DNA of 64,000 bases from positions 120,663 through 184,662 of the forward strand of contig NZ_BAKI01000001.1 in the NCBI RefSeq assembly GCF_000583655.1, in the 5' to 3' direction. A program made the position numbers and the translations under genes. Position 1 is the stretch's first letter, and each line of letters starts with the position of its first letter. The notes under the pieces were generated by a model, which was not told the origin of the DNA, did not search any database, and saw only the letters and a program-made list of their open reading frames with translations. Below, piece by piece: positions 1 through 64,000 of this stretch. This DNA is from Lentilactobacillus farraginis DSM 18382 = JCM 14108. GTDB lineage: Bacteria > Bacillota > Bacilli > Lactobacillales > Lactobacillaceae.

Positions 1-1260
1 CATCAACTCGTTTGATTTCGGCGCCCAAACTTGCCAGCTTCTTATGGAAATTATGGTAACCCCGATCAAGGTATTGCAGATTGCTGACCTGGGTGTATCC
101 CTTTGCGACAAGACCAGCAATTACCAGGCAGCGGCGGCCCGTAGATCAGTAGCGGCAACTTCCGCACCATTGAAGTCCGTTGGTCCGTCCATTACAACTG
201 TTCTACCGGAAATGGTATATTTGGCATTCATTCGCCGAAGTTCTTCCATATGCATGAAACGGTTTTCAAAAACAGTTTCCGTCATCGAACTATTACCATC
301 AGCCGCTAATTGTAAAATTGTCATCTGGGGCTGCATATCAGTTGGAAACCCGGGATGTGGCAGCGTTTTGACATCAACCGGCTTTAAATGTTCCGGGCCA
401 ATCACCCGGATTCCGGCATCTGTTTCAGTAATCGAAACCCCCATCTCACGCATCTTCAGAATCAATGGCTTGTTGTGCTCGGCAATGGCATCTTCAACCA
501 AGACATCACCCTTGGTTACAGCAGCAGCAATCATAAAAGTTCCGGCTTCAATCCGATCCTGGACAACTGCGTGGTCGGTTCCATGTAGTTTGGAGACACC
601 CTGGATTCGAATTTGCTCGGTTCCTGCTCCAACAACATTAGCCCCCATCTTATTGAGGACGTTAGCCAAATCAACAATCTCAGGTTCACGGGCCGCATTT
701 TGAATAACCGTTTTCCCAGCTGCTAAAGTAGCAGCCATCATAATATTCTGAGTGGCTCCCACGCTTGGGAAATCTAAATAGATGTCAGTCCCAATAAGCC
801 CGTTAGGTGCAGTTGCTTCAACATAGCCGTCATGCTGTTCAATTGTTGCTCCTAGTGCCTCAAAGCCCTTCAAATGTAAATCAATTGGCCTGGAACCAAT
901 TGCACAGCCGCCTGGCAAGGCAACTTTTGCCCGTCCCAAACGGGCTAATAACGGCCCCATTACTACAATTGAAGCCCGCATTTTTGAAACATATTCAAAC
1001 GGTGCTTCGCTTGAAAGACCGGTAGATGCATCAAAAGTAATTTGATTACGTGATTCATCAAAATCAACTTTTACGTTTAAAAACCGTAACACGTTATTCA
1101 TCGTGTAAACATCTGATAATAGTGGTACGTTTGAAATTGTGGTTTGATCTTCACTCGCCAGAATCGTAGCAGCTTGAATTGGCAACACCGCATTCTTTGC
1201 CCCGTCAATATGTACTCTTCCCTTTAACGGCTTCCCGCCATGTACAATAATTTTTTCCAC
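1..1260 (-). CDS. murA: UDP-N-acetylglucosamine 1-carboxyvinyltransferase, 3' end cut by window edge, frameshifted
   Basis: First committed step of peptidoglycan precursor synthesis in the cytoplasm: transfers enolpyruvate from PEP to UDP-GlcNAc. The start [14 protein letters not shown] and the two-lobed EPT fold repeats are clear. The active-site loop is visible as [11 protein letters not shown] with its conserved Cys. As written the frame stops after DLRAAAAW at about position 121, but the next frame continues with the expected tail ([10 protein letters not shown]..., [10 protein letters not shown]) to the window edge. Adding one C (G on the plus strand) near 126-128 restores it, so I treat it as one intact gene with a probable sequencing deletion. 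It follows the ATP synthase operon and DUF1146, the standard Lactobacillaceae order. Confidence 0.93.
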
Positions 1261-1276
1261 AAGAACGCCTCCTACG

Positions 1277-1507
1277 TTATTTGATTAAATAAATTAAATT
1301 TTGAATATTAGTGATTACCGAGAGGAAAAACTGTGCGCAAGCATAACCAATCGCGATTGATAACAGTACGATCAACAGTTTTCCGGGCAACGCACGAAGA
1401 GGGATGTAACGTTCAATATGGATTTCCTGAACACTCCTAAACGCCATTGCAATAAATAGAAAATACGTAACAAGTGTTACGATGGCTTGGATGCCAATCA
1501 TTTTCAT
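1277..1507 (-). CDS. DUF1146 family small membrane protein
   Basis: A 76-residue protein of two hydrophobic helices (about residues 8-24 and 43-70) with a basic stretch between them, matching the DUF1146 (YwzB-like) proteins that sit between atpC and murA in many Firmicutes. Function is unknown. I chose the ATG at 1507 because it lies about 7 bases after a GGGGG ribosome-binding site; a TTG one codon upstream is less likely. It reads directly into murA (16-base gap) so the two are probably co-transcribed. Confidence 0.8.
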
Positions 1508-1532
1508 CAAAATTCCCCCAATTCACTGACAA

Positions 1533-1604
1533 CTATATCATAAAGACGGAAACTTGTCTCATTTTTCCGCGCTTTTTTAGAAAAAGTGTGCGTTTTCTCA
1601 TCAT
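1533..1604 (-). CDS. Possible 23-residue basic leader peptide upstream of DUF1146
   Basis: A short open frame starts with ATG ATG exactly 6 bases after a perfect GGAGG and encodes 23 residues rich in Lys and Arg (MMRKRTLFLKK, then RGKMRQ), ending 25 bases before the DUF1146 start. No family is recognised. It could be a leader peptide, or chance in a 5' untranslated region. Confidence 0.3.
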   Translation of the reverse strand: MMRKRTLFLKKRGKMRQVSVFMI

Positions 1605-1733
1605 ATCGATCCTCCAGGAAATCCCTTGTCAACAGCCGTTCATCACAACAAATGACCCACGATGATGGATTTGTTCAACCACACACATTGTTCCCGTTTG
1701 CCGAAGACTAATCGGATTCCTATATATTAACAG

Positions 1734-1774
1734 ATAAAAAAAGGCCGAAGCAAGAATAATGATTGCTTCGGTCA
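1734..1774 (-). terminator. Rho-independent terminator of the ATP synthase operon
   Basis: An 11-base stem (ggccgaagcaa / ttgcttcggtc, one G-U pair) with a 9-base loop followed on the minus strand by seven U. It lies just after atpC and separates the atp operon from DUF1146-murA. Confidence 0.85.
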
Positions 1775-1789
1775 CACAAATAATTTTAT

Positions 1790-2209
1790 TTATTTTTTTG
1801 CAACATTGATCCGGTTAACAGCTCTCCGTAACGCAACCTGAGCTCGATCCAGCGCAGCTTTGTCATTTTTTTGACGAGCTTCGGCAATCAATCTCTGGGC
1901 ACGTTGACGAGCGCTTTCTGCCCGGGCAACATCAATATCACTTTGATTTTCGGCACTATCAGCCACAATCGTTGCAGTGTTATTTGAGAATTCAATAAAA
2001 CCGCCATTAACAGCAATTTCATCTTCCTCGTTACCATGTTTAACCCGAGTTTCATCAACATCAAGGGTTGCAATGATTGGCACATGATTAGCCATGATTC
2101 CAAGTTGTCCCGATTGTGTTGAAACAACTATCATGTCAGCAGCACTATGCTCGTAAACTTTTCCATCGGGAGTCACAATATTAATGTTAATAACTGAACT
2201 ATCAGCCAA
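1790..2209 (-). CDS. atpC: ATP synthase F1 epsilon subunit
   Basis: Central-stalk subunit that couples rotation to the F1 head and can inhibit hydrolysis. The 139-residue length is normal. The N-terminal beta-sandwich is visible (VTPDGKVYEH, GQLGIMANHVPIIATL, then GGFIEFSNN) followed by the C-terminal helical hairpin rich in Ala, Arg and Glu. Last gene of the atp operon, 14 bases after atpD and directly before the operon terminator. Confidence 0.95.
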   Translation of the reverse strand: MADSSVININIVTPDGKVYEHSAADMIVVSTQSGQLGIMANHVPIIATLDVDETRVKHGNEEDEIAVNGGFIEFSNNTATIVADSAENQSDIDVARAESARQRAQRLIAEARQKNDKAALDRAQVALRRAVNRINVAKK

Positions 2210-2223
2210 TTAAACTCCCTCCC

Positions 2224-4594
<2,371 letters not shown>

Positions 4595-4616
4595 GTAATC
4601 TCACCCTCCTTAAAAA

Positions 4617-6751
<2,135 letters not shown>

Positions 6752-6755
<4 letters not shown>

Positions 6756-7261
6756 TTCTGCTTACCCAACCCTTCAATATAAGAATCGACCAGCCCTTTT
6801 TGATCTTGTTCATTCAATTCTTTTGAAATGATCTTGGATGCAATTTCAATTGAAAGGCTTGCCACATCTTTACGAGAATTAGCCAAAGCTTCTTGTCGCT
6901 GTTGTTCAATATCCTTTTCAGCAGAACTCTTAAGATTGGATGCTTCTTGACGAGCATCTTCAACAATTTGTTCACGTTGTCTCTGACCGTTCTGTTTGGC
7001 AGTGTTGATAAGGCTGTTGGCATCTTCACGCGTCTTGGCCAGTTCGGCCTGACGTTTTTGCGCAAGTTCAGCTGCCTTGTCACGAGATTCTTTTGCAGAA
7101 TCAATATCATTGGCAATCTTATCCGAACGGTTTTGCATCATCTTAGTAATCGGCTTCCATGCGACTAATTTGATCAGATACATCAAAATTAAGAAACTGA
7201 TCATGACAAACACCATGTCACCGGTATAAAGCTGAGCTCCAACTACCGAATATGAAAACAT
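6752..7261 (-). CDS. atpF: ATP synthase Fo b subunit
   Basis: Peripheral stalk. One N-terminal membrane helix (about residues 15-33, [18 protein letters not shown]) followed by the conserved WKPI and a long charged coiled coil (about residues 45-140), the standard architecture at 169 residues. Overlaps atpH by ATGA, indicating translational coupling. Confidence 0.95.
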
Positions 7262-7305
7262 TAATTGGCACCTCCTTCTGGGTTATTTTAACTATACTAG
7301 CTTGA

Positions 7306-7533
<228 letters not shown>

Positions 7534-7547
7534 TTAAAAATATCTTG

Positions 7548-8270
7548 TTATACTTCTTCTACCTCAATCTTTTGGGAAATATAAACAGACGATAACGTTA
7601 CAAACACATATGCCTGAATACATGAAATAAAGACTGAGAAGCCTTGCCAGATCAGTTCAAGTGGCAGCATTCCTATCCACATGACCGGTCCACCACCAGT
7701 TGCCATTCCGGTAATCATCGTCAGAAGCATTTCCCCTGACAGAATATTACCAAACAGTCGTAATCCCAGTGTTAGGAAGTTGGTGAATTCCTCAAAAAGA
7801 TTGACGATTAAGAATAGCTTAAACGGTTTGAGATAATTCTCAAAATGTTTCTTATAACCTAATTTCCGGACACCCAAAAATTGCGCAAGTGTCAAGGTCA
7901 TAAGAGAAAAGGTCATCGTCACAACCGGATCAGAAGTCGGGCTTTTTACATACGTAATGCCTGAGACGTCGACGTGCAAAAACAATCCCATGTTATTGGC
8001 AACCAATAAGAACATGAACAATGTAAAGCCCCACAAGCCTAACATTTTACTTGCTTCTCCGGGAACTGAACTACCCACAATACCGTTGGTAAAATCAACG
8101 GCATATTCCAGAACGTTTTGTGCCTTTCCGGGTTTCATTGTAATGTGCCTGGAAAGGGCAAAGACCAGCGCTAAAACGATCAAACAAGCGAGTAAAATTG
8201 AAATCATGTTACCTGCGTTAAACGTCAGTCCTAAGAATGTAAAAGTATGATTAGACCCTCCAATGGACAT
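7548..8270 (-). CDS. atpB: ATP synthase Fo a subunit
   Basis: Stator channel subunit, 240 residues with five to six membrane helices. The essential Arg is in the segment LGLRLFGNILSGEM. First gene of the operon; no atpI-like gene precedes it in the gap to upp. Confidence 0.95.
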   Translation of the reverse strand: MSIGGSNHTFTFLGLTFNAGNMISILLACLIVLALVFALSRHITMKPGKAQNVLEYAVDFTNGIVGSSVPGEASKMLGLWGFTLFMFLLVANNMGLFLHVDVSGITYVKSPTSDPVVTMTFSLMTLTLAQFLGVRKLGYKKHFENYLKPFKLFLIVNLFEEFTNFLTLGLRLFGNILSGEMLLTMITGMATGGGPVMWIGMLPLELIWQGFSVFISCIQAYVFVTLSSVYISQKIEVEEV

Positions 8271-8432
8271 TCAAATCTCACCTCTTTCTACGACATAATC
8301 TACGCAAGCTAATCAATCTGGTTATTCGGTCGGGAAGACATTAATACCAAAGTGAACTTTGCGATGGTAATGAATACATCTCAGCATCCAAATACAATTG
8401 AAACTATACCACCATTCATTACAAAATTCAAA

Positions 8433-8462
8433 ACAATATTGACACGCTATGCATCCCGTCAA
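8433..8462 (-). promoter_or_regulatory. Predicted promoter of the atp operon
   Basis: On the minus strand a -35 TTGACG (8462-8457) is followed after 18 bases by TATTGT (8438-8433), about 165 bases before atpB. It lies within the 384-base gap 8271-8654, in which I see no gene. Confidence 0.45.
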
Positions 8463-8582
8463 ACTAAGGGATCAGCCTAACTTACAACGTCTTGTCACAT
8501 CGTAAAGTTGAAAACAAAATGAAAGGGCCCATACCGTTAATTACTTTTCAGAATAAACGGTCAGCTTTAAAAAGCTAATATT

Positions 8583-8611
8583 TTTTTACCACTTCATTCT
8601 CAACCCGTCAA
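8583..8611 (-). promoter_or_regulatory. Second possible promoter in the upp-atpB gap
   Basis: Minus-strand TTGACG (8611-8606), a 17-base spacer and TAAAAA (8588-8583). The -10 is weak. It would give a leader of about 300 bases to atpB. Confidence 0.3.
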
Positions 8612-8654
8612 CAAAATTTTAAAAATTGTGCGATAAAAGCCGCTGCCCTCGTGA

Positions 8655-9284
8655 TTATTTGGTTCCAAACAAGCGATCACCGGCATCACCAAGTCCGGGA
8701 ACAATGTAGCCCTTCTCATTTAATTTTTGATCCAGCGCAGCCGTGTAGATATCCACATCCGGATGTGCCTTTTGAAGCGCTTTAACGCCTTCTGGTGCGG
8801 CTACCAGGCAAACAAATTTGATATTTGATGCCCCCCGCTTTTTCAATGCTTCAATGGCCATGATTGAAGAGCCACCAGTTGCCAACATTGGATCAACCAC
8901 AAAAATTTGCCGTTGATCAATATCAGACGGCAATTTTACAAAATACTCATGAGGCTCCAGTGTCTTCTCGTCACGATACATCCCGATGTGACCTACCTTG
9001 GCTGCTGGAATTAAATCCAAAATGCCATCAACCATTCCAATTCCCGCACGCAGAATTGGAACGATTGCGACTTTTTTACCAGAAATCTGTTTTGCGTGCG
9101 CGATACCTTCTGGGGTTTGAACGTCAACGTCTTCCAAAGGCATATCGCGAGTAACTTCAAACGCCATTAAATTTGCAATTTCATTAACAATTTCCCGAAA
9201 TTCTTTTGTTCCGCAATTCTTATCCCTGATAATTGTCAATTTATGCTGAATTAACGGATGATCCATGACTTGAAACTTACCCAT
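8655..9284 (-). CDS. upp: Uracil phosphoribosyltransferase
   Basis: Converts uracil and PRPP to UMP in pyrimidine salvage. The start [16 protein letters not shown] at 9284 follows AGGAG by 8 bases and gives the usual 209 residues. The PRPP loop is [11 protein letters not shown] and the uracil-binding C-terminus [14 protein letters not shown] is intact. It precedes the atp operon, as in other lactobacilli. Confidence 0.97.
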
Positions 9285-9344
9285 TATTCCCACTCCTTTT
9301 TTTATTTCTAGATAATTGTATCACACATGCAAGCCCCAAATTCA

Positions 9345-9380
9345 TAAAAAAAGACCGAAACCACAATTAGTTTCGGGCTT
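9345..9380 (-). terminator. Terminator after glyA
   Basis: Stem ccgaaac / gtttcgg with a short loop followed on the minus strand by a run of seven U; ends the prfA-prmC-sua5-glyA run before upp. Confidence 0.75.
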
Positions 9381-9464
9381 GGCCAATTAACGACCGGTAG
9401 TTATTTAAATAATCTTAATAAAGTTATCAACAACATTGTAACCAACTTTTCAAAAAGGCCAAAG

Positions 9465-10712
9465 TTAGTCCAGTGGATGTTTTTCTGTTAATTGTTCAAC
9501 TTTTGCAGCAACATCCTTTAAATTATTGTCATCTTGAGGTGCTTTAATAACTTGTAAAATCAATCGGGCAACCTGACGAGCATCTTCTTCATCAAAACCA
9601 CGGGTTGTGATTGCAGGTGTTCCAATTCGCAGACCACTGGTTTTCGAAGGTGGCAATGGATCATTGGGGATCGATTCCTTATTAGTTGTAATATGAACCG
9701 TATCCAGAATATTTTGAAGATCTTTACCATTTAGACCAGCTTGTGTCAAATTTAAAGTCATTAAATGATTATCTGTGCCACCGGTTAAAACAGAGACATT
9801 ATCGGCAGCTTGGAAAACAGCAGCCATCGCTTGTGCGTTCTTAATAATCTTTGCAGCATAATCTTTAAATGAGGGTTGCAGGTCTTCGTAAAAAGCAGCA
9901 GCTTTACCGGCAATAACATGTTCCAATGGGCCACCCTGACTGCCGGGGAATACGGCAGAATTAAGTTTCTTGGCATACTTTTGCTTAGCCAAAATAAGGC
10001 CGCCACGAGGGCCGCGAAGGGTCTTGTGCGTCGTTGTCGTTACAACATCGGCCACCGGAACCGGATTTGGATGAAGACCAGCCGCAACCAGACCGGCAAT
10101 GTGCGCCATATCAACCATCAGATAAGCGCCAACCGAATCCGCAATCTCGCGGAACTTATCCCAATCAATAATCCGACTATATGCTGAAGCGCCGGCGATA
10201 ATTAATTTCGGCTGAACATCCTGTGCAATTTTGGCAACTTGGTCATAATCAATCAATTGCGTTTTGGGATCCAGTTCATAAGAGTATGAATCATAAAGCT
10301 TTCCAGAAAAGCTGACTTTGGCACCATGACTTAAATGGCCACCTGCATCAAGGCCCATCCCCAAGATTTTATCTCCCGGTTTTAATAAGGCTGCATAGAC
10401 CGCCTGGTTTGCCTGAGAGCCGGAATGTGGCTGAACGTTCGCATATTCAGCACCGAATAATTCCTTAGCCCGGTCAATAGCAAGTTGCTCAACAACGTCG
10501 ATAAATTCACAACCGCCATAATAACGGCGACCCGGATACCCTTCGGCATATTTGTTGGTTAAAACCGATCCCTGGGCAGCCCGAACGGCATTTGAAACAA
10601 TGTTCTCAGAAGCAATCAATTCAATATTATGCTCCTGACGGTTTTCTTCCTTTGCGATTGCATCCCATAGTTCGGGATCTTCCTGCTTGTAATCGTAATT
10701 CAACTGCAACAC
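9465..10712 (-). CDS. glyA: Serine hydroxymethyltransferase
   Basis: PLP enzyme that interconverts serine and glycine, loading one-carbon units on tetrahydrofolate. The PLP lysine motif [16 protein letters not shown] is complete, as are the N-terminal [11 protein letters not shown] and the PGRRYYGG segments. 415 residues, normal length. It lies downstream of prfA-prmC-sua5, an arrangement common in Firmicutes. Confidence 0.97.
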
Positions 10713-10742
10713 CTCATCATTTTTTTATTTGGTATATATTGA

Positions 10743-11765
10743 TTATAACTGCTTGAAATGCATTTGCCCAGCGGATTTATTAAGTCTGTTCATATAAGCC
10801 TCGGCAATCCCAGACGGCTTAAGGCCTTGCGTAAAAATAATTTTTATTTCAGGGTGATTATCGAATTCCCGAAGATCTGCGAACAAATCATGGCTTGCCG
10901 TTCGGGAATTGCTGCCTAGTGTTATAATCTGAGCGTTCATTGGCCAATCAATTGATGAGATAATATTATCGAACGCCATTACGCCAATTGGCTGGGGATG
11001 TTTTTCAATCCACTTGGCAACATCCAACCAACTGTCATCCGGATCAACAATGTAAACCTGGGCATTGGGCGCGTAATGCTTATACTTCATGCCCGGTGCC
11101 TTGGGAGTCTGATCGGTTCCTACGTGATGTCGCTCATCCATCACGTTTCTATGAATTACTGCTTCGATATCCGCTTTGGTAACTGCTCCCGGCCGTAAAA
11201 TTGACGGTGTTTCAACTGACATATCCAGGACCGTTGATTCTACCCCAACAGTTGTTGGCCCGTCATCTAAAATTGCCGCAATTTTCCCATTCAAATCGTG
11301 AAAGACATGTTGGGCAGTTGTCGGGCTGGGTTTACCGGAAGTGTTTGCCGACGGTCCGACAATTGGCACCCCCGCTTTGGTAATCAGGTCAAGCGTTAGT
11401 TGATTCTTAGGAAATCGAAAAGCAGCCGTACTCAAGCCACCGGTTACTGCTTTGGAAAGTACGTTGGGCTTTAAATTAAAAATCATCGTCAAAGACCCCG
11501 GCCAAAATTTGTCAATTAACTTTTGTGCATCTTCACTGATATTCGCAGCATATTTTTTAACCATTTCTTCTGAAGAAACGGTCACGATAAGTGGGTTGTC
11601 ACTCGGACGTCCTTTAGCAGCATATACCTTTTTTACTGCCGCTTCGTTAGTCGCGTCGGCTCCCAAGCCGTAAACCGTTTCGGTTGGAAATGAAACCAAC
11701 TCGCCTTGGCGAATAAATGCCGCGGCCTGATCCAGCTGGTCCCTGGTTAACATTTGTGTTTTCAT
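10743..11765 (-). CDS. L-threonylcarbamoyladenylate synthase (Sua5/YwlC type)
   Basis: Makes threonylcarbamoyl-AMP for the t6A37 modification of tRNAs reading ANN codons. The N-terminal YrdC domain is recognised by FPTETVYGLGADAT and by KGRPSDNPLIV and VPIVGPSANTSGKPSPT. A C-terminal Sua5 domain (about residues 210-335) makes this the long form at 340 residues. The stop is 2 bases before glyA's upstream neighbour region and its start lies 2 bases after prmC, so the genes are surely co-transcribed. Confidence 0.93.
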   Translation of the reverse strand: MKTQMLTRDQLDQAAAFIRQGELVSFPTETVYGLGADATNEAAVKKVYAAKGRPSDNPLIVTVSSEEMVKKYAANISEDAQKLIDKFWPGSLTMIFNLKPNVLSKAVTGGLSTAAFRFPKNQLTLDLITKAGVPIVGPSANTSGKPSPTTAQHVFHDLNGKIAAILDDGPTTVGVESTVLDMSVETPSILRPGAVTKADIEAVIHRNVMDERHHVGTDQTPKAPGMKYKHYAPNAQVYIVDPDDSWLDVAKWIEKHPQPIGVMAFDNIISSIDWPMNAQIITLGSNSRTASHDLFADLREFDNHPEIKIIFTQGLKPSGIAEAYMNRLNKSAGQMHFKQL

Positions 11766-11767
11766 TA

Positions 11768-12628
11768 TTAATTTTCCTTTCTAAGTTCAATCATTCGTTG
11801 GTGCCCGGAGACATCGTGTCTGGTCGTCACAACTGCCTTTGGAACGGTTGAAAATAACCGACTAACCGCCATTTCCTGGTGAAAGCCGATCTCGACAAAT
11901 AATCGACCGCCCGGCTTTAAATGGATGTCAATGCCGGCAGCTATTTTTTTATAAACTGCCAAACCATTATCAGCCGCAAATAAAGCAAGCTTTGGTTCGT
12001 TATTTAACACGCTTTCATCCATATAAGCCGTTTCTGATGATGAAATATATGGTGGATTTGAAATAATCAAGTCAAAGCGGTCTTTAATCGTCTCAAAAAC
12101 GTCACTTAAAATCAAATTTAAATGAACGCCTTGATTCCGAGCGTTTTGTGAAGCAACCGCCAACGCCGCTTCTGAAATGTCACTGGCAGTCAACTGCCAG
12201 GCCGGTCGATTTTTTTTGAGGGCAATCGCAATCGCACCACTGCCCGTTCCAATATCCAGTACTTTCAAGGGTTGCATGCGATTTGACTCTGTTTCTTTTA
12301 AAATCCAGTCAATTAATTCCTCAGTTTCAACTCTGGGAATCAATACCGCCGGCGTCACCTTCAATGTCATACCATAAAAATCCGCCTGTTGAACAATATA
12401 TTGAACCGGCTCGCCATGAATCAATCGGTTCACATCATTTTGGAACCGGCGCCAATCCTTGGCAGTTAGTCGATCATGATAATGAACCAGCATTTCGGCT
12501 GTGGAAAAGCCAAACCGCTTTTGGATCAAGAAATCAATGTCGTACATATCAAGCTGCTTAATCGACTGAATACGAAAAGAAGCCCATTTCCGGGCTTCAA
12601 ACAAAGTTGGTTCTTCTAAATTATTCAT
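11768..12628 (-). CDS. prmC: Peptide chain release factor N5-glutamine methyltransferase
   Basis: Methylates the Gln of the GGQ motif in release factors. SAM-binding motif [15 protein letters not shown] and the catalytic NPPY (in [11 protein letters not shown]) are present with the N-terminal helical substrate domain. It overlaps the prfA stop by 8 bases, and prfA encodes its substrate, which supports the assignment. Confidence 0.95.
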
Positions 12629-13706
12629 GCGTTAGATTCTCTAGTTTCTTAGCCTGGTCGGACAAAATCAACGCGTCGATAATGTCGTCGAGTTCGCCGT
12701 TCATTATTTTATCCAGTTTATTTAGGGTCAGCCCAATCCGATGATCGGTTACCCGATTTTGCGGATAGTTATAAGTCCGAATCCGCTCGGAGCGGTCCCC
12801 GGTACCGATAGCCGATTTTCGTTCAGCGTTATACTGGTCCTGCTCCTGTTGGGCGTAATAATCATAAACCCGGGCTTTTAAAATCTTCATGGCTTTTGCC
12901 CGATTTTGCTGCTGTGATCGTTCATCCTGCATCGCAACGACGATACCGGTTGGCAAATGCGTCATCCGAACAGCTGAAGAGGTTTTGTTAATATGCTGGC
13001 CACCGGCCCCTGATGAACGGTAAACATCCACCCGAATGTCTTTAGGATCGATATCAATATCAACATCCTCTTCTTCGGGCATCACACCAACAGTTGCAGT
13101 TGACGTATGAACCCTGCCGGCCGATTCAGTAACCGGCACCCGTTGAACCCGATGGGCACCGTTTTCATACTTTAATTTTGAATAAACTTTATCACCGGTG
13201 ATCATTAAAACAATTTCTTTAAAGCCACCGACCTCAGTTTCGTTTTTATCAACAATTTCAACTTTCCAGCCTTGCCGTTCAGCATATTTTGAGTACATCC
13301 CAAATAAATCGGCCGCAAATAAACTACCTTCATCGCCACCGGCAGCCCCGTGGATTTCCATAATAATATTTTTCTCATCATTAGGATCCTTGGGCAGCAG
13401 CATGACCTTCAACTGTTCTTCCAACTTGGCTTTTTGATCTTTAAAATCGGTAATTTCATCTTTGACCATTGTCTCCAAATCGGAATCGTCAATCTTTTCA
13501 CGAAGCATTTCTTCGTCATCGTCAAGCTGCTTGGAAATTTGTTTATACTTATTGTATGCCGCAACCGTGTCCCGCAACTCACCTTCTTCTTTGGAAAGCT
13601 TCATAAATTTTTGGGTATCAGCGATAATTTCCGGATCACTGATCAACTCGTTCAATTCATCATAGCGGTCCACAACGGCCTGTAATTTATCAAATATTTC
13701 GTCCAT
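12621..13706 (-). CDS. prfA: Peptide chain release factor 1
   Basis: Terminates translation at UAA and UAG. The GGQ loop ([17 protein letters not shown]) is intact and a stop-codon recognition region of RF1 type precedes it. 361 residues, as expected. Followed by prmC, overlapping. Confidence 0.96.
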
Positions 13707-13724
13707 TGATAATTCCTCTCTTTG

Positions 13725-14297
13725 TTACTTCATCGGTGGATTGTAGTAATGACGCCGACACACGGGGTAATAGGATTCATTTCCCCCCATCTGAATCTGC
13801 TCACCCTCATAAACCGGCTTGCCATCGTGCAAGCGCAGGTTCATTGTTGCTTTTTTACCACAAAACCAACAAATTGTTTTCATTTCTTCGATTTTATCCG
13901 CATACAGCAACAAGTTCTCGGATCCCTCAAACAAATGATTTTGAAAATCATTTTTTAAGCCGAACGCAATCACCGGAATATGCAGTTCGTCAACAATCTG
14001 GGCCAGTTCAAAAACATGTTTCCGTTTTAAAAATTGTGCTTCATCAATCAACACACAACTGGCATGGGGATTGATTTCGAAAACCCGCTTAAAAACATTG
14101 GTATCATCATAAATTGAAATCGCCTTTCTTTCCAAGCCGATTCTTGATTCGATCATCCCCTGCTTCTCTCGGGTGTCAAGCGCGCTAGTCATAATAATAA
14201 CACTTTTGTTTTGTTCCTCATAGTTATGGGCAACCTTGATAATCTCAATAGTTTTGCCACTATTCATTGTGCCGTAGCGATAAAAGAGTTGAGCCAA
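13725..14297 (-). CDS. tdk: Thymidine kinase
   Basis: Phosphorylates thymidine to dTMP in salvage. The P-loop is YGTMNSGKT, the lid and zinc Cys pairs are seen in WFCGKKA and [10 protein letters not shown] prefer the TTG start at 14297 (protein beginning M-A-Q-L-F-Y-R-Y-G), which has GGTGG 5 bases upstream and matches the family; a GTG three codons upstream overlaps that site. It begins the minus-strand run tdk-prfA-prmC-sua5-glyA. Confidence 0.94.
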
Positions 14298-14477
14298 ATT
14301 TTCCACCTTTTTCCTTGAAAGCTTCTCCTCTATTATACAGATATTTGGCCGAATATCGATATCAACCTTAAAAATTGGCTGGATTCCACATATTTTTACC
14401 CGATTTAACCGCTATATGATAAACTAAGAGTTTGTTTATAAGAATTCGAAAGACTTCATTTAAAGGAGTAACCATTT

Positions 14478-15824
14478 ATGTCTTTGAAAAGTTCAATTGC
14501 AATGGCAGCCGGTAAGTCGTCTTACTGGTTTCTGCACACTTTTTTTAAAGGAGGCAGTTCACTGCCCGGTAAAATCACCAAAAGACTCGATCCGGACATC
14601 CTGGCAACTCTCGGACGAGACTATGATGTCATTGTTATTACCGGTACAAACGGGAAAACATTAACCACGGCATTAACCGTCCAAGTACTAAAAGAAAAGT
14701 ACGAAAATATTTTAACAAATCCAACCGGCTCCAATATGGAACAGGGGATCATTACAACGTTTCTGCACGCTGCCAAGGTAAAGGGGAAGCGACCATTAGC
14801 TGTTTTGGAGGTTGACGAAGCCAACGTCATCAAAGTGACCCAATATATCAAGCCAAAAGCATTTGTTTTTACCAATATTTTTCGGGATCAAATGGATCGC
14901 TATGGCGAGATTTATACGACTTATCAAAAAATTCTTAACGGTGTGGCACTGGCACCTAACGCCACCATTATTGCCAATGGCGATGCACCGATTTTTCATT
15001 CCAAACAGTTACCCAACCCCATCATCTATTACGGCTTTGATAATCAGCCAAGTGGCGACATTAAAGCAACCCCAAATACAGACGGCGTACTATGCCCGCA
15101 ATGTCAGCACATTCTTCACTACCACTTTATCAGTTATTCAAACCTGGGCGATTATTTCTGTCCAAACTGTGGATACAAACGGCCAAAATTGAATTTTGCT
15201 TTAAACAAAATCACCAATCTAACACCCAAGTCGTCCAGCTTTGAAATTGACGGTGAACCTATTAAAATTGACATAGGCGGTGTTTACAACATCTACAACG
15301 CATTAGCCGCCTATACGGTTGGCCGCTTTATGGGGGTCAGCCCGGCACAAACCAGACAGGCGTTCGAAAAAGATAAACGCATCTTTGGCCGTCAGGAAGA
15401 GATCAATATCGGTGGTAAACTGGTTACCCTGATTCTGGTAAAAAATCCGGTCGGTTTGAATCAAGTGATCGATATGATTTCAACGGATAAAGATCCATTT
15501 ACATTTATCGGGCTGTTGAATGCCAACTACGCGGATGGCATTGACACCAGTTGGATCTGGGACGGTGATTTTGAACGACTGCCAATGATGGCTATCAAGC
15601 AATTCATTACCGGCGGACAGCGCTATCGTGATATCACGTATCGCCTTCAGGTAGCCGGTGTTGATCCCAAGAAACACCTTGTTGAACCTGATTTGGATAA
15701 AGTCGTTGAAATGATTCCCAAAGCACCGACTAAAAAAGTTTATATATTGGCTACCTACACCGCGATGTTAAGTTTACGAAAAACATTCGCGGCCAAAGGC
15801 TTTATTAAAGGAGGAATGGGTTAA
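14478..15824 (+). CDS. murT: Lipid II isoglutaminyl synthase, MurT subunit
   Basis: Mur-ligase-like subunit that, with GatD, amidates the alpha-carboxyl of D-Glu in lipid II to D-iGln at the inner face of the membrane. The ATP loop ITGTNGKTLTT and the four-Cys zinc ribbon (CPQCQH ... CPNCGYKRP, about residues 205-227) are typical. 448 residues; the start has AAAGGAG 8 bases upstream. Followed by gatD with a one-base overlap (TAATG). Confidence 0.95.
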   Translation: MSLKSSIAMAAGKSSYWFLHTFFKGGSSLPGKITKRLDPDILATLGRDYDVIVITGTNGKTLTTALTVQVLKEKYENILTNPTGSNMEQGIITTFLHAAKVKGKRPLAVLEVDEANVIKVTQYIKPKAFVFTNIFRDQMDRYGEIYTTYQKILNGVALAPNATIIANGDAPIFHSKQLPNPIIYYGFDNQPSGDIKATPNTDGVLCPQCQHILHYHFISYSNLGDYFCPNCGYKRPKLNFALNKITNLTPKSSSFEIDGEPIKIDIGGVYNIYNALAAYTVGRFMGVSPAQTRQAFEKDKRIFGRQEEINIGGKLVTLILVKNPVGLNQVIDMISTDKDPFTFIGLLNANYADGIDTSWIWDGDFERLPMMAIKQFITGGQRYRDITYRLQVAGVDPKKHLVEPDLDKVVEMIPKAPTKKVYILATYTAMLSLRKTFAAKGFIKGGMG

Positions 15825-16528
15825 TGACCTACTCGTTACACGTCTGCCATCTATACGGCGATTTAATGAACACGTATGGTGATCTGGGTAACATTCTGGT
15901 ACTCAAGTATTTGGCGAATAAAATGGGCGTTAAATTAACTTCAGAAGTTGTCAGTCTGGGGCAAGACTTTGACCCGGATAAATTTGACATTGTCGTTTTT
16001 GGTGGTGGCCAGGATTTTGAACAATCCATTGTTTCCAAAGATATTCAAACCAAGAAAAAAGGGCTCACGCAATTCATTGAGAATGGTGGTTCGGTAGTTG
16101 CCATTTGCGGCGGCTATCAATTACTGGGCCGTTACTATATTGGTGCCAACGGTGAAAAACTGGCAGGAATCGGCGCATTAGATCACTACACTGATAAGCA
16201 AAAAGATCATCGTTTTATTGGTAACGTCGTCATTCAAAACGAAGAAACCGGTGAAAAGTACCACGGTTTTGAAAATCACCAGGGAATTACCTTCCTTGGA
16301 AAAGGCGAACGGCCACTTGGAAAAGTTTTGGAAGGCCACGGCAATAACGGGCAGGATCACACAGAAGGTGCCATCTACAAAAACGTTTACTGCACCTACT
16401 TTCATGGACCGATTTTGGCAAGAAACAACGAAATCGCTAAACATGTCTTAATGAATGCCCTGGAGCGCAAATATCCGAATGCTGATCTGAGTCAAGCTCA
16501 AAGCGTTAAAGTCGGCAGTACCTTTTAA
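15824..16528 (+). CDS. gatD: Lipid II isoglutaminyl synthase, glutaminase subunit GatD
   Basis: Class I glutamine amidotransferase that feeds ammonia to MurT. The nucleophile is the Cys in VAICGGYQLLG and the partner His lies in YFHGPILARN. 234 residues, standard length. Its start overlaps the murT stop, so the subunits are translationally coupled. Confidence 0.95.
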   Translation: MTYSLHVCHLYGDLMNTYGDLGNILVLKYLANKMGVKLTSEVVSLGQDFDPDKFDIVVFGGGQDFEQSIVSKDIQTKKKGLTQFIENGGSVVAICGGYQLLGRYYIGANGEKLAGIGALDHYTDKQKDHRFIGNVVIQNEETGEKYHGFENHQGITFLGKGERPLGKVLEGHGNNGQDHTEGAIYKNVYCTYFHGPILARNNEIAKHVLMNALERKYPNADLSQAQSVKVGSTF

Positions 16529-16560
16529 TCAATTATCCAAGTAACAGCTTAAAGCATATT

Positions 16561-16596
16561 AAATAGCCTGTGATCCGGCGTGGTCGCAGGCTATTT
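16561..16596. terminator. Terminator between convergent gatD and serine hydrolase
   Basis: Ten-base stem aaatagcctg / caggctattt with a 16-base loop. It lies between two convergent genes and could act in both directions. Confidence 0.7.
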
Positions 16597-16613
16597 GCTA
16601 TTGTTACCGGCTT

Positions 16614-17621
16614 TTATTGATTGGCTTCTTTAATAAACGTTCGAATCAAGCGGCTCCGATATGGTAAAAACTGCTGATTGGCTGCATCCGGATGGACCCG
16701 ATTCGTTAAAAAGACCAGTGCCTGCTGGCAAACCCGGTCAACGATAATCAACGTACCGGTATAACCAGTGTGAAGGATGTAGGGATGTCCCTGATAATTT
16801 CTTAAAATCCAGCCAAACGAACGGTTCCCTATGTGTGTTGGTGTTTGATCAACAAATAATTGATCCAGCCAATTGTCTGATAAAAAGTTTGGATAAGAAA
16901 TTTGACCAAGCAGCCAACGGGCAAAATGAAGCAGATCATGAAGCGGTGCGAATAAGCCGGCCGCACCACAATCCGCTCCCAAAATTCGGGTCTTGGGATC
17001 ATGGACCGTCCCCCTCAGCAAGCCAATCTGCGGAAGATTAGCAGTCGGAACAACCCGCTCAATCTGCCTGGGATGAAATGTTGATTGCGTCATCTCCAAT
17101 GGTTGCAATACTTTTTCAGTAATTAATTGCTGGACGGGTTCCCCTAAAATTTTGGACGCAATCCATCCAAGAAAAATGAAATTATAATCCTGATAGCGAA
17201 TGACCTTCCCAAGATTTGGCCCGCTTTTTAACTGTAACAATGCCGGCACTAGCGCTTTCTTAGGTAATTCATTTCGGTTTGGAATATAACCGACAATGTC
17301 AGAAGTGTGCGTTAACAGATGTCGAATTGTTACTTGCGGCGACTGCCAAGCCGGCAAATATTGGCTGATTGAATCAGTCAATGATAATTTCCGTTCTGAA
17401 AGCAGTTTTAAAATCAAGTTAGTGGTCCCGACTACCTTTGTTAGTGATGCCAAATCATAAAGTTCGTTTGGCTGTAAAGGTAATTTCTGCGGAACCAGTT
17501 CCTGATCACCAAAATAGCCGGTCTTAATCGCTGAGCCATCAATAATACCATATGTAACACCGGGAACAACCTGATCATTCACAAATTGATGCATTTCTAA
17601 AATTGTATTGGCATACTTCAT
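16614..17621 (-). CDS. Serine hydrolase, class C beta-lactamase/esterase fold
   Basis: A 335-residue member of the beta-lactamase (PF00144) family. The three active-site boxes are seen: SxxK in LASLTKVVG, YxN in YQDYNFIFLG and HxG in LHTGYTG. No signal peptide or membrane anchor is visible, so it probably acts in the cytoplasm or is an esterase. Such proteins range from D-Ala peptidases to esterases, and the substrate cannot be told here. Monocistronic, convergent with gatD. Confidence 0.8.
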   Translation of the reverse strand: MKYANTILEMHQFVNDQVVPGVTYGIIDGSAIKTGYFGDQELVPQKLPLQPNELYDLASLTKVVGTTNLILKLLSERKLSLTDSISQYLPAWQSPQVTIRHLLTHTSDIVGYIPNRNELPKKALVPALLQLKSGPNLGKVIRYQDYNFIFLGWIASKILGEPVQQLITEKVLQPLEMTQSTFHPRQIERVVPTANLPQIGLLRGTVHDPKTRILGADCGAAGLFAPLHDLLHFARWLLGQISYPNFLSDNWLDQLFVDQTPTHIGNRSFGWILRNYQGHPYILHTGYTGTLIIVDRVCQQALVFLTNRVHPDAANQQFLPYRSRLIRTFIKEANQ

Positions 17622-17805
17622 AATCTTATTGTCCCTTTCTCTATCTGCTGGAATTAGCGCTTTGCAGCAGCGCTTATCCGGAAAGCAGCAACCGTCCGGG
17701 TACTTTCCGTTACCATTATTCTATCAGTCTTTTCAATTATTAAAAGTCAGTTACTCGTCAATTTTTACAGGTTGACCACCCTTAACGATTTTTTTCTTTA
17801 TTTTT

Positions 17806-17814
17806 TGCTATAAT
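17806..17814 (+). promoter_or_regulatory. Extended -10 promoter upstream of a small unknown gene
   Basis: TGCTATAAT, a consensus extended -10 element, lies 42 bases before the start at 17856; the -35 region is poor and T-rich. Confidence 0.55.
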
Positions 17815-17855
17815 GGATTTCGAGTGAAAGTTTTAACGATGGGAGGATTTAGCCA

Positions 17856-18185
17856 TTGGCAAGTAATTCCGATACGATTTATCACGTTTTATCATACATT
17901 AAAGCACATCCGGCCAAGGTAATCATTGAGCCCGATAAATACGATAACGTCGTCGAAATGTATTTGGATGACGACGTAAAACTTGGAAACCCTGAACTTT
18001 ATTTTCCAACCCAACGATTGGAAGTTAACCGAATGGCCCCCGATTTCGTATCGACAAATAGTGATCTGTTAGATTATTTTCACGACAAAACTGCCGTCAA
18101 GGACAGCAGTTATCATGATTTGTGGATTACGACGTCGCATTTGGCTGATAAAAATAAATATTTAATTGATTTGTCGTTTGAATAA
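17856..18185 (+). CDS. Small protein of unknown function
   Basis: 109 residues, acidic and soluble, starting at TTG 9 bases after GGGAGG. No family is recognised. It has its own extended -10 promoter and a terminator downstream, so it seems a real single gene. No membrane segment or signal peptide. Confidence 0.7.
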   Translation: MASNSDTIYHVLSYIKAHPAKVIIEPDKYDNVVEMYLDDDVKLGNPELYFPTQRLEVNRMAPDFVSTNSDLLDYFHDKTAVKDSSYHDLWITTSHLADKNKYLIDLSFE

Positions 18186-18257
18186 TTATTTTTATCTGAA
18201 TCGGTCTGCTTTGCTTCAGTCTCCTGCAAGCACTCAAAAATTAATTTTCAGGCAGCT

Positions 18258-18299
18258 AAAGACCCCCCGAGGCAATACATGCTTGGGTGGGTCTTTTTA
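18258..18299 (+). terminator. Rho-independent terminator
   Basis: Stem aaagacccccc / ggtgggtcttt followed by T; ends the gene at 17856-18185. Confidence 0.75.
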
Positions 18300-18393
18300 A
18301 CAACCCTTAAGATTGCTGCTGCCATCTAGCAAATCATAAGTATCTCCTATACAATTAGAATTAAATATCTTTAATTCTGTGAGGAGATTCAAT

Positions 18394-18998
18394 TTGATTA
18401 GTCAATTACTGGACGTTATTACGAAACTTTCTTCGTATGCAATGGTTATTTTCTTGGCCCTTTTTGCTACAGCAAGGTCACCCGAAAGCCCGAAAAATAC
18501 CCCTATGGCCGCTACGCGCTGATTTCACTACTCTTGTTTGCCGTTTTTGGAACGCTTTTTTTCAACTCGCCGAAAGGTAAAGCCGTTTTAAAAGCGGGAA
18601 ACGCTGGCGAAACGACTACTGCCCGCTCAACCAAAAAGGTTTCGACTTTATCAACTGAAAAGCAGGTCAGACAAGCCTTAAAATCACCCACGCTTTTGTT
18701 TAAACATCGGGCTTTTATTTCAACTCAAAATAAAAATTTCAACGTGACCATTCTCGATAATAGAGATACTGTCGATTCCCTTAAATTAACAACCGTGGAT
18801 CTGCTAAAAGCAATCAAGAAATCTCGCTATCAGAAATATCAGAAATTTACGATCTCTTTTCAGTCAGATAAAGCAAATCCTGAAATGAGACTCAAAACGC
18901 GTTACCGACAAGCCGCCATTAGAAAATTAAATCCCCAACAGCTGTCCGCAGATCATTTAAAAGCACTCAGCGATCAGTATTATGAAGCGGGACAGTAA
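18394..18998 (+). CDS. Membrane-anchored protein of unknown function, frameshifted near 18468
   Basis: A TTG start follows GAGGAG and opens a hydrophobic helix (LISQLLDVITKLSSYA, then MVIFLALF). This frame stops at 18523. In the next frame a matching continuation (KVTRKPEKYPYGRYALIS, LLLFAVFGTLFF) adds a second helix and leads without a break into a polar extracellular tail ending at 18998. One missing base near 18465-18470 joins them into about 201 residues. The tail is Lys-, Ser- and Thr-rich. No domain is recognised. The gene could equally start at the TTG 18534, but that would cut the second helix. Confidence 0.6.
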
Positions 18999-19160
18999 TT
19001 ACGGCGTTGGTTTCTTCAGCATCATTAACCAACCCGCGTTATAATAAGGGCATATACAGTTGTGCCCTTATATCATTTACGCAATGAAACAGGCTGCAAC
19101 CTAAGCCGTAAATCAAAACGGCGATTAATGAAAAGCAATTATATTCGGAGGCAATCTAAA

Positions 19161-20537
19161 ATGACCATCAGTAAAAAACTTCTCCCGAGTTTCATACTCA
19201 TGACACTGGCCCTTTCAGTCGGCCTATCATCGGGAAAACACACGGTTACCCAGGCAAAAGCATCCGTAAAAGTCGTTTGGCGGCAAAAGATGACCCATGG
19301 GACCTACACGATTAATCCATCCAAAGCAAATCACGCATATGCCTATTCTGCTAAACTGGGAAAAAAGCTGTTTAAACTTTCAAATTACACAAATCGGACT
19401 TTTACGACCTACTATCATCAAAAATTAAAAATTAATAATAAATCCCGAATTTATTATTATGTCAAAAGTGCTACCAAAAAAAGCATCGCCGGTTGGGTTT
19501 GGCGAGGTTACCTGACCAAAAAAAATTCAAATTCCAAATCGTCAACCAGCATTATTGGGGCAACCGTTAATTCACAATCTCAATTAATGTCATACGTTAA
19601 CGACGCGCCAGACCTTGACCCCAGCTTAACTGTTTTGGGATTTGAAACAAACGTATATTCAAAATACAAATCGCTTCTAAGTCAGCAGTATAATCTCGGT
19701 CAATTCGCCGCTGCCGATGTTTTTAAAAATAATCACGCCAAAATATACGTAGCCGACAGCCAATTAAATTCATACGTTAACACAGCTATTCAACGTTGGA
19801 ATTCGGCACTGGGAAAAAATGTTTTTTCAATCGGCAGTGCTTCGGACCACACGCTAACCATTAAATTGTCAGATAATTCAGAGAAAGGCTGGGATGGTCT
19901 CTTTAGTGGAAACACAATCATGATAAATACCACTAATTTTACGGATCCCAACTACGCAAGCAACAATCTGACCACTTCTCCAGCACTTGAAACTAAACTT
20001 ACCAACATCTCAAATCAGGCTTCCAGTCTGCTTGATTTAACCAACACACTACTTAACAAGCTGCGAATCAACTATCAGCTCCAATACCTGACATTACAAG
20101 GAAAATACAATAGTTCAAATAGTTCTTCAACCAAATCGGCTATTCAAAAACAAATCAGTGACTTAACTTCAAACTACGACACCCAAAATAAGGCAATTCG
20201 AGAAAATTATAATGCCGAAGTTTCCCAACTGCAGCAAGCCGTTAAAGATGCCTACAATCAAGAACAGCCATCTATTTCCCAAGCCTCAACCGAAAATTAC
20301 TGGACAACGGTTATCATGCATGAATTGGGCCACGGCCTTGGACTGTATCACACTCCCTATCGAAGTGATGTTATGTATGCTTCCTCAAGCAGTGAACAGG
20401 ACGCAACACCCAGCCCTGTAAAATACGCTTGGACGCAGGCAAAGGACCCTTCCGATGATAGAGCCTATGTCTCGGCTACCCTCACCTCAAGAGACGTTGA
20501 CAGAGCCAAATTAGCAGGTATTTTGGGGTATTGGTAA
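19161..20537 (+). CDS. Secreted matrixin-like zinc metalloprotease
   Basis: Signal peptide (MTISKKLLPSFILMTLALSV then an AQA-like cleavage site) followed by an SH3-like wall-binding-type segment (about residues 35-115, ending AGWVWRGYL), then a metalloprotease domain. The zinc motif HELGHGLGLYH (HExxHxxGxxH) is followed by the Met-turn DVMY, both typical of matrixins. Between the start of the catalytic domain and the zinc motif lies an unusual helical, coiled-coil-like stretch of about 110 residues (about 275-385). The start at 19161 is chosen for GGAGG 9 bases upstream and the clean signal peptide. 458 residues. Probable role: extracellular or wall-bound proteolysis; the substrate is unknown. 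Confidence 0.82.
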   Translation: MTISKKLLPSFILMTLALSVGLSSGKHTVTQAKASVKVVWRQKMTHGTYTINPSKANHAYAYSAKLGKKLFKLSNYTNRTFTTYYHQKLKINNKSRIYYYVKSATKKSIAGWVWRGYLTKKNSNSKSSTSIIGATVNSQSQLMSYVNDAPDLDPSLTVLGFETNVYSKYKSLLSQQYNLGQFAAADVFKNNHAKIYVADSQLNSYVNTAIQRWNSALGKNVFSIGSASDHTLTIKLSDNSEKGWDGLFSGNTIMINTTNFTDPNYASNNLTTSPALETKLTNISNQASSLLDLTNTLLNKLRINYQLQYLTLQGKYNSSNSSSTKSAIQKQISDLTSNYDTQNKAIRENYNAEVSQLQQAVKDAYNQEQPSISQASTENYWTTVIMHELGHGLGLYHTPYRSDVMYASSSSEQDATPSPVKYAWTQAKDPSDDRAYVSATLTSRDVDRAKLAGILGYW

Positions 20538-20574
20538 TTCACTTCAAGCTCGAATAAAGATGTCCGCTTGAAAA

Positions 20575-20616
20575 CCGGTCAAATTCACTTTTAAGGTGGG
20601 TTTGACCGGCTTTTTA
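20575..20616 (+). terminator. Terminator after the metalloprotease gene
   Basis: Perfect 9-base stem ccggtcaaa / tttgaccgg followed by CTTTTT. Confidence 0.8.
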
Positions 20617-20644
20617 ATATATTCAATTTTTTATAATAATTTGA

Positions 20645-20692
20645 CATAATAAAAGTTCCCGGAATGCCTTTATATCAGCATCCTGGGAACTT
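20645..20692 (-). terminator. Terminator of tRNA-Glu
   Basis: Stem aagttccc / gggaactt with a U-rich exit on the minus strand, 27 bases beyond the tRNA 3' end. Confidence 0.7.
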
Positions 20693-20718
20693 ATTATATT
20701 CACACATCTTTTAAATTA

Positions 20719-20792
20719 TCACCCGCACGGGGCTCGAACCCGTAACTCCGCCTTGAGAGGGCGACGTCTTAAACCAGTTTGACCAGCGGGCA
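20719..20792 (-). tRNA. tRNA-Glu (anticodon CTC)
   Basis: A full cloverleaf can be drawn: T-stem ACGGG/CCCGT with TTCGAGC loop, anticodon stem with loop CTCTCAA giving anticodon CTC, and a Glu-like D-arm (GGTCAAACTGG...). No CCA is encoded. The outer two acceptor pairs are U-G and G-U, which is weak for tRNA-Glu, so either the tRNA is slightly degenerate or the exact end differs by a base. A CTC tRNA-Glu reads only GAG and supplements the usual TTC species. Confidence 0.85.
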
Positions 20793-20921
20793 ATGCTCTC
20801 AAACTCACAAATAATAGTGTATCGAAATCTCATGAATTTGTCAACAAACAACTTAAATCAAATTTTTGGTTGACAAATCGAGGAAAAATCGATAATATTA
20901 TTAACTGTGATATTTGTTCAT

Positions 20922-20994
20922 TGGGTATTCGCCAAATTGGTAAGGCAGCGGACTCTGAATCCGTAATTTACTGGTTCGAGCCCAGTATACCCAA
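20922..20994 (+). tRNA. tRNA-Gln (anticodon CTG)
   Basis: Acceptor TGGGTAT/ATACCCA pairs perfectly, T-stem ACTGG/CCAGT, anticodon loop CTCTGAA giving CTG. Starts with U1 as tRNA-Gln does. No encoded CCA. It is divergent from tRNA-Glu(CTC) 129 bases away. It reads CAG only. Confidence 0.93.
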
Positions 20995-21012
20995 TCGATA
21001 TATTTATAGAAG

Positions 21013-21058
21013 AACTGCTATTTTAATGCCGTTGATCATTAAAATAGCAGTTTTTTTA
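21013..21058 (+). terminator. Terminator of tRNA-Gln
   Basis: Long stem aactgctatttta / taaaatagcagtt followed by seven T. Confidence 0.85.
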
Positions 21059-21120
21059 TTTGGCATGGCTAACGATCGCCACATACTTTTATGGTTGATA
21101 CATGTCAATAATCACAGATA

Positions 21121-21149
21121 TTGCGCCCAGCAATCTGTTGGATTATAAT
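21121..21149 (+). promoter_or_regulatory. Predicted promoter of a candidate small RNA
   Basis: TTGCGC, exactly 17 bases, then a consensus TATAAT, in an intergenic region with no gene downstream before a terminator. Confidence 0.6.
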
Positions 21150-21155
21150 TTTAAC

Positions 21156-21244
21156 TGTGAATCTACCCACTCAGTAGATTTACTCCATTTTTTACGAAAT
21201 AGCACATCCTAAACTTGTCGTAGGCGTGGGATGTGCTGTTTTTG
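21156..21244 (+). ncRNA. Candidate small RNA of about 90 nt
   Basis: A well-formed promoter is followed by a first hairpin (AATCTAC, loop CCACTCA, GTAGATT; 21160-21180), a single-stranded T-rich link, and an intrinsic terminator hairpin (agcacatcc / ggatgtgct, 21201-21237) with a GTTTTT tail. No open reading frame of note lies inside. I do not recognise an RNA family. It is predicted only from the promoter-hairpin-terminator layout. Confidence 0.5.
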
Positions 21245-21289
21245 CGTCCAATGATACGACCGCCTCACGAAAAAATAACCAAAAAGTCA

Positions 21290-21332
21290 AAATAAAAACA
21301 GTGGCATTCAGCATTTCGCTCACCCCACTGCT
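21290..21332 (-). terminator. Terminator of the asnB-murE-ligase-racemase operon
   Basis: Stem cagtgg / ccactg followed on the minus strand by TTTTTATTTT, 47 bases after the racemase stop. Confidence 0.7.
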
Positions 21333-21378
21333 TTACAATTCAATTCAGCTGTCCGCAACGCACAGTCCTATTTAAAAC

Positions 21379-22107
21379 TCAATCTAACGCTTTTTCAGCC
21401 GCTTTCCGGTTCTTCAAGGCTAATTCAATTGTTCGATCGGCCAACACCGTCTGAGCGTCAATTACCGGGTATGGATGGTTACCTGCCCGCTGTTGGGCAA
21501 CTGACAGCTCAGTGCAGCCAAGAATGACAATGTCACACGAAAGTTTGTCCACCATCGTTGATAAAATCTGATGATATAATTCACCATCTACTTGATTTTT
21601 CTCTTTAATATTATCATAAATTAATGTCATCGTTTGGTTGGCCGTTTGTTCATCGGGCTTTACCAACTCATAACCGGCATTTCGAATTTCACGATCGTAA
21701 ATACCATCATGAAGTGTTCCCTGCGTGGCAATCAAGCCAACTCGTTTGGCATTTGGCGCGTACTGTTTAATATCTTTAACCGTCTCTCTTGGCATATGCA
21801 GGATAGGAATCGTCGTTAAAGCCTGTAACTCGTCAAAGGAATAATGAGCCGTGTTACAAGGAATAACAAAGAAATCCGGTTTTAGACTGCTCTGCTGCTT
21901 AATATCTTCAGCCAGTGGGACAAACGGATTCGGTTTTTGGTGATCCAAAATGTAATCCGTTCTGTCCGGGACAGTCGCATGATTAACCAAAATGTAATTT
22001 AAATAATCCTGATCCTTCTTGGCGGGTGTGCGGTCATTTAGAATATGAATAAAAAGCTCGGTTGCTTCCGTTCCCATGCCACCAATAATTGTAAAAAAGT
22101 TTTTCAT
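21379..22107 (-). CDS. Aspartate/glutamate racemase family protein, probable aspartate racemase
   Basis: PLP-independent racemase with both catalytic cysteines visible (IPCNTAHYS and ILGCTELSV) and the glycine-rich start IIGGMGTEAT. 242 residues. Directly downstream of an ATP-grasp ligase of the D-aspartate ligase type, an arrangement known from Enterococcus faecium, where the racemase makes D-Asp for the peptidoglycan crossbridge. I therefore infer D-Asp production. A glutamate racemase role is possible but less likely in this context. Confidence 0.82.
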   Translation of the reverse strand: MKNFFTIIGGMGTEATELFIHILNDRTPAKKDQDYLNYILVNHATVPDRTDYILDHQKPNPFVPLAEDIKQQSSLKPDFFVIPCNTAHYSFDELQALTTIPILHMPRETVKDIKQYAPNAKRVGLIATQGTLHDGIYDREIRNAGYELVKPDEQTANQTMTLIYDNIKEKNQVDGELYHQILSTMVDKLSCDIVILGCTELSVAQQRAGNHPYPVIDAQTVLADRTIELALKNRKAAEKALD

Positions 22108-22121
22108 TTGAATATCAGTCC

Positions 22122-23372
22122 TTATTTGGCAACAAAATAACGTTTATAGTCTTTAGAATAGTTGTGCATCATCCATTTGTATAATGCAAACCGCTTTAGA
22201 TTCTTATCTTTTGCGTACCAGAAAGTAGTGCCATAGCGACCTTCATGAATAAGCTGCATAGCCTGTTTCTTGACCGCATTATTTTGGGCGTACTTTTCAA
22301 AAATCTTCGGTGTAACGCCCAACCAAAGGAAATAATCCTGCTTATTCTTATTTGCGTAAACCGGGTCCTGATCCTTTAGCGAATCAAAGACGTAGTCCTG
22401 AACCACCCAGTCTGCCAAGTGATAGCCGTTCAACGTTACGAAGAAACTGCTTCTCCCCGTTCGGAGGTTAATTTCAAATAGTTTATAAGACTGATCCCGG
22501 GTATCAAATTTAATGTCAAAATTACAATAACCGGTAAACTTAATTTCTTCCAAAAATGTTTGAACCCGATTATAAATATCCTGGTTGAATTCCGGAATAA
22601 TTGCCACATAATTCCCAATGGCAGCCGGTGCCGGATCTTCCAAAAGCGGATGGCCAAGACACATTAATTTTACCTGATGATTTTTATCAACGTAGACGTT
22701 TAAAGTCCGCATATTACTATCATCACCGGGAATGAAGTCTTGAAGAATAAAGTCAGAAGTATAGCCGTTAGTATAACTTTTAGCTACGACATCCCTAAAT
22801 TCCGCCTCATTTTGAATAATAAACGCCTTCTTACGGCCTTCAAAATGAATATCCAGCCATTCAACACTATTAGCCGGTTTGAGCGCAACAGGATAACCAA
22901 ACGGCTGTGTAATTTTCTCACCGGATTCATACATTGCTTTTGTAATAATTTTAGTCTTGGGGTATGGCAAATCATACTTGTCACACATTTTGTAAAAATT
23001 CTCTTTATTATTCAGATGCCGAAGCATCTCGTAATCCACGTATGGGCAAACAAAAACGTCCTCGAGTTCCGCCTTGTGTTTAGAAATCAGTTCCGCGTAC
23101 CCGTCACCACAACCAATTAAAATAACCGGTTCCTGATGATCAGCGTAACGTTGCTTAATCTTTTGCATCTCGTTGATCCAAACCGGGTCTTCACTAAAGC
23201 CCGGAATTAATTCCAAATCAACAATTTTGGTGTATCTCGTTGGTGCCAAACTCACTTCGGCAAATGCCTTAACCGGCTTACCGTAAATATCATATAAACT
23301 TCGAGCCATACCGTAGACATTAAAATCGCTGCCTAGTAAAACCGGGGTGAAGTCAATGCTTTGATTAGTCAT
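22122..23372 (-). CDS. ATP-grasp carboxylate-amine ligase, probable D-aspartate ligase
   Basis: 416 residues with an ATP-grasp fold: N-terminal Rossmann-like part (PVLLGSDFNVYGMARSLYD), nucleotide-binding lysine region (PVALKPANSVEW) and the metal-binding FEINLRTGRSSFF. Length and motifs fit the Asl family that joins the beta-carboxyl of D-Asp to the L-Lys side chain of UDP-MurNAc-pentapeptide. Context agrees: MurE of L-Lys type upstream, racemase 14 bases downstream. Confidence 0.8.
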   Translation of the reverse strand: MTNQSIDFTPVLLGSDFNVYGMARSLYDIYGKPVKAFAEVSLAPTRYTKIVDLELIPGFSEDPVWINEMQKIKQRYADHQEPVILIGCGDGYAELISKHKAELEDVFVCPYVDYEMLRHLNNKENFYKMCDKYDLPYPKTKIITKAMYESGEKITQPFGYPVALKPANSVEWLDIHFEGRKKAFIIQNEAEFRDVVAKSYTNGYTSDFILQDFIPGDDSNMRTLNVYVDKNHQVKLMCLGHPLLEDPAPAAIGNYVAIIPEFNQDIYNRVQTFLEEIKFTGYCNFDIKFDTRDQSYKLFEINLRTGRSSFFVTLNGYHLADWVVQDYVFDSLKDQDPVYANKNKQDYFLWLGVTPKIFEKYAQNNAVKKQAMQLIHEGRYGTTFWYAKDKNLKRFALYKWMMHNYSKDYKRYFVAK

Positions 23373-23378
23373 TTAAAC

Positions 23379-24914
23379 TCATAGTCCTTTCACTAAATTT
23401 GCAACGATTGCCGCGTCCCCTGCATAGGGAACGTTTTTCCCATTAATTTTCTGAAAGGCGTCGTGTCCCTTTCCAGCTACAACTACCAAGTCGCCTTGTC
23501 GGCTGCCTGAAACCGCCTTTTCAATTGCGGCCCGACGATCTGCAATGTAACTGGTTTTAACACGGTCTTCATCAATGTGGGCAGCAATTTCATCGGCAAT
23601 TACTTTAGGATCTTCGGTTGCCGGATCATCCGTTGTCAGATAGGCAACATCTGCCAGTTCATTAATTGCTTTTCCCAAGCCTTCACGCCGATCGATACCT
23701 TTATCACCGGTACTACCGGTAATGACGGTAATCTTTCCGCTGGGGGACTGCTTTTTCAAAAACGCCAATACCGAATGTAGGCTGCCATAATTGTGGGCAT
23801 AGTCAACGTAAATCGTCCCATGTGTCTTGGTTGGGTAGATTTCCATTCGACCGGGAACCGTTGTATGTGCCAAGCCATAAGCAATCTCAGCCGGTCGGGC
23901 GCCCATCATGGCACTGGTAATCGCGGCTGAGACGGCATTACCTTCATTATAATCTCCAGGAATACTGATTTCATAGGTGCCGTCAATTCCTAACCGCTGG
24001 GCTTTGTCACTGACGGACCGCAAATAAATTTTATTTTCATTTAGCGAGTCAACCAATGATTCGTATTCAAAATCTTTTGGCAGCTCACGATTCATAGCCG
24101 ATCCCTTACGATGATAAACAAAGATGTCTTCTGGCTGACTGGTTGCTTTGGCAGCGTAATAAACGTCGACCATATGATCACTATCCGCGTTCAGCACGCA
24201 TTTAGTTGCATTAACCAACAATTGTTCCTTACAGTGTAAATAATCCGCAAAAGTTGGATGCTCATTTCGACCAATGTGATCCGGTGAAATGTTTAAAAAG
24301 ACCCCTACATCGTAGTGCAGATTATATACCCGCTGTTTTTTATAGGCTTGAGAAGAAACCTCCATCACCAGATGGGTCATGTTATTTTGAACAGCCTGAT
24401 TCATGTTGGTAAACAAATCCAGGGACTCCGGCGTTGTTAAGCTTGATTTAACGACATCCGTGGCATTGGGTCCAACCACCGTATTGATGGTTGAAAATAG
24501 TGCCACCCGCCGGTCATAAGCTTTATCCAAAATCGATTTGGTAAAGTAGGCGGAAGTTGTCTTCCCCTTCGTTCCAGTGTACGCGATTGTCGGCAATGCA
24601 TTTTGTGGAAACCCAAAAAATGCCGCACTTAAGAGCGACATTGCTTTTTGGATATTTTGAACAATGATTCCCGGAATAGTAGCTTTTCCGTACACTTTTT
24701 CTGAAACGTAGCCGGCGGCGCCCCGCTGTTCGGCATCCTGCAAATAAGCTTCCCGGAAGTTGCCCTTACAGAAAAACAGACAGTCGGCAGAAACAACCTT
24801 GGAATTATAGGCAATCGCCTTAAAACTTTGATTCAAATCAGTAAATTGACTCTTAACGAGTAAATCATGCTCCTTAAGAAGCAATAAAACTTCATCAACC
24901 GTAATCTGTGCCAA
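23379..24914 (-). CDS. murE: UDP-N-acetylmuramoyl-L-alanyl-D-glutamate-L-lysine ligase
   Basis: Mur ligase adding the third stem residue. ATP loop AYTGTKGKTTSAYF, the Ser-Ser-Gln motif (EVSSQAYKKQR) and the C-terminal specificity box DDPATEDP are present. The DDPA form in place of DNPR is the pattern of L-Lys-adding enzymes such as that of S. aureus, so an L-Lys stem peptide is predicted. I prefer the TTG start at 24914, which has AAGGTG 6 bases upstream, over an ATG at 24935 with poor spacing. The 511-residue product sits between asnB and the D-Asp ligase candidate. Confidence 0.9.
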   Translation of the reverse strand: MAQITVDEVLLLLKEHDLLVKSQFTDLNQSFKAIAYNSKVVSADCLFFCKGNFREAYLQDAEQRGAAGYVSEKVYGKATIPGIIVQNIQKAMSLLSAAFFGFPQNALPTIAYTGTKGKTTSAYFTKSILDKAYDRRVALFSTINTVVGPNATDVVKSSLTTPESLDLFTNMNQAVQNNMTHLVMEVSSQAYKKQRVYNLHYDVGVFLNISPDHIGRNEHPTFADYLHCKEQLLVNATKCVLNADSDHMVDVYYAAKATSQPEDIFVYHRKGSAMNRELPKDFEYESLVDSLNENKIYLRSVSDKAQRLGIDGTYEISIPGDYNEGNAVSAAITSAMMGARPAEIAYGLAHTTVPGRMEIYPTKTHGTIYVDYAHNYGSLHSVLAFLKKQSPSGKITVITGSTGDKGIDRREGLGKAINELADVAYLTTDDPATEDPKVIADEIAAHIDEDRVKTSYIADRRAAIEKAVSGSRQGDLVVVAGKGHDAFQKINGKNVPYAGDAAIVANLVKGL

Positions 24915-24942
24915 TATATGCACCTTCCGTTTCATATAAATT

Positions 24943-26822
24943 CTAAATCTTGGTTCGATGAACTAATTTAACCGTCTCTTCGGTCGTATCTTCCGGGAAG
25001 TAAACCTGATACCACAAAATAAAGGTATAGATAGTGAAGATTTTTTGCATATTAGATTTGCCCTCAGCATGCTGCTTGAGAAGAAAGTCCAGTTGATCAA
25101 CGTTAAAGAATTTTTTAGCCGTATCCGAATGGAATTCATGAACAATTCTTTCATGATATTTTGGATCATTAATCCAACTGGCGATCGGTGACGGAAAGCC
25201 CAGCTTTTCTTTCAAAGCCGTTTTCTTCGGCATCTCCCGTTCAGCCGCGGTTCTTAACGCAATTTTGGTTTCTTCCGGGGTAATCCTGGTTTTAACCGGC
25301 ATTGTTGAAGCAAATTCCGCAACTTTTTTATCAACCAGTGGTACCCGAACTTCCAAGGAGTTGCACATACTCATTCGATCCGCTTTATGCAGAATGTCAT
25401 AAGGCAACCAGGTGTTAATGTCAAAATATTGCATCTGCGTCATTTCGTCCTTACCGGCAACGTCATCAAAAATATGCTTTGTATAGGCGCCCGAGTCGAC
25501 ATTAATCGACGGGTCCTTTAAAACCCTATTCCGATCATCGTAATTAAAGACATAGTTTACCCGATAGTAGCGCTCGCTAAGCGCTGCGCGCCCCGAACCA
25601 GGAAGCGCTTGCCATGGAAACGCGGCAATTTGTTGGCAACGGCAGCCAAGCCTTTTCTAATCGGCTTTGGAACATACTTTTGATAACGATCAAATGGAAT
25701 TGATTCCAAGTAAGTGTTATAGCCACCAAAGAACTCATCGGCACCCTCGCCGGAAAGGGCAACTTTAACATGCTTGGAAGTTTCTTTTGATAAATAATAA
25801 AGCTGAATCGCTGCCGGATTGGAAAGTGGCTCGTCCATGTAGTACATCATTGTCGGCAGAAAATTGAAATAATCATCCCCATCCATATAGATTGGGGTAT
25901 TTTTTTGCTTAATATTTTTAGCAAATTCAGTCGACCAAGCCAACTCACTGTATTTGGAGTGGTGAAAACCAATTGAAAATGACTGGATTGGCTTTAATTT
26001 GGCAGCCTCATTTAAAACGTAGCTTGAGTCGATCCCACTGGACAAAAAGCTGCCAACTTCAACATCCGCAATCATATGAGCCTTGACGGAATCGTCAACA
26101 ATCTTTTGAATTTTGTCGGCATCCCCTTGAATCGTCTGGCTGTTATCAATATGATCATAATTAAATTTGTAATAACGGTGAGTTTCTGTCTTGCCGTCTT
26201 TATGAAGGAAATATTGACCTGGGAGCAATTTATAAACATGCTTAAACATCGTTTCCCGTGAAGGAATAAATTCAAAGCTCAAGTGAATCGGCAGCAGCTT
26301 TAAATTCAGTTCCTTTTTAAAGTTGGGATGTTCCAAGAACGCTTTAATTTCAGATCCCCATAAAAATGATTGGCCGTCATCATAGTAATAAAGCGGTTTG
26401 ATACCAAAATGATCCCGGGCACCAAACACCTCGTTTTTCTTCTTATCATAAATGACAAACGCAAACATTCCCCTTAGCTTTTCAAGCAGTGCCGGTCCCC
26501 ACTCTTCATAACCATAAACCAGCACCTCGGAATCCACGTCAGTTCGGAACTCGTAGCCAAGGTCGCGCAACTCTTCACGGATTTCTTTATAATTGTATAT
26601 TTCACCATTAAAAGTTAATACCTTTGTCTGATCAGCATTAAACATCGGCTGACGGCCATGGGCTAAATCAATGATGGAAAGTCGTCGAAATCCCATTGAT
26701 ACATTTTCGTCTGCAAAATAAGCCTCGTCATCGGGACCACGATGCTTGATTCTGTCTGCCATGTCATTAATCGTACCTTCAGGAACATCTTTTTGGTTAA
26801 CATAACCAACAAATCCACACAT
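24943..26822 (-). CDS. asnB: Glutamine-hydrolysing asparagine synthase, likely peptidoglycan D-Asp amidase, frameshifted near 25578
   Basis: The start MCGFVGYVNQ exposes the nucleophile Cys2 of a class II glutaminase domain (to about residue 200), followed by an ATP pyrophosphatase domain (SSGIDSSYVL, LSGEGADEFFGGY). The frame ends at QRLASATIG, while the next frame gives SERYYRVNYVFNYDD and continues to the normal C-terminus; one missing base near 25578 restores 626 residues. Family members amidate free Asp, or cell-wall residues (AsnH amidates the D-Asp crossbridge in Lactococcus; AsnB1 amidates mDAP in L. plantarum). With L-Lys MurE and a D-Asp ligase in the same operon, crossbridge D-Asn formation is the best inference. 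Start at 26822 follows GAAGGGGAA. Confidence 0.88.
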
Positions 26823-27044
26823 AATCAATTCCCCTTCTGTTGTAAATCTAACTTTGTTAGCCTAATATATCGAACATAACGGTTTTTATTTTATCAGATA
26901 ACCTCCATAGCTACCAGTAGAATAATGCTTTCTTAAAAAACGGCGTCGTTATGCGTCTAAGCCGACGTTGTATTTCATTTTACCACCAATATAAGTTATA
27001 CTTGACTTAAGAGTATGAAAAAGCAATTGAAGGGAGCGGTACCT

Positions 27045-27293
27045 ATGGATGAAATTGTATTCTTCAATCCCGGGGATTCGATCGGTAACTTTCACGATCA
27101 TAACGAGGCAGTTAAAACAGCTCAGATTTATAAGCAAAAACAGGAAGCCGACAAAAAAGTTTTAGTGGTTCATGGCGCCAATAGTCAATCATTCGATATC
27201 TTCCTGGCAGATGATGCTATTACCCATACCAACGAAGCCGTCAGCAATCATAATACAACCGAAAAGCCTTATCGGGTTTCCGATAAGCTTTAA
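27045..27293 (+). CDS. Small protein of unknown function
   Basis: 82 residues, polar and soluble (MDEIVFFNPGDSIGNFHD). The start ATG at 27045 has GGGAG at proper spacing; a longer frame from 27015 lacks a site. Flanked by a terminator at 27318. No family recognised. Confidence 0.65.
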   Translation: MDEIVFFNPGDSIGNFHDHNEAVKTAQIYKQKQEADKKVLVVHGANSQSFDIFLADDAITHTNEAVSNHNTTEKPYRVSDKL

Positions 27294-27317
27294 GCTTTTG
27301 GTGAACTTTATTAATTT

Positions 27318-27365
27318 AAAAGAGTCGAAATCCAACGAATTTTCTCGTGGGTTTCGACTCTTTTA
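27318..27365. terminator. Bidirectional terminator
   Basis: Thirteen-base perfect stem aaaagagtcgaaa / tttcgactctttt between two convergent genes. Confidence 0.85.
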
Positions 27366-27393
27366 TGGTTCAAGTTTCATTTAGCGTGATTGC

Positions 27394-27834
27394 TTAATCC
27401 TTAGCGTTAACCACCAATACTTTAGTGGCTGCATTTCGAACAACGTATGCCGTTGTCGATCCAATCAACAGTCGGTTCAGCGCATCAACTCCGGATTTAC
27501 CGATGACAATTAAATCAATACCGTGTTGATCCGGATAAATATGTGCAATGATATTCTTTGGATTGCCAATATCGGCAGTTGCTTCATAAGCAATCCCCTG
27601 CGTCTCAACGTATTTCTTGGCGTCTGCCAAAATCTTTTCAGCCATCTGTTTCTGATCATCGTACATACTTGGCGGCATGCCGGCAGCACCAGTCCCATAA
27701 TAAAAGTTCGTGTTGTTAATAACCGTCAGCAAGCTGATCTTTGACTTAAACTGCTTTGCCAATTTAACAGCCTCTTCAAGCGCCTGTTTTGAATTACGAC
27801 TACCATCAAGTGGTACAAGAATGTGTTCGTACAT
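27394..27834 (-). CDS. Universal stress protein (UspA family)
   Basis: 146 residues, single Usp domain. Starts MYEHILVPLDGSRNS; ends with the ATP-binding signature VIGKSGVDALNRLLIGSTTAYV, a G-2x-G-9x-G-S/T type motif that suggests nucleotide binding. Start at 27834 follows AGGGTGAG. Role in stress tolerance is inferred from family. Confidence 0.9.
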   Translation of the reverse strand: MYEHILVPLDGSRNSKQALEEAVKLAKQFKSKISLLTVINNTNFYYGTGAAGMPPSMYDDQKQMAEKILADAKKYVETQGIAYEATADIGNPKNIIAHIYPDQHGIDLIVIGKSGVDALNRLLIGSTTAYVVRNAATKVLVVNAKD

Positions 27835-27965
27835 AACTCTCACCCTTTCCATGTAAGCGTAATTATCCTTCCAATTACTATTATAATGACTTTTTTATAA
27901 AAGGAAAGCAAATAAGAAGTTTAACGATTATACTATTAATCACAAGCTGTCAGTTTTGTTAAAAA

Positions 27966-28029
27966 TAAAAAGCCGGCTCGGTCATTTCTGTCGGATATTC
28001 CCGGCAGTCTTGACTAAAACGGCTTTTTA
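27966..28029 (-). terminator. Terminator after the MarR/OhrR gene
   Basis: Stem aaaaagccg / cggcttttt with a long structured loop (inner gccgg/ccggc); U-rich exit on the minus strand. Confidence 0.65.
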
Positions 28030-28041
28030 TTAAAATTTTGA

Positions 28042-28500
28042 CTATTCATCTGTGTCGCGATTGTTATACGAATCAAGATGTTCATCCAACATGGTCAACG
28101 TTGCCATGCAATCTTCAATTTGATCATTGGTTAAGTTCAAAAGGTCTTGACAGCTGTTCACGCGGTCATAAACTGCATCGCGCTGAGACAATGCTTTATC
28201 TGTCAATTGAATAATAACCGTCCGCTCATCATGCGGGCTCCTGTTCCGGGTAATCCACCCATGACTTTCAAGACGCTTCAACAAAGGTGTTAACGTTCCA
28301 CTGTCAAGATGCAGATGCTTACCGATTTTTTTAACCGACATGGGTGCGTTCTCCCAAAGTGTTAGTAAAGCAATGTATTGGGGGTAAGTTAAATTAAAGG
28401 GTTTTAAAGCATCTTGATAGAATTTATTAAACTTTTTATTAGCAGTATAGATTTGAAAACATAACTGTGAATCAAGTCTAATTGGCTGTGTTTCTGGCAT
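28042..28500 (-). CDS. ohrR: MarR family regulator, OhrR type (peroxide sensing)
   Basis: 153 residues. The N-terminus LDSQLCFQIYTANKKF carries the reactive Cys of OhrR repressors, and LTYPQYIALLTLWE, LHLDSGTLTPLLKRLE and the wing region HDERTV match the OhrR winged helix closely. OhrR proteins release DNA when this Cys is oxidised by organic peroxides. No ohr peroxidase is adjacent; the divergent neighbour is a membrane protein. I chose the start at 28500 (MPETQPIRL); a longer form starts upstream. Confidence 0.82.
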   Translation of the reverse strand: MPETQPIRLDSQLCFQIYTANKKFNKFYQDALKPFNLTYPQYIALLTLWENAPMSVKKIGKHLHLDSGTLTPLLKRLESHGWITRNRSPHDERTVIIQLTDKALSQRDAVYDRVNSCQDLLNLTNDQIEDCMATLTMLDEHLDSYNNRDTDE

Positions 28501-28529
28501 TTGGTTCAACTCCGTTCGCGTAGTGTATA

Positions 28530-28546
28530 ATAACATTGTAGGTTAT
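28530..28546. repeat. Inverted repeat between ohrR and the divergent membrane protein gene
   Basis: ATAAC-7-GTTAT with TACAAT on one strand inside, in the divergent promoter region. A possible OhrR-type operator, though it does not match the classical site fully. Confidence 0.25.
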
Positions 28547-28631
28547 TTTGTTTTAAAAGCAAGGCATTTATTTCAATAACGATTAAATTGTAGTCGATTT
28601 TCTAACTTCGTCAAGGGGGATTTTGTACATA

Positions 28632-29330
28632 ATGAAAATAAATAAAATCAGATTGAGTACGTGGCTCTGCGTCATCAGTATTGTTTCGATGGTTGGCTAT
28701 TTGGGATATTATGGCTATTGGTTTTTCACAGGTCAGCCCAAATTTTCAGATCAATCACTTTTACTCATTGAAGTGGCAATTGGCATTCTAATCGCCCTAT
28801 TGCCTTACTTGATTGAAAAAATCGGTCGTTTTTACTTCCCGCAGATTGAGCTGATTTTCTTTTATATTTTTCTTTATATGTCTATTTTCCTGGGGTCCGG
28901 TCTTCAATTTTACGGGGTTGCCTACTGGGATAAATATGAACATGTTTTGTCTGCTGTAATGTTGGCCGGGTTGGGATACGCTATTTTTCAAGGCATTTCC
29001 CGCTCAAAAAGAAATGCTTGGGAAAACCCCTTTTTAATGAGTTTGTTTTCCTTTACGTTTGGGGCCACCTGCGGTATTTTCTGGGAATTCTACGAGTTTA
29101 CCGCTGATGGCCTTGGCGGTATGAACCTGCAGCGTTACGAAGCAGCCGGTAAACTTCTGGTTGGCCGGGCAGCTTTGATGGATACGATGACTGATTTGAT
29201 TGCGGATGTCACCGGCGCTTTTCTAATGGCGTTAATCGGTTATTTACTGATGAAACACAATCCGGAAGCGGGGCGTTATTTATTTTTTAAATCAAAACGT
29301 CAAAACATCTTTTCAAGTTACAACTTTTAG
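28632..29330 (+). CDS. Membrane protein, DUF2238 (YjdF-like) family
   Basis: About 232 residues and six membrane helices. The conserved polar residues of this family are visible: KYEHVLSAVMLAGLG, GIFWEFYEFTADG and DTMTDLIADVTGA. The function is not established. Start at the ATG 28632 or an upstream TTG at 28623 that sits nearer to the GGGGG site; uncertain. Divergent from ohrR. Confidence 0.75.
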   Translation: MKINKIRLSTWLCVISIVSMVGYLGYYGYWFFTGQPKFSDQSLLLIEVAIGILIALLPYLIEKIGRFYFPQIELIFFYIFLYMSIFLGSGLQFYGVAYWDKYEHVLSAVMLAGLGYAIFQGISRSKRNAWENPFLMSLFSFTFGATCGIFWEFYEFTADGLGGMNLQRYEAAGKLLVGRAALMDTMTDLIADVTGAFLMALIGYLLMKHNPEAGRYLFFKSKRQNIFSSYNF

Positions 29331-29356
29331 TGTAAAATAAACTATGTTGTTTTGAT

Positions 29357-29440
29357 GCCCCAATGGCGGAACTGGCAGACGCGCAGCGTTCAGGTCGCTG
29401 TTTGAGTAATCAAGTACAGGTTCGAATCCTGCTTGGGGCA
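29357..29440 (+). tRNA. tRNA-Leu (anticodon CAG)
   Basis: Acceptor GCCCCAA/TTGGGGC perfect, long variable arm (TTTGAGTAATCAAG), anticodon loop TTCAGGT giving CAG. The T-stem has one A-C mismatch at its base. No encoded CCA. Reads CUG codons. Confidence 0.92.
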
Positions 29441-29469
29441 TTTTTATGAAGAATAAAGAACTTTTAAAA

Positions 29470-29515
29470 AATAAGAACCTTGCTAAATCAACGTTTAGTG
29501 AGGTTCTTATTTTTC
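29470..29515 (+). terminator. Terminator of tRNA-Leu
   Basis: Stem aataagaacctt / gaggttcttatt with inner ctaaa/tttag, followed by T-run. Confidence 0.85.
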
Positions 29516-29552
29516 AGTTAGCATTAAAAAACATAAGAAACCGAAATTTTTT

Positions 29553-29580
29553 TTGCACAAAATTTTGCACATCATATAAT
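29553..29580 (+). promoter_or_regulatory. Promoter of a cryptic short transcription unit
   Basis: TTGCAC, a 16-base spacer, then TATAAT, in the 555-base region 29331-29885 that holds tRNA-Leu and no full gene. Confidence 0.5.
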
Positions 29581-29655
29581 TTACACACCGTATAAAGCAA
29601 TTTTTTAAAAATTTTCACCTTTTTTAATCGTAATTAGATATCGAGGTGATTAAAA

Positions 29656-29694
29656 ATGGAATTAAAAGCAAAAATTGGTTGTGGAAAAAAATAA
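29656..29694 (+). CDS. 12-residue mini reading frame
   Basis: ATG 7 bases after GAGGTG, encoding MELKAKIGCGKK. Likely a remnant or a regulatory peptide; no homology can be stated. Confidence 0.2.
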   Translation: MELKAKIGCGKK

Positions 29695-29802
29695 TTTGTT
29701 ACTTAGTTTTAAAAAATGTGATTTAATTTCAATGAGTTTCAACCACTTTCACTGCTAAAGAGGGGCGATATGTCAGCTTGAGGCAATATAAATACTATTA
29801 TT

Positions 29803-29849
29803 AAAAACAGAGCCTTGCTAAATTAACTTTTAGTGAGGTTCTGTTTTTA
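29803..29849 (+). terminator. Terminator of the cryptic unit
   Basis: aacagagcctt / gaggttctgttttt; about 31 of 37 bases match the tRNA-Leu terminator 330 bases upstream. Confidence 0.7.
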
Positions 29850-29885
29850 TCTAAACTTATAAAAATGATTCATTTGAATAGCCAA

Positions 29886-31391
29886 CTAGCCGTGTTGATA
29901 CCAGCCAACCGGACCAGGGGTTAAATTGATATTAATCTGTTTGGTTTCCTGATATTCTCTTAAGCCGGCTTCTCCCAGCTCGCGACCGATACCACTCATT
30001 TTATAACCACCCCAAGGTGCTTCATTAAAAGTTGGATTGTAGCAGTTCACCCAAGTAATACCGGCACGGATCTCCTTAATCACTCGAAGCGCCTTTGCCC
30101 CATCGCTTGTAAAGACGGCTCCGGCAAGACCATAACGGGTATCATTGGCAAGCTTAACCGCCTCTTCTTCCGTTTGAAATGTTTGAATCGTCACAACAGG
30201 GCCGAAGATTTCTTCTTGAACAATTCGCATGTGTGACGTACAATCGTCGAAAATTGTCGGTGCAATAAAGTTCCCCCGCCCATAAGGCGGATCCGTCAGC
30301 CGGTAACCACCACAAACCAACTTGGCTCCTTCTTGCTTACCAATCCGAATGTAATCAAGGATCCGATTCAACTGGCGTTTGGAAACTACCGGCCCCATGT
30401 CCGGATTATCCAAACCGTTGCCTATCGTCAAAGCCTCGGCCCGCTCTTTTAGCCGCTTGATAAATTTATCTTTCAAACGTTCTTCAATAATAATCCTTGA
30501 CCCTGCTGAACAAATTTCTCCCTGATTCAGAAAAATTCCCAGCATTGCCCATTCCACTGCACCTTCAAAATCAGCATCGGCAAAAATAATATTGGGAGAT
30601 TTACCACCAAGTTCCAGCCCGATTTTTTTAACATTACCAGCTGCAGCCCGCATAATTGATTGGCCAACCGCGGTACTCCCCGTGAATGTAATCATATCAA
30701 CGTTTTCATTTTTTGCCAATTCGGCACCAACCTGCTCTCCCGTTCCAATTACTAAATTGGCCGTGCCTGCCGGTAACCCAACTTCATCGAAGATGTCAAA
30801 TAATCTAACAGTGGACAACGGTGTTATTTCACTAGGCTTAAACACAACACTATTACCGGCTGCTAACGCTGGCGCCAGTTTCCAAACGCCCATTAATAGC
30901 GGATAATTCCATGGCACAATCTGAGCGCAAACCCCAACTGGTTCATGAATAGTACTTGCGGCCATTCTGCCAAAGCCGTCATTAACACCATAATTACTGC
31001 CGCTCGGGGCCTTAATCAATCCAGCATAGTATAAAAAACAGTGATAGGCATCATCAACATCCCCTTCAGCCTCACGCAATGGCTTCCCATTGTCGACAGT
31101 ATCCAAATAGGCTAATTCATCTCGATTCTCACTAATTTTTTCAGCAATTTGATACAGAATGTCGGATCGAGCCTGCGTGTTCATATCTCGCCATTCCCGA
31201 GTCACATAAAATGATTTTTGGGCCGCTAAGACTGCCCTAACAGCATCTTCTCTGGAACTTTCGGCCACAATCCCGATTAAACTGCCAGTGGCTGGGTTAT
31301 AGACATTTCGCTGTTTTCCACTCATCGCCGGCTGCCAACGACCATCAATATAGTTTCCCTTAAAAGTAGTCACAGTTTCACTTCTCTGCAT
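29886..31391 (-). CDS. NAD-dependent aldehyde dehydrogenase, betaine-aldehyde-dehydrogenase-like
   Basis: 501 residues. The catalytic Cys lies in NQGEICSAGSR and the general base Glu in LGLELGGKSPN; NAD-binding VPWNYPLLM and FTGSTAVGQ are complete. Closest in look to GbsA-type enzymes oxidising glycine betaine aldehyde, but no choline dehydrogenase or transporter is adjacent, so the substrate remains open. Single gene preceded by the terminator of the salvage island. Confidence 0.8.
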   Translation of the reverse strand: MQRSETVTTFKGNYIDGRWQPAMSGKQRNVYNPATGSLIGIVAESSREDAVRAVLAAQKSFYVTREWRDMNTQARSDILYQIAEKISENRDELAYLDTVDNGKPLREAEGDVDDAYHCFLYYAGLIKAPSGSNYGVNDGFGRMAASTIHEPVGVCAQIVPWNYPLLMGVWKLAPALAAGNSVVFKPSEITPLSTVRLFDIFDEVGLPAGTANLVIGTGEQVGAELAKNENVDMITFTGSTAVGQSIMRAAAGNVKKIGLELGGKSPNIIFADADFEGAVEWAMLGIFLNQGEICSAGSRIIIEERLKDKFIKRLKERAEALTIGNGLDNPDMGPVVSKRQLNRILDYIRIGKQEGAKLVCGGYRLTDPPYGRGNFIAPTIFDDCTSHMRIVQEEIFGPVVTIQTFQTEEEAVKLANDTRYGLAGAVFTSDGAKALRVIKEIRAGITWVNCYNPTFNEAPWGGYKMSGIGRELGEAGLREYQETKQININLTPGPVGWYQHG

Positions 31392-31435
31392 ACATATCGC
31401 CTGCTTTTCTTAATTTAAAAACAATTAAAATGATT

Positions 31436-31475
31436 AAAAGGCAACTAATGTTATATCTTCTAACATTAGTTGCCT
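31436..31475 (-). terminator. Terminator of the hydrolase island
   Basis: Perfect 15-base stem (aggcaactaatgtta and its complement) followed by TTTTAATC on the minus strand. Confidence 0.8.
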
Positions 31476-31558
31476 CATATATTACCACTTAACGTTTCAG
31501 CAAACAACCAGGATTGTCAAAACTGCTTTATCATTTTAAACCTGACTGTGCATCTTAA

Positions 31559-32314
31559 CTATCTATTTAAAAGATAATCAGCACATTTTTCACCAATCTG
31601 ATTAAACAACTGAATTGTTTTTGAACGATCTCTCGAACCAAAGGTCAGCAGTGCGACCGAAACAGTGTGGTTGCCATATACAAATTCAGCCACGTCATGG
31701 TCAATTTGATAACCCTCACCGGTTTTGTTAAACACCTGAATACCATTTCCCGATTCATCAAAAGCACCGGCTAACTTATAGCGAAACTGTTGATTCAAAA
31801 ACCACGGTTTGGCAATCGGATACTTTGCCAATACCATTTCCAATAAGCGTTGACTTTCACTAACCGATGTATAATTATCAAGCCCGTTTCTTAAAGCACT
31901 TGTATCCATCAAATTACGATTAAGTCGGGTTTTAGTGAATCCTCGTTGTTGTAAATATTGATTAATTTTTGGTTTGCCAACACTGTCAATCACAAAATTG
32001 GTTGCCGCATTATCGGAAACGCTAATCATCAAAGCCAATAAGTCTCTTAACCGGAGTCGGGGAATTGAAAGTAATTGCAAAACACCCGCGCCACCAACCA
32101 TTTTATCAGGATTCAGTTGAATTTCTCGAGATAAATCCTGATGACTGGCCAAGACGTAATTTATAACAGCCAATTTAATTAAAGAAGCTGACCGAAATTG
32201 CCGATCAGCATTAATGGCCAGCTCCTGTTGACGGTCAATTTTAATTGTGATGCCGATTTCATAAGGTTGACTGGTAATCAATTTACGAATTGAACGAATC
32301 AAGTCCGCTTTCAT
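31559..32314 (-). CDS. Cytoplasmic class A beta-lactamase-fold serine hydrolase
   Basis: 251 residues with the three class A boxes: SxxK in SASLIKLAV, SDN in MISVSDNAATN and KTG in FNKTGEGYQ. Unlike secreted beta-lactamases it has no signal peptide, so it is predicted to be intracellular. Its ATG overlaps the stop of the NlpC/P60 gene (ATGA) and follows AGGAGA. A peptidase acting on imported murein peptides is the inference from position; whether it hydrolyses beta-lactams cannot be told. Confidence 0.8.
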   Translation of the reverse strand: MKADLIRSIRKLITSQPYEIGITIKIDRQQELAINADRQFRSASLIKLAVINYVLASHQDLSREIQLNPDKMVGGAGVLQLLSIPRLRLRDLLALMISVSDNAATNFVIDSVGKPKINQYLQQRGFTKTRLNRNLMDTSALRNGLDNYTSVSESQRLLEMVLAKYPIAKPWFLNQQFRYKLAGAFDESGNGIQVFNKTGEGYQIDHDVAEFVYGNHTVSVALLTFGSRDRSKTIQLFNQIGEKCADYLLNR

Positions 32315-33201
32315 CGCCAATATCTCCTAAACCCTGCAAATTCAGCCGCAAACTTGGGCTCAGTTAAGCTGGCAATGTCAACTGTTTTTCCCGGTGTCCT
32401 GGATTCAATCATTTTACCGTTACCGATATACATCCCGACATGGTGCACATAACCTTTGCCATGATTATAGGCAAAGAAGACCAGGTCACCCGGCAAAATA
32501 GCCTCCGGCGCAATTGGCATACCGCCTTCACGTTGATCGTCAGCATCTCTGGGGATTTCAAAGCCCAAAACCCGATGCAGCGTGTAGGCCAAACCGGAGC
32601 AGTCAAAACCATAAGCGCTGATACCGCCCCACAAATAACGCATTCCAAGAAATTGCCGTGCCATTGCCACCATTGTTTCACCAGCATTCTGTTCCGCAAA
32701 TGGTACAATTGCCGCTTCCTTTTTTAAGTAGCCCTTCCCAAACGGTGTCGCAACCTCAAGAAAATCACCGTCAATTCCGGTTTCCGGCAGAATGGTTCCC
32801 AGGCTGACAACCATTAAGGGTTCCTTATTTGCATCATACAATTGAGCTGTTTTAACCGCAACTCGAACCGTTGATGTGACGGGTGGATAAGTGATCTGTC
32901 GATCAGTCAGTAATTTCGCCGGTACCCAGCCGGGATACCCCCTGGAATCCGAATCGTCTTTTTGATTGACAACAAACACCTTTGCCCAATCACCATCAAA
33001 ATGGTCAATTATCAATTCATCATTAAATAACGCCTGTGTCTCCAAAAGATCATCATCGCTCAGTTGAACGGACGCTTCATCACTCATTTGAGCAACCCAG
33101 CTCTTGACGTCACCGGCCAACGCCGGTTGATCCACTTGTCGCGGTGCTGTTTTGGATTTCCAGATAGTTGCCACAGGTACTTTAACACGTCTTGTTTCCA
33201 C
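32311..33201 (-). CDS. NlpC/P60 endopeptidase with SH3b repeats, YkfC-like
   Basis: 296 residues: two SH3-like segments (about residues 10-95 and 100-160) then a NlpC/P60 domain with the catalytic Cys in YGFDCSGLAYT, His in YVHHVGMYIG and a third polar residue shortly after. There is no signal peptide, as in B. subtilis YkfC, a cytoplasmic gamma-D-glutamyl-L-diamino acid endopeptidase of murein peptide recycling. GTG start after GGGGGTG. Its partner gene overlaps it, and the L-Ala-D/L-Glu epimerase is just upstream, which supports this role. Confidence 0.85.
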   Translation of the reverse strand: METRRVKVPVATIWKSKTAPRQVDQPALAGDVKSWVAQMSDEASVQLSDDDLLETQALFNDELIIDHFDGDWAKVFVVNQKDDSDSRGYPGWVPAKLLTDRQITYPPVTSTVRVAVKTAQLYDANKEPLMVVSLGTILPETGIDGDFLEVATPFGKGYLKKEAAIVPFAEQNAGETMVAMARQFLGMRYLWGGISAYGFDCSGLAYTLHRVLGFEIPRDADDQREGGMPIAPEAILPGDLVFFAYNHGKGYVHHVGMYIGNGKMIESRTPGKTVDIASLTEPKFAAEFAGFRRYWR

Positions 33202-33294
33202 CGTGACACCCCCTATTCGTTTTTAATTATGATACCACGAATATCACTTTCAATAAATAAGAGCGACTTTTCAATGCCAATCCATAAACCTAAT

Positions 33295-33328
33295 CAAAAA
33301 AAGAAGCGCCGCCAAATCGCGCCGCTTC
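33295..33328 (-). terminator. Terminator after the epimerase gene
   Basis: GC-rich stem gaagcg..cgcttc followed by eight U on the minus strand. Confidence 0.75.
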
Positions 33329-33364
33329 CATTTCGCCAAATCTTTTATTCAACTAATGGTCATT

Positions 33365-34447
33365 TTAATGACGGTCCTGAAATCCCAATCCAGGGACGTC
33401 AGGCAGTTGAATCCGCGCTTTTTGATTAATTAAGCCTCCCTGAACGGGATTGCTTGAAAACATCATTGAGGCATCCAAGTCGACATACTTCACATTGCGT
33501 TTGGCTGCAGCTAAATGAGCCGCTGCCGTTACCGAAACAGAAGACTCGATCATACTGCCGACCATACAGGAAATACCGGCTGTTTCCGCTAAAGTATTGA
33601 TTTTTAAGGCATTATCAATACCACCGGCTTTCATCAGCTTTAGATTAATCAAATCGCATCCCCGCATTGAAATTAACCGCTGCGCATCTGCGACTGAAAA
33701 AACACTTTCATCCGCCATAATCATGGTTTGAGTATGCCGGGTCACGTAAGCCAGCCCTTCAAAATCAGCTGCCGGCACCGGCTGTTCAACCAGTTCGATT
33801 GCCAATCCCATTTGGGCCATCCGGTTAATTGCGGCAACTGCCTGTTTATGATGCCAGCCCTGATTGGCGTCCAACCGTAGTTTAACCGACGGGCCAACCG
33901 CTTGGCGAATGGCAGCTACCCGTTGCACGTCCGCGCGTTCCGATTGACTGCCAACCTTAATTTTTAATGTCGAAAAGCCTGCCGCAATCAAGTCCTGCGC
34001 TTGACGAATCATTTTTTCCGTTGAATCAACACTGACCGTATAGTCTGTTGTAATATGGTCCGCGTTACCGCCCAAAACTTGAACCAATGGGACGTGATAG
34101 TGCTGCGCAATCAGATCATTAACCGCAATGTTTAAGGCCGCTTTAGGACTCGAATTATGCACCATTGCCTGATCGATTGTTGCCTTAATATCTTCGGAAT
34201 TAATCAGGGACTTACCAATCAATTTGGGCCCGATAATATCATTAATCGCTTCTTTTATACTTGAAACGGTGTCACCGGTAATGACCGGTGTGGGCGCTGC
34301 TTCACCAAAGCCCACCAAGCCATCACTATCGATCACCTTGATGATAAGTGTTTGGGCGGTTGTTACCGTTCGTAAAGCCGTTTTAAACGGTCGCTTTAAA
34401 GGAACCGCTTCTTCGGTAACCAAGATTTTTTTAATAACCGGCGTCAC
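33365..34447 (-). CDS. L-Ala-D/L-Glu (dipeptide) epimerase, enolase superfamily
   Basis: 360 residues. Muconate lactonising subgroup: KxK acid/base in LKIKVGSQ, metal ligands in LRLDANQGW, ELVEQPV and MADESVFS, and the second lysine in NLKLMKAGG. Such enzymes convert L-Ala-D-Glu from murein into L-Ala-L-Glu, which ordinary peptidases can digest. Adjacent NlpC/P60 gene (releases L-Ala-D-Glu) and peptide-binding lipoprotein match the B. subtilis ykfABC-dppE logic. Confidence 0.85.
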   Translation of the reverse strand: MTPVIKKILVTEEAVPLKRPFKTALRTVTTAQTLIIKVIDSDGLVGFGEAAPTPVITGDTVSSIKEAINDIIGPKLIGKSLINSEDIKATIDQAMVHNSSPKAALNIAVNDLIAQHYHVPLVQVLGGNADHITTDYTVSVDSTEKMIRQAQDLIAAGFSTLKIKVGSQSERADVQRVAAIRQAVGPSVKLRLDANQGWHHKQAVAAINRMAQMGLAIELVEQPVPAADFEGLAYVTRHTQTMIMADESVFSVADAQRLISMRGCDLINLKLMKAGGIDNALKINTLAETAGISCMVGSMIESSVSVTAAAHLAAAKRNVKYVDLDASMMFSSNPVQGGLINQKARIQLPDVPGLGFQDRH

Positions 34448-34461
34448 TTATAAGCGCCCCC

Positions 34462-36081
34462 CTACTTGATGTAAGCATCTTTAAAGTTGTAATTTGCGCC
34501 GGCAGTGTTGTAAATCACATCTTTAACGTTTGATTTAATTAACCATTTTTCACCGGATTGATACAGTGGAATAATCGCCTGGTCCTTTAAAGCCAAGGTT
34601 TGTGCTTTGACCATATCATTCCACCGAGACTGGGCATTGCTGCCGTCATCATTATTACTTGCATCGATCAACTGATCATATTGCGTGTTCTTCCATCCTG
34701 AAATATTACTTGGGTTTTTAGACGTTAAAATATTCAGGAAAGTAATCGGATCGGAAAAATCAGCAAACCAATTGGCAACCGTTGCCTGGAATTGATGGTT
34801 TGCCTGCCGGGATAAGATAACCCGACCGGGAATATTATTTAAAGTTACGTGAAGTCCTGGCAACTTCTCAAGTGCGCTTTGCAGGTATTCACTCAACTGC
34901 TTTTGATCATACGTATCCGAATTCAGCAATGTAAAGTGCAGTGATTTAAGCCCAACTTCCTGAAGGCCCTGCTTAAAGAGCTGCTTTGCCCGGGTCGGGT
35001 TATAGGACATGGACGCAGGCGCCGTTACATCTTTGGTAAAGTCAGTCCCATCCTTCGGTGAAACGGCCAGTCCTTTCGATACAAAGCTGTCAGTGCTGAT
35101 TGCCCCGCCGGCAACAACTCGGTTTGCCAACAATGGCCGATTAATAATCATTGACATTGCCTGGCGGATCTTCAGGTTTTTAAAAGCCTTCAGTCGTTGA
35201 TTAACGGCAATATAATAACTCGACGATTGCTGCCGTGAAACTAAATCTTTCTTCTTCTTCATTTGTTTGGACTGGGTGGCCGACAATTGAGCCATATCTA
35301 AGTTATCCTGATTAAATAAGTTTAGCCCGGTTGACGGATCCTTAACGACTTTGAACTTCACATTATCTAGCTTGACATGCTGTTTATCCCAATAAGTATT
35401 ATTTTTCTTTAGTGTCCAATTCAAGTTTGTTCCGGTCCACTTTTTCAGTGTAAACGGCCCGTTATAAACTTGTGTGCCGGATGATGTCCCGTATTTGCTG
35501 CCATACTTATTAACTGTCTTGGCGTTTTGCGGGAAGAATACCGGAAAGCCCATCAGCAGCTTGAAGTACGGAATTCGCTGTTCCAGCGTCACCGTCAATT
35601 GATACTTGCCATTTGCTTTAATACCAAGCGACGAAACGGGGGCCTTTTTATTTTGGATTTTATCAGCATTTTTGATCCCCGAGAATAAATAGCCGTACTG
35701 GGAAGCTGTCTTGGGATTTAACGTCCGCCGCCAGGAATAAACGAAGTCCTGAGCGGTAACCGGATCACCATTGCTCCATTTAGCGTTCTTTCTAAGCTTA
35801 AATGTATAGGTCTTCCCATCTTTTGAAATAGTCGATGAAGTGGCAATCCCCGGCTCCACCTTGCTGTTCTTCCCAAGCCGAAACAAACCTTCATCAACGT
35901 TGTTTAAGACGTTAAAGGTGCCAACGGCCGTTGTCTTTGACGGATCAACCGTTGTTAATTCCGAATCAGTCGACGTTGTGATCGTTTTTTTCTGTTGGCC
36001 TGTTTTTTGGCCACACCCAACCAGAATTAACGAAATGCCGGCAATACTTGCTAACATCGATATGTTACGAGACATGTGCAT
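34462..36081 (-). CDS. Peptide-binding lipoprotein (OppA/DppE family)
   Basis: Extracellular solute-binding protein family 5. Lipobox ILVGCGQK follows a hydrophobic signal. The conserved family 5 segment (YTFKLRKNAKWSNGDPVTAQDFVYSW starts similarly) is present. About 540 residues. Several ATGs follow GAGGAG; 36081 gives 8-base spacing and is chosen. No permease or ATPase genes are adjacent, so it must use an Opp-type transporter encoded elsewhere, as MppA does. Position beside the epimerase suggests murein peptides as ligands. Confidence 0.87.
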   Translation of the reverse strand: MHMSRNISMLASIAGISLILVGCGQKTGQQKKTITTSTDSELTTVDPSKTTAVGTFNVLNNVDEGLFRLGKNSKVEPGIATSSTISKDGKTYTFKLRKNAKWSNGDPVTAQDFVYSWRRTLNPKTASQYGYLFSGIKNADKIQNKKAPVSSLGIKANGKYQLTVTLEQRIPYFKLLMGFPVFFPQNAKTVNKYGSKYGTSSGTQVYNGPFTLKKWTGTNLNWTLKKNNTYWDKQHVKLDNVKFKVVKDPSTGLNLFNQDNLDMAQLSATQSKQMKKKKDLVSRQQSSSYYIAVNQRLKAFKNLKIRQAMSMIINRPLLANRVVAGGAISTDSFVSKGLAVSPKDGTDFTKDVTAPASMSYNPTRAKQLFKQGLQEVGLKSLHFTLLNSDTYDQKQLSEYLQSALEKLPGLHVTLNNIPGRVILSRQANHQFQATVANWFADFSDPITFLNILTSKNPSNISGWKNTQYDQLIDASNNDDGSNAQSRWNDMVKAQTLALKDQAIIPLYQSGEKWLIKSNVKDVIYNTAGANYNFKDAYIK

Positions 36082-36153
36082 CATCATCACTCCTCAAAAT
36101 ATGTGCGATTCTTAACGAACCCCGCTTAAACTCTAATTTAGCATAAATATTAT

Positions 36154-36193
36154 AAAAAAACAGGCTTTTTTAATGAATTTTTCATCAAGCCCG
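36154..36193 (-). terminator. Terminator after the C39-like gene
   Basis: Imperfect stem gggctt / aagcct with AT-rich inner pairing and a run of seven U on the minus strand. Confidence 0.6.
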
Positions 36194-36207
36194 TTAAATT
36201 TACATAT

Positions 36208-36762
36208 TTAATTAATGACGGCAACCGCCATTCGCCGTGTATTATAAATTGCTTCGAACTTTTCCTTCGCCAGCCAATATTTGCCATCAATCGGATCACT
36301 GACATGAACCTTTTGATCGGAAAAACCATCCAACAAAACTGCATGGTTATTTACCGGTACCCTGCCAAAGGGATATATCTCCCAATCCGGTGCCTCAAAA
36401 TGAACCGTGACATAAGTAACGACCGGATTATGTTTTGCGACTTCAGCATACAACCAGGCGGGGGCTGCACCGCTTAAATCAATCAGCCGGCCATATTGTC
36501 GGCCCCAGTTCAACAACGGCCGAACAAAAATCGCTTCAAACTTTCCCGATTGGTTTTTAAAAGGAGACCCACCAAAACCACGATAAGGATTACCGGCTTG
36601 ATTGATCGGCATCGTTTTTAAAAATTGGCCGTAACTCAAATTTAGTGCGCGGCATTTAAAATGAAGCCCCATCAATAAACTGGCCGCCTCGCAACCATTG
36701 ACGGCTCCCCAAGCCATTTGACGAATATTTTCTGCTCCCAACAAAATCTGTTCTGCCATCAT
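36208..36762 (-). CDS. C39-like cysteine peptidase family protein
   Basis: 184 residues. The catalytic Cys in NGCEAASLLMG, the His in NNHAVLLDGF and the Asp in VSDPIDGKYW fit the peptidase C39-like 2 family. No signal peptide. Its start overlaps the stop of the P1 peptidase gene (ATGATG). The substrate is unknown; context suggests a peptide or wall-peptide role. Confidence 0.78.
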   Translation of the reverse strand: MMAEQILLGAENIRQMAWGAVNGCEAASLLMGLHFKCRALNLSYGQFLKTMPINQAGNPYRGFGGSPFKNQSGKFEAIFVRPLLNWGRQYGRLIDLSGAAPAWLYAEVAKHNPVVTYVTVHFEAPDWEIYPFGRVPVNNHAVLLDGFSDQKVHVSDPIDGKYWLAKEKFEAIYNTRRMAVAVIN

Positions 36763-37865
36763 TTAACCCCTAATTGTGATTTAACGTTGTCAACCATTTC
36801 AGTATACTGCGGCTGGCTGACTTTAAGCTGCTGCAAAGCATCAGTTAAGGATAACCGCAATCGGCCCTTTCGATCGATCACCGATTCAGCGTGAACCAGT
36901 GAACTTAAAACAGCTTCGTCTACTGAAGCCGCGGCTGCTCTAAAAAATAAATCGATTTGGTTATCGTTAAACCGGGTGATCGTCTCAAATTGACGCTTGG
37001 CAAAGTGATTAATCAGATTAGTCGTTGAAAAAGCAAAAACAATTTCACCACTGCCATTGCCAATGAAGCCGCCGGTTCGATTAATGCCGACCGTCGCGCG
37101 CTTGGCCAACCGCTTTAGTTGACGGGAATTTAAAGGCGCATCCGTTGCCAACACCGTAATGATAGAGCCCTTCTCCTCTTTTTGTTTATTGGCAGCAATT
37201 AACTTAGCCAGTGGCTTGCCGATGGGAATCCCATTAACAATAAAGTCATCCAAAAAGCCATAATTGGTCATTACCAGCGCACCAACTGTATACTGATGAT
37301 CTTGGTCAACTTTAACAATCCGGGAAGAAGACCCGATACCGCCTTTCAAATCGTAACACATCATCCCCCGACCGGCGCCAACTGCCCCTTCGGCAAATTG
37401 ACCGTCAGTGATGCTTAATGCCCGGGAAACGTCACTTTCGGTTAATGCCATTTTGCGAATGTTGGACACATCACCATCGTTACATTCCGCGACCACTGGA
37501 TTAACGGTGCTGGTAGTATCACCGATTTCCTTGTTCTCTGCCAGCAGCTGCTTTGTCAACGCATTAATGGCGGTACCAACTCCGAACGTATTGGTAAGTA
37601 AAATTGGCGTCTCAATTGTTCCCAGTTCGTCAATCTGCACCAAACCGACACTTTTTCCGAAACCATTGATGACATAGGCGGCTGCCGGCACCTTTTTTCG
37701 AAATAAATTTCCCGGATGCGGCCGAATTGCAGTCACGCCCGTATGAACATCGCCATTGTCGATGGTGATTTGCCCTACCCGAACGCCCGGCACGTCCGTA
37801 ATCAGGTTTAAACTGCCTTTAATCCCTTGAGATAAGTCGTTTACAAGTGGTTGTTCAAGTCCCAT
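36759..37865 (-). CDS. P1 family peptidase (DmpA-like aminopeptidase)
   Basis: 368 residues. N-terminal nucleophile type hydrolase: the autocleavage site and nucleophile Ser lie in EKGSIITVLATDAPL, and RTGGFIGNGSGEIVF completes the DmpA signature. Family members hydrolyse N-terminal D-amino acids or beta-peptides after self-cleavage of the precursor. D-Ala removal from murein peptides would fit its position, but this is inference. Confidence 0.85.
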   Translation of the reverse strand: MGLEQPLVNDLSQGIKGSLNLITDVPGVRVGQITIDNGDVHTGVTAIRPHPGNLFRKKVPAAAYVINGFGKSVGLVQIDELGTIETPILLTNTFGVGTAINALTKQLLAENKEIGDTTSTVNPVVAECNDGDVSNIRKMALTESDVSRALSITDGQFAEGAVGAGRGMMCYDLKGGIGSSSRIVKVDQDHQYTVGALVMTNYGFLDDFIVNGIPIGKPLAKLIAANKQKEEKGSIITVLATDAPLNSRQLKRLAKRATVGINRTGGFIGNGSGEIVFAFSTTNLINHFAKRQFETITRFNDNQIDLFFRAAAASVDEAVLSSLVHAESVIDRKGRLRLSLTDALQQLKVSQPQYTEMVDNVKSQLGVK

Positions 37866-37891
37866 TTCAAATTTCCCCCAACATCGTTGTC

Positions 37892-38598
37892 CTAATGGCT
37901 GTTTAATGTTACCTGAAGCAGCATCATACCCATTGCGATTAAATTATTTAAAAAGTGCAGGCCAATCGGCACCTTGATATTATTGGTATGAACGTACAAA
38001 TAAGCCAACGTACCGCCCAAAATTGCATACGTTAAGAAACTGATGACGTTGATATCTGCCATGTGTGGGAACGCAAATAAGACGCCACTAATTACAACTG
38101 CCAATGCTTTGGTCCTGGTCGTGAACATGGCGCCAATCAGAAAGCCCCGAAATACCAGTTCTTCCAAGATTGGCGAACAAAAGACCGCCGTAAACCCCAT
38201 TAAAACCAAGGTGAAGTGATTGGTTCCCATTATTTGATAGATTACTTTGTTGTTTGCCGTTGATGTTTGATGATAAATTGCCTGGTTCAATAAGCCAAGC
38301 CCAATCTGAATAACAAAAAATGACACATACGCCACCAAAATCATCGAAACATCTTGACGGGTTAATGGCATTTTTGAGGATGCGCGTATTTTCGATAACA
38401 GTAGACAGCAATCGTGATTGCCAATGCAAACCCCAATAAATAAATGCCTGCCCAAGTGTACCGGCCAATTGCCGAATAGTGCCCATACATAATAAATGAC
38501 AATGGTAATTGAACAATTAAAACCAGTACTACCAAGCCAACAAAAACGGCAATCCGCTCAAAATAGTCCCCTGCTCTTAGTTGGTTGTTTTTATCCAT
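37892..38598 (-). CDS. CPBP family intramembrane metalloprotease, frameshifted near 38373
   Basis: Several membrane helices and the ABI/CPBP signature: EELVFRGFLIGAM (EExxxR), FAFPHMAD (FxxxH) and HFLNNLIAM. The N-terminal part ends early at HPQKCH; the second frame continues MPLTRQDVSMILVAYVSF. A sixth A in the A-run at 38371-38375 joins them into 235 residues. AGGAGG precedes the ATG. Members act as prenyl-processing-like proteases or in bacteriocin immunity. Confidence 0.82.
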
Positions 38599-38618
38599 TT
38601 AGTCCTCCTGTTAATATG

Positions 38619-40474
38619 TTATGAATTGAACAGTTTGTCCAGCTTGTTAAAATCAACCGTTCCCAAACCAGTTGCCTGGTTATACAATTTTCCCGGTTGA
38701 CCGGTGTAATATAAATTCGTGTTATTGGTTCGACTGTCCAAAACCGTAAATGGTGAATTGGTCTGCGCGGCAAAGCGATAAATCTGCGGGTTCCAAAAGC
38801 CCAACCGGCCAGAAGTATTATTTGACATTAAAATACTGGCAGCTGCCATCTGCGGGGCAACGACACTGGTGCCGCCGGAAACTTCCCACTCACCCGTAGC
38901 TGAGGAGTCTTTCTTGGGTGTTATGAAAATGGCATACCCGGTATTCGGATCCGCATTTGCTGATAAATCCGGCACATTACGGCCCTTAGCTTTGCCACTG
39001 ACAGCAACCGGCTTATCCAGCAGTTTGGCCTTGCCGTTTTTAAACGACCAAAGTCGAGTGGCATCATAAGTGCCAACACCACTAAAGCCGGATTGATACT
39101 TGGGAACTGCATTATAGCGGCTGAATCCGCCACCACCGCCGGCAAAGAAAGTTTGAACCCAATCTTCAAAGCCGTTGAACTGCTGATTCTTATATTGCGG
39201 ATACAGAAATTCGGAAGCCCAGGCCCGTTCCTTATTAATTTGAACCGTTTGCTTATTAACGTTATAAGTTCGCGGCAGTGTTGTTCCGCCGACAGCTGTC
39301 ACAAAAGGCGAATTAGCCGGTGTGTCAACGCTCAATGCAGTACTGCCACCCGAGATTCCATCGTAAGCGCCATTATCGCCGCTGGCTGCAAACACGCTGA
39401 TTCCTTGGGCAGCCGCCTGTTCAAATAATAAATTCATAATCTGATTGTATTTGGCAGGTGTCACCCCCTGCTTGATTTCATACGCCAGCTGGGCTTCACT
39501 CTGCCCCCAGCTCAACGATAAGACATCAACTGTATTCTGCCCGGTGGCTGCTGCCAATGAGTTAACCATTCCGGTAATATTGGGCTTGCCAATGTAGCTC
39601 GAATATTACTATCCGGCGCCACCGCGCCAGCCTGCTCAATATCGGTTGTCGTTTCGTTATAGCCGTCCCAAGTACCCCGATAGCCGTTTGTTCGATAAGT
39701 ACTTAATCGATTAGATTTAACATCAATTCCCATCCCGTTCCAAAACCGGTAAGCATCGCTGGGATGATAATTGGCAAAAGAAATAATCCCAATCGTCTTA
39801 CTACGGCCGGTTGAGCCATTATCATAAAGCTTTGAAACCCCATAATGACCGATAAACTTAGCCGGCGAATACCGTTTGGCAACCTCCGTTTGGCTCAGAC
39901 CAACCGCTGCCCGCGTATAAAGGGAAGCCGGCTTGTAGGTAAGACTGCTTTTAGAAACGGTCGTGTATGTTGATAATCCCATGACTGCCAGAATTGACTT
40001 GGCAAATGATTTTGGAATGGTTGGCTTTTTTGTCGTCTTTTGGTAAGTTGTTTTATTCTTTGAAACGTTGACCAGCTTAACCTTAAATGCCTTCTGGATA
40101 TTTTTAGTTGACCCCTTAACGGCCATAACCAAGTTACCACGATAAACAACCGTCTTTAGGTGGTATCGATTCAGATAGTGACGGAATTTTTGAACGTTTT
40201 TGGTAGGTTGACCGAATTTGTCGGCAAATTGGCCGGATGTGACAAATTTACGATAATTTTTAGCTGTCGGGTCAACTGATTGATAAACAAATTGATCCAA
40301 TTTCTTTTGGCTTCGTGGTTTTAGCACCACATCGATCAATTGCTGTTTAGAAGCAGAAACAGCCGTTGTTTTGGTTTTTGCCGAAGCCGAAGAACTTTCA
40401 ATTACGCCTGCCGTTATAGCAACAGTACTGGTCGCAACGATCAATATTAATTTCTTTAGTATCTTTTTTCGCAT
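38619..40474 (-). CDS. Secreted S53 (sedolisin/kumamolisin) serine peptidase, frameshifted near 39582
   Basis: Signal peptide (KKLILIVATSTVAITAG), pro-kumamolisin activation domain (about residues 50-190), then the catalytic domain. The Glu and Asp are four residues apart in NETTTDIEQAG, the oxyanion Asp lies in FAASGDNGAYD and the nucleophile Ser in SGGTSVVAP, with the calcium-site region at the C-terminus. The frame breaks after ATLASP; the next frame resumes NITGMVNSLAA; one missing base near 39580-39584 restores 618 residues. Family members are usually active at acid pH, which suits an acid-producing bacterium. SD gaggagaag precedes the ATG. Confidence 0.88.
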
Positions 40475-40515
40475 AAACTTCTCCTCGAATCAGACTATTT
40501 TGGGATTTGGCTTGC

Positions 40516-40761
40516 TTATTCTTCGGAGGCCCCTTCCGAACGGTGCTTGGCAGCTGCTTTCTCCAAAGCAGCCTTGCGTTGGTCTCTTGCACGAACAATT
40601 GAAATGACCAGTGGTGTAATCACCAAATGCATCACAACAATGGCACCGATCCAAATGATAATAAAGCGAATCGAGTTCCAGGCCATTTGCCTGGTTAAGT
40701 AAAATGCCCCTGTTAAAATTAAAATAATTAATAGCAAAATTAAGCCGACTTTTTTCTTCAT
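40516..40761 (-). CDS. Small membrane protein of unknown function
   Basis: 81 residues: two hydrophobic helices (about 5-23 and 33-57) and a charged C-terminal tail rich in Lys, Arg and Glu. No strong ribosome-binding site is seen. It precedes the S53 gene by 42 bases on the same strand. The overlapping frame starting 16 bases upstream is cysteine-rich and not membrane-like, so I prefer this one. Confidence 0.6.
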   Translation of the reverse strand: MKKKVGLILLLIILILTGAFYLTRQMAWNSIRFIIIWIGAIVVMHLVITPLVISIVRARDQRKAALEKAAAKHRSEGASEE

Positions 40762-40884
40762 AATTTAAATTAAACATCCTATTCTAAATTAGTAACGTTC
40801 AGAGCGCTGGTTTGTGACCCACTCCTTGGTCAAGTATAATTGATGTGAATACAATAACACAAGCATTACTCGGAGGTGAAGGAA

Positions 40885-41262
40885 ATGTTGAAAGAATTTA
40901 AAGCATTTATATCCAGAGGAAATGTGATTGACCTGGCTGTCGGGGTTATTATTGGCGGTGCTTTTACAGCCATCGTCACCTCACTAACGACCAATTTGAT
41001 CAATCCATTCATTGGTCTGTTTTTAGGCCGCATCGATTTATCCAATCTAGTTGTAAAAATCGGTGGAACAACCTTTAAATACGGTGCCTTTCTGAATTCG
41101 ATCATCAACTTTTTAATTATCGCGTTTGTGGTTTTTGTCCTGATTAAAGCCATTAATCGCCTTGTCAAAAAGGAACCGGCAAAACCAACCCCGGACAAAA
41201 AAGAGGTGCTTCTGGAAGAAATCAGGGACCTGCTGAAAGAAGAAAATCAAACGCCAAAATAG
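40885..41262 (+). CDS. mscL: Large-conductance mechanosensitive channel
   Basis: 125 residues with the MscL N-terminal helix [20 protein letters not shown], a second membrane helix and a cytoplasmic charged C-terminal helix. Releases solutes on hypo-osmotic shock. Start at 40885 follows GGAGG by 9 bases. Confidence 0.96.
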
Positions 41263-41384
41263 GTTCCCAATTCAACCGCAAATGACTTTGAAACGCCAAT
41301 TTATTGCGCTTCGTACGCCTTTGTTCTAGAATTAAGTTATTAGAAAAACTTTATAATGTCAAAAATTCGAGAAGAGGTTTTGTT

Positions 41385-44101
41385 ATGAGAACGTTTGCTA
41401 TCAGGGCCCGCGACGGGGTCATGGAATTAAATTATTCAGAAGATTCCAACAAACCGCCCTTTAGAAAGTTTATGATCACATACAACCCCAAATTTTCAAT
41501 TGGCGATAACCTTGAAAATATTAAAGCCGCTTTAACCGGGCTCCCGGTTGATGCCGCTATCATCGAAAATTCATTGAATTACGAATTTTCAGATACGATC
41601 ATTGGAATCAATCACCAAAAGATCGATATTGGTTTGGCGATTGCCAACATGATGAATATTCCGGTTGTTAATCTAAATAAAGTCAAAGCCGTTGGTCTGC
41701 AAAAAGCCGTTTCCGAAAAGGCCGATTACTTGAAATGGCACTTGGATTACTATGGCGAGTATAGCGGAAAACGAAACTATGGTCAGGAAGCCATGCTGAC
41801 AATTGGTAACGGCTACTTTGGCCTTCGAGGCGCCTATGTTGAATCAAATGCCGACCAGGATAATTATCCCGGCATGTATGTCGCCGGCGTTTATAATCAA
41901 CTGACAACCAATATTAACGGCCGTGACGTTGTTAATGAAGATTTGGTTAACCTGCCAAATTCACAGTTTATCAGTTTTGGTGTTGACCACCAAAAGCCGT
42001 TTAAAATCAAGAAGGAAGACATTCAAGATATTTATCGCAGCCTTGATTTAAAAACCGGTGTTTTAACCACGACCCTTCATATTCAATTGTCAACCGGCCA
42101 CATTTTACAAGTCCGGGCAACTAAAGTAGCCAACATGACCAATTGGCACCGCTATGCCATAAAATACGAAATCAAGCCGATCAACTTTTCCGGCAGCCTG
42201 CAGGTTTACTCTGAAATTGACGGCAGCGTTATCAACGGCAACGTCGAACGATACGCCGATTTCAACCAGCACCATTTGGATATTATCGGCATGTCGGCTC
42301 ACGACAACCAGATTTCAATGGCCGGTCAGACAAAGACTTCCAAAGTTGCTTTTGTTATTAACGCCAAACTGGATAGTCCAGATCTTGATCCGGCAAAAGT
42401 TATTAATACGGATACCGAAAACCAAATTATTCGCCAAACACTTAATTTGAATGTCGAACCGGAAAGCAGTTACGAATTTGAAAAAAATGTTTCAATTTTC
42501 ACCGGTGATAGCGGTGATAATTCTCTTGAAGAAGCTGCGCAAAAAGAACTGAACGCTTCGTCATTTCAAGATACCCTGGCAGACAGTCAGAAGTTTTGGA
42601 AAAATGTTTGGCAGAAATCAGACATTCAGATTACCAATGATATTACCAGTCAGAAGCTGACCCGAGTAAATATTTATCACTTATTGGTAACCGGAGCCGC
42701 CTTGGCATCCGGAAAACTGGACGCTTCTGTAGGTGCCCGGGGGCTTCATGGTGAAGCTTATCGTGGCCACATTTTCTGGGACGTTACGTTTGACCTGCCG
42801 TTCTACGCAATTCACTATCCGGCAATTGCCAAGCAATGCCTGCTTTACCGTTATAATCGCATTGGCGAGGCCCGCAAATATGCCAAATCCGAAGATAAAC
42901 AGGGGGCCATGTTCCCATGGCAATCCGGCATGTATGGTGATGAACAATCACAATTTGTTCACCTCAACCCTGTTAGTGGTAACTGGGACCCTGATAACAG
43001 CCGGCTCCAACGGCACGTTTCCATTTCCGTAGCCTATGATGTTTTGAAGTACGTTCAGATTACGGGTGACGATAGTTTTATGGCCAAGTATGGTTTGGAA
43101 ATGCTGTTGTCAATTTGTAAATTCTGGGTCAGCATGGCTTCTTATGATAAAAAAGCTGATCGCTATGATATCCATAACGTCATGGGGCCCGACGAATTTC
43201 ATGAAGAGTATCCAAATGCGGACGAGCAGGGTCTGACCAACAACGCCTACACCAATATCATGGTTTCCTGGCTGTTTGATAAAGTTGCCACCCTGGTTTC
43301 CAATCAAAAGACGGCCGTTTTAAAGGCGGCTAATGAGAAAGCCGGTACGGATGAAAAACTGCTAACGCAAATGCATGATATTGCCCACAAACTTCGGTTG
43401 GATATCAATGATGAGGCATCATCGGTCAGTTTGCCGGTTACTTCAACCTCTCTAAGCTAAATTTCGATGCCTACCGGAAAAAGTACGGTGATATTTCCAG
43501 AATCGATCGCCTGCTTAAAGGTGAAGGAAAATCACCGGATTCTTATCAGGTTGCCAAGCAGGCGGACACGTTAATGGCCTACTATGAACTGCCGTTTTCC
43601 GAGGTTCAGGATGTCATCACCCGCTTGGGCTACAAACTGCCGGCAAATTACTTTACCAGCAATCTGCGGTTCTACTTGGATCGAACCACCCATGGCTCAA
43701 CATTGTCACGAATTGTTTACTCAGTTCTGGATGAAATGGACGGCAGCATGGATCAATCCTGGCAGTTATTCTCAACCGCCCTGTTTTCCGATTATTACGA
43801 TATCCAAGGAGGGACCACGGCTGAAGGAATTCATTTAGGTGTTATGGGCGCCACGCTCCAGATTGAGACCGGTTGCTACGGAGGTGTTCGGCTGGAATCA
43901 AACGAAGTATCAATCAATCCGCATCTGCCACAGAATTGGCAAAAAATTTCATTTAAACAAGCCTATCGGGGAATCAATTACCAATTTGAAATCACCCACC
44001 ATGATGTTACCGTCGCGGCAGATGCCGGTACACACGTTAAAGTAGCGGGTAAAGATTATTCCCTAACCAAAAATAAAGCGGCAACAATTTCCTACAAATA
44101 A
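41385..44101 (+). CDS. Glycoside hydrolase family 65 phosphorylase with N-terminal extension, frameshifted near 43415
   Basis: GH65 disaccharide phosphorylase (maltose, trehalose or kojibiose class). The catalytic Glu lies in VMGPDEFHEEY and the phosphate-binding THGSTLS segment follows later. The frame is lost at DEASSVS, while the other frame reads EGIIGQFAGYFNLSK and continues to the end; a third G at 43413-43416 joins them. The result is about 905 residues, roughly 140 longer than usual, because of an N-terminal domain (residues 1 to about 125) I do not recognise. It is 16 bases upstream of pgmB, whose product uses the beta-glucose 1-phosphate made by inverting GH65 phosphorylases. Confidence 0.87.
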
Positions 44102-44117
44102 CGAGGAGTGACTTGAA

Positions 44118-44792
44118 ATGGCAAAATTTTCTGACATTAAGGGATTTGTTTTTGACTTGGATGGTGTTATTACGGATACGTCTGTTTTTCACAGTCAAGC
44201 CTGGCATCAGGTAGCCGATAAAGTCGGCGCGCCATGGTCTAAAGAACTGGAAGACGGCTTAAAAGGCATTAGCCGAATGGATTCACTGGAGATGATCTTA
44301 AAGGCCGGGAATCTTTCTGATAAATACACGGAAGACCAAAAAGTCGCCTTGGCAACCGAAAAAAATACCAACTATTTAAAGTTGGTTGACCAAATGACGC
44401 CAGCTAACATCCTCCCGGGAATTAAAGCCTTCCTAGACGAAATTAAAGATCACGGTTACCTACTGTCATTGGCTTCCGCCTCAAAAAACGCACCGAAAGT
44501 ATTGCAGAAACTGCAGTTAACAGACTACTTCCCAAAGATTGTTGATCCAAAGATCCTTTCCAAAGGTAAACCGGATCCGGAGATTTACCTGAAAGGCGCA
44601 GCATTAATTGATCTAAAGCCGGAACAATGCATCGGTGTTGAAGATGCTGCGGCCGGTGTTGAATCAATTAACGCGGCTGGTGAAACGTCGATTGGCATTG
44701 GTGACAAACAAACTCTAAAAGATGCGGACATTCACTTTGAGAATACGGCTGACATGACTTTAGCCAATATTAAAAAGCAAATGACCGAATAA
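44118..44792 (+). CDS. pgmB: Beta-phosphoglucomutase
   Basis: HAD superfamily, 224 residues. The nucleophile motif FDLDGVITDTSVFH is that of beta-PGM, followed by the cap and the SKGKPDPEIY and GVEDAAAGVE boxes. Converts beta-glucose 1-phosphate to glucose 6-phosphate, so the disaccharide phosphorylase product enters glycolysis. Ribosome-binding site cgaggag upstream. Confidence 0.95.
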   Translation: MAKFSDIKGFVFDLDGVITDTSVFHSQAWHQVADKVGAPWSKELEDGLKGISRMDSLEMILKAGNLSDKYTEDQKVALATEKNTNYLKLVDQMTPANILPGIKAFLDEIKDHGYLLSLASASKNAPKVLQKLQLTDYFPKIVDPKILSKGKPDPEIYLKGAALIDLKPEQCIGVEDAAAGVESINAAGETSIGIGDKQTLKDADIHFENTADMTLANIKKQMTE

Positions 44793-44814
44793 TTTGTTAA
44801 TCATAACTTAATTA

Positions 44815-44867
44815 AAAAACGGGATTGAGTCCAACGCAGTAATGCCTTGGATTCAATCCCGTTTTTG
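44815..44867. terminator. Terminator between convergent pgmB and HAD phosphatase
   Basis: Long stem aaaaaacgggattga / tcaatcccgtttttg. Confidence 0.85.
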
Positions 44868-44882
44868 ATTTTCTAATCAGTC

Positions 44883-45653
44883 CTACTTGATCAAACCGTA
44901 ATGTCTCAAACCATTCACAATCCCATGATTAATATTGGACGTTGTAACAAACGAGGCTTTTGCCTTAACATCGGGATGCCCATTGCCCATTGCCACTGGA
45001 TAATCAACCTCTTCGAACATCTGCAGGTCGTTTAATTGATCACCAAATGCATACGATGGGATCTTATCCAAGTGCGCTTCGGACAGCATCGCCTGAATTC
45101 CGGTTTGTTTGGAAACACCCCAGTTCATGGTATCCAAACAACGCGGATTATTTCGAACCAACGATAATTTACCCTTGAAATGATCTTGGTAAAGTTTATC
45201 TTTATCATAATTAAAAACATTTAGGAAATTGACCTGATGGGTTTTATAGAAAGTCGGGTCAACGTGTGGTGTCAACCGCAGCAAACGATAATTAACCTTT
45301 GTTAATTCGTTTTCGGCAGTTAGCGCAAATTCCGCATTATTATAGAACGAAATCACATCACCCTGCTCTTTGGCAAAAGCCAAAATTTCTTCGATAACGT
45401 CATCCGGAATTTCTTCAGCTTTCAGTTTTTTACCTTCATACTGCACGTAACTGCCGTTTGCGCTGACTAATGAATCTATTCCGGTCTCATCAATGACATA
45501 CTGAATTTCAAAAATGTTTCGACCGGTGGAAATAATCGGCAGAATATTATTTTCCCGTAATTCATTGACTGCCGCGATGTTTTCCTTAGAAACATTCTTT
45601 TCATTATCAAAAAAAGTCCCGTCAAGGTCAAAAAATACAACCGCTTTATACAT
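44883..45653 (-). CDS. Cof-type HAD family phosphatase
   Basis: 256 residues. HAD motif I FFDLDGTFFDN, motif II in ISTGRNIFE, C2-type cap and motif IV AFGDQLNDLQMFE followed by VAMGNGHPDVK. These enzymes remove phosphate from sugar phosphates or nucleotides such as FMN; the substrate cannot be assigned. Confidence 0.88.
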   Translation of the reverse strand: MYKAVVFFDLDGTFFDNEKNVSKENIAAVNELRENNILPIISTGRNIFEIQYVIDETGIDSLVSANGSYVQYEGKKLKAEEIPDDVIEEILAFAKEQGDVISFYNNAEFALTAENELTKVNYRLLRLTPHVDPTFYKTHQVNFLNVFNYDKDKLYQDHFKGKLSLVRNNPRCLDTMNWGVSKQTGIQAMLSEAHLDKIPSYAFGDQLNDLQMFEEVDYPVAMGNGHPDVKAKASFVTTSNINHGIVNGLRHYGLIK

Positions 45654-45806
45654 TAGTTTACCTCCATTCGATTCACTAATCTTATTGTACTACTTATTTA
45701 AACCGCACTTGGAAAAAGCAACCTGAAAATTCCGATTTATAGATGTTGTGGTATCAAAATTTATGATACACTAGATATCGTATATTTTATTAAAAGAGGG
45801 GCTACC

Positions 45807-46460
45807 ATGGTGATAATTACAGCAGGTATGATCGGCGTTGGCAAAACAACTTTAACAGGCAAAATCGCAGCACACTTAGGGACCAAGGCATTTTTTGAAC
45901 CGGTTGGCGATAATCCTGTCCTGCCGCTCTACTACTCAAATCCTAAACAATATGGATTCTTATTACAGATCTATTTTTTAAATAAACGCTTCTCGATGAT
46001 TAAACAGGCGCTAAGTGACGATAACAACGTCCTGGATCGTTCGATTTACGAAGATGCCCTTTTCACCCGGGAAAACAATGCGGACGGCAACATCAGTGAT
46101 ACAGAGCTGGCAGTCTATCTGAAGCTTTTGGATAACATGATGACCGAATTGGATCAGCTTCCAAAGAAGGCGCCCGATTTATTGGTCTATGCTGACAGTG
46201 ACTTTGAAACAATTAAGTACCGCATCAAAAAAAGAGGTCGGGATTACGAACAGTTTGAAAATAATCCGGAACTGGAACATTACTATTACAAAATGTGGCG
46301 GGCATATCAGCAATGGTTTAAAAACTATGACGTTAGTCCAAAGCTTAAAATCGATCTTCAAAAGTATGACCTTTCAGAACCCCAAAATGTCGATCTGGTA
46401 CTTGGAATGATTGATGAAAAGTTAGCAGAGATCCGCGATCCCCGTCAAGCAGCGATGTAA
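45807..46460 (+). CDS. Deoxynucleoside kinase (dAK/dGK type)
   Basis: 217 residues. P-loop GMIGVGKTTLTG, the substrate Arg motif LDRSIYEDALF and the lid (KKRGRDYEQ) match lactobacillus deoxyadenosine/deoxyguanosine kinases of deoxynucleoside salvage. A second such kinase is often linked to it; here it is alone. Confidence 0.9.
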   Translation: MVIITAGMIGVGKTTLTGKIAAHLGTKAFFEPVGDNPVLPLYYSNPKQYGFLLQIYFLNKRFSMIKQALSDDNNVLDRSIYEDALFTRENNADGNISDTELAVYLKLLDNMMTELDQLPKKAPDLLVYADSDFETIKYRIKKRGRDYEQFENNPELEHYYYKMWRAYQQWFKNYDVSPKLKIDLQKYDLSEPQNVDLVLGMIDEKLAEIRDPRQAAM

Positions 46461-46497
46461 ATCATCTATATTCACGATATTGTCACAATATTAATCA

Positions 46498-46546
46498 AAC
46501 AAGGCCTTGAAACGTCCGCTTACGACTGCTTCAAGGCCTTGATTTC
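46498..46546. terminator. Bidirectional terminator
   Basis: Stem caaggccttgaa / ttcaaggccttg in the convergent gap. Confidence 0.75.
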
Positions 46547-46571
46547 ATTTGTTTGATCAATTTTCAACCGG

Positions 46572-47366
46572 TTAATTTTGAAGATTCCGCAATTTAACCC
46601 GCCCCCACTTTTGCTGCGGCGTTTTTTCATACCAAAGTGCCTTTTTAGAAATTAAATAGTCGACCCGGTGTCGATACCACCAGGCGGGTACGCCACTTGG
46701 CCCATCCCCCAGCACTTCGCCAATTACCTCAGGAATCTTTTTAAAATCAACCGGACTGACATGGGAAAGCAAAAATCGGTCGTAAAAATTAATTGGCTGG
46801 CTCATCAAATGGCCATTAATCATAATTCTAAGCGGGGTATTATCCTTTCGCAGATCCCGCCACAGATAACTGTGAGCAATTCGCGTATCCCTTAGCAACG
46901 GCTGTTCACCACTAAATAAATGGTATTTGGCAAAATCAGCTGTCGATAATTCACCCAAACTATGGATACTAAATAAGAATTGTTCATAAGAAAGAATCAG
47001 GGGAACATGAACCGATGTTACCTGATTTTGTGCGTCTCTTAAATAATCACACAACCAGGCAAAGCCACAGCTGTCATCCGGCAGATCCGTCCACCAAATC
47101 CGCAGCGGCTTTTGTTCAATAATAGCTTGATCCAATGCTTTAAGACCGGCAAGTATCGATTGATACCATTCATCGGTATCATCATGGCGTTCATGGGTAT
47201 TGCGGATTTTCAATAGCGTTTTTCGGGTTTCAAGCAGATTGGTTTGCGCAATATCCCCCAATCCCAACAGTAATGGTAACAAAATAACCTGGCAGTCAAT
47301 CTGATGGGTTGTATAATAATGTTTTAAAGTTACGGCAAAACCATCGCTAAATACTATATCAGCCAC
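46572..47366 (-). CDS. DUF1835/DUF3658-like protein
   Basis: 264 residues, soluble. The start (IVFSDGFAVTLK) and the conserved WWTDLPDDSCGFAWL region resemble DUF1835-domain proteins. No catalytic residues can be named. Confidence 0.6.
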   Translation of the reverse strand: MADIVFSDGFAVTLKHYYTTHQIDCQVILLPLLLGLGDIAQTNLLETRKTLLKIRNTHERHDDTDEWYQSILAGLKALDQAIIEQKPLRIWWTDLPDDSCGFAWLCDYLRDAQNQVTSVHVPLILSYEQFLFSIHSLGELSTADFAKYHLFSGEQPLLRDTRIAHSYLWRDLRKDNTPLRIMINGHLMSQPINFYDRFLLSHVSPVDFKKIPEVIGEVLGDGPSGVPAWWYRHRVDYLISKKALWYEKTPQQKWGRVKLRNLQN

Positions 47367-47471
47367 GCAAATCCCTCATTTTTTCAAAATTTTGATACTT
47401 CCTCGAAATGACAACTCTGAAAATTATAAACGTTTCCGGTACATAATTGCAAATAAATCATCAACCAATTC

Positions 47472-47522
47472 AAAAAAGATTGTGAAACTGCTGAAAATCG
47501 GCCAGGTTTCACAATCTTTTTA
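47472..47522 (-). terminator. Terminator of pepV-usp unit
   Basis: Stem aagattgtgaaac / gtttcacaatctt followed by U on the minus strand. Confidence 0.8.
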
Positions 47523-47547
47523 ATGATAATTCCGACGTTTTTAGTTT

Positions 47548-48030
47548 TTAGAGGCGCTTCTTTTTATCCCGGTGGACGATAAAGACGTCACACGGGGCGT
47601 GAGCGATAACGAAGGCTGCCGTTGACCCCAATGTCAGGCGGGTAAAGAAATTCACACCCGTTGCCCCGATCACAATTGCGTCAATTTTCTTATCAGCAAC
47701 AATTTCAGTGGCTAATTGGGTTTTGGGATCACCATAGGAAACAAAGCCTGCCACTTCCGACACCCCTGCTTTCTTGGCTTCGTCAACGTAACCCTGAACC
47801 AAATTCTCAAAATTATTTTTTAAATTTTCAATGGTTGACGGATCAACGTTGCCAAACCCAATCGAAGCTGATTTGGACACACCAATGAAGTCTCGATTAT
47901 TAATAACCGCTACAATATATAATTTGGCGGCATTTCGATGAGCGATCGCAATCGCCTTTTTTACAGCTTTTGCGGCAGTCTTGGAACCGTCAACCCCTAC
48001 CAGAATCCGGTGATAATTAAATTCCAACAT
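47548..48030 (-). CDS. Universal stress protein (UspA family)
   Basis: 160 residues. Starts MLEFNYHRILVGVDGSK and keeps the nucleotide-binding motif VIGATGVNFFTRLTLGSTAAF. Start at 48030 follows GGGGTG. It lies 22 bases after pepV and shares its terminator. A second Usp gene lies at 27.4 kb. Confidence 0.9.
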   Translation of the reverse strand: MLEFNYHRILVGVDGSKTAAKAVKKAIAIAHRNAAKLYIVAVINNRDFIGVSKSASIGFGNVDPSTIENLKNNFENLVQGYVDEAKKAGVSEVAGFVSYGDPKTQLATEIVADKKIDAIVIGATGVNFFTRLTLGSTAAFVIAHAPCDVFIVHRDKKKRL

Positions 48031-48051
48031 ATGAAACACCCCAATCGAATG

Positions 48052-49454
48052 TTATTTGGCTGTCAACTCATAAATGGACTGGCCGTAGATCGCCATTGCT
48101 TTCAGTAAATCATTAATCGGTTGAAATTCGTTGGCCTGGTGCATCGTATCTTGAGTTCCCGGGAAAAGCGCACCAAATGCCACGCCACGGGGCATCATCC
48201 GTGCGTACGTGCCGCCGCCAACAACTTCAGGTTTCACATCTTTGGCACCGGTCTGTTGGGCGTAAACTGCCAATAGGGTTTTGACAATCGGATCATCGGG
48301 ATCAACATAATGTGGCACCATATGGCTGATTTCCTTTACCTCGCCACCAAGCTTATCAGCAACTTTTAATAATGCCTGTAAAATTTGCGTATCGTTTATT
48401 CCCTTTGGATAGCGGAAATTTGTATTGACCAAACCACCCGTTCGAAAGTCAAACTTCATAATCCCAACATTCATCGTCAACTCACCCATAACATCGTCAA
48501 CATGGTTGACACCGATTTTATGAGCTCGCGTATCATCATGAAGATACTCGGCGATAAACGAAAGAAATTGTTTAGCGGCGCCTTCAAAATTAAATTGGTT
48601 CAGAAAGGCAGCCAAATAAGTTCCCGCGTTAATACCGTTTTCAGGCGCCATCGCGTGGGCCTGCTTGCCGATTAGATGCACGGCAATCCCATCGCCAGTC
48701 GCTTTAATATCACCTGATAATGGCTGTTTGTCCAAAAAGTCGGTAAAGGCGTCCACAAATTTTTCATTGTTATCCGTTTCAATCAAAGCCGTTGCGTTTC
48801 CCGGCACCATATTCGTTCGCAGCCCTGAATCAAATTCTTTAAGGGTGTATTCAGCACCATTCGTTTTACCAAAGGTTGTCTCGTAAGCCGCATTTCCCTT
48901 TTCACCATTGATAAGCGGAAATTCAGCATCCGGCGAAAATCCCAATGTCGCTGCGGCTCAACCTCAAAGTAATGCTTCATACCAGTCCAATCACTTTCTT
49001 CATCGGTACCGATAATCAAGCGGATCTTCATTTTTGGCAAAATCCCGTTGTCTTTTAACATCCGCAGCCCATAGTAGGCAGCTAAGCCGGGGCCTTTATC
49101 GTCAGATGTTCCCCGACCGTACAAATTACCGTTCTTCTCGGTCATTTCAAAGGGATTAGTTTCCCAGCCGTCACCGGCAGGCATTACATCTGCATGTGAC
49201 TGCATCGCAAACGTCTGCTCGCCTGAACCGTACTCAATATACCCTACTAGATTGTCCAGATTTTTTACTGTAAAACCATCCCGTTCACCAAATGATAAAA
49301 ATTTTTGAAGGGCTTTGGCCGGGCCCTCACCCAAAGGATAATCGTCTGTTTTGTGTTCGTCGTCCCGCACACTGGGAATACTGATCAATTCCTTTAAATC
49401 ACTTAAATACTGATCACGATACTTCTCAGCCTGCTTTTGCCAATCGATTGTCAT
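48052..49454 (-). CDS. pepV: Dipeptidase PepV, frameshifted near 48955
   Basis: Zinc metallopeptidase of the M20 family that cleaves dipeptides. N-terminus WQKQAEKYRDQYLSDLKELI, metal ligands in MQSHADVMPAGDGW, DDKGPGLAAYYG and GTDEESDWTGM. The frame runs EVEPQRHWDF where the family has EVEPAATLGFSPDAEFPLING, and the next frame supplies the latter; one missing base near 48955 restores 467 residues, the normal length. The lid domain and metal-binding C-terminus are complete. Confidence 0.93.
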
Positions 49455-49571
49455 TGATTCTCACTCCTGTCATCTTATGTTTATATTTTAGCACATCTCA
49501 CTGTGCTTGCAGGTCACGAGCAATGGTATACTGAGTTTGAAAAGATCTTTGAGTTGGAGGGGATTTTAAAG

Positions 49572-50405
49572 ATGAAGGAAATTACAAACGATATTTTAGC
49601 AAAGGTTATTCGTAAGCGGCCTGCAGATAGTTATAAGGGCACTTATGGTCGGATTGCCTTAATTGGCGGTAGTCAAAACTTTGGCGGTGCCATTATTATG
49701 GCTTCATTGGCCGCAGTCTATTCCGGAGCCGGACTGGTTACCACAATAACTGATCCCACAAATCAAACCAGCCTTCACGACTGGCTGCCGGAAGCTATGT
49801 TTGTCGACTATCACGATTTAAAAACAGCGGCGCCAATTATTAAAAGCGCTGACGTGGTTGTCATCGGGCCGGGGCTGGGAACCGACAACAACGCGCTGTC
49901 TATTCTAACCAAAACCTTTGAATTGGCCCATGACAAACAAACATTGGTCATTGACGGCTCCGCTTTAACGTTGATTGCCCATAACCACTTGGCTCTGCCC
50001 GAAGCATCCCTGAATATTCTGACCCCTCATCAAATGGAGTGGCAGCGAGTCTCGGGTATTAAGATCGCCGATCAAACGCCCGAGAAAAATCAAGCCGCTG
50101 CCAACCAGCTAAACGCAATTGTGGTTGTCAAATCCCATCGAACAGAGGTTTATGCAGCCGGTAAAATTTATCAAAACACCGGCGGTACACCCGCGCAAGC
50201 AACCGGTGGTATGGGCGATACGCTGGCAGGGTTAATCGGTGGCTTTACTGCTCAATTTGATAATAAAACCAACGCAACCCTGGCCGCAGTTTACACTCAC
50301 AGCGCGATTGCCGATAAATTGGCAAAAAAACAGTACGTTGTGTTACCTCACCAAATCAGTGAGGCCCTGCCAAAATTCATGCTTAAAAACCAGCGGACCA
50401 ACTAA
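49572..50405 (+). CDS. nnrD: ADP-dependent NAD(P)H-hydrate dehydratase
   Basis: Repairs hydrated NADH and NADPH. Carbohydrate-kinase fold with the start GSQNFGGAIIMAS and the ATP-site signature GTPAQATGGMGDTLAG. Only the dehydratase part of YjeF is present; the epimerase domain must be separate. 277 residues; start at 49572 follows GGAGG. Confidence 0.93.
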   Translation: MKEITNDILAKVIRKRPADSYKGTYGRIALIGGSQNFGGAIIMASLAAVYSGAGLVTTITDPTNQTSLHDWLPEAMFVDYHDLKTAAPIIKSADVVVIGPGLGTDNNALSILTKTFELAHDKQTLVIDGSALTLIAHNHLALPEASLNILTPHQMEWQRVSGIKIADQTPEKNQAAANQLNAIVVVKSHRTEVYAAGKIYQNTGGTPAQATGGMGDTLAGLIGGFTAQFDNKTNATLAAVYTHSAIADKLAKKQYVVLPHQISEALPKFMLKNQRTN

Positions 50406-50420
50406 TTTACAATTTTAAGC

Positions 50421-50468
50421 CAAGAGTGGGACGAAAGGCAGTTAACCGCCTTTTGTCTCACTCTTGTT
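50421..50468 (+). terminator. Terminator of nnrD
   Basis: Stem aagagtgggac / gtctcactctt with inner gaaaggc/gccttt and a following T-rich run. Confidence 0.8.
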
Positions 50469-50593
50469 TAAATCGATAACATCCAATTAGTCTTTTAATT
50501 GTGAGAACTGTAATCAAAAATTATTGTCATTCAACCCCCAAATGCACTAGAATATTGTTATATGTGTTAAAAAATCGTAGAGGTGAAGAGTTT

Positions 50594-51628
50594 GTGAGTA
50601 AAAAGAGAATCGAATGGATTGACGTGGCCAAAGCCATCGGGATTGTCGCGGTTGTATTTGGTCACGCCATGACTCGGCATGGGACTATGTTTCACTTCCT
50701 ATATTGGTGGCATATGCCAATCTTCTTTATTATGGGTGGTTTTTTCTTAAAACCCATTATTAATAATAACTGGTGGGGATTTATCAAAAAACGAATTATC
50801 CCGTTATTAATTTCCTATCTCATTTGCGGCAGCGGCTTAATCCTGCTTTCACACTTTATTAGAGGTGAAAGCTGGTCATACACGGCGTTTTATTTTGTCC
50901 GCCTACTATGGGGTGGCCGAACACTGAATCACTACCTAAGTGTCTTCTGGTACATTAACGTTTATTTACTGGCTTTGGTTCTCACATCCATTGTGATTAC
51001 ATATGTCAAAACACGTGAGTACCAAATCATCATCGCTTTTATTTCGCTAATTGTTTCGACCAGTTATAAACACGTCTGGTTCTTCAATTGGAAATATATT
51101 CCCTGGGATTTTGACGTTGCGTTCATTGCGTTGTTCTTTATGTTGTTCGGTTATTTATATTTCCATAAAATTCAGCAGTTCGTAAAAGATTTATGGATTA
51201 TGATTCCATGTGGCTTAATCACACTATGGATTTTCTGGATGCAGCATATGGATCGCTTTAATTTTGCTTTTTACTTAAAGTCCAAAATTATTCACGCAAC
51301 TTTCCATCATATTCCAATTTCGCGGGTATCCTACATTTTGTTTATCCCGATTCTAATTTGTATGGTGGTCTTTAGCTTCAGTTATTACCTCTGTCAATTT
51401 TTCCCACAATTCGTTATTAAGCCAATTCAATTGCTTGGCCAACAAACCCTTGGGATTATGTATCTTCACAAGGCAGTCATTGATATTATTGATGAAATGG
51501 GCTACAAGAGTGCCATTATGGAAACCATTCTGGCGGTTATTATTTCATTCATCTTATCGCTGCTGTACGCTTACTTAAAACGCCGATTTAAGCAGAACCG
51601 GCATAAAAACATCCCCGTCAATGGGTAG
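50594..51628 (+). CDS. Membrane acyltransferase, acyltransferase 3 family
   Basis: 344 residues, about ten helices. The family motif with the catalytic His is seen in VVFGHAMTRHG and WWHMPIFFIMGGFF. GTG start at 50594 after AGGTGAAG. Such enzymes O-acetylate surface polysaccharides or teichoic acids; no glycan genes are adjacent, so the acceptor is unknown. Confidence 0.83.
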   Translation: MSKKRIEWIDVAKAIGIVAVVFGHAMTRHGTMFHFLYWWHMPIFFIMGGFFLKPIINNNWWGFIKKRIIPLLISYLICGSGLILLSHFIRGESWSYTAFYFVRLLWGGRTLNHYLSVFWYINVYLLALVLTSIVITYVKTREYQIIIAFISLIVSTSYKHVWFFNWKYIPWDFDVAFIALFFMLFGYLYFHKIQQFVKDLWIMIPCGLITLWIFWMQHMDRFNFAFYLKSKIIHATFHHIPISRVSYILFIPILICMVVFSFSYYLCQFFPQFVIKPIQLLGQQTLGIMYLHKAVIDIIDEMGYKSAIMETILAVIISFILSLLYAYLKRRFKQNRHKNIPVNG

Positions 51629-51668
51629 CCAATCGGGTTAACTCTCAGAATTTTAAGTTCAGTCAATT

Positions 51669-51717
51669 AAAAATGGTGATCGGTCGCTTCTTCAAGAAGA
51701 AACCGGTCACCATTTTC
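51669..51717. terminator. Bidirectional terminator between acyltransferase and leuS
   Basis: Stem aaaatggtga / tcaccatttt with an inner cggt/accg. Confidence 0.8.
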
Positions 51718-51734
51718 AATAATTTAAAAACTGC

Positions 51735-54153
51735 TTATTTAACAACAATATTAACAATTTTGTTTGGCACAACAATCATCTTTCGAATCGTCTTGCCTTC
51801 AAGATAATGCTTAATATGTTCATCCGCTTTGGCAGCCGCTTCAACATCATCTTTAGCAGCATCTCGAGCAATCTTCAAATGCGCCCGAACTTTGCCGTTA
51901 ACCTGAACAACCATTTGAACGGTATTTTCAACTAGTTTATCCGGATCATAAGTTGGCCACTTTTCGTACGTAATTGTTTCATCATGACCCAACAATTGCC
52001 AAAGTTCCTCTGCAATATGCGGCGCAACCGGTGACAGCATTTTAACGAAGCCTTCCATATATTGGATTGGCAGGGCATCCACCTTATAAGCTTCGTTAAC
52101 AAAAACCATCATTTGAGAAATACCGACATTAAAGCGCATATGCGCAAAGTCATTCGTAACAATTTTAACCGTCTGATTATAAATTTTGTCAAGTTTACCA
52201 TCATCAATCGTGGTTACCCGGTCACGCAAATGATTGTTGTCATCAATCATTAGTCGCCATACCCGGTCCAACCAGTGATGGGCACCATTGATTCCTTCAG
52301 TGCTCCAAGGCTTGGCAGCATCAATCGGCCCCATAAACATTTCATAAACCCGCAGCGTGTCAGCACCGTATTCCTTAACAATATCATCCGGGTTAATGAC
52401 GTTTCCCTTTGACTTCGACATTTTTTCATGATTGGTACCTAAAATCATTCCTTGGTTAACCAACTTTTGGAACGGTTCCGGTGTTGGAACAACTCCCAAA
52501 TCATACAGGAATTTATGCCAGAAGCGGGCATATAACAAGTGAAGCACCGCGTGTTCAGCACCGCCGACATACAGATCTACCGGTGACCAATACTTCAACT
52601 TATCCGGCGCAGCAATCGCCTGGTCATTATGCGGGTCAATGTAGCGCAGCCAATACCACGAACTACCAGCACTGTGGCATTGTGTTTGTCTCACGTTTTC
52701 CTTTACGGCCATTTTCATCAACAACGTTTACCCAATCAGTCAGATTAGCTAATGGACTTTCCTTACCGCCGGACGTTTGAATATCCTTGGCCTTGGGCAG
52801 CCGCAACGGTAGCTCATCTTCAGGAACCAGCGTCGTTTCACCATCTTCCCAGTGGATTACTGGGATTGGTTCTCCCCAATACCGTTGACGGGAGAAAATC
52901 CAATCCCGAAGTCGGTAATTGACTTTTTCTTTACCGGCATGATGATCTTTAAGCCAATCAATGGCTGCCTTAATGGCATCTTCTTTGTTCATACCGTCCA
53001 TAAAGCCGGAATTAAAGTGGGGGCCATCGCCGGTATAAGCTGCGTCTGCAACATCGCCACCTTCAATCACCGGGACAATTGGTAAGCCGAATTTTTTTGC
53101 AAATTCATAATCCCGATCATCATGAGCCGGGACCGCCATAATCGCACCCGTTCCATATGATTCAAGCACATAGTCACCAATCCAAATTGGCACTTCTTTG
53201 CCGTTAATCGGATTAATTCCATAAGCACCGGTAAAGACCCCACTCTTGTCCTTGTTTAAATCCGTTCTTTCCAAGTCGGATTTACGTGAAACCTTTTCTT
53301 TATAGGCCGCAACCGCTGCCTTTTGTTCTGGTGTTGCAATCTGATCGACTAATTTGTGTTCAGGGGCCAAAACCATGTATGTAGCGCCAAATAACGTGTC
53401 GGGACGAGTCGTAAACACTTCGATTTGATCATTCTCATGTCCTTTTACTTTGAAGAAAACACTGGCTCCCCGTGACCGGCCAATCCAGTTTCGCTGCTGC
53501 TCTTTAATGCTTTCAGGCCAATCAACCAAATCCAAGTCATCAATTAACCGATCCGCATAGGCCGTAATTTTCAAAACCCATTGCCGCATTGGTACCCGAT
53601 AAACCGGATAGCCGCCCCGTTCGGTCTTTCCATCAACAACCTCTTCATTGGCAACAACTGTCCCACCCATGAAATCCGGCGCCCAGTTAACTTCGATATT
53701 ATCTTCATAGGCCAGGCCCTTTTTATATAACTGTTCAAAAATCCACTGCGTCCATTTGTAATAAGCCGGATCAGTGGTATTAATTTCCCGATCCCAGTCA
53801 TACGAAAAACCAAGTGAGCGAATTTGTCGCTTAAAGGTTTTGATATTTTGAGCCGTAAAACTGCGTGGGTTGTGGCCGGTCTTTAAGGCATATTGTTCTG
53901 CCGGCAGGCCAAACGCGTCCCAACCCATTGGATGAAGCACGTTTTTACCCTGCATCCGGGCCATTCGGGCCATAATATCAGTTGCTGTATAGCCTTCAGG
54001 GTGCCCAACGTGAAGCCCCTGACCTGATGGATAAGGGAACATATCCAAAACGTAGTACTTCTCCTTGTTGGTATCATCCAGCGTTTTAAATGTCTTGTGT
54101 TCTTTCCAATAATGCTGCCATTTACGCTCAATTACATCATGATTGTATGCCAT
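51735..54153 (-). CDS. leuS: Leucyl-tRNA synthetase, frameshifted near 52670
   Basis: Class I synthetase. HIGH-like motif [17 protein letters not shown], editing domain (about residues 225-420) and the KMSKSKGN signature are present. The frame ends ETNTMPQCW where family proteins read ETNTMPQWAGSSWY; the following frame gives [13 protein letters not shown]. Two G are missing near 52669-52672 (TGGG reduced to TG). Restored length is 806 residues, normal. Start at 54153 (MAYNHDVIE) after AAAGGTGG. Transcription is controlled by the T-box upstream. Confidence 0.95.
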
Positions 54154-54189
54154 TTCTGTAACTTCCACCTTTCAATTTCTTAAATTAAC

Positions 54190-54445
54190 GAAAAAAAGCC
54201 TACAGGAAGCCATATTCAACTTCCTATAGGACGATTAATCGCGGTACCACCTATATTCTTAACGCCGACCACGGGCGTTGAGCACTCTAAACATTGATAA
54301 CGGCGATTAACCGACTTAACCTACTAAATTTCAATCAAGCATTCGACGATGAGTTCATCATTAATCAATCCGGATTTTCAACACCCATCCGGTTTCTTAA
54401 ATTGATTCATAATTACTAATTCGTCTCTTCATTTTCATTAATATT
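54190..54445 (-). promoter_or_regulatory. T-box riboswitch of leuS
   Basis: The T-box core GGTGGTACCGCG (minus strand 54251-54240) lies before a terminator hairpin (54232-54197: cctataggaag / cttcctgtagg then seven U). A specifier context GAA-CTC-A at 54356-54350 presents the leucine codon CTC, in agreement with leuS. Uncharged tRNA-Leu stabilises the antiterminator. Total leader about 255 bases. Confidence 0.92.
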
Positions 54446-54461
54446 GAGATTGTTGCCTATT

Positions 54462-54490
54462 ATCATAACAAATCATTCCCCAAAAAACAA
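54462..54490 (-). promoter_or_regulatory. Promoter of the leuS T-box leader
   Basis: TTGTTT (54490-54485), 17 bases, TATGAT (54467-54462) on the minus strand. Confidence 0.6.
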
Positions 54491-54545
54491 TACATACACG
54501 TGCTATAATAACTATATTCAACCTAAAAAGAAAGCCGCGGAATCA

Positions 54546-55184
54546 ATGAAATATTTACGTCATCATTTATTTTGGGTATGGTGCGGCGCGTTACTTGTTT
54601 TTCTGGTTTTTATGACTGGCGTTTTAACCCATGCAAATTGGATCAGTCGCTTTGACAGTCAAATCGCCAGCCTGATCAGAGGCACAGCCACCCCACAATT
54701 GACGTTGCTGATAATTCATTTTACTAAACTGGTCAACGTCTTACCCGTAATTGCATTTACACTGGGCATGACACTGATTTTAATCCTGTTTCGAAAAAGT
54801 CGGGCGGCCTTTTTCCTGCTAATCAATAGTTTGGGGCTGGCAGGCCCGGTTAATACGTTGTTTAAATACCTGATTAACCGCCCACGGCCAACCTTTCACC
54901 ATTTAGTCAGCGTTCACTCAACCAGCTTTCCGAGCGGTCATTCAATGAGTGCCATGATGCTTGGTGGTAGTCTGATCATTATTGGAAATCATTTTCTTAA
55001 AAGCCAAAGCCGCCGGTTTATCTTTGATCTATTAGTCGGCTGCTTGATTTTGCTGGTCGGACTAAGCAGAATTTATGTCGGCGTCCACTTTGCCAGTGAC
55101 GTTGTCGGTGGCTGGAGCCTGGGCCTAAGCTTGTTATTAAGCAGCCGATTTATTTTTGAAAAATTTTTAGGAGGGACAGCATGA
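54546..55184 (+). CDS. PAP2 family lipid phosphatase
   Basis: 212 residues, six helices. The three phosphatase motifs are present: KYLINRPRP, PSGHSMSAMM and SRIYVGVHFASDV. These residues lie at the outer face in undecaprenyl-pyrophosphate phosphatases and related lipid phosphatases. Specific substrate not assigned. Divergent from leuS; overlaps the next gene by 4 bases. Confidence 0.88.
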   Translation: MKYLRHHLFWVWCGALLVFLVFMTGVLTHANWISRFDSQIASLIRGTATPQLTLLIIHFTKLVNVLPVIAFTLGMTLILILFRKSRAAFFLLINSLGLAGPVNTLFKYLINRPRPTFHHLVSVHSTSFPSGHSMSAMMLGGSLIIIGNHFLKSQSRRFIFDLLVGCLILLVGLSRIYVGVHFASDVVGGWSLGLSLLLSSRFIFEKFLGGTA

Positions 55185-55759
55185 CAAAACGTTTACCCAA
55201 TGCCTTACAGTTCAGCCATCAATTGCTAAAAGCAGCGGTTTCACCAAATGACTCGGTGATCGACGGTACAATCGGCAACGGTCATGACACGTTGTTTTTA
55301 GCAAAATTGGTGGGTAAATCCGGCCAAGTCTACGGTTTCGATATTCAAAAACAAGCGCTCCAAAATACCACCGATCGGTTGCTACGACATAAAATTGATT
55401 TAAAGAACATTCACCTTTACCAACGGAGCCATGCAAATATTAATCAGGTATTGCCCGAATCTCAACAAATTACTGCCGCTATTTTTAATCTGGGCTATCT
55501 GCCTGGTGGTGACAAAGCGATTGTCACTAAAAGTAAAGCTACCACGGCAGCTCTAACAGCCTGTCTTGATCACTTAGCCGTTAACGGTCTGGTCATTGTA
55601 GTTGTTTATTATGGTCATCCCGGCGGCCAGACTGAAAAAGAAGCCGTGCTTCATTTCTGTCAGACCCTCCCACAAGAAAAATACGGTGTTTTAAAATACC
55701 AGTTTATCAATCAAATGCATGAGCCGCCCTTTTTGTTGGCCATCCAAAAAATTAAATAA
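55181..55759 (+). CDS. mnmM: Class I SAM methyltransferase, YtqB/MnmM type
   Basis: 192 residues. SAM motif VIDGTIGNGHDTLFLAKL, and the family-specific AIFNLGYLPGGDKAIVTK. Homologues of YtqB (MnmM) methylate nm5s2U34 to mnm5s2U34 in tRNA of Firmicutes. Overlaps the PAP2 gene (ATGA). The match is by motif recall, so moderate. Confidence 0.75.
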   Translation: MTKRLPNALQFSHQLLKAAVSPNDSVIDGTIGNGHDTLFLAKLVGKSGQVYGFDIQKQALQNTTDRLLRHKIDLKNIHLYQRSHANINQVLPESQQITAAIFNLGYLPGGDKAIVTKSKATTAALTACLDHLAVNGLVIVVVYYGHPGGQTEKEAVLHFCQTLPQEKYGVLKYQFINQMHEPPFLLAIQKIK

Positions 55760-55825
55760 CTTTGAAATCTTTAAGGAGACTGAGACGGAAGTAATTTTGT
55801 CCAGTCCCTTTTGTGTAATCCCGAG

Positions 55826-55872
55826 AAAACGTGTGCCAAGGGGCAACTTCCTGACCTTTGGCACACGCTTTT
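55826..55872. terminator. Bidirectional terminator
   Basis: Stem aaaacgtgtgccaa / tttggcacacgctttt; touches the stop codon of the MFS gene. Confidence 0.8.
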
Positions 55873-57335
55873 TAGTTTCGCTTTCGATCAAACCAATTAA
55901 TCACGTAAGCAGCCAAGATTAAAAGCAGGCCGACGATAAACACATTATGAAGTGATTGATATAAAATCAGCCGTAGTTTGGGCAGGATTTCACCCGATAA
56001 CTGATTAGCAGTCTGTGGATTGATAAGCTTGTCCATCATTTTCAAAGTTGCTCCGTTTGTCTGAGAGACGCCTCTTAACATCGTCATGTTCATAACAATC
56101 CCAAAGACAGAAATCATCAGGGTCTGCCCGAGTGTCCGGCATAACGTATTAAATGAGGTTGCAACACCAATTTCTGAAGGTTTCACAACGTTTTGAACAC
56201 TAATAATGGAAGTCGTTGTGGTTAAACCAAAGCCGGTCCCGCAAATTGTTGAAATCAACAGGAACGCAACAAACGGCGTATAAGCCGGAATGAGAACCAT
56301 GACAATTGCCCCGACCAAAATAAATGCCAAACTAATATTGATAATCTGGTTTGGTGAAAGCTTCACCAATAATTTACCGGCAATAAATGACCCGACAATC
56401 CACATTAATGAACTTGGCGTTACCGCAAAGCCGGCCATCGATGCTCGCAGTCCTAAAATACCCTGTGTCCAATCCGGTAAATAAACTTCATAGGCAATCA
56501 AAAAACCGCTCATTAAGGCAATTACCAGATTTTGAACAACAAATGTCCGTTGGCTAAAAAGTTCCATTGGAATCAGCGGGTCACTTGCCAGCCGTTCTTT
56601 TCTGATAAACATAATGCCACCAACGACCGTTAAAATAATGCATCCGGCAACCACTTGCCAGTTAATTACCGTTTGACCAATAATTTGAAATGCATACATG
56701 ATTGCCAGCAGCGTAATTGTCAGCCAAATGGTCCCACCAATATCCATATGACTATCAATTTTCTGTTTTTCTTCTTGAAGAAAGAACTGAATCATCAATA
56801 ACACAATCACGCCAATCGGCAAGTTAATAAAAAAGATCCAGTGCCAACTAAGATTGTCGACAATAAAGCCTCCCAATAACGGCGCGATTACCGAAGCAAT
56901 TCCCCAGGCAGAACTGTTTAATCCTAATACTTGGGCGCGTTTTTCCAAGGGATAGATGTCAGCGATAATCGTATTGGCAACGGGTAATATGGCTCCACCA
57001 CCAATTCCTTGAATTGCCCGCCAAGCGATCAACCCCATCATTGATTGAGAGAACCCGGACATAACCGATCCCAAAATAAAAATGGTTGTGCCAACCATAA
57101 AGATCGGCTTACGACCGATACTATCTGCCAACTTGCCGTAAATCGGTGTCGCAATCGCGTTAGTCAGTAAAAAAATGGAAAATACCCAATTCATTAAAGC
57201 GACACCCCGAAGGTCGCCAACAATCGTCGGCATGGCGGTCGAAACAATTGTCCCCTCAATCGCGCACATAAACGTCGCGATAAAAAGCGCGATTGTCACA
57301 AAAATAACGTTTCTTTTTGAAGCTGCTGCAGTCAT
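55872..57335 (-). CDS. MFS drug exporter, DHA2 family (EmrB/QacA type)
   Basis: 487 residues with 14 predicted helices. Motifs include FMCAIEGTIVSTAMPTIVG, KLADSIGRKPIFM (loop 2-3) and WRAIQGIGGGAILPV. Proton-coupled multidrug efflux is the family function; substrates unknown. Confidence 0.88.
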   Translation of the reverse strand: MTAAASKRNVIFVTIALFIATFMCAIEGTIVSTAMPTIVGDLRGVALMNWVFSIFLLTNAIATPIYGKLADSIGRKPIFMVGTTIFILGSVMSGFSQSMMGLIAWRAIQGIGGGAILPVANTIIADIYPLEKRAQVLGLNSSAWGIASVIAPLLGGFIVDNLSWHWIFFINLPIGVIVLLMIQFFLQEEKQKIDSHMDIGGTIWLTITLLAIMYAFQIIGQTVINWQVVAGCIILTVVGGIMFIRKERLASDPLIPMELFSQRTFVVQNLVIALMSGFLIAYEVYLPDWTQGILGLRASMAGFAVTPSSLMWIVGSFIAGKLLVKLSPNQIINISLAFILVGAIVMVLIPAYTPFVAFLLISTICGTGFGLTTTTSIISVQNVVKPSEIGVATSFNTLCRTLGQTLMISVFGIVMNMTMLRGVSQTNGATLKMMDKLINPQTANQLSGEILPKLRLILYQSLHNVFIVGLLLILAAYVINWFDRKRN

Positions 57336-57386
57336 TAAATAACCCCTCTCAAATTAAATAGATTTGATAAAATGTTTTCTGAAGAC

Positions 57387-57420
57387 AAAAAAAGACCGGT
57401 ACAAAAAAGATTTTGTACCA
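57387..57420 (-). terminator. Terminator of metK
   Basis: Stem ggtacaaaa / ttttgtacc followed by a U-run on the minus strand. Confidence 0.75.
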
Positions 57421-57460
57421 GCCCCATCCCACGTAATTGAATACGTAATTAAATATTAAA

Positions 57461-58650
57461 TTATTTGTTAAAATAAGCTTTTAAGGCATCAACTTTATCG
57501 GTATGTTCCCAAGGCAGGTCAATATCGGTTCTGCCAAAATGCCCGTAAGCAGCCGTTTGTTCATAGATTGGCCGTTTCAAATCAAGCATTTTAATGATGC
57601 CGGCTGGACGTAAATCGAACAAGGCCCGAGCCGCTTCAACTAATTTTTCTTCTGAAACCTTTCCGGTACCAAATGTATTGACGTCAATGGAAACCGGTTT
57701 GGCAACCCCGATGGCATAAGCCAATTGAATCTCAACTTCATCAGCCAGGTGAGCCGCAACGATATTTTTAGCAATGTATCGGGCAGCGTAACTGGCAGAT
57801 CGGTCAACTTTAGTGGCATCCTTCCCGGAGAAAGCACCACCACCATGATGGGCAAAGCCACCGTAAGTATCAACGATAATCTTTCGACCGGTTAAGCCGG
57901 CATCGCCTTCCGGTCCGCCAATTACAAATCGGCCGGTCGGATTAACCAGGTACCGGGTATTATCATCCAAATACTTGGCTGGAATTACCTGCTTAATGAT
58001 TTTTTCAATCACATCTTGACGCACCTGGTCCAGCTCAACGCCGTCTGAATGCTGGGTACTCAAGACAACCGTGTCAACTCGAACCGGTTGATTGTTGTCA
58101 TCATATTCAACCGTTACTTCAGCTTTTGCATCCGGCCCCAAGTAACTAATGGTGCCATTCTTTCGCAGCTCAGCCTGTTTTCGCATCAATTTATGCGATA
58201 ACGAAATTGGTAAGGGCATTAATTCCGGCGTTTCATTAATGGCATACCCAAACATCAAGCCCTGATCACCGGCGCAATTTGATCAAACGGATCCGTGTTG
58301 CCGTTTCTTTCTTCCAACGCCTCATCAACCCCCTGCGCAATGTCAGGTGATTGTTCATCGAGTGCAACGATCACTGCACAGGAATCGCCATCAAAGCCGT
58401 AACGACCATCGCAATAACCAATCCGCTTAATCGTATCACGGACGACTTTTTGAATATCGACATAGGCTTTAGTTGAAATTTCACCAAACACCAGCACCAA
58501 ACCAGTAGTTACTGAAGTTTCACAAGCAACCCGAGCGTCAGGATCTTTTGCTAATAATGCATCCAGAATTGCATCACTGATTTGATCAGCGATTTTATCC
58601 GGATGTCCTTCTGATACAGATTCCGAAGTAAATAAATGTTTTTCGCGCAT
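57461..58650 (-). CDS. metK: S-adenosylmethionine synthetase, frameshifted near 58275
   Basis: Makes SAM from methionine and ATP. Start [23 protein letters not shown] loop [16 protein letters not shown] and the C-terminal methionine domain are present. The frame reads [14 protein letters not shown] where the family has [15 protein letters not shown]; one missing G near 58275 restores 396 residues. Translation is controlled by the SMK box just upstream, whose sequestered ribosome-binding site is 4 bases before the ATG. Confidence 0.95.
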
Positions 58651-58654
58651 TTTA

Positions 58655-58725
58655 TTTCCCCCTATATATTTTTTAGGTTACAAGGCTTCTTCACGTCCAG
58701 CGTGAATCCTATCGGGAACTCATAA
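58655..58725 (-). promoter_or_regulatory. SMK box (SAM-III) riboswitch of metK
   Basis: The leader has the conserved blocks GTTCCCGATAGGAT, GAAGCCTTGTAACC and the ribosome-binding GGGGGAA in order, as in E. faecalis metK. SAM folds the leader so that the GGGGG is hidden in pairing with a CCC-type complement and translation stops. Restricted to Lactobacillales, it supports the taxonomic call. Confidence 0.9.
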
Positions 58726-58895
58726 CTTCACTATGTTATCATAATTTTTTTATTTTTGGAAGCTTTATTTTAAAGACCTCGTTGACCGGTTTGCCAAAAA
58801 ACATTAAGATAATTTTATTACCATTAACTTGAATGAAACCCTTTTCTGCAGATGATAAACGCATAACTAAGATAAAACGGAGGTGACGTGAAACT

Positions 58896-59597
58896 TTGAC
58901 AGTCAAGCAAACCAATCTGATCCGCTCCGACATCCGGATACTTGTCCCGGTCCTAATCTGGGGGCTCTTTTCAAAAGTTGGCTTTCGTTTGTTTTTAACC
59001 AATCACGACCTAAGCTACCTGCTTTTATTGGCCCTTAGTTTTTCTGGAATTCTCAGTCAAGTAACCGCAAAAAATAAACAACCGGTTATCCTGATTGGCT
59101 GGGATAGCGTTTTTTTAATTTTAGGCATCAAACTATTTTTTAGCTCCTCGGCATTCAACGGCTGGCTGTTGCTGCTCGATTTCATCCTGGCCAACCTACT
59201 CAGCCTGACGCGGCTAATTAACGAACCGCATTGTCAATGGATTATCTACGGTGTAATCAGCGGTAGTGGTATGACCTTTCTATTCAACATTACCGCTCAT
59301 CATTACTTTTCACTGATTTCGTTAATGAGTATCACCCTACTTATTTTTGCCAATATTTTCTTTTCATTTTCAATTTTTATCAAAGTGGGCAACCGGCTCT
59401 CACTAGTTGTTATTATGGGATTGATTTTGGCAATTTGTGCTACCTTGATGCTGGGAGCGCTAAAAATTTTAATTATCATATTAATCTTAGGGTTCTACCT
59501 ATTTTTTGAATGGCGCGTAAACGTTAACAAATACGATACCCGAAGTGATACATCACTGATTTGCCTACTGATTTTTTCGCTGGTTGCCTGTCTCTAA
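58896..59597 (+). CDS. Polytopic membrane protein of unknown function
   Basis: 233 residues, about seven helices, no recognised family. Starts at TTG (58896) after GGAGGTG. It is divergent from the metK leader and not clearly linked to any neighbour. It has few conserved polar residues (an NHD near the start). Confidence 0.6.
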   Translation: MTVKQTNLIRSDIRILVPVLIWGLFSKVGFRLFLTNHDLSYLLLLALSFSGILSQVTAKNKQPVILIGWDSVFLILGIKLFFSSSAFNGWLLLLDFILANLLSLTRLINEPHCQWIIYGVISGSGMTFLFNITAHHYFSLISLMSITLLIFANIFFSFSIFIKVGNRLSLVVIMGLILAICATLMLGALKILIIILILGFYLFFEWRVNVNKYDTRSDTSLICLLIFSLVACL

Positions 59598-59719
59598 TCA
59601 AATGTTAAATCTTTCTTTACTTATTTTAATTTTGTGCAAAATCAGCGGCCGTTTTGATTAACGAAGTCTTTAAAGTGTTAATATACTATTGATCAAAAAA
59701 CGACGGGGGATATCATTCA

Positions 59720-60058
59720 TTGAATATCAGAGTAATCGGCGACATTCGGACCGGCAAAATTCAACCTTCGTTAACCGGAAATGCCATTGTAGACGACGCA
59801 CTAATTCAAAACTTTTGTAACGAACTAAAGGATCGGGTTAGCAAAACCAATCTTCAAGTCAACGTCATTGCAGAACACTTTTTTAATCCGGCCATTCAAA
59901 CGGATGACCTTCTCTTGGTGGATCGGCGAATCCTAAATCTATTACCAGCCAATGTTCAGTCCCAATATCGAATTATTGATATTGATCACACTGATTTGGT
60001 TCGCGGTAATGTTTTGAAAGTGTTGGAATTGCTGAGACAATTTCATTTAGATACTTAG
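59720..60058 (+). CDS. Small soluble protein of unknown function
   Basis: 112 residues, TTG start after GGGGGAT. The pattern (IRVIGDIRTGKIQPSL, then LLLVDRRILNLLP, RIIDIDHTDLVRGN) has an alternating alpha/beta look with conserved-looking motifs. No family is recognised. Flanked by a terminator at 60094. Confidence 0.65.
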   Translation: MNIRVIGDIRTGKIQPSLTGNAIVDDALIQNFCNELKDRVSKTNLQVNVIAEHFFNPAIQTDDLLLVDRRILNLLPANVQSQYRIIDIDHTDLVRGNVLKVLELLRQFHLDT

Positions 60059-60093
60059 ACATTGGACCTTACAAATAATTTTGGCAGACTAAT

Positions 60094-60148
60094 AAAAAAC
60101 TCATTGATAACAGCTGTTTAAAACGGCTGCCGTCAACGAGTTTTTTTT
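60094..60148. terminator. Bidirectional terminator
   Basis: Stem aaaaaactcattga / tcaacgagttttttt with an inner cagc/gctg between convergent genes. Confidence 0.8.
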
Positions 60149-60160
60149 AATAATCTGTTT

Positions 60161-61066
60161 TTAATGACGCTTATTTTTTCCAATGTAAATAACCAGCATG
60201 CCAATCATCAACCCGATAGTCAGGATAATGGTACCAAACCACGCCGCTTCCTGATCGGCAAATGGTAATTTAACGTTCATGCCATAGAAACCCGAGACAA
60301 TCGGCGGAATCGCTAATAATAATGACCACACTGTCAAAAATTTCATCGTTTGATTCAACTTATTATTCAACAGATTGCCATAAGCCGCCTCAGTTTCGTT
60401 AATAACGTCTCCTTGAACACTAAACATCGTCTGACACTGTCGATACTCGACAACCAAATCGGAAAGCTGCTGGGTTACCTGTCGCGCCAAATCGGTTGTC
60501 ATTCCCAGTCTTTGCCGAAGCACGCCCTGCAGCTCTTCTAAAGCCACCAAGTTACCGGCGGTTGCCGACCTTAGATAAACAAGTCGGGTTTTCAAAATCG
60601 TCAGTGAATCCAAGCGCCGTTTGGTAATTGCCGTCAACCGATGACTGGCCAAGTTATCCGCTCGCTGACTAACTTCGTCCAACATTTGAAAGTAAGGCCC
60701 AAGAATCCCTTTCAGGATTGTAAAAATATGGTCGCTAATTAATGAGAAGCCCGTTTGAGACTGCTGATTAATCAACTTGGCTTGTTCTTCACTATGACAG
60801 GCAGTAATGATGATATCATCATTAAATCCTAAAAATATCGGCACAGTAATTGCACTGTCAAGGCCGCTTGCCAATGCCCGAATCACCACAACACCTGTAC
60901 CCGTCATGGCATCGTAAGTTGCTCGGGGCTGTTCATGCCGATCAAGCATGTAACCCTTGAATTTTTCGGGCAGCTGGTACTTATCGATAACGCGATCAAG
61001 TTCCGCTTGTCGGGGATTAGCCGCTTCAATCCAAATATAATTTTTTAATTGATGAATCCTTACCAT
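60161..61066 (-). CDS. CorA-like magnesium/divalent cation transporter
   Basis: 301 residues. Two C-terminal helices and the channel motif YGMNVKLPF between them are diagnostic of CorA. A large N-terminal cytoplasmic domain precedes. Start at 61066 (MVRIHQLKNYIW) has GAGGA 8 bases upstream. Confidence 0.9.
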   Translation of the reverse strand: MVRIHQLKNYIWIEAANPRQAELDRVIDKYQLPEKFKGYMLDRHEQPRATYDAMTGTGVVVIRALASGLDSAITVPIFLGFNDDIIITACHSEEQAKLINQQSQTGFSLISDHIFTILKGILGPYFQMLDEVSQRADNLASHRLTAITKRRLDSLTILKTRLVYLRSATAGNLVALEELQGVLRQRLGMTTDLARQVTQQLSDLVVEYRQCQTMFSVQGDVINETEAAYGNLLNNKLNQTMKFLTVWSLLLAIPPIVSGFYGMNVKLPFADQEAAWFGTIILTIGLMIGMLVIYIGKNKRH

Positions 61067-61161
61067 TGCCGTCTTCCTCATAAATGTAATTGCGCTAATA
61101 TCCTGTTCAAATTGTAGATGAAGGATTGCATGAATTCAATATTTTTCACAGACTTTTAACC

Positions 61162-62523
61162 TTAGTGGCTTTTTTGGCGATTAATTAATTGGAAAGCAAT
61201 TAGCATGACACCGATTGAAATAATCGAGATTATCATTGCCACCCTGGTAGACGAACTTACCAGCAGAAAGCCCAAAATAAACAGAAAGAAAGCCAGACTT
61301 AAATAGTCGGTAATCGGATAACCCGGCATCCTAAAATGACTGCTTCCCTTAGGATGTTTGCGACGGTATTTAACGTGGACAACCAAAAGAACCACCCAGA
61401 CAACGACAAAGTTAATCGTTGAAACACTGGAAACCAAGTTAAACACCCCTTCAGGAATGAAGTAATTTAAAACAACAATAATTAATAAAAATGCTGTTGA
61501 GAAGTTGAGTGCGATATTTGGCACACCATTTCGACCAAGCTTGGTAAGAAAGTTGGACGCATTGCCGCCCATACTGAGGGCATACATCGTTCGGCTGGTG
61601 CTAAATAGGCAACTGTTGGTAGCCGAAATGGCCGCTGTCAGAACCACAAAATTCAAGATACCGGCCGCACCAACAATTCCAACCCCGGAAAAGACCTGGA
61701 CAAACGGACTGGCAGTTGTCGTAATGTCATTCCATGGATAGACACTCATAACCGCAACCATTGATCCAATATAAAACAGGCCGATCCGAATTGGCAGACT
61801 GTTAATCGCCTTGGGCAGGTTCTCTGCCGGATCATTGGTTTCACCGGCAGTCAGCCCAACCATTTCAATTCCGACAAACGCAAAAACGACCATTTGAAAT
61901 GATAATAAAAAGCCGTGGGCCCCCTTTGGAAATAAACCACCGTGGCTGATCAAATTACTGAATGAGGCAGTGGAAGCGCCGACCTTAACTGAAAAAATTG
62001 CCAATCCAAAACCAACGATCACCAGCAAAATAATTGCGACTACTTTAATCATCGAAAACCAGGATTCCAATTCGCCGAATAGGCCAACGTTCACCAAATT
62101 AGCGGCAAAAAGGCAAAGCAGAATCGCCAACGGCGGAATCCACTGGGGAACTCCCGGAAACCAGTATTTAATATAGATTCCGGTTGCCGTTAAATCGGCC
62201 ATTGCCAAACTAATCCAGCAGAACCAATATGTCCAACCGGTAACAAATTCCCAACGATCACCTAAATATTCCTTAACGAAATCCAGAAAAGAATGCTTTG
62301 ACGTATCCGATAGCAGTAACTCACCGATCGCCCGCATCAACAAAAAACAAAATATCCCAACAACCAAATATGAAATAATAATTGACGGACCCGACGTATG
62401 AATCGCACTTCCGGAGCCCAGAAATAGTCCGGTTCCAATCGCACCACCAATCGCAATCATTTGAATGTGCCGACTCTTTAACGAGCGCGATAAACTGGTT
62501 GCATTTTTACTCTTTTCCATCAT
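61162..62523 (-). CDS. APC superfamily amino acid permease (AAT family)
   Basis: 453 residues, 12 helices. The AAT signature (MIAIGGAIGTGLFLGSG; SGPSIIISYLVVG) and FSSRTM-like region (FSTSRTMYALS) are seen. It is controlled by a T-box leader, so its substrate is likely the amino acid of the cognate tRNA. GGAGG lies 4-7 bases upstream of a double ATG. Confidence 0.9.
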   Translation of the reverse strand: MMEKSKNATSLSRSLKSRHIQMIAIGGAIGTGLFLGSGSAIHTSGPSIIISYLVVGIFCFLLMRAIGELLLSDTSKHSFLDFVKEYLGDRWEFVTGWTYWFCWISLAMADLTATGIYIKYWFPGVPQWIPPLAILLCLFAANLVNVGLFGELESWFSMIKVVAIILLVIVGFGLAIFSVKVGASTASFSNLISHGGLFPKGAHGFLLSFQMVVFAFVGIEMVGLTAGETNDPAENLPKAINSLPIRIGLFYIGSMVAVMSVYPWNDITTTASPFVQVFSGVGIVGAAGILNFVVLTAAISATNSCLFSTSRTMYALSMGGNASNFLTKLGRNGVPNIALNFSTAFLLIIVVLNYFIPEGVFNLVSSVSTINFVVVWVVLLVVHVKYRRKHPKGSSHFRMPGYPITDYLSLAFFLFILGFLLVSSSTRVAMIISIISIGVMLIAFQLINRQKSH

Positions 62524-62548
62524 TTTCCTCCAATACTTTCATCGACAG

Positions 62549-62735
62549 TAAAAAACGCCCCCGGTACCTGCAAAAACAAGTACCAGGGGCGTTTGTCATA
62601 AACGCGGTTCCACCCAAGTTCTACAATTCATCCTTGAATTGCCTTTCAACGCAGATAAAGGATGCAGCCTTTGTAATTCGCCATAATAATCGTATCGACT
62701 TTCAGCGGTTGCCGACTCTCTTTTCATTAACTATT
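62549..62735 (-). promoter_or_regulatory. T-box riboswitch of the amino acid permease
   Basis: Core GGGTGGAACCGCG (62615-62603, minus strand) followed by a terminator (62592-62555: acgcccctggtac / gtaccgggggcgt then T). The upstream stem I region shows GCGAATTACAAAGG near 62680; TAC (Tyr) followed by A is a possible specifier, with ACA (Thr) the alternative. I cannot fold stem I firmly. Confidence 0.85.
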
Positions 62736-62877
62736 TAGTATACGGATTCATGAACAATTGTCAAGCATATATAGACAAAGAATATTTAGCGCATGATATT
62801 TGAAATTCGAACGAAATTATAGTAGGTTAGAACCAATAAAAGTAAAAGGTACTTTAATATTCGGGAGGTCGATTAAA

Positions 62878-63435
62878 ATGGCATCACATACCGCACTGTT
62901 AATAATTGATTACACAAATGATTTTGTCGCTGACAAGGGAGCGTTATCCTGCGGGCTGCCAGGACAAAAACTGGCACCAAAAATTGTTGACTTGGCTGAT
63001 AAATTTGTTTCGAATGGCGACTGGGTTATTTTCCCAACCGACGTTCATACACCCAACGACCCTTATCATCCTGAAACCAAGCTTTTTCCGCCCCACAACG
63101 TCCGAAACACTTGGGGCCGAGAATTTTATGGCCCGGTTGCAAAGTGGTATCAGCAAAATAAAGGCCAGGAAAAAGTTTATATGTATGACAAAACCCGTTA
63201 CAGCGCTTTTGCCGGCACAGATTTGGATTTGAGAATGCGTGAACGCCACGTTGATACACTTCACCTGGTTGGTGTCTGCACCGATATTTGCGTGCTGCAT
63301 ACTGCCGTTGACGCCTATAATTTAAACTACAATCTTGTGATTCATCAAAAGGGAGTCGCAGCTTTAGGACCAGAAGGCCAAACTTGGGCACTGGACCACT
63401 TCAAGAATGTTTTGGGTGCCAGTGTTGTTGACTAA
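62878..63435 (+). CDS. pncA: Nicotinamidase / isochorismatase family hydrolase
   Basis: 185 residues. Triad residues are visible: Asp in LIIDYTNDF, Lys in YDKTRYSAF and Cys in GVCTDICVLHTA. This is the pattern of nicotinamidase PncA, which deamidates nicotinamide in NAD salvage. Start at 62878 follows GGGAGG. A different isochorismatase-like amidase is possible. Confidence 0.85.
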   Translation: MASHTALLIIDYTNDFVADKGALSCGLPGQKLAPKIVDLADKFVSNGDWVIFPTDVHTPNDPYHPETKLFPPHNVRNTWGREFYGPVAKWYQQNKGQEKVYMYDKTRYSAFAGTDLDLRMRERHVDTLHLVGVCTDICVLHTAVDAYNLNYNLVIHQKGVAALGPEGQTWALDHFKNVLGASVVD

Positions 63436-63602
63436 TCAAGTCTGATTCACCCATTGGTTTAGAATGCCCTTTGCAAAATTCCTCTTTTTATTGTTTAATT
63501 GTTCTCGAAGAGATTTTTCGACCTCGATGATCAAAACAATTTTCTTCTCCGCAACGTCAGTCAATACAAATTGACGATTGTGTGAATAAGGAGGAACAGT
63601 GT

Positions 63603-63965
63603 ATGAGCGATAAGTTACCAACCTATAACCACGATCAATGGCAAAAGGCCAAGGACGCGGTTTTAGAAGAATATGAAGATTATAAGCAGCTGTTGCGGCG
63701 CCAAGGCGTCGACTACACTATCAAGAATGCCCGTAAGCTGCTGATCTATCAAGACCTGGTTGCTGAATGGCAGCATAAATTAGACACTGTCATTACCGAT
63801 TTGGAAGATAATATATTCGCTCTCAGTGTCTTTAATGATTTAAAAAAACGCAAAGTCAGTTCGCTTTTGGAGCGCGGTTATACGCATATTTCAAACTGGC
63901 CGGACTTCAACCCCAGTCCGTTGGCCCTTTGGCTTGAACTGGAAGAAGACGAAGCCATGGCTTAA
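63603..63965 (+). CDS. Protein of unknown function
   Basis: 120 residues, strongly helical and charged (EEYEDYKQLLRRQ). Starts at 63603 after AAGGAGG; an upstream in-frame codon at 63582 overlaps that site. No family recognised; the gene ends 35 bases before the window end. Confidence 0.65.
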   Translation: MSDKLPTYNHDQWQKAKDAVLEEYEDYKQLLRRQGVDYTIKNARKLLIYQDLVAEWQHKLDTVITDLEDNIFALSVFNDLKKRKVSSLLERGYTHISNWPDFNPSPLALWLELEEDEAMA

Positions 63966-64000
63966 AAGATTAATCGGATTTGTCAAACCAAATTTTAAAG

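Follow-up and report, generated by a model that had tools for sequence, protein, structure and literature searches.

A conserved Lentilactobacillus gene cluster with predicted roles in the import and breakdown of murein stem peptides, possibly including D-Asp-bridged ones

Nine genes lie on the minus strand between positions 40761 and 31559 of the window, the 64,000-nucleotide stretch of Lentilactobacillus farraginis DNA analyzed here, and their order is the one given in the first-pass annotation. A small membrane protein of 81 aa (40516..40761) is followed by an S53 sedolisin of the pro-kumamolisin type (38619..40474), a CPBP/Rce1-like membrane protease (37892..38598), an S58 (DmpA/BapA-type) N-terminal-nucleophile aminopeptidase (36759..37865), a C39-like cysteine hydrolase (36208..36762), a DppE/OppA-type substrate-binding lipoprotein (SBP; 34462..36090), a YkfB-type L-Ala-D/L-Glu epimerase (33365..34447), a predicted YkfC-type gamma-D-Glu-L-diamino acid endopeptidase of SH3b-NlpC/P60 architecture (32311..33201), and a class A beta-lactamase-fold, PBP-A-like serine hydrolase (Bla; 31559..32320), whose gene shares a 10-base overlap with that of the NlpC/P60 enzyme. 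Eight of the family names given earlier agreed with Pfam (pro-kumamolisin, the S53 pro-domain; CPBP/Rce1; S58, 1.3e-113; C39_2; SBP_bac_5; MR_MLE; NlpC/P60 with the YkfC SH3b; Beta-lactamase2), but the membrane protein gave only a weak, sub-threshold match. The sedolisin and the CPBP protease are present as claimed, but each gene is split by a frame break in the assembly. In the sedolisin gene, ORF 39512-40474 overlaps ORF 38619-39569, which is in a different frame and has no Pfam match alone; in L. raoultii (L001) the second piece runs on from the first, and the gene is a single ORF of 622 aa. The CPBP gene is likewise two ORFs here (38362-38598 and 37892-38455), whereas L001 has it as a single ORF of 233 aa.

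Three good hairpin-plus-T sites, all terminator-like, were found on the minus strand: 3' of the C39 gene (36145..36205, fold z -4.3), 3' of the epimerase gene (33280..33345, z -4.4), and at the end of the island (31425..31480, z -7.0). Three internal terminators had been proposed; the number stands, but the third hairpin closes the island and only two are internal. A simple terminator scan listed none of the three and found no excess over shuffled sequences. A promoter-like site (33226..33253, minus strand), recognized by consensus only with 10 of 12 matches, lies 5' of the NlpC/P60 gene. No known RNA element was detected in 31000-41300 at E values up to 0.1, and there is no regulator gene inside the island. 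A PF02897 profile search of the genome itself gave no match. As had been noted for S58 (P1), C39, and Bla, we saw by eye no obvious signal peptide at the starts of these three proteins, nor at those of the epimerase and the NlpC/P60 enzyme. The SBP carries the lipobox LVGC.

Conservation of the gene set had been suggested as a check, and the core is not scattered in relatives. Six genes, S58-C39-SBP-epimerase-NlpC-Bla, keep their order in 19 of the 20 loci examined, which is more than chance, and they are syntenic in the examined Lentilactobacillus loci and in two Secundilactobacillus loci. Five further loci (L020, L021, L022, L024, and L025) were taken as the same as L002, L005, L012, L017, and L015 and stand outside this count. 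The small genome G051, one of six same-genus genomes drawn, gave no match to the epimerase, S58, C39, or Bla. Within the 20 loci, S53, CPBP, and the membrane protein were found solely in those of the Lentilactobacillus type (the membrane protein homologue in 11 of the 20), and no tie of these three proteins to murein peptides was found; the proposal of one nine-gene unit is therefore not supported. The most fitting view is that the three form a secreted-protease unit of their own in Lentilactobacillus, probably cotranscribed with S58-C39.

The earlier comparison with the ykf-dppE genes of Bacillus subtilis was borne out. The closest solved relative of the epimerase is YkfB (1jpm, E = 6.3e-104); its best NCBIfam model, A_G_epim_Thtga, reached 244.6 bits, under the cut-off of 500. 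For the NlpC/P60 protein it is YkfC (3h41, 1.9e-53), aligned over nearly the full length. The YkfC subfamily is defined in PMC2954226 by Tyr118, Asp256, and the catalytic Cys and His, and Tyr89, Cys201, Asp219, and His253/254 of the window protein correspond to Tyr118, Cys238, Asp256, and His290/291 of BcYkfC. DppE (8ay0, 8.5e-81) ranks fourth among matches to the SBP. There are no permease genes in the island; two OppC-like matches lie on other contigs of the genome. Similarly, none of the ten island ORFs scanned matched S66, the family of the LD-carboxypeptidase YkfA, and two S66 matches lie on other contigs.

Bla has the motifs S46xxK49, S102DN, and K199TG and a predicted structure with a pLDDT of 94.3. 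Leu137 occupies the position of class A Glu166, where all 18 aligned Bla rows have L, M, or F. In profile searches PBP-A scored highest among the relatives whose activity has been described, and it likewise has Leu at this place; in comparisons of the predicted structure several class A beta-lactamases scored nearly level with PBP-A. PBP-A is described as a D,D-carboxy/endopeptidase in PMC11189452. Its Glu96, reported to select D-isoGln peptides, corresponds to Gly77 in the window protein and to Gly in all 18 rows. We predict that Bla is likely a D-Ala-trimming peptidase.

With bit thresholds set after the lists were seen and weaker matches left out, Bla lies within 2 kb of the epimerase gene in 21 of 22 Lactobacillaceae matches of at least 240 bits, scores at which our profile (A1), built from epimerase-linked Bla, favors linked copies within this family. 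In the single exception a split epimerase adjoins Bla. Twelve of 16 matches in other Bacilli (at least 160 bits) lie within 6 kb of an epimerase gene. Lower thresholds gave 21 of 35 for all typed Lactobacillaceae matches (at least 148 bits) and 14 of 40 class-wide (at least 122 bits, within 8 kb), the class-wide epimerase positions covering part of the genomes, chiefly those with a counted Bla match. The reverse does not hold: of 39 epimerase-bearing Lactobacillaceae genomes only 21 have a linked Bla, and among the matches listed the share is far smaller in epimerase-bearing Bacilli (137 genomes). Contiguous opp-S66-epimerase-NlpC-ATPase-Bla rows occur in L063, L064, L066, and L067, and elsewhere the epimerase-Bla pair sits in gene rows with MurQ-like, PTS, RpiR, MupG, or S11/VanY genes. 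Nine of 13 searched Lactobacillaceae genomes carrying the pair gave no S66 match. We rejected the idea that Bla is a plain substitute for YkfA because S66 and Bla co-occur in Bacillaceae-type operons and the window genome has two S66 matches elsewhere. The motif KTGE was also rejected as a marker of epimerase-linked Bla; it is found in the unlinked L133-L135, and the S58-operon copies (L070, L071, L089, and L090) have KTGS or KTGG. The unlinked relatives L133 and L134 have an export-like N terminus.

The S58 protein contains a full S58 domain with its nucleophile, Ser272, in GNGSGEI, and its solved relatives are 2drh, DmpA (1b65), and BapA (3n2w). S58 enzymes are known mainly as biocatalysts, and the family cuts other peptides as well. 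We found S58 in 77 of 299 Bacilli genomes; among the coordinates listed, the window's own S58 gene and those of G176, G225, G337, and G364 were the only ones in a salvage locus. Four genomes of another family have S58 beside opp-S66-Bla-NlpC (L070, L071, L089, and L090), two of them also with the epimerase, and in the S58 tree the S58 of this distant-family operon branches off separately. The S58 and C39 genes are adjacent in 11 of 15 S58-bearing Lactobacillaceae genomes. The active-site residues of C39, Cys24, His140, and Asp156, are invariant in 11 aligned rows, and its closest fold is 3erv (TM 0.85). An assignment as a cross-bridge isopeptidase by fold was tried and dropped, the pseudomurein endoisopeptidase PeiR ranking fifth at TM 0.54 versus 0.85 for 3erv.

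Downstream of the island, and outside the range covered by the first-pass annotation, candidate bridge-building genes occupy the same strand, both here and in relatives. They are an asparagine-synthase-type amidotransferase (24943..26828), an AsnH-like candidate that is split into two ORFs in the assembly and is one 628-aa ORF in L001; a MurE ligase (23379..24935); an ATP-grasp ligase with weak profile matches (22122..23372), a candidate AslA-like D-aspartate ligase placed between murE and the racemase gene; and a member of the aspartate racemase family TIGR00035 (21379..22107; 255.6 bits, cut-off 93.1), a candidate source of D-Asp. MurE has DDPA instead of DNPR. Its score exceeds the cut-off of the NCBIfam DAP-ligase model (737 versus 715) and falls below that of the Lys model, a call that runs against the reading based on the motif.

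From 28 hand-chosen genomes, which are not a sample, we dropped G387, G443, and G283 since they have no Bla-linked salvage locus. In the remaining 25 chosen genomes, a D-Asp-ligase homologue was present in all eight with S58 in a Bla-linked salvage locus, and S58 was in the salvage locus of none of the 10 without the homologue; a 27% partial match in G279 was scored as no ligase and a 30% match in G230 as a ligase. Seven ligase-positive salvage genomes have no S58 in the locus (G139, G098, G058, G148, G027, G131, and G230), which makes the link one-way, and the genomes, with two lineages among them, are not independent. The first-pass suggestion that S58 and Bla supply extra trimming steps has gained support from the other families and from this comparison.

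In our reading, the island extends ykf-type salvage to peptidoglycan with D-Asp bridges, with all activities inferred. We consider it reasonably probable that the conserved cluster serves the import and cytoplasmic breakdown of murein stem peptides, with S58 likely acting on the D-Asp/D-isoAsn bridge and Bla likely trimming D-Ala. The DppE-like lipoprotein would pass stem peptides to an Opp permease whose genes lie elsewhere. The PBP-A-like hydrolase would then take off the C-terminal D-Ala, or split D-Ala-D-Asx cross-links, replacing or supplementing YkfA. S58 would strip the beta-linked D-Asx from the lysine side chain, an N-terminal residue of the beta-amino-acid type whose bond belongs to the class cut by BapA and DmpA; removal of the bridge residue is its likely predicted role. 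C39 would act on the same bridged peptide, probably as a cysteine (iso)peptidase or amidase. The YkfC-type enzyme would cleave between gamma-D-Glu and L-Lys, and the epimerase would convert L-Ala-D-Glu to L-Ala-L-Glu for ordinary dipeptidases. According to PMC4155827, amidation of D-Glu is almost complete in those lactic acid bacteria that have been studied; a deamidation step would therefore be needed, and its place in the order of steps is a guess.

The island might instead serve general peptide scavenging, with S53 digesting protein outside the cell, the SBP importing oligopeptides, S58, C39, NlpC, and Bla acting as broad peptidases for unusual dietary peptides, and the ykf part being one use of several. 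In Lentilactobacillus, S58-C39 comes immediately after the S53 and CPBP genes, with all four genes on one strand, no hairpin stands out 3' of the S53 gene in the window, 5kzt, 6npo, and PrgZ all outrank DppE as matches to the SBP, and most S58 genes of the listed Bacilli are unlinked. However, the two Secundilactobacillus loci keep the six-gene core while neither S53 nor CPBP was found there, the YkfC specificity residues are retained, and Bla and the epimerase occur elsewhere in MurNAc-salvage gene rows. We regard this explanation as unlikely. Somewhat less likely still is that murein salvage is confined to the ykf-type genes plus Bla, with S58 and C39 forming an independent upstream peptidase pair in its own transcription unit. 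The pair is movable, four of its 11 adjacent copies lying outside the island, and between it and the SBP gene there is a terminator-like hairpin. Against this, the pair is upstream of the SBP gene in all 19 core loci, and S58 recurs with opp-S66-Bla-NlpC in a distant family, on its separate tree branch.

We give very little weight to pheromone or signal-peptide processing, in which a signal peptide would be processed or taken up by the SBP, CPBP, and the peptidases. Peptide maturation is a role of CPBP proteases in other systems, and the third-ranked match to the SBP is PrgZ (4faj), but the island has no regulator gene and we know of no pheromone role for the epimerase or a YkfC-type enzyme; a peptide gene could still be present, as our list covered ORFs of 60 aa or more. 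That Bla is a resistance-type beta-lactamase, despite its fold and class A motifs (SxxK, SDN, KTG), is the most improbable proposal, with practically no chance of being right: Glu166 is missing (Leu137), no signal peptide was seen, the highest score with an NCBIfam class A model was 60 bits against a cut-off of 200, the other 24 among the best 25 of 50 models also stayed below their own cut-offs, and Bla is a frequent partner of the epimerase.

Returning to the reading as extended ykf-type salvage, a bolder version, to which we give rather less than even chances, is that the island constitutes a dedicated pathway for feeding on D-Asp/D-Glu-bridged peptidoglycan. S58 proteins would then be D-isoaspartyl (D-isoasparaginyl) aminopeptidases that peel off the bridge, and murein-salvage operons of Bacilli whose walls are bridged would have recruited them on two or more occasions. 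The PBP-A-like enzyme would supply a missing step that widely accompanies salvage by the Ala-Glu epimerase in Bacilli. To our knowledge, the recycling or use as food of wall peptides by Gram-positive bacteria that have amino-acid cross-bridges is largely unassigned. The portions of the open-access literature we consulted contained no paper linking ykf-type salvage with S58 or with an enzyme of the class A fold. If true, the proposal would provide a natural substrate for S58 enzymes and a function for an uncharacterized beta-lactamase-fold family, and synthetic peptides would allow a direct test of bridge catabolism.

Among known systems, the island resembles B. subtilis ykfABCD-dppE in clustering a YkfB-type epimerase, a YkfC-type endopeptidase with no signal peptide seen by eye, and a binding protein homologous to DppE. 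It differs in having no YkfA (S66), YkfD, or permease genes and in adding S58, C39, and the PBP-A-like enzyme, and the window genome also has candidate D-Asp-bridge genes. The epimerase-Bla pair is shared with the MurNAc/muropeptide salvage operons of other Lactobacillaceae genera (MurQ-like, MupG, PTS, and a PF00144 enzyme), but the window island has no sugar genes. Bla and PBP-A of Thermosynechococcus elongatus (2j7v) have in common the class A fold, Leu for Glu166, and an acidic residue after KTG (KTGD versus KTGE); identity is about 21%, Glu96 of PBP-A is Gly in Bla, and the window protein, seemingly without a signal peptide, is encoded next to an epimerase. Finally, the S58 protein shares the full-length domain and the nucleophile Ser with DmpA, BapA, and 2drh (deposited as a hypothetical D-aminopeptidase), and it differs from them in being encoded in a murein-salvage locus.

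All nine genes of the island (31559-40761) were found on the minus strand, in the order described by the first-pass annotation: small membrane protein, S53 peptidase, CPBP protease, DmpA/BapA-type aminopeptidase (S58), C39-like peptidase, DppE/OppA-type binding lipoprotein (SBP), YkfB-type epimerase, YkfC-type NlpC/P60 endopeptidase and PBP-A-like class A β-lactamase-fold enzyme (Bla). The three internal terminators claimed there are present as hairpins, but only two separate units, whereas the third closes the island. The two dividing hairpins are strong, and the genes are likely transcribed as three units: membrane protein-S53-CPBP-S58-C39, SBP-epimerase and NlpC-Bla. S58 and C39 overlap by 4 bases, and NlpC and Bla by 10. 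The S53 and CPBP genes are frame-broken in the window and each a single ORF in Lentilactobacillus raoultii; a downstream amidotransferase gene (24943-26828) is likewise split in the window and one ORF in L. raoultii. A maltose phosphorylase gene (41304-44101) also appears to be split by a frame break. So many frame breaks in one window, with at least four genes split (amidotransferase, CPBP, S53 and maltose phosphorylase), point to indel errors in the assembly and not to decayed genes. The minus strand also carries a T-box leader (54224-54438) and a SAM-III riboswitch (58648-58730).

The core of the island resembles the ykf-dppE system, as had been proposed. The window NlpC/P60 protein aligned to Bacillus cereus YkfC (3h41) over residues 6 to 294 of 296 (1.9e-53). 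PMC2954226 defines the YkfC subfamily by Tyr118, Asp256, Cys238 and His291 and describes an Ala/Ser difference between YkfC and DPP VI at the position of Ser257. The four defining residues are all kept in the window protein, as Tyr89, Asp219, Cys201 and His254, and the position of Ser257 is occupied by Ala. The best solved match of the epimerase was Bacillus subtilis YkfB. DppE binds murein tripeptide, according to a commentary (PMC10009517); the window SBP matched DppE strongly, yet was closer to 5kzt, 6npo and PrgZ, and for this reason we only infer a murein-peptide ligand. Two OppC-like matches lie elsewhere in the genome, outside the island.

To follow the island in relatives, we scanned named genomes with the epimerase as query, which gave 19 loci, and added that of a genus-mate (L023). 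The window epimerase was 84% identical to that of L. raoultii and 80% identical to that of Lentilactobacillus hilgardii, in which about 2 kb separate epimerase and NlpC; these identities place the window in a Lentilactobacillus-like genome. The six genes from S58 to Bla were present in the same order on a single strand in 19 of the 20 loci, the sole exception being Neobacillus niacini, which had SBP-epimerase-NlpC-Bla. The second S53 piece and CPBP were present in 16 loci, all from Lentilactobacillus except one Lactobacillaceae MAG (L013), and were not found in two Secundilactobacillus loci, in N. niacini or in L014, whose contig ends there. The small membrane protein was detected in 11 of the 20. 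The first-pass annotation had named scattering of the genes in relatives as grounds for refutation; the three outer genes partly are scattered, but the core is not. In another set of 151 Lactobacillaceae genomes, drawn separately, five of the six from the same genus had epimerase, S58, C39 and Bla, and the sixth, the small genome G051, had no match to any of the four. A DUF1002 family gene, assigned by a Pfam run on the L014 copy (8396-9433), lies 3' of Bla in L014, L015, L017, L023, L026 and L027 as an extra partner. In the Secundilactobacillus locus L015, a LysM-NlpC/P60 gene with a signal-like N terminus comes next. In L002, L011 and L012, the opposite strand carries a further, divergent S53 gene a few kilobases downstream of the island.

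About 5 to 10 kb downstream of the island, on the same minus strand, four genes stand in a row, encoding an asparagine-synthase-type amidotransferase, MurE, an ATP-grasp protein and an aspartate racemase. In lactic acid bacteria, AslA (an ATP-grasp ligase) makes the D-Asp cross-bridge together with RacD, and AsnH amidates it (PMC4155827). Across loci L001 to L028, 18 of 28 (three duplicates among these) had the amidotransferase, 11 had murE, 9 the ATP-grasp gene and 5 the racemase; many of these loci end within or ahead of the row. We then used the window ATP-grasp protein as query against 28 chosen genomes, 25 of which had a Bla-linked salvage locus. Among these 25, all eight with S58 in the salvage locus had a ligase homologue (43 to 100% identity), seven had the homologue and no S58 in the locus, and S58 was absent from the locus in all ten lacking the homologue (one-sided Fisher test, 0.006; the genomes are not independent). 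This tie between S58 and the salvage loci of genomes with a D-Asp-ligase homologue is new.

MurE motifs agreed in part with the ligase pattern. DNPR, which marks DAP-type MurE enzymes, was found in the eight mDAP-looking genomes. Of 13 Lactobacillaceae, 12 had DDPA or DDPG; no motif was found in G112. Six genomes of family f8 had DDPR, and the second MurE copies that were read, those of G176 and G225, had DNPR. The motif in G230 was DNPA. Against the motif reading, NCBIfam classed the window MurE as a DAP ligase.

In a Lys-D-Asp wall, the bridge residue is attached via its β-carboxyl to the side chain of lysine; its amino group is free if no cross-link has formed. This chemistry is established and in part covered by PMC4155827. 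Viewed from the amide, this residue is an N-terminal β-amino acid of D configuration. Solved relatives of S58 include 2drh (deposited as a hypothetical D-aminopeptidase), DmpA and the β-peptidyl aminopeptidase BapA. Given such a substrate and such relatives, removing a D-Asp-type bridge residue from the lysine side chain would be a natural reaction for S58.

Of 151 Lactobacillaceae genomes, 15 carried S58, as did 77 of 299 from Bacilli; by the listed coordinates it is mostly unlinked to salvage loci. In a second family (f8), G176 and G225 have an operon of S58, two peptidase ORFs, epimerase, SBP, opp, S66, Bla and NlpC, and G337 and G364 have the same operon without the epimerase. The two ORFs were assigned to M15 and M55 by Pfam (L070) and BLAST (L089 and L090), and L071 has two ORFs of similar size in their place. 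In L070, L089 and L090, the M15 genes are VanX-like and the M55 genes DppA-like (D-aminopeptidase), both 3' of S58. In a tree that carries a long-branch warning, the f8 S58 genes formed their own clade far from the island S58, with unlinked S58 genes between. The simple reading of this tree would be two separate recruitments of S58 into salvage loci; an old linkage with later losses may also account for it.

Of the 15 Lactobacillaceae genomes with S58, 11 had C39 next to it; in four of these (G088, G098, G115 and G139) the pair lies outside the island, on opposite strands in three. The active-site residues of C39 are intact, and its nearest match by fold is 3erv, which was deposited under the name of a putative C39-like peptidase. 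Our guess is that it acts on a bridged or amidated peptide.

Also new is that the PBP-A-like enzyme is partnered with the Ala-Glu epimerase in several families. In L034 and L035, epimerase-Bla has a MurQ-like gene on one flank and genes for MupG and esterase on the other, a row that ties stem-peptide salvage to MurNAc salvage. In L026, L027 and L028 (related genomes of genus g20), epimerase-NlpC-Bla adjoins arginine deiminase and carbamoyltransferase genes, together with a CRP-type regulator and, in L028, an ArgR-type regulator; neither S58 nor C39 adjoins the trio in these three loci.

The island had been put forward as a candidate for an undescribed system. It is real and conserved; we file it as a variant of ykf-type murein peptide salvage and not as a separate kind.
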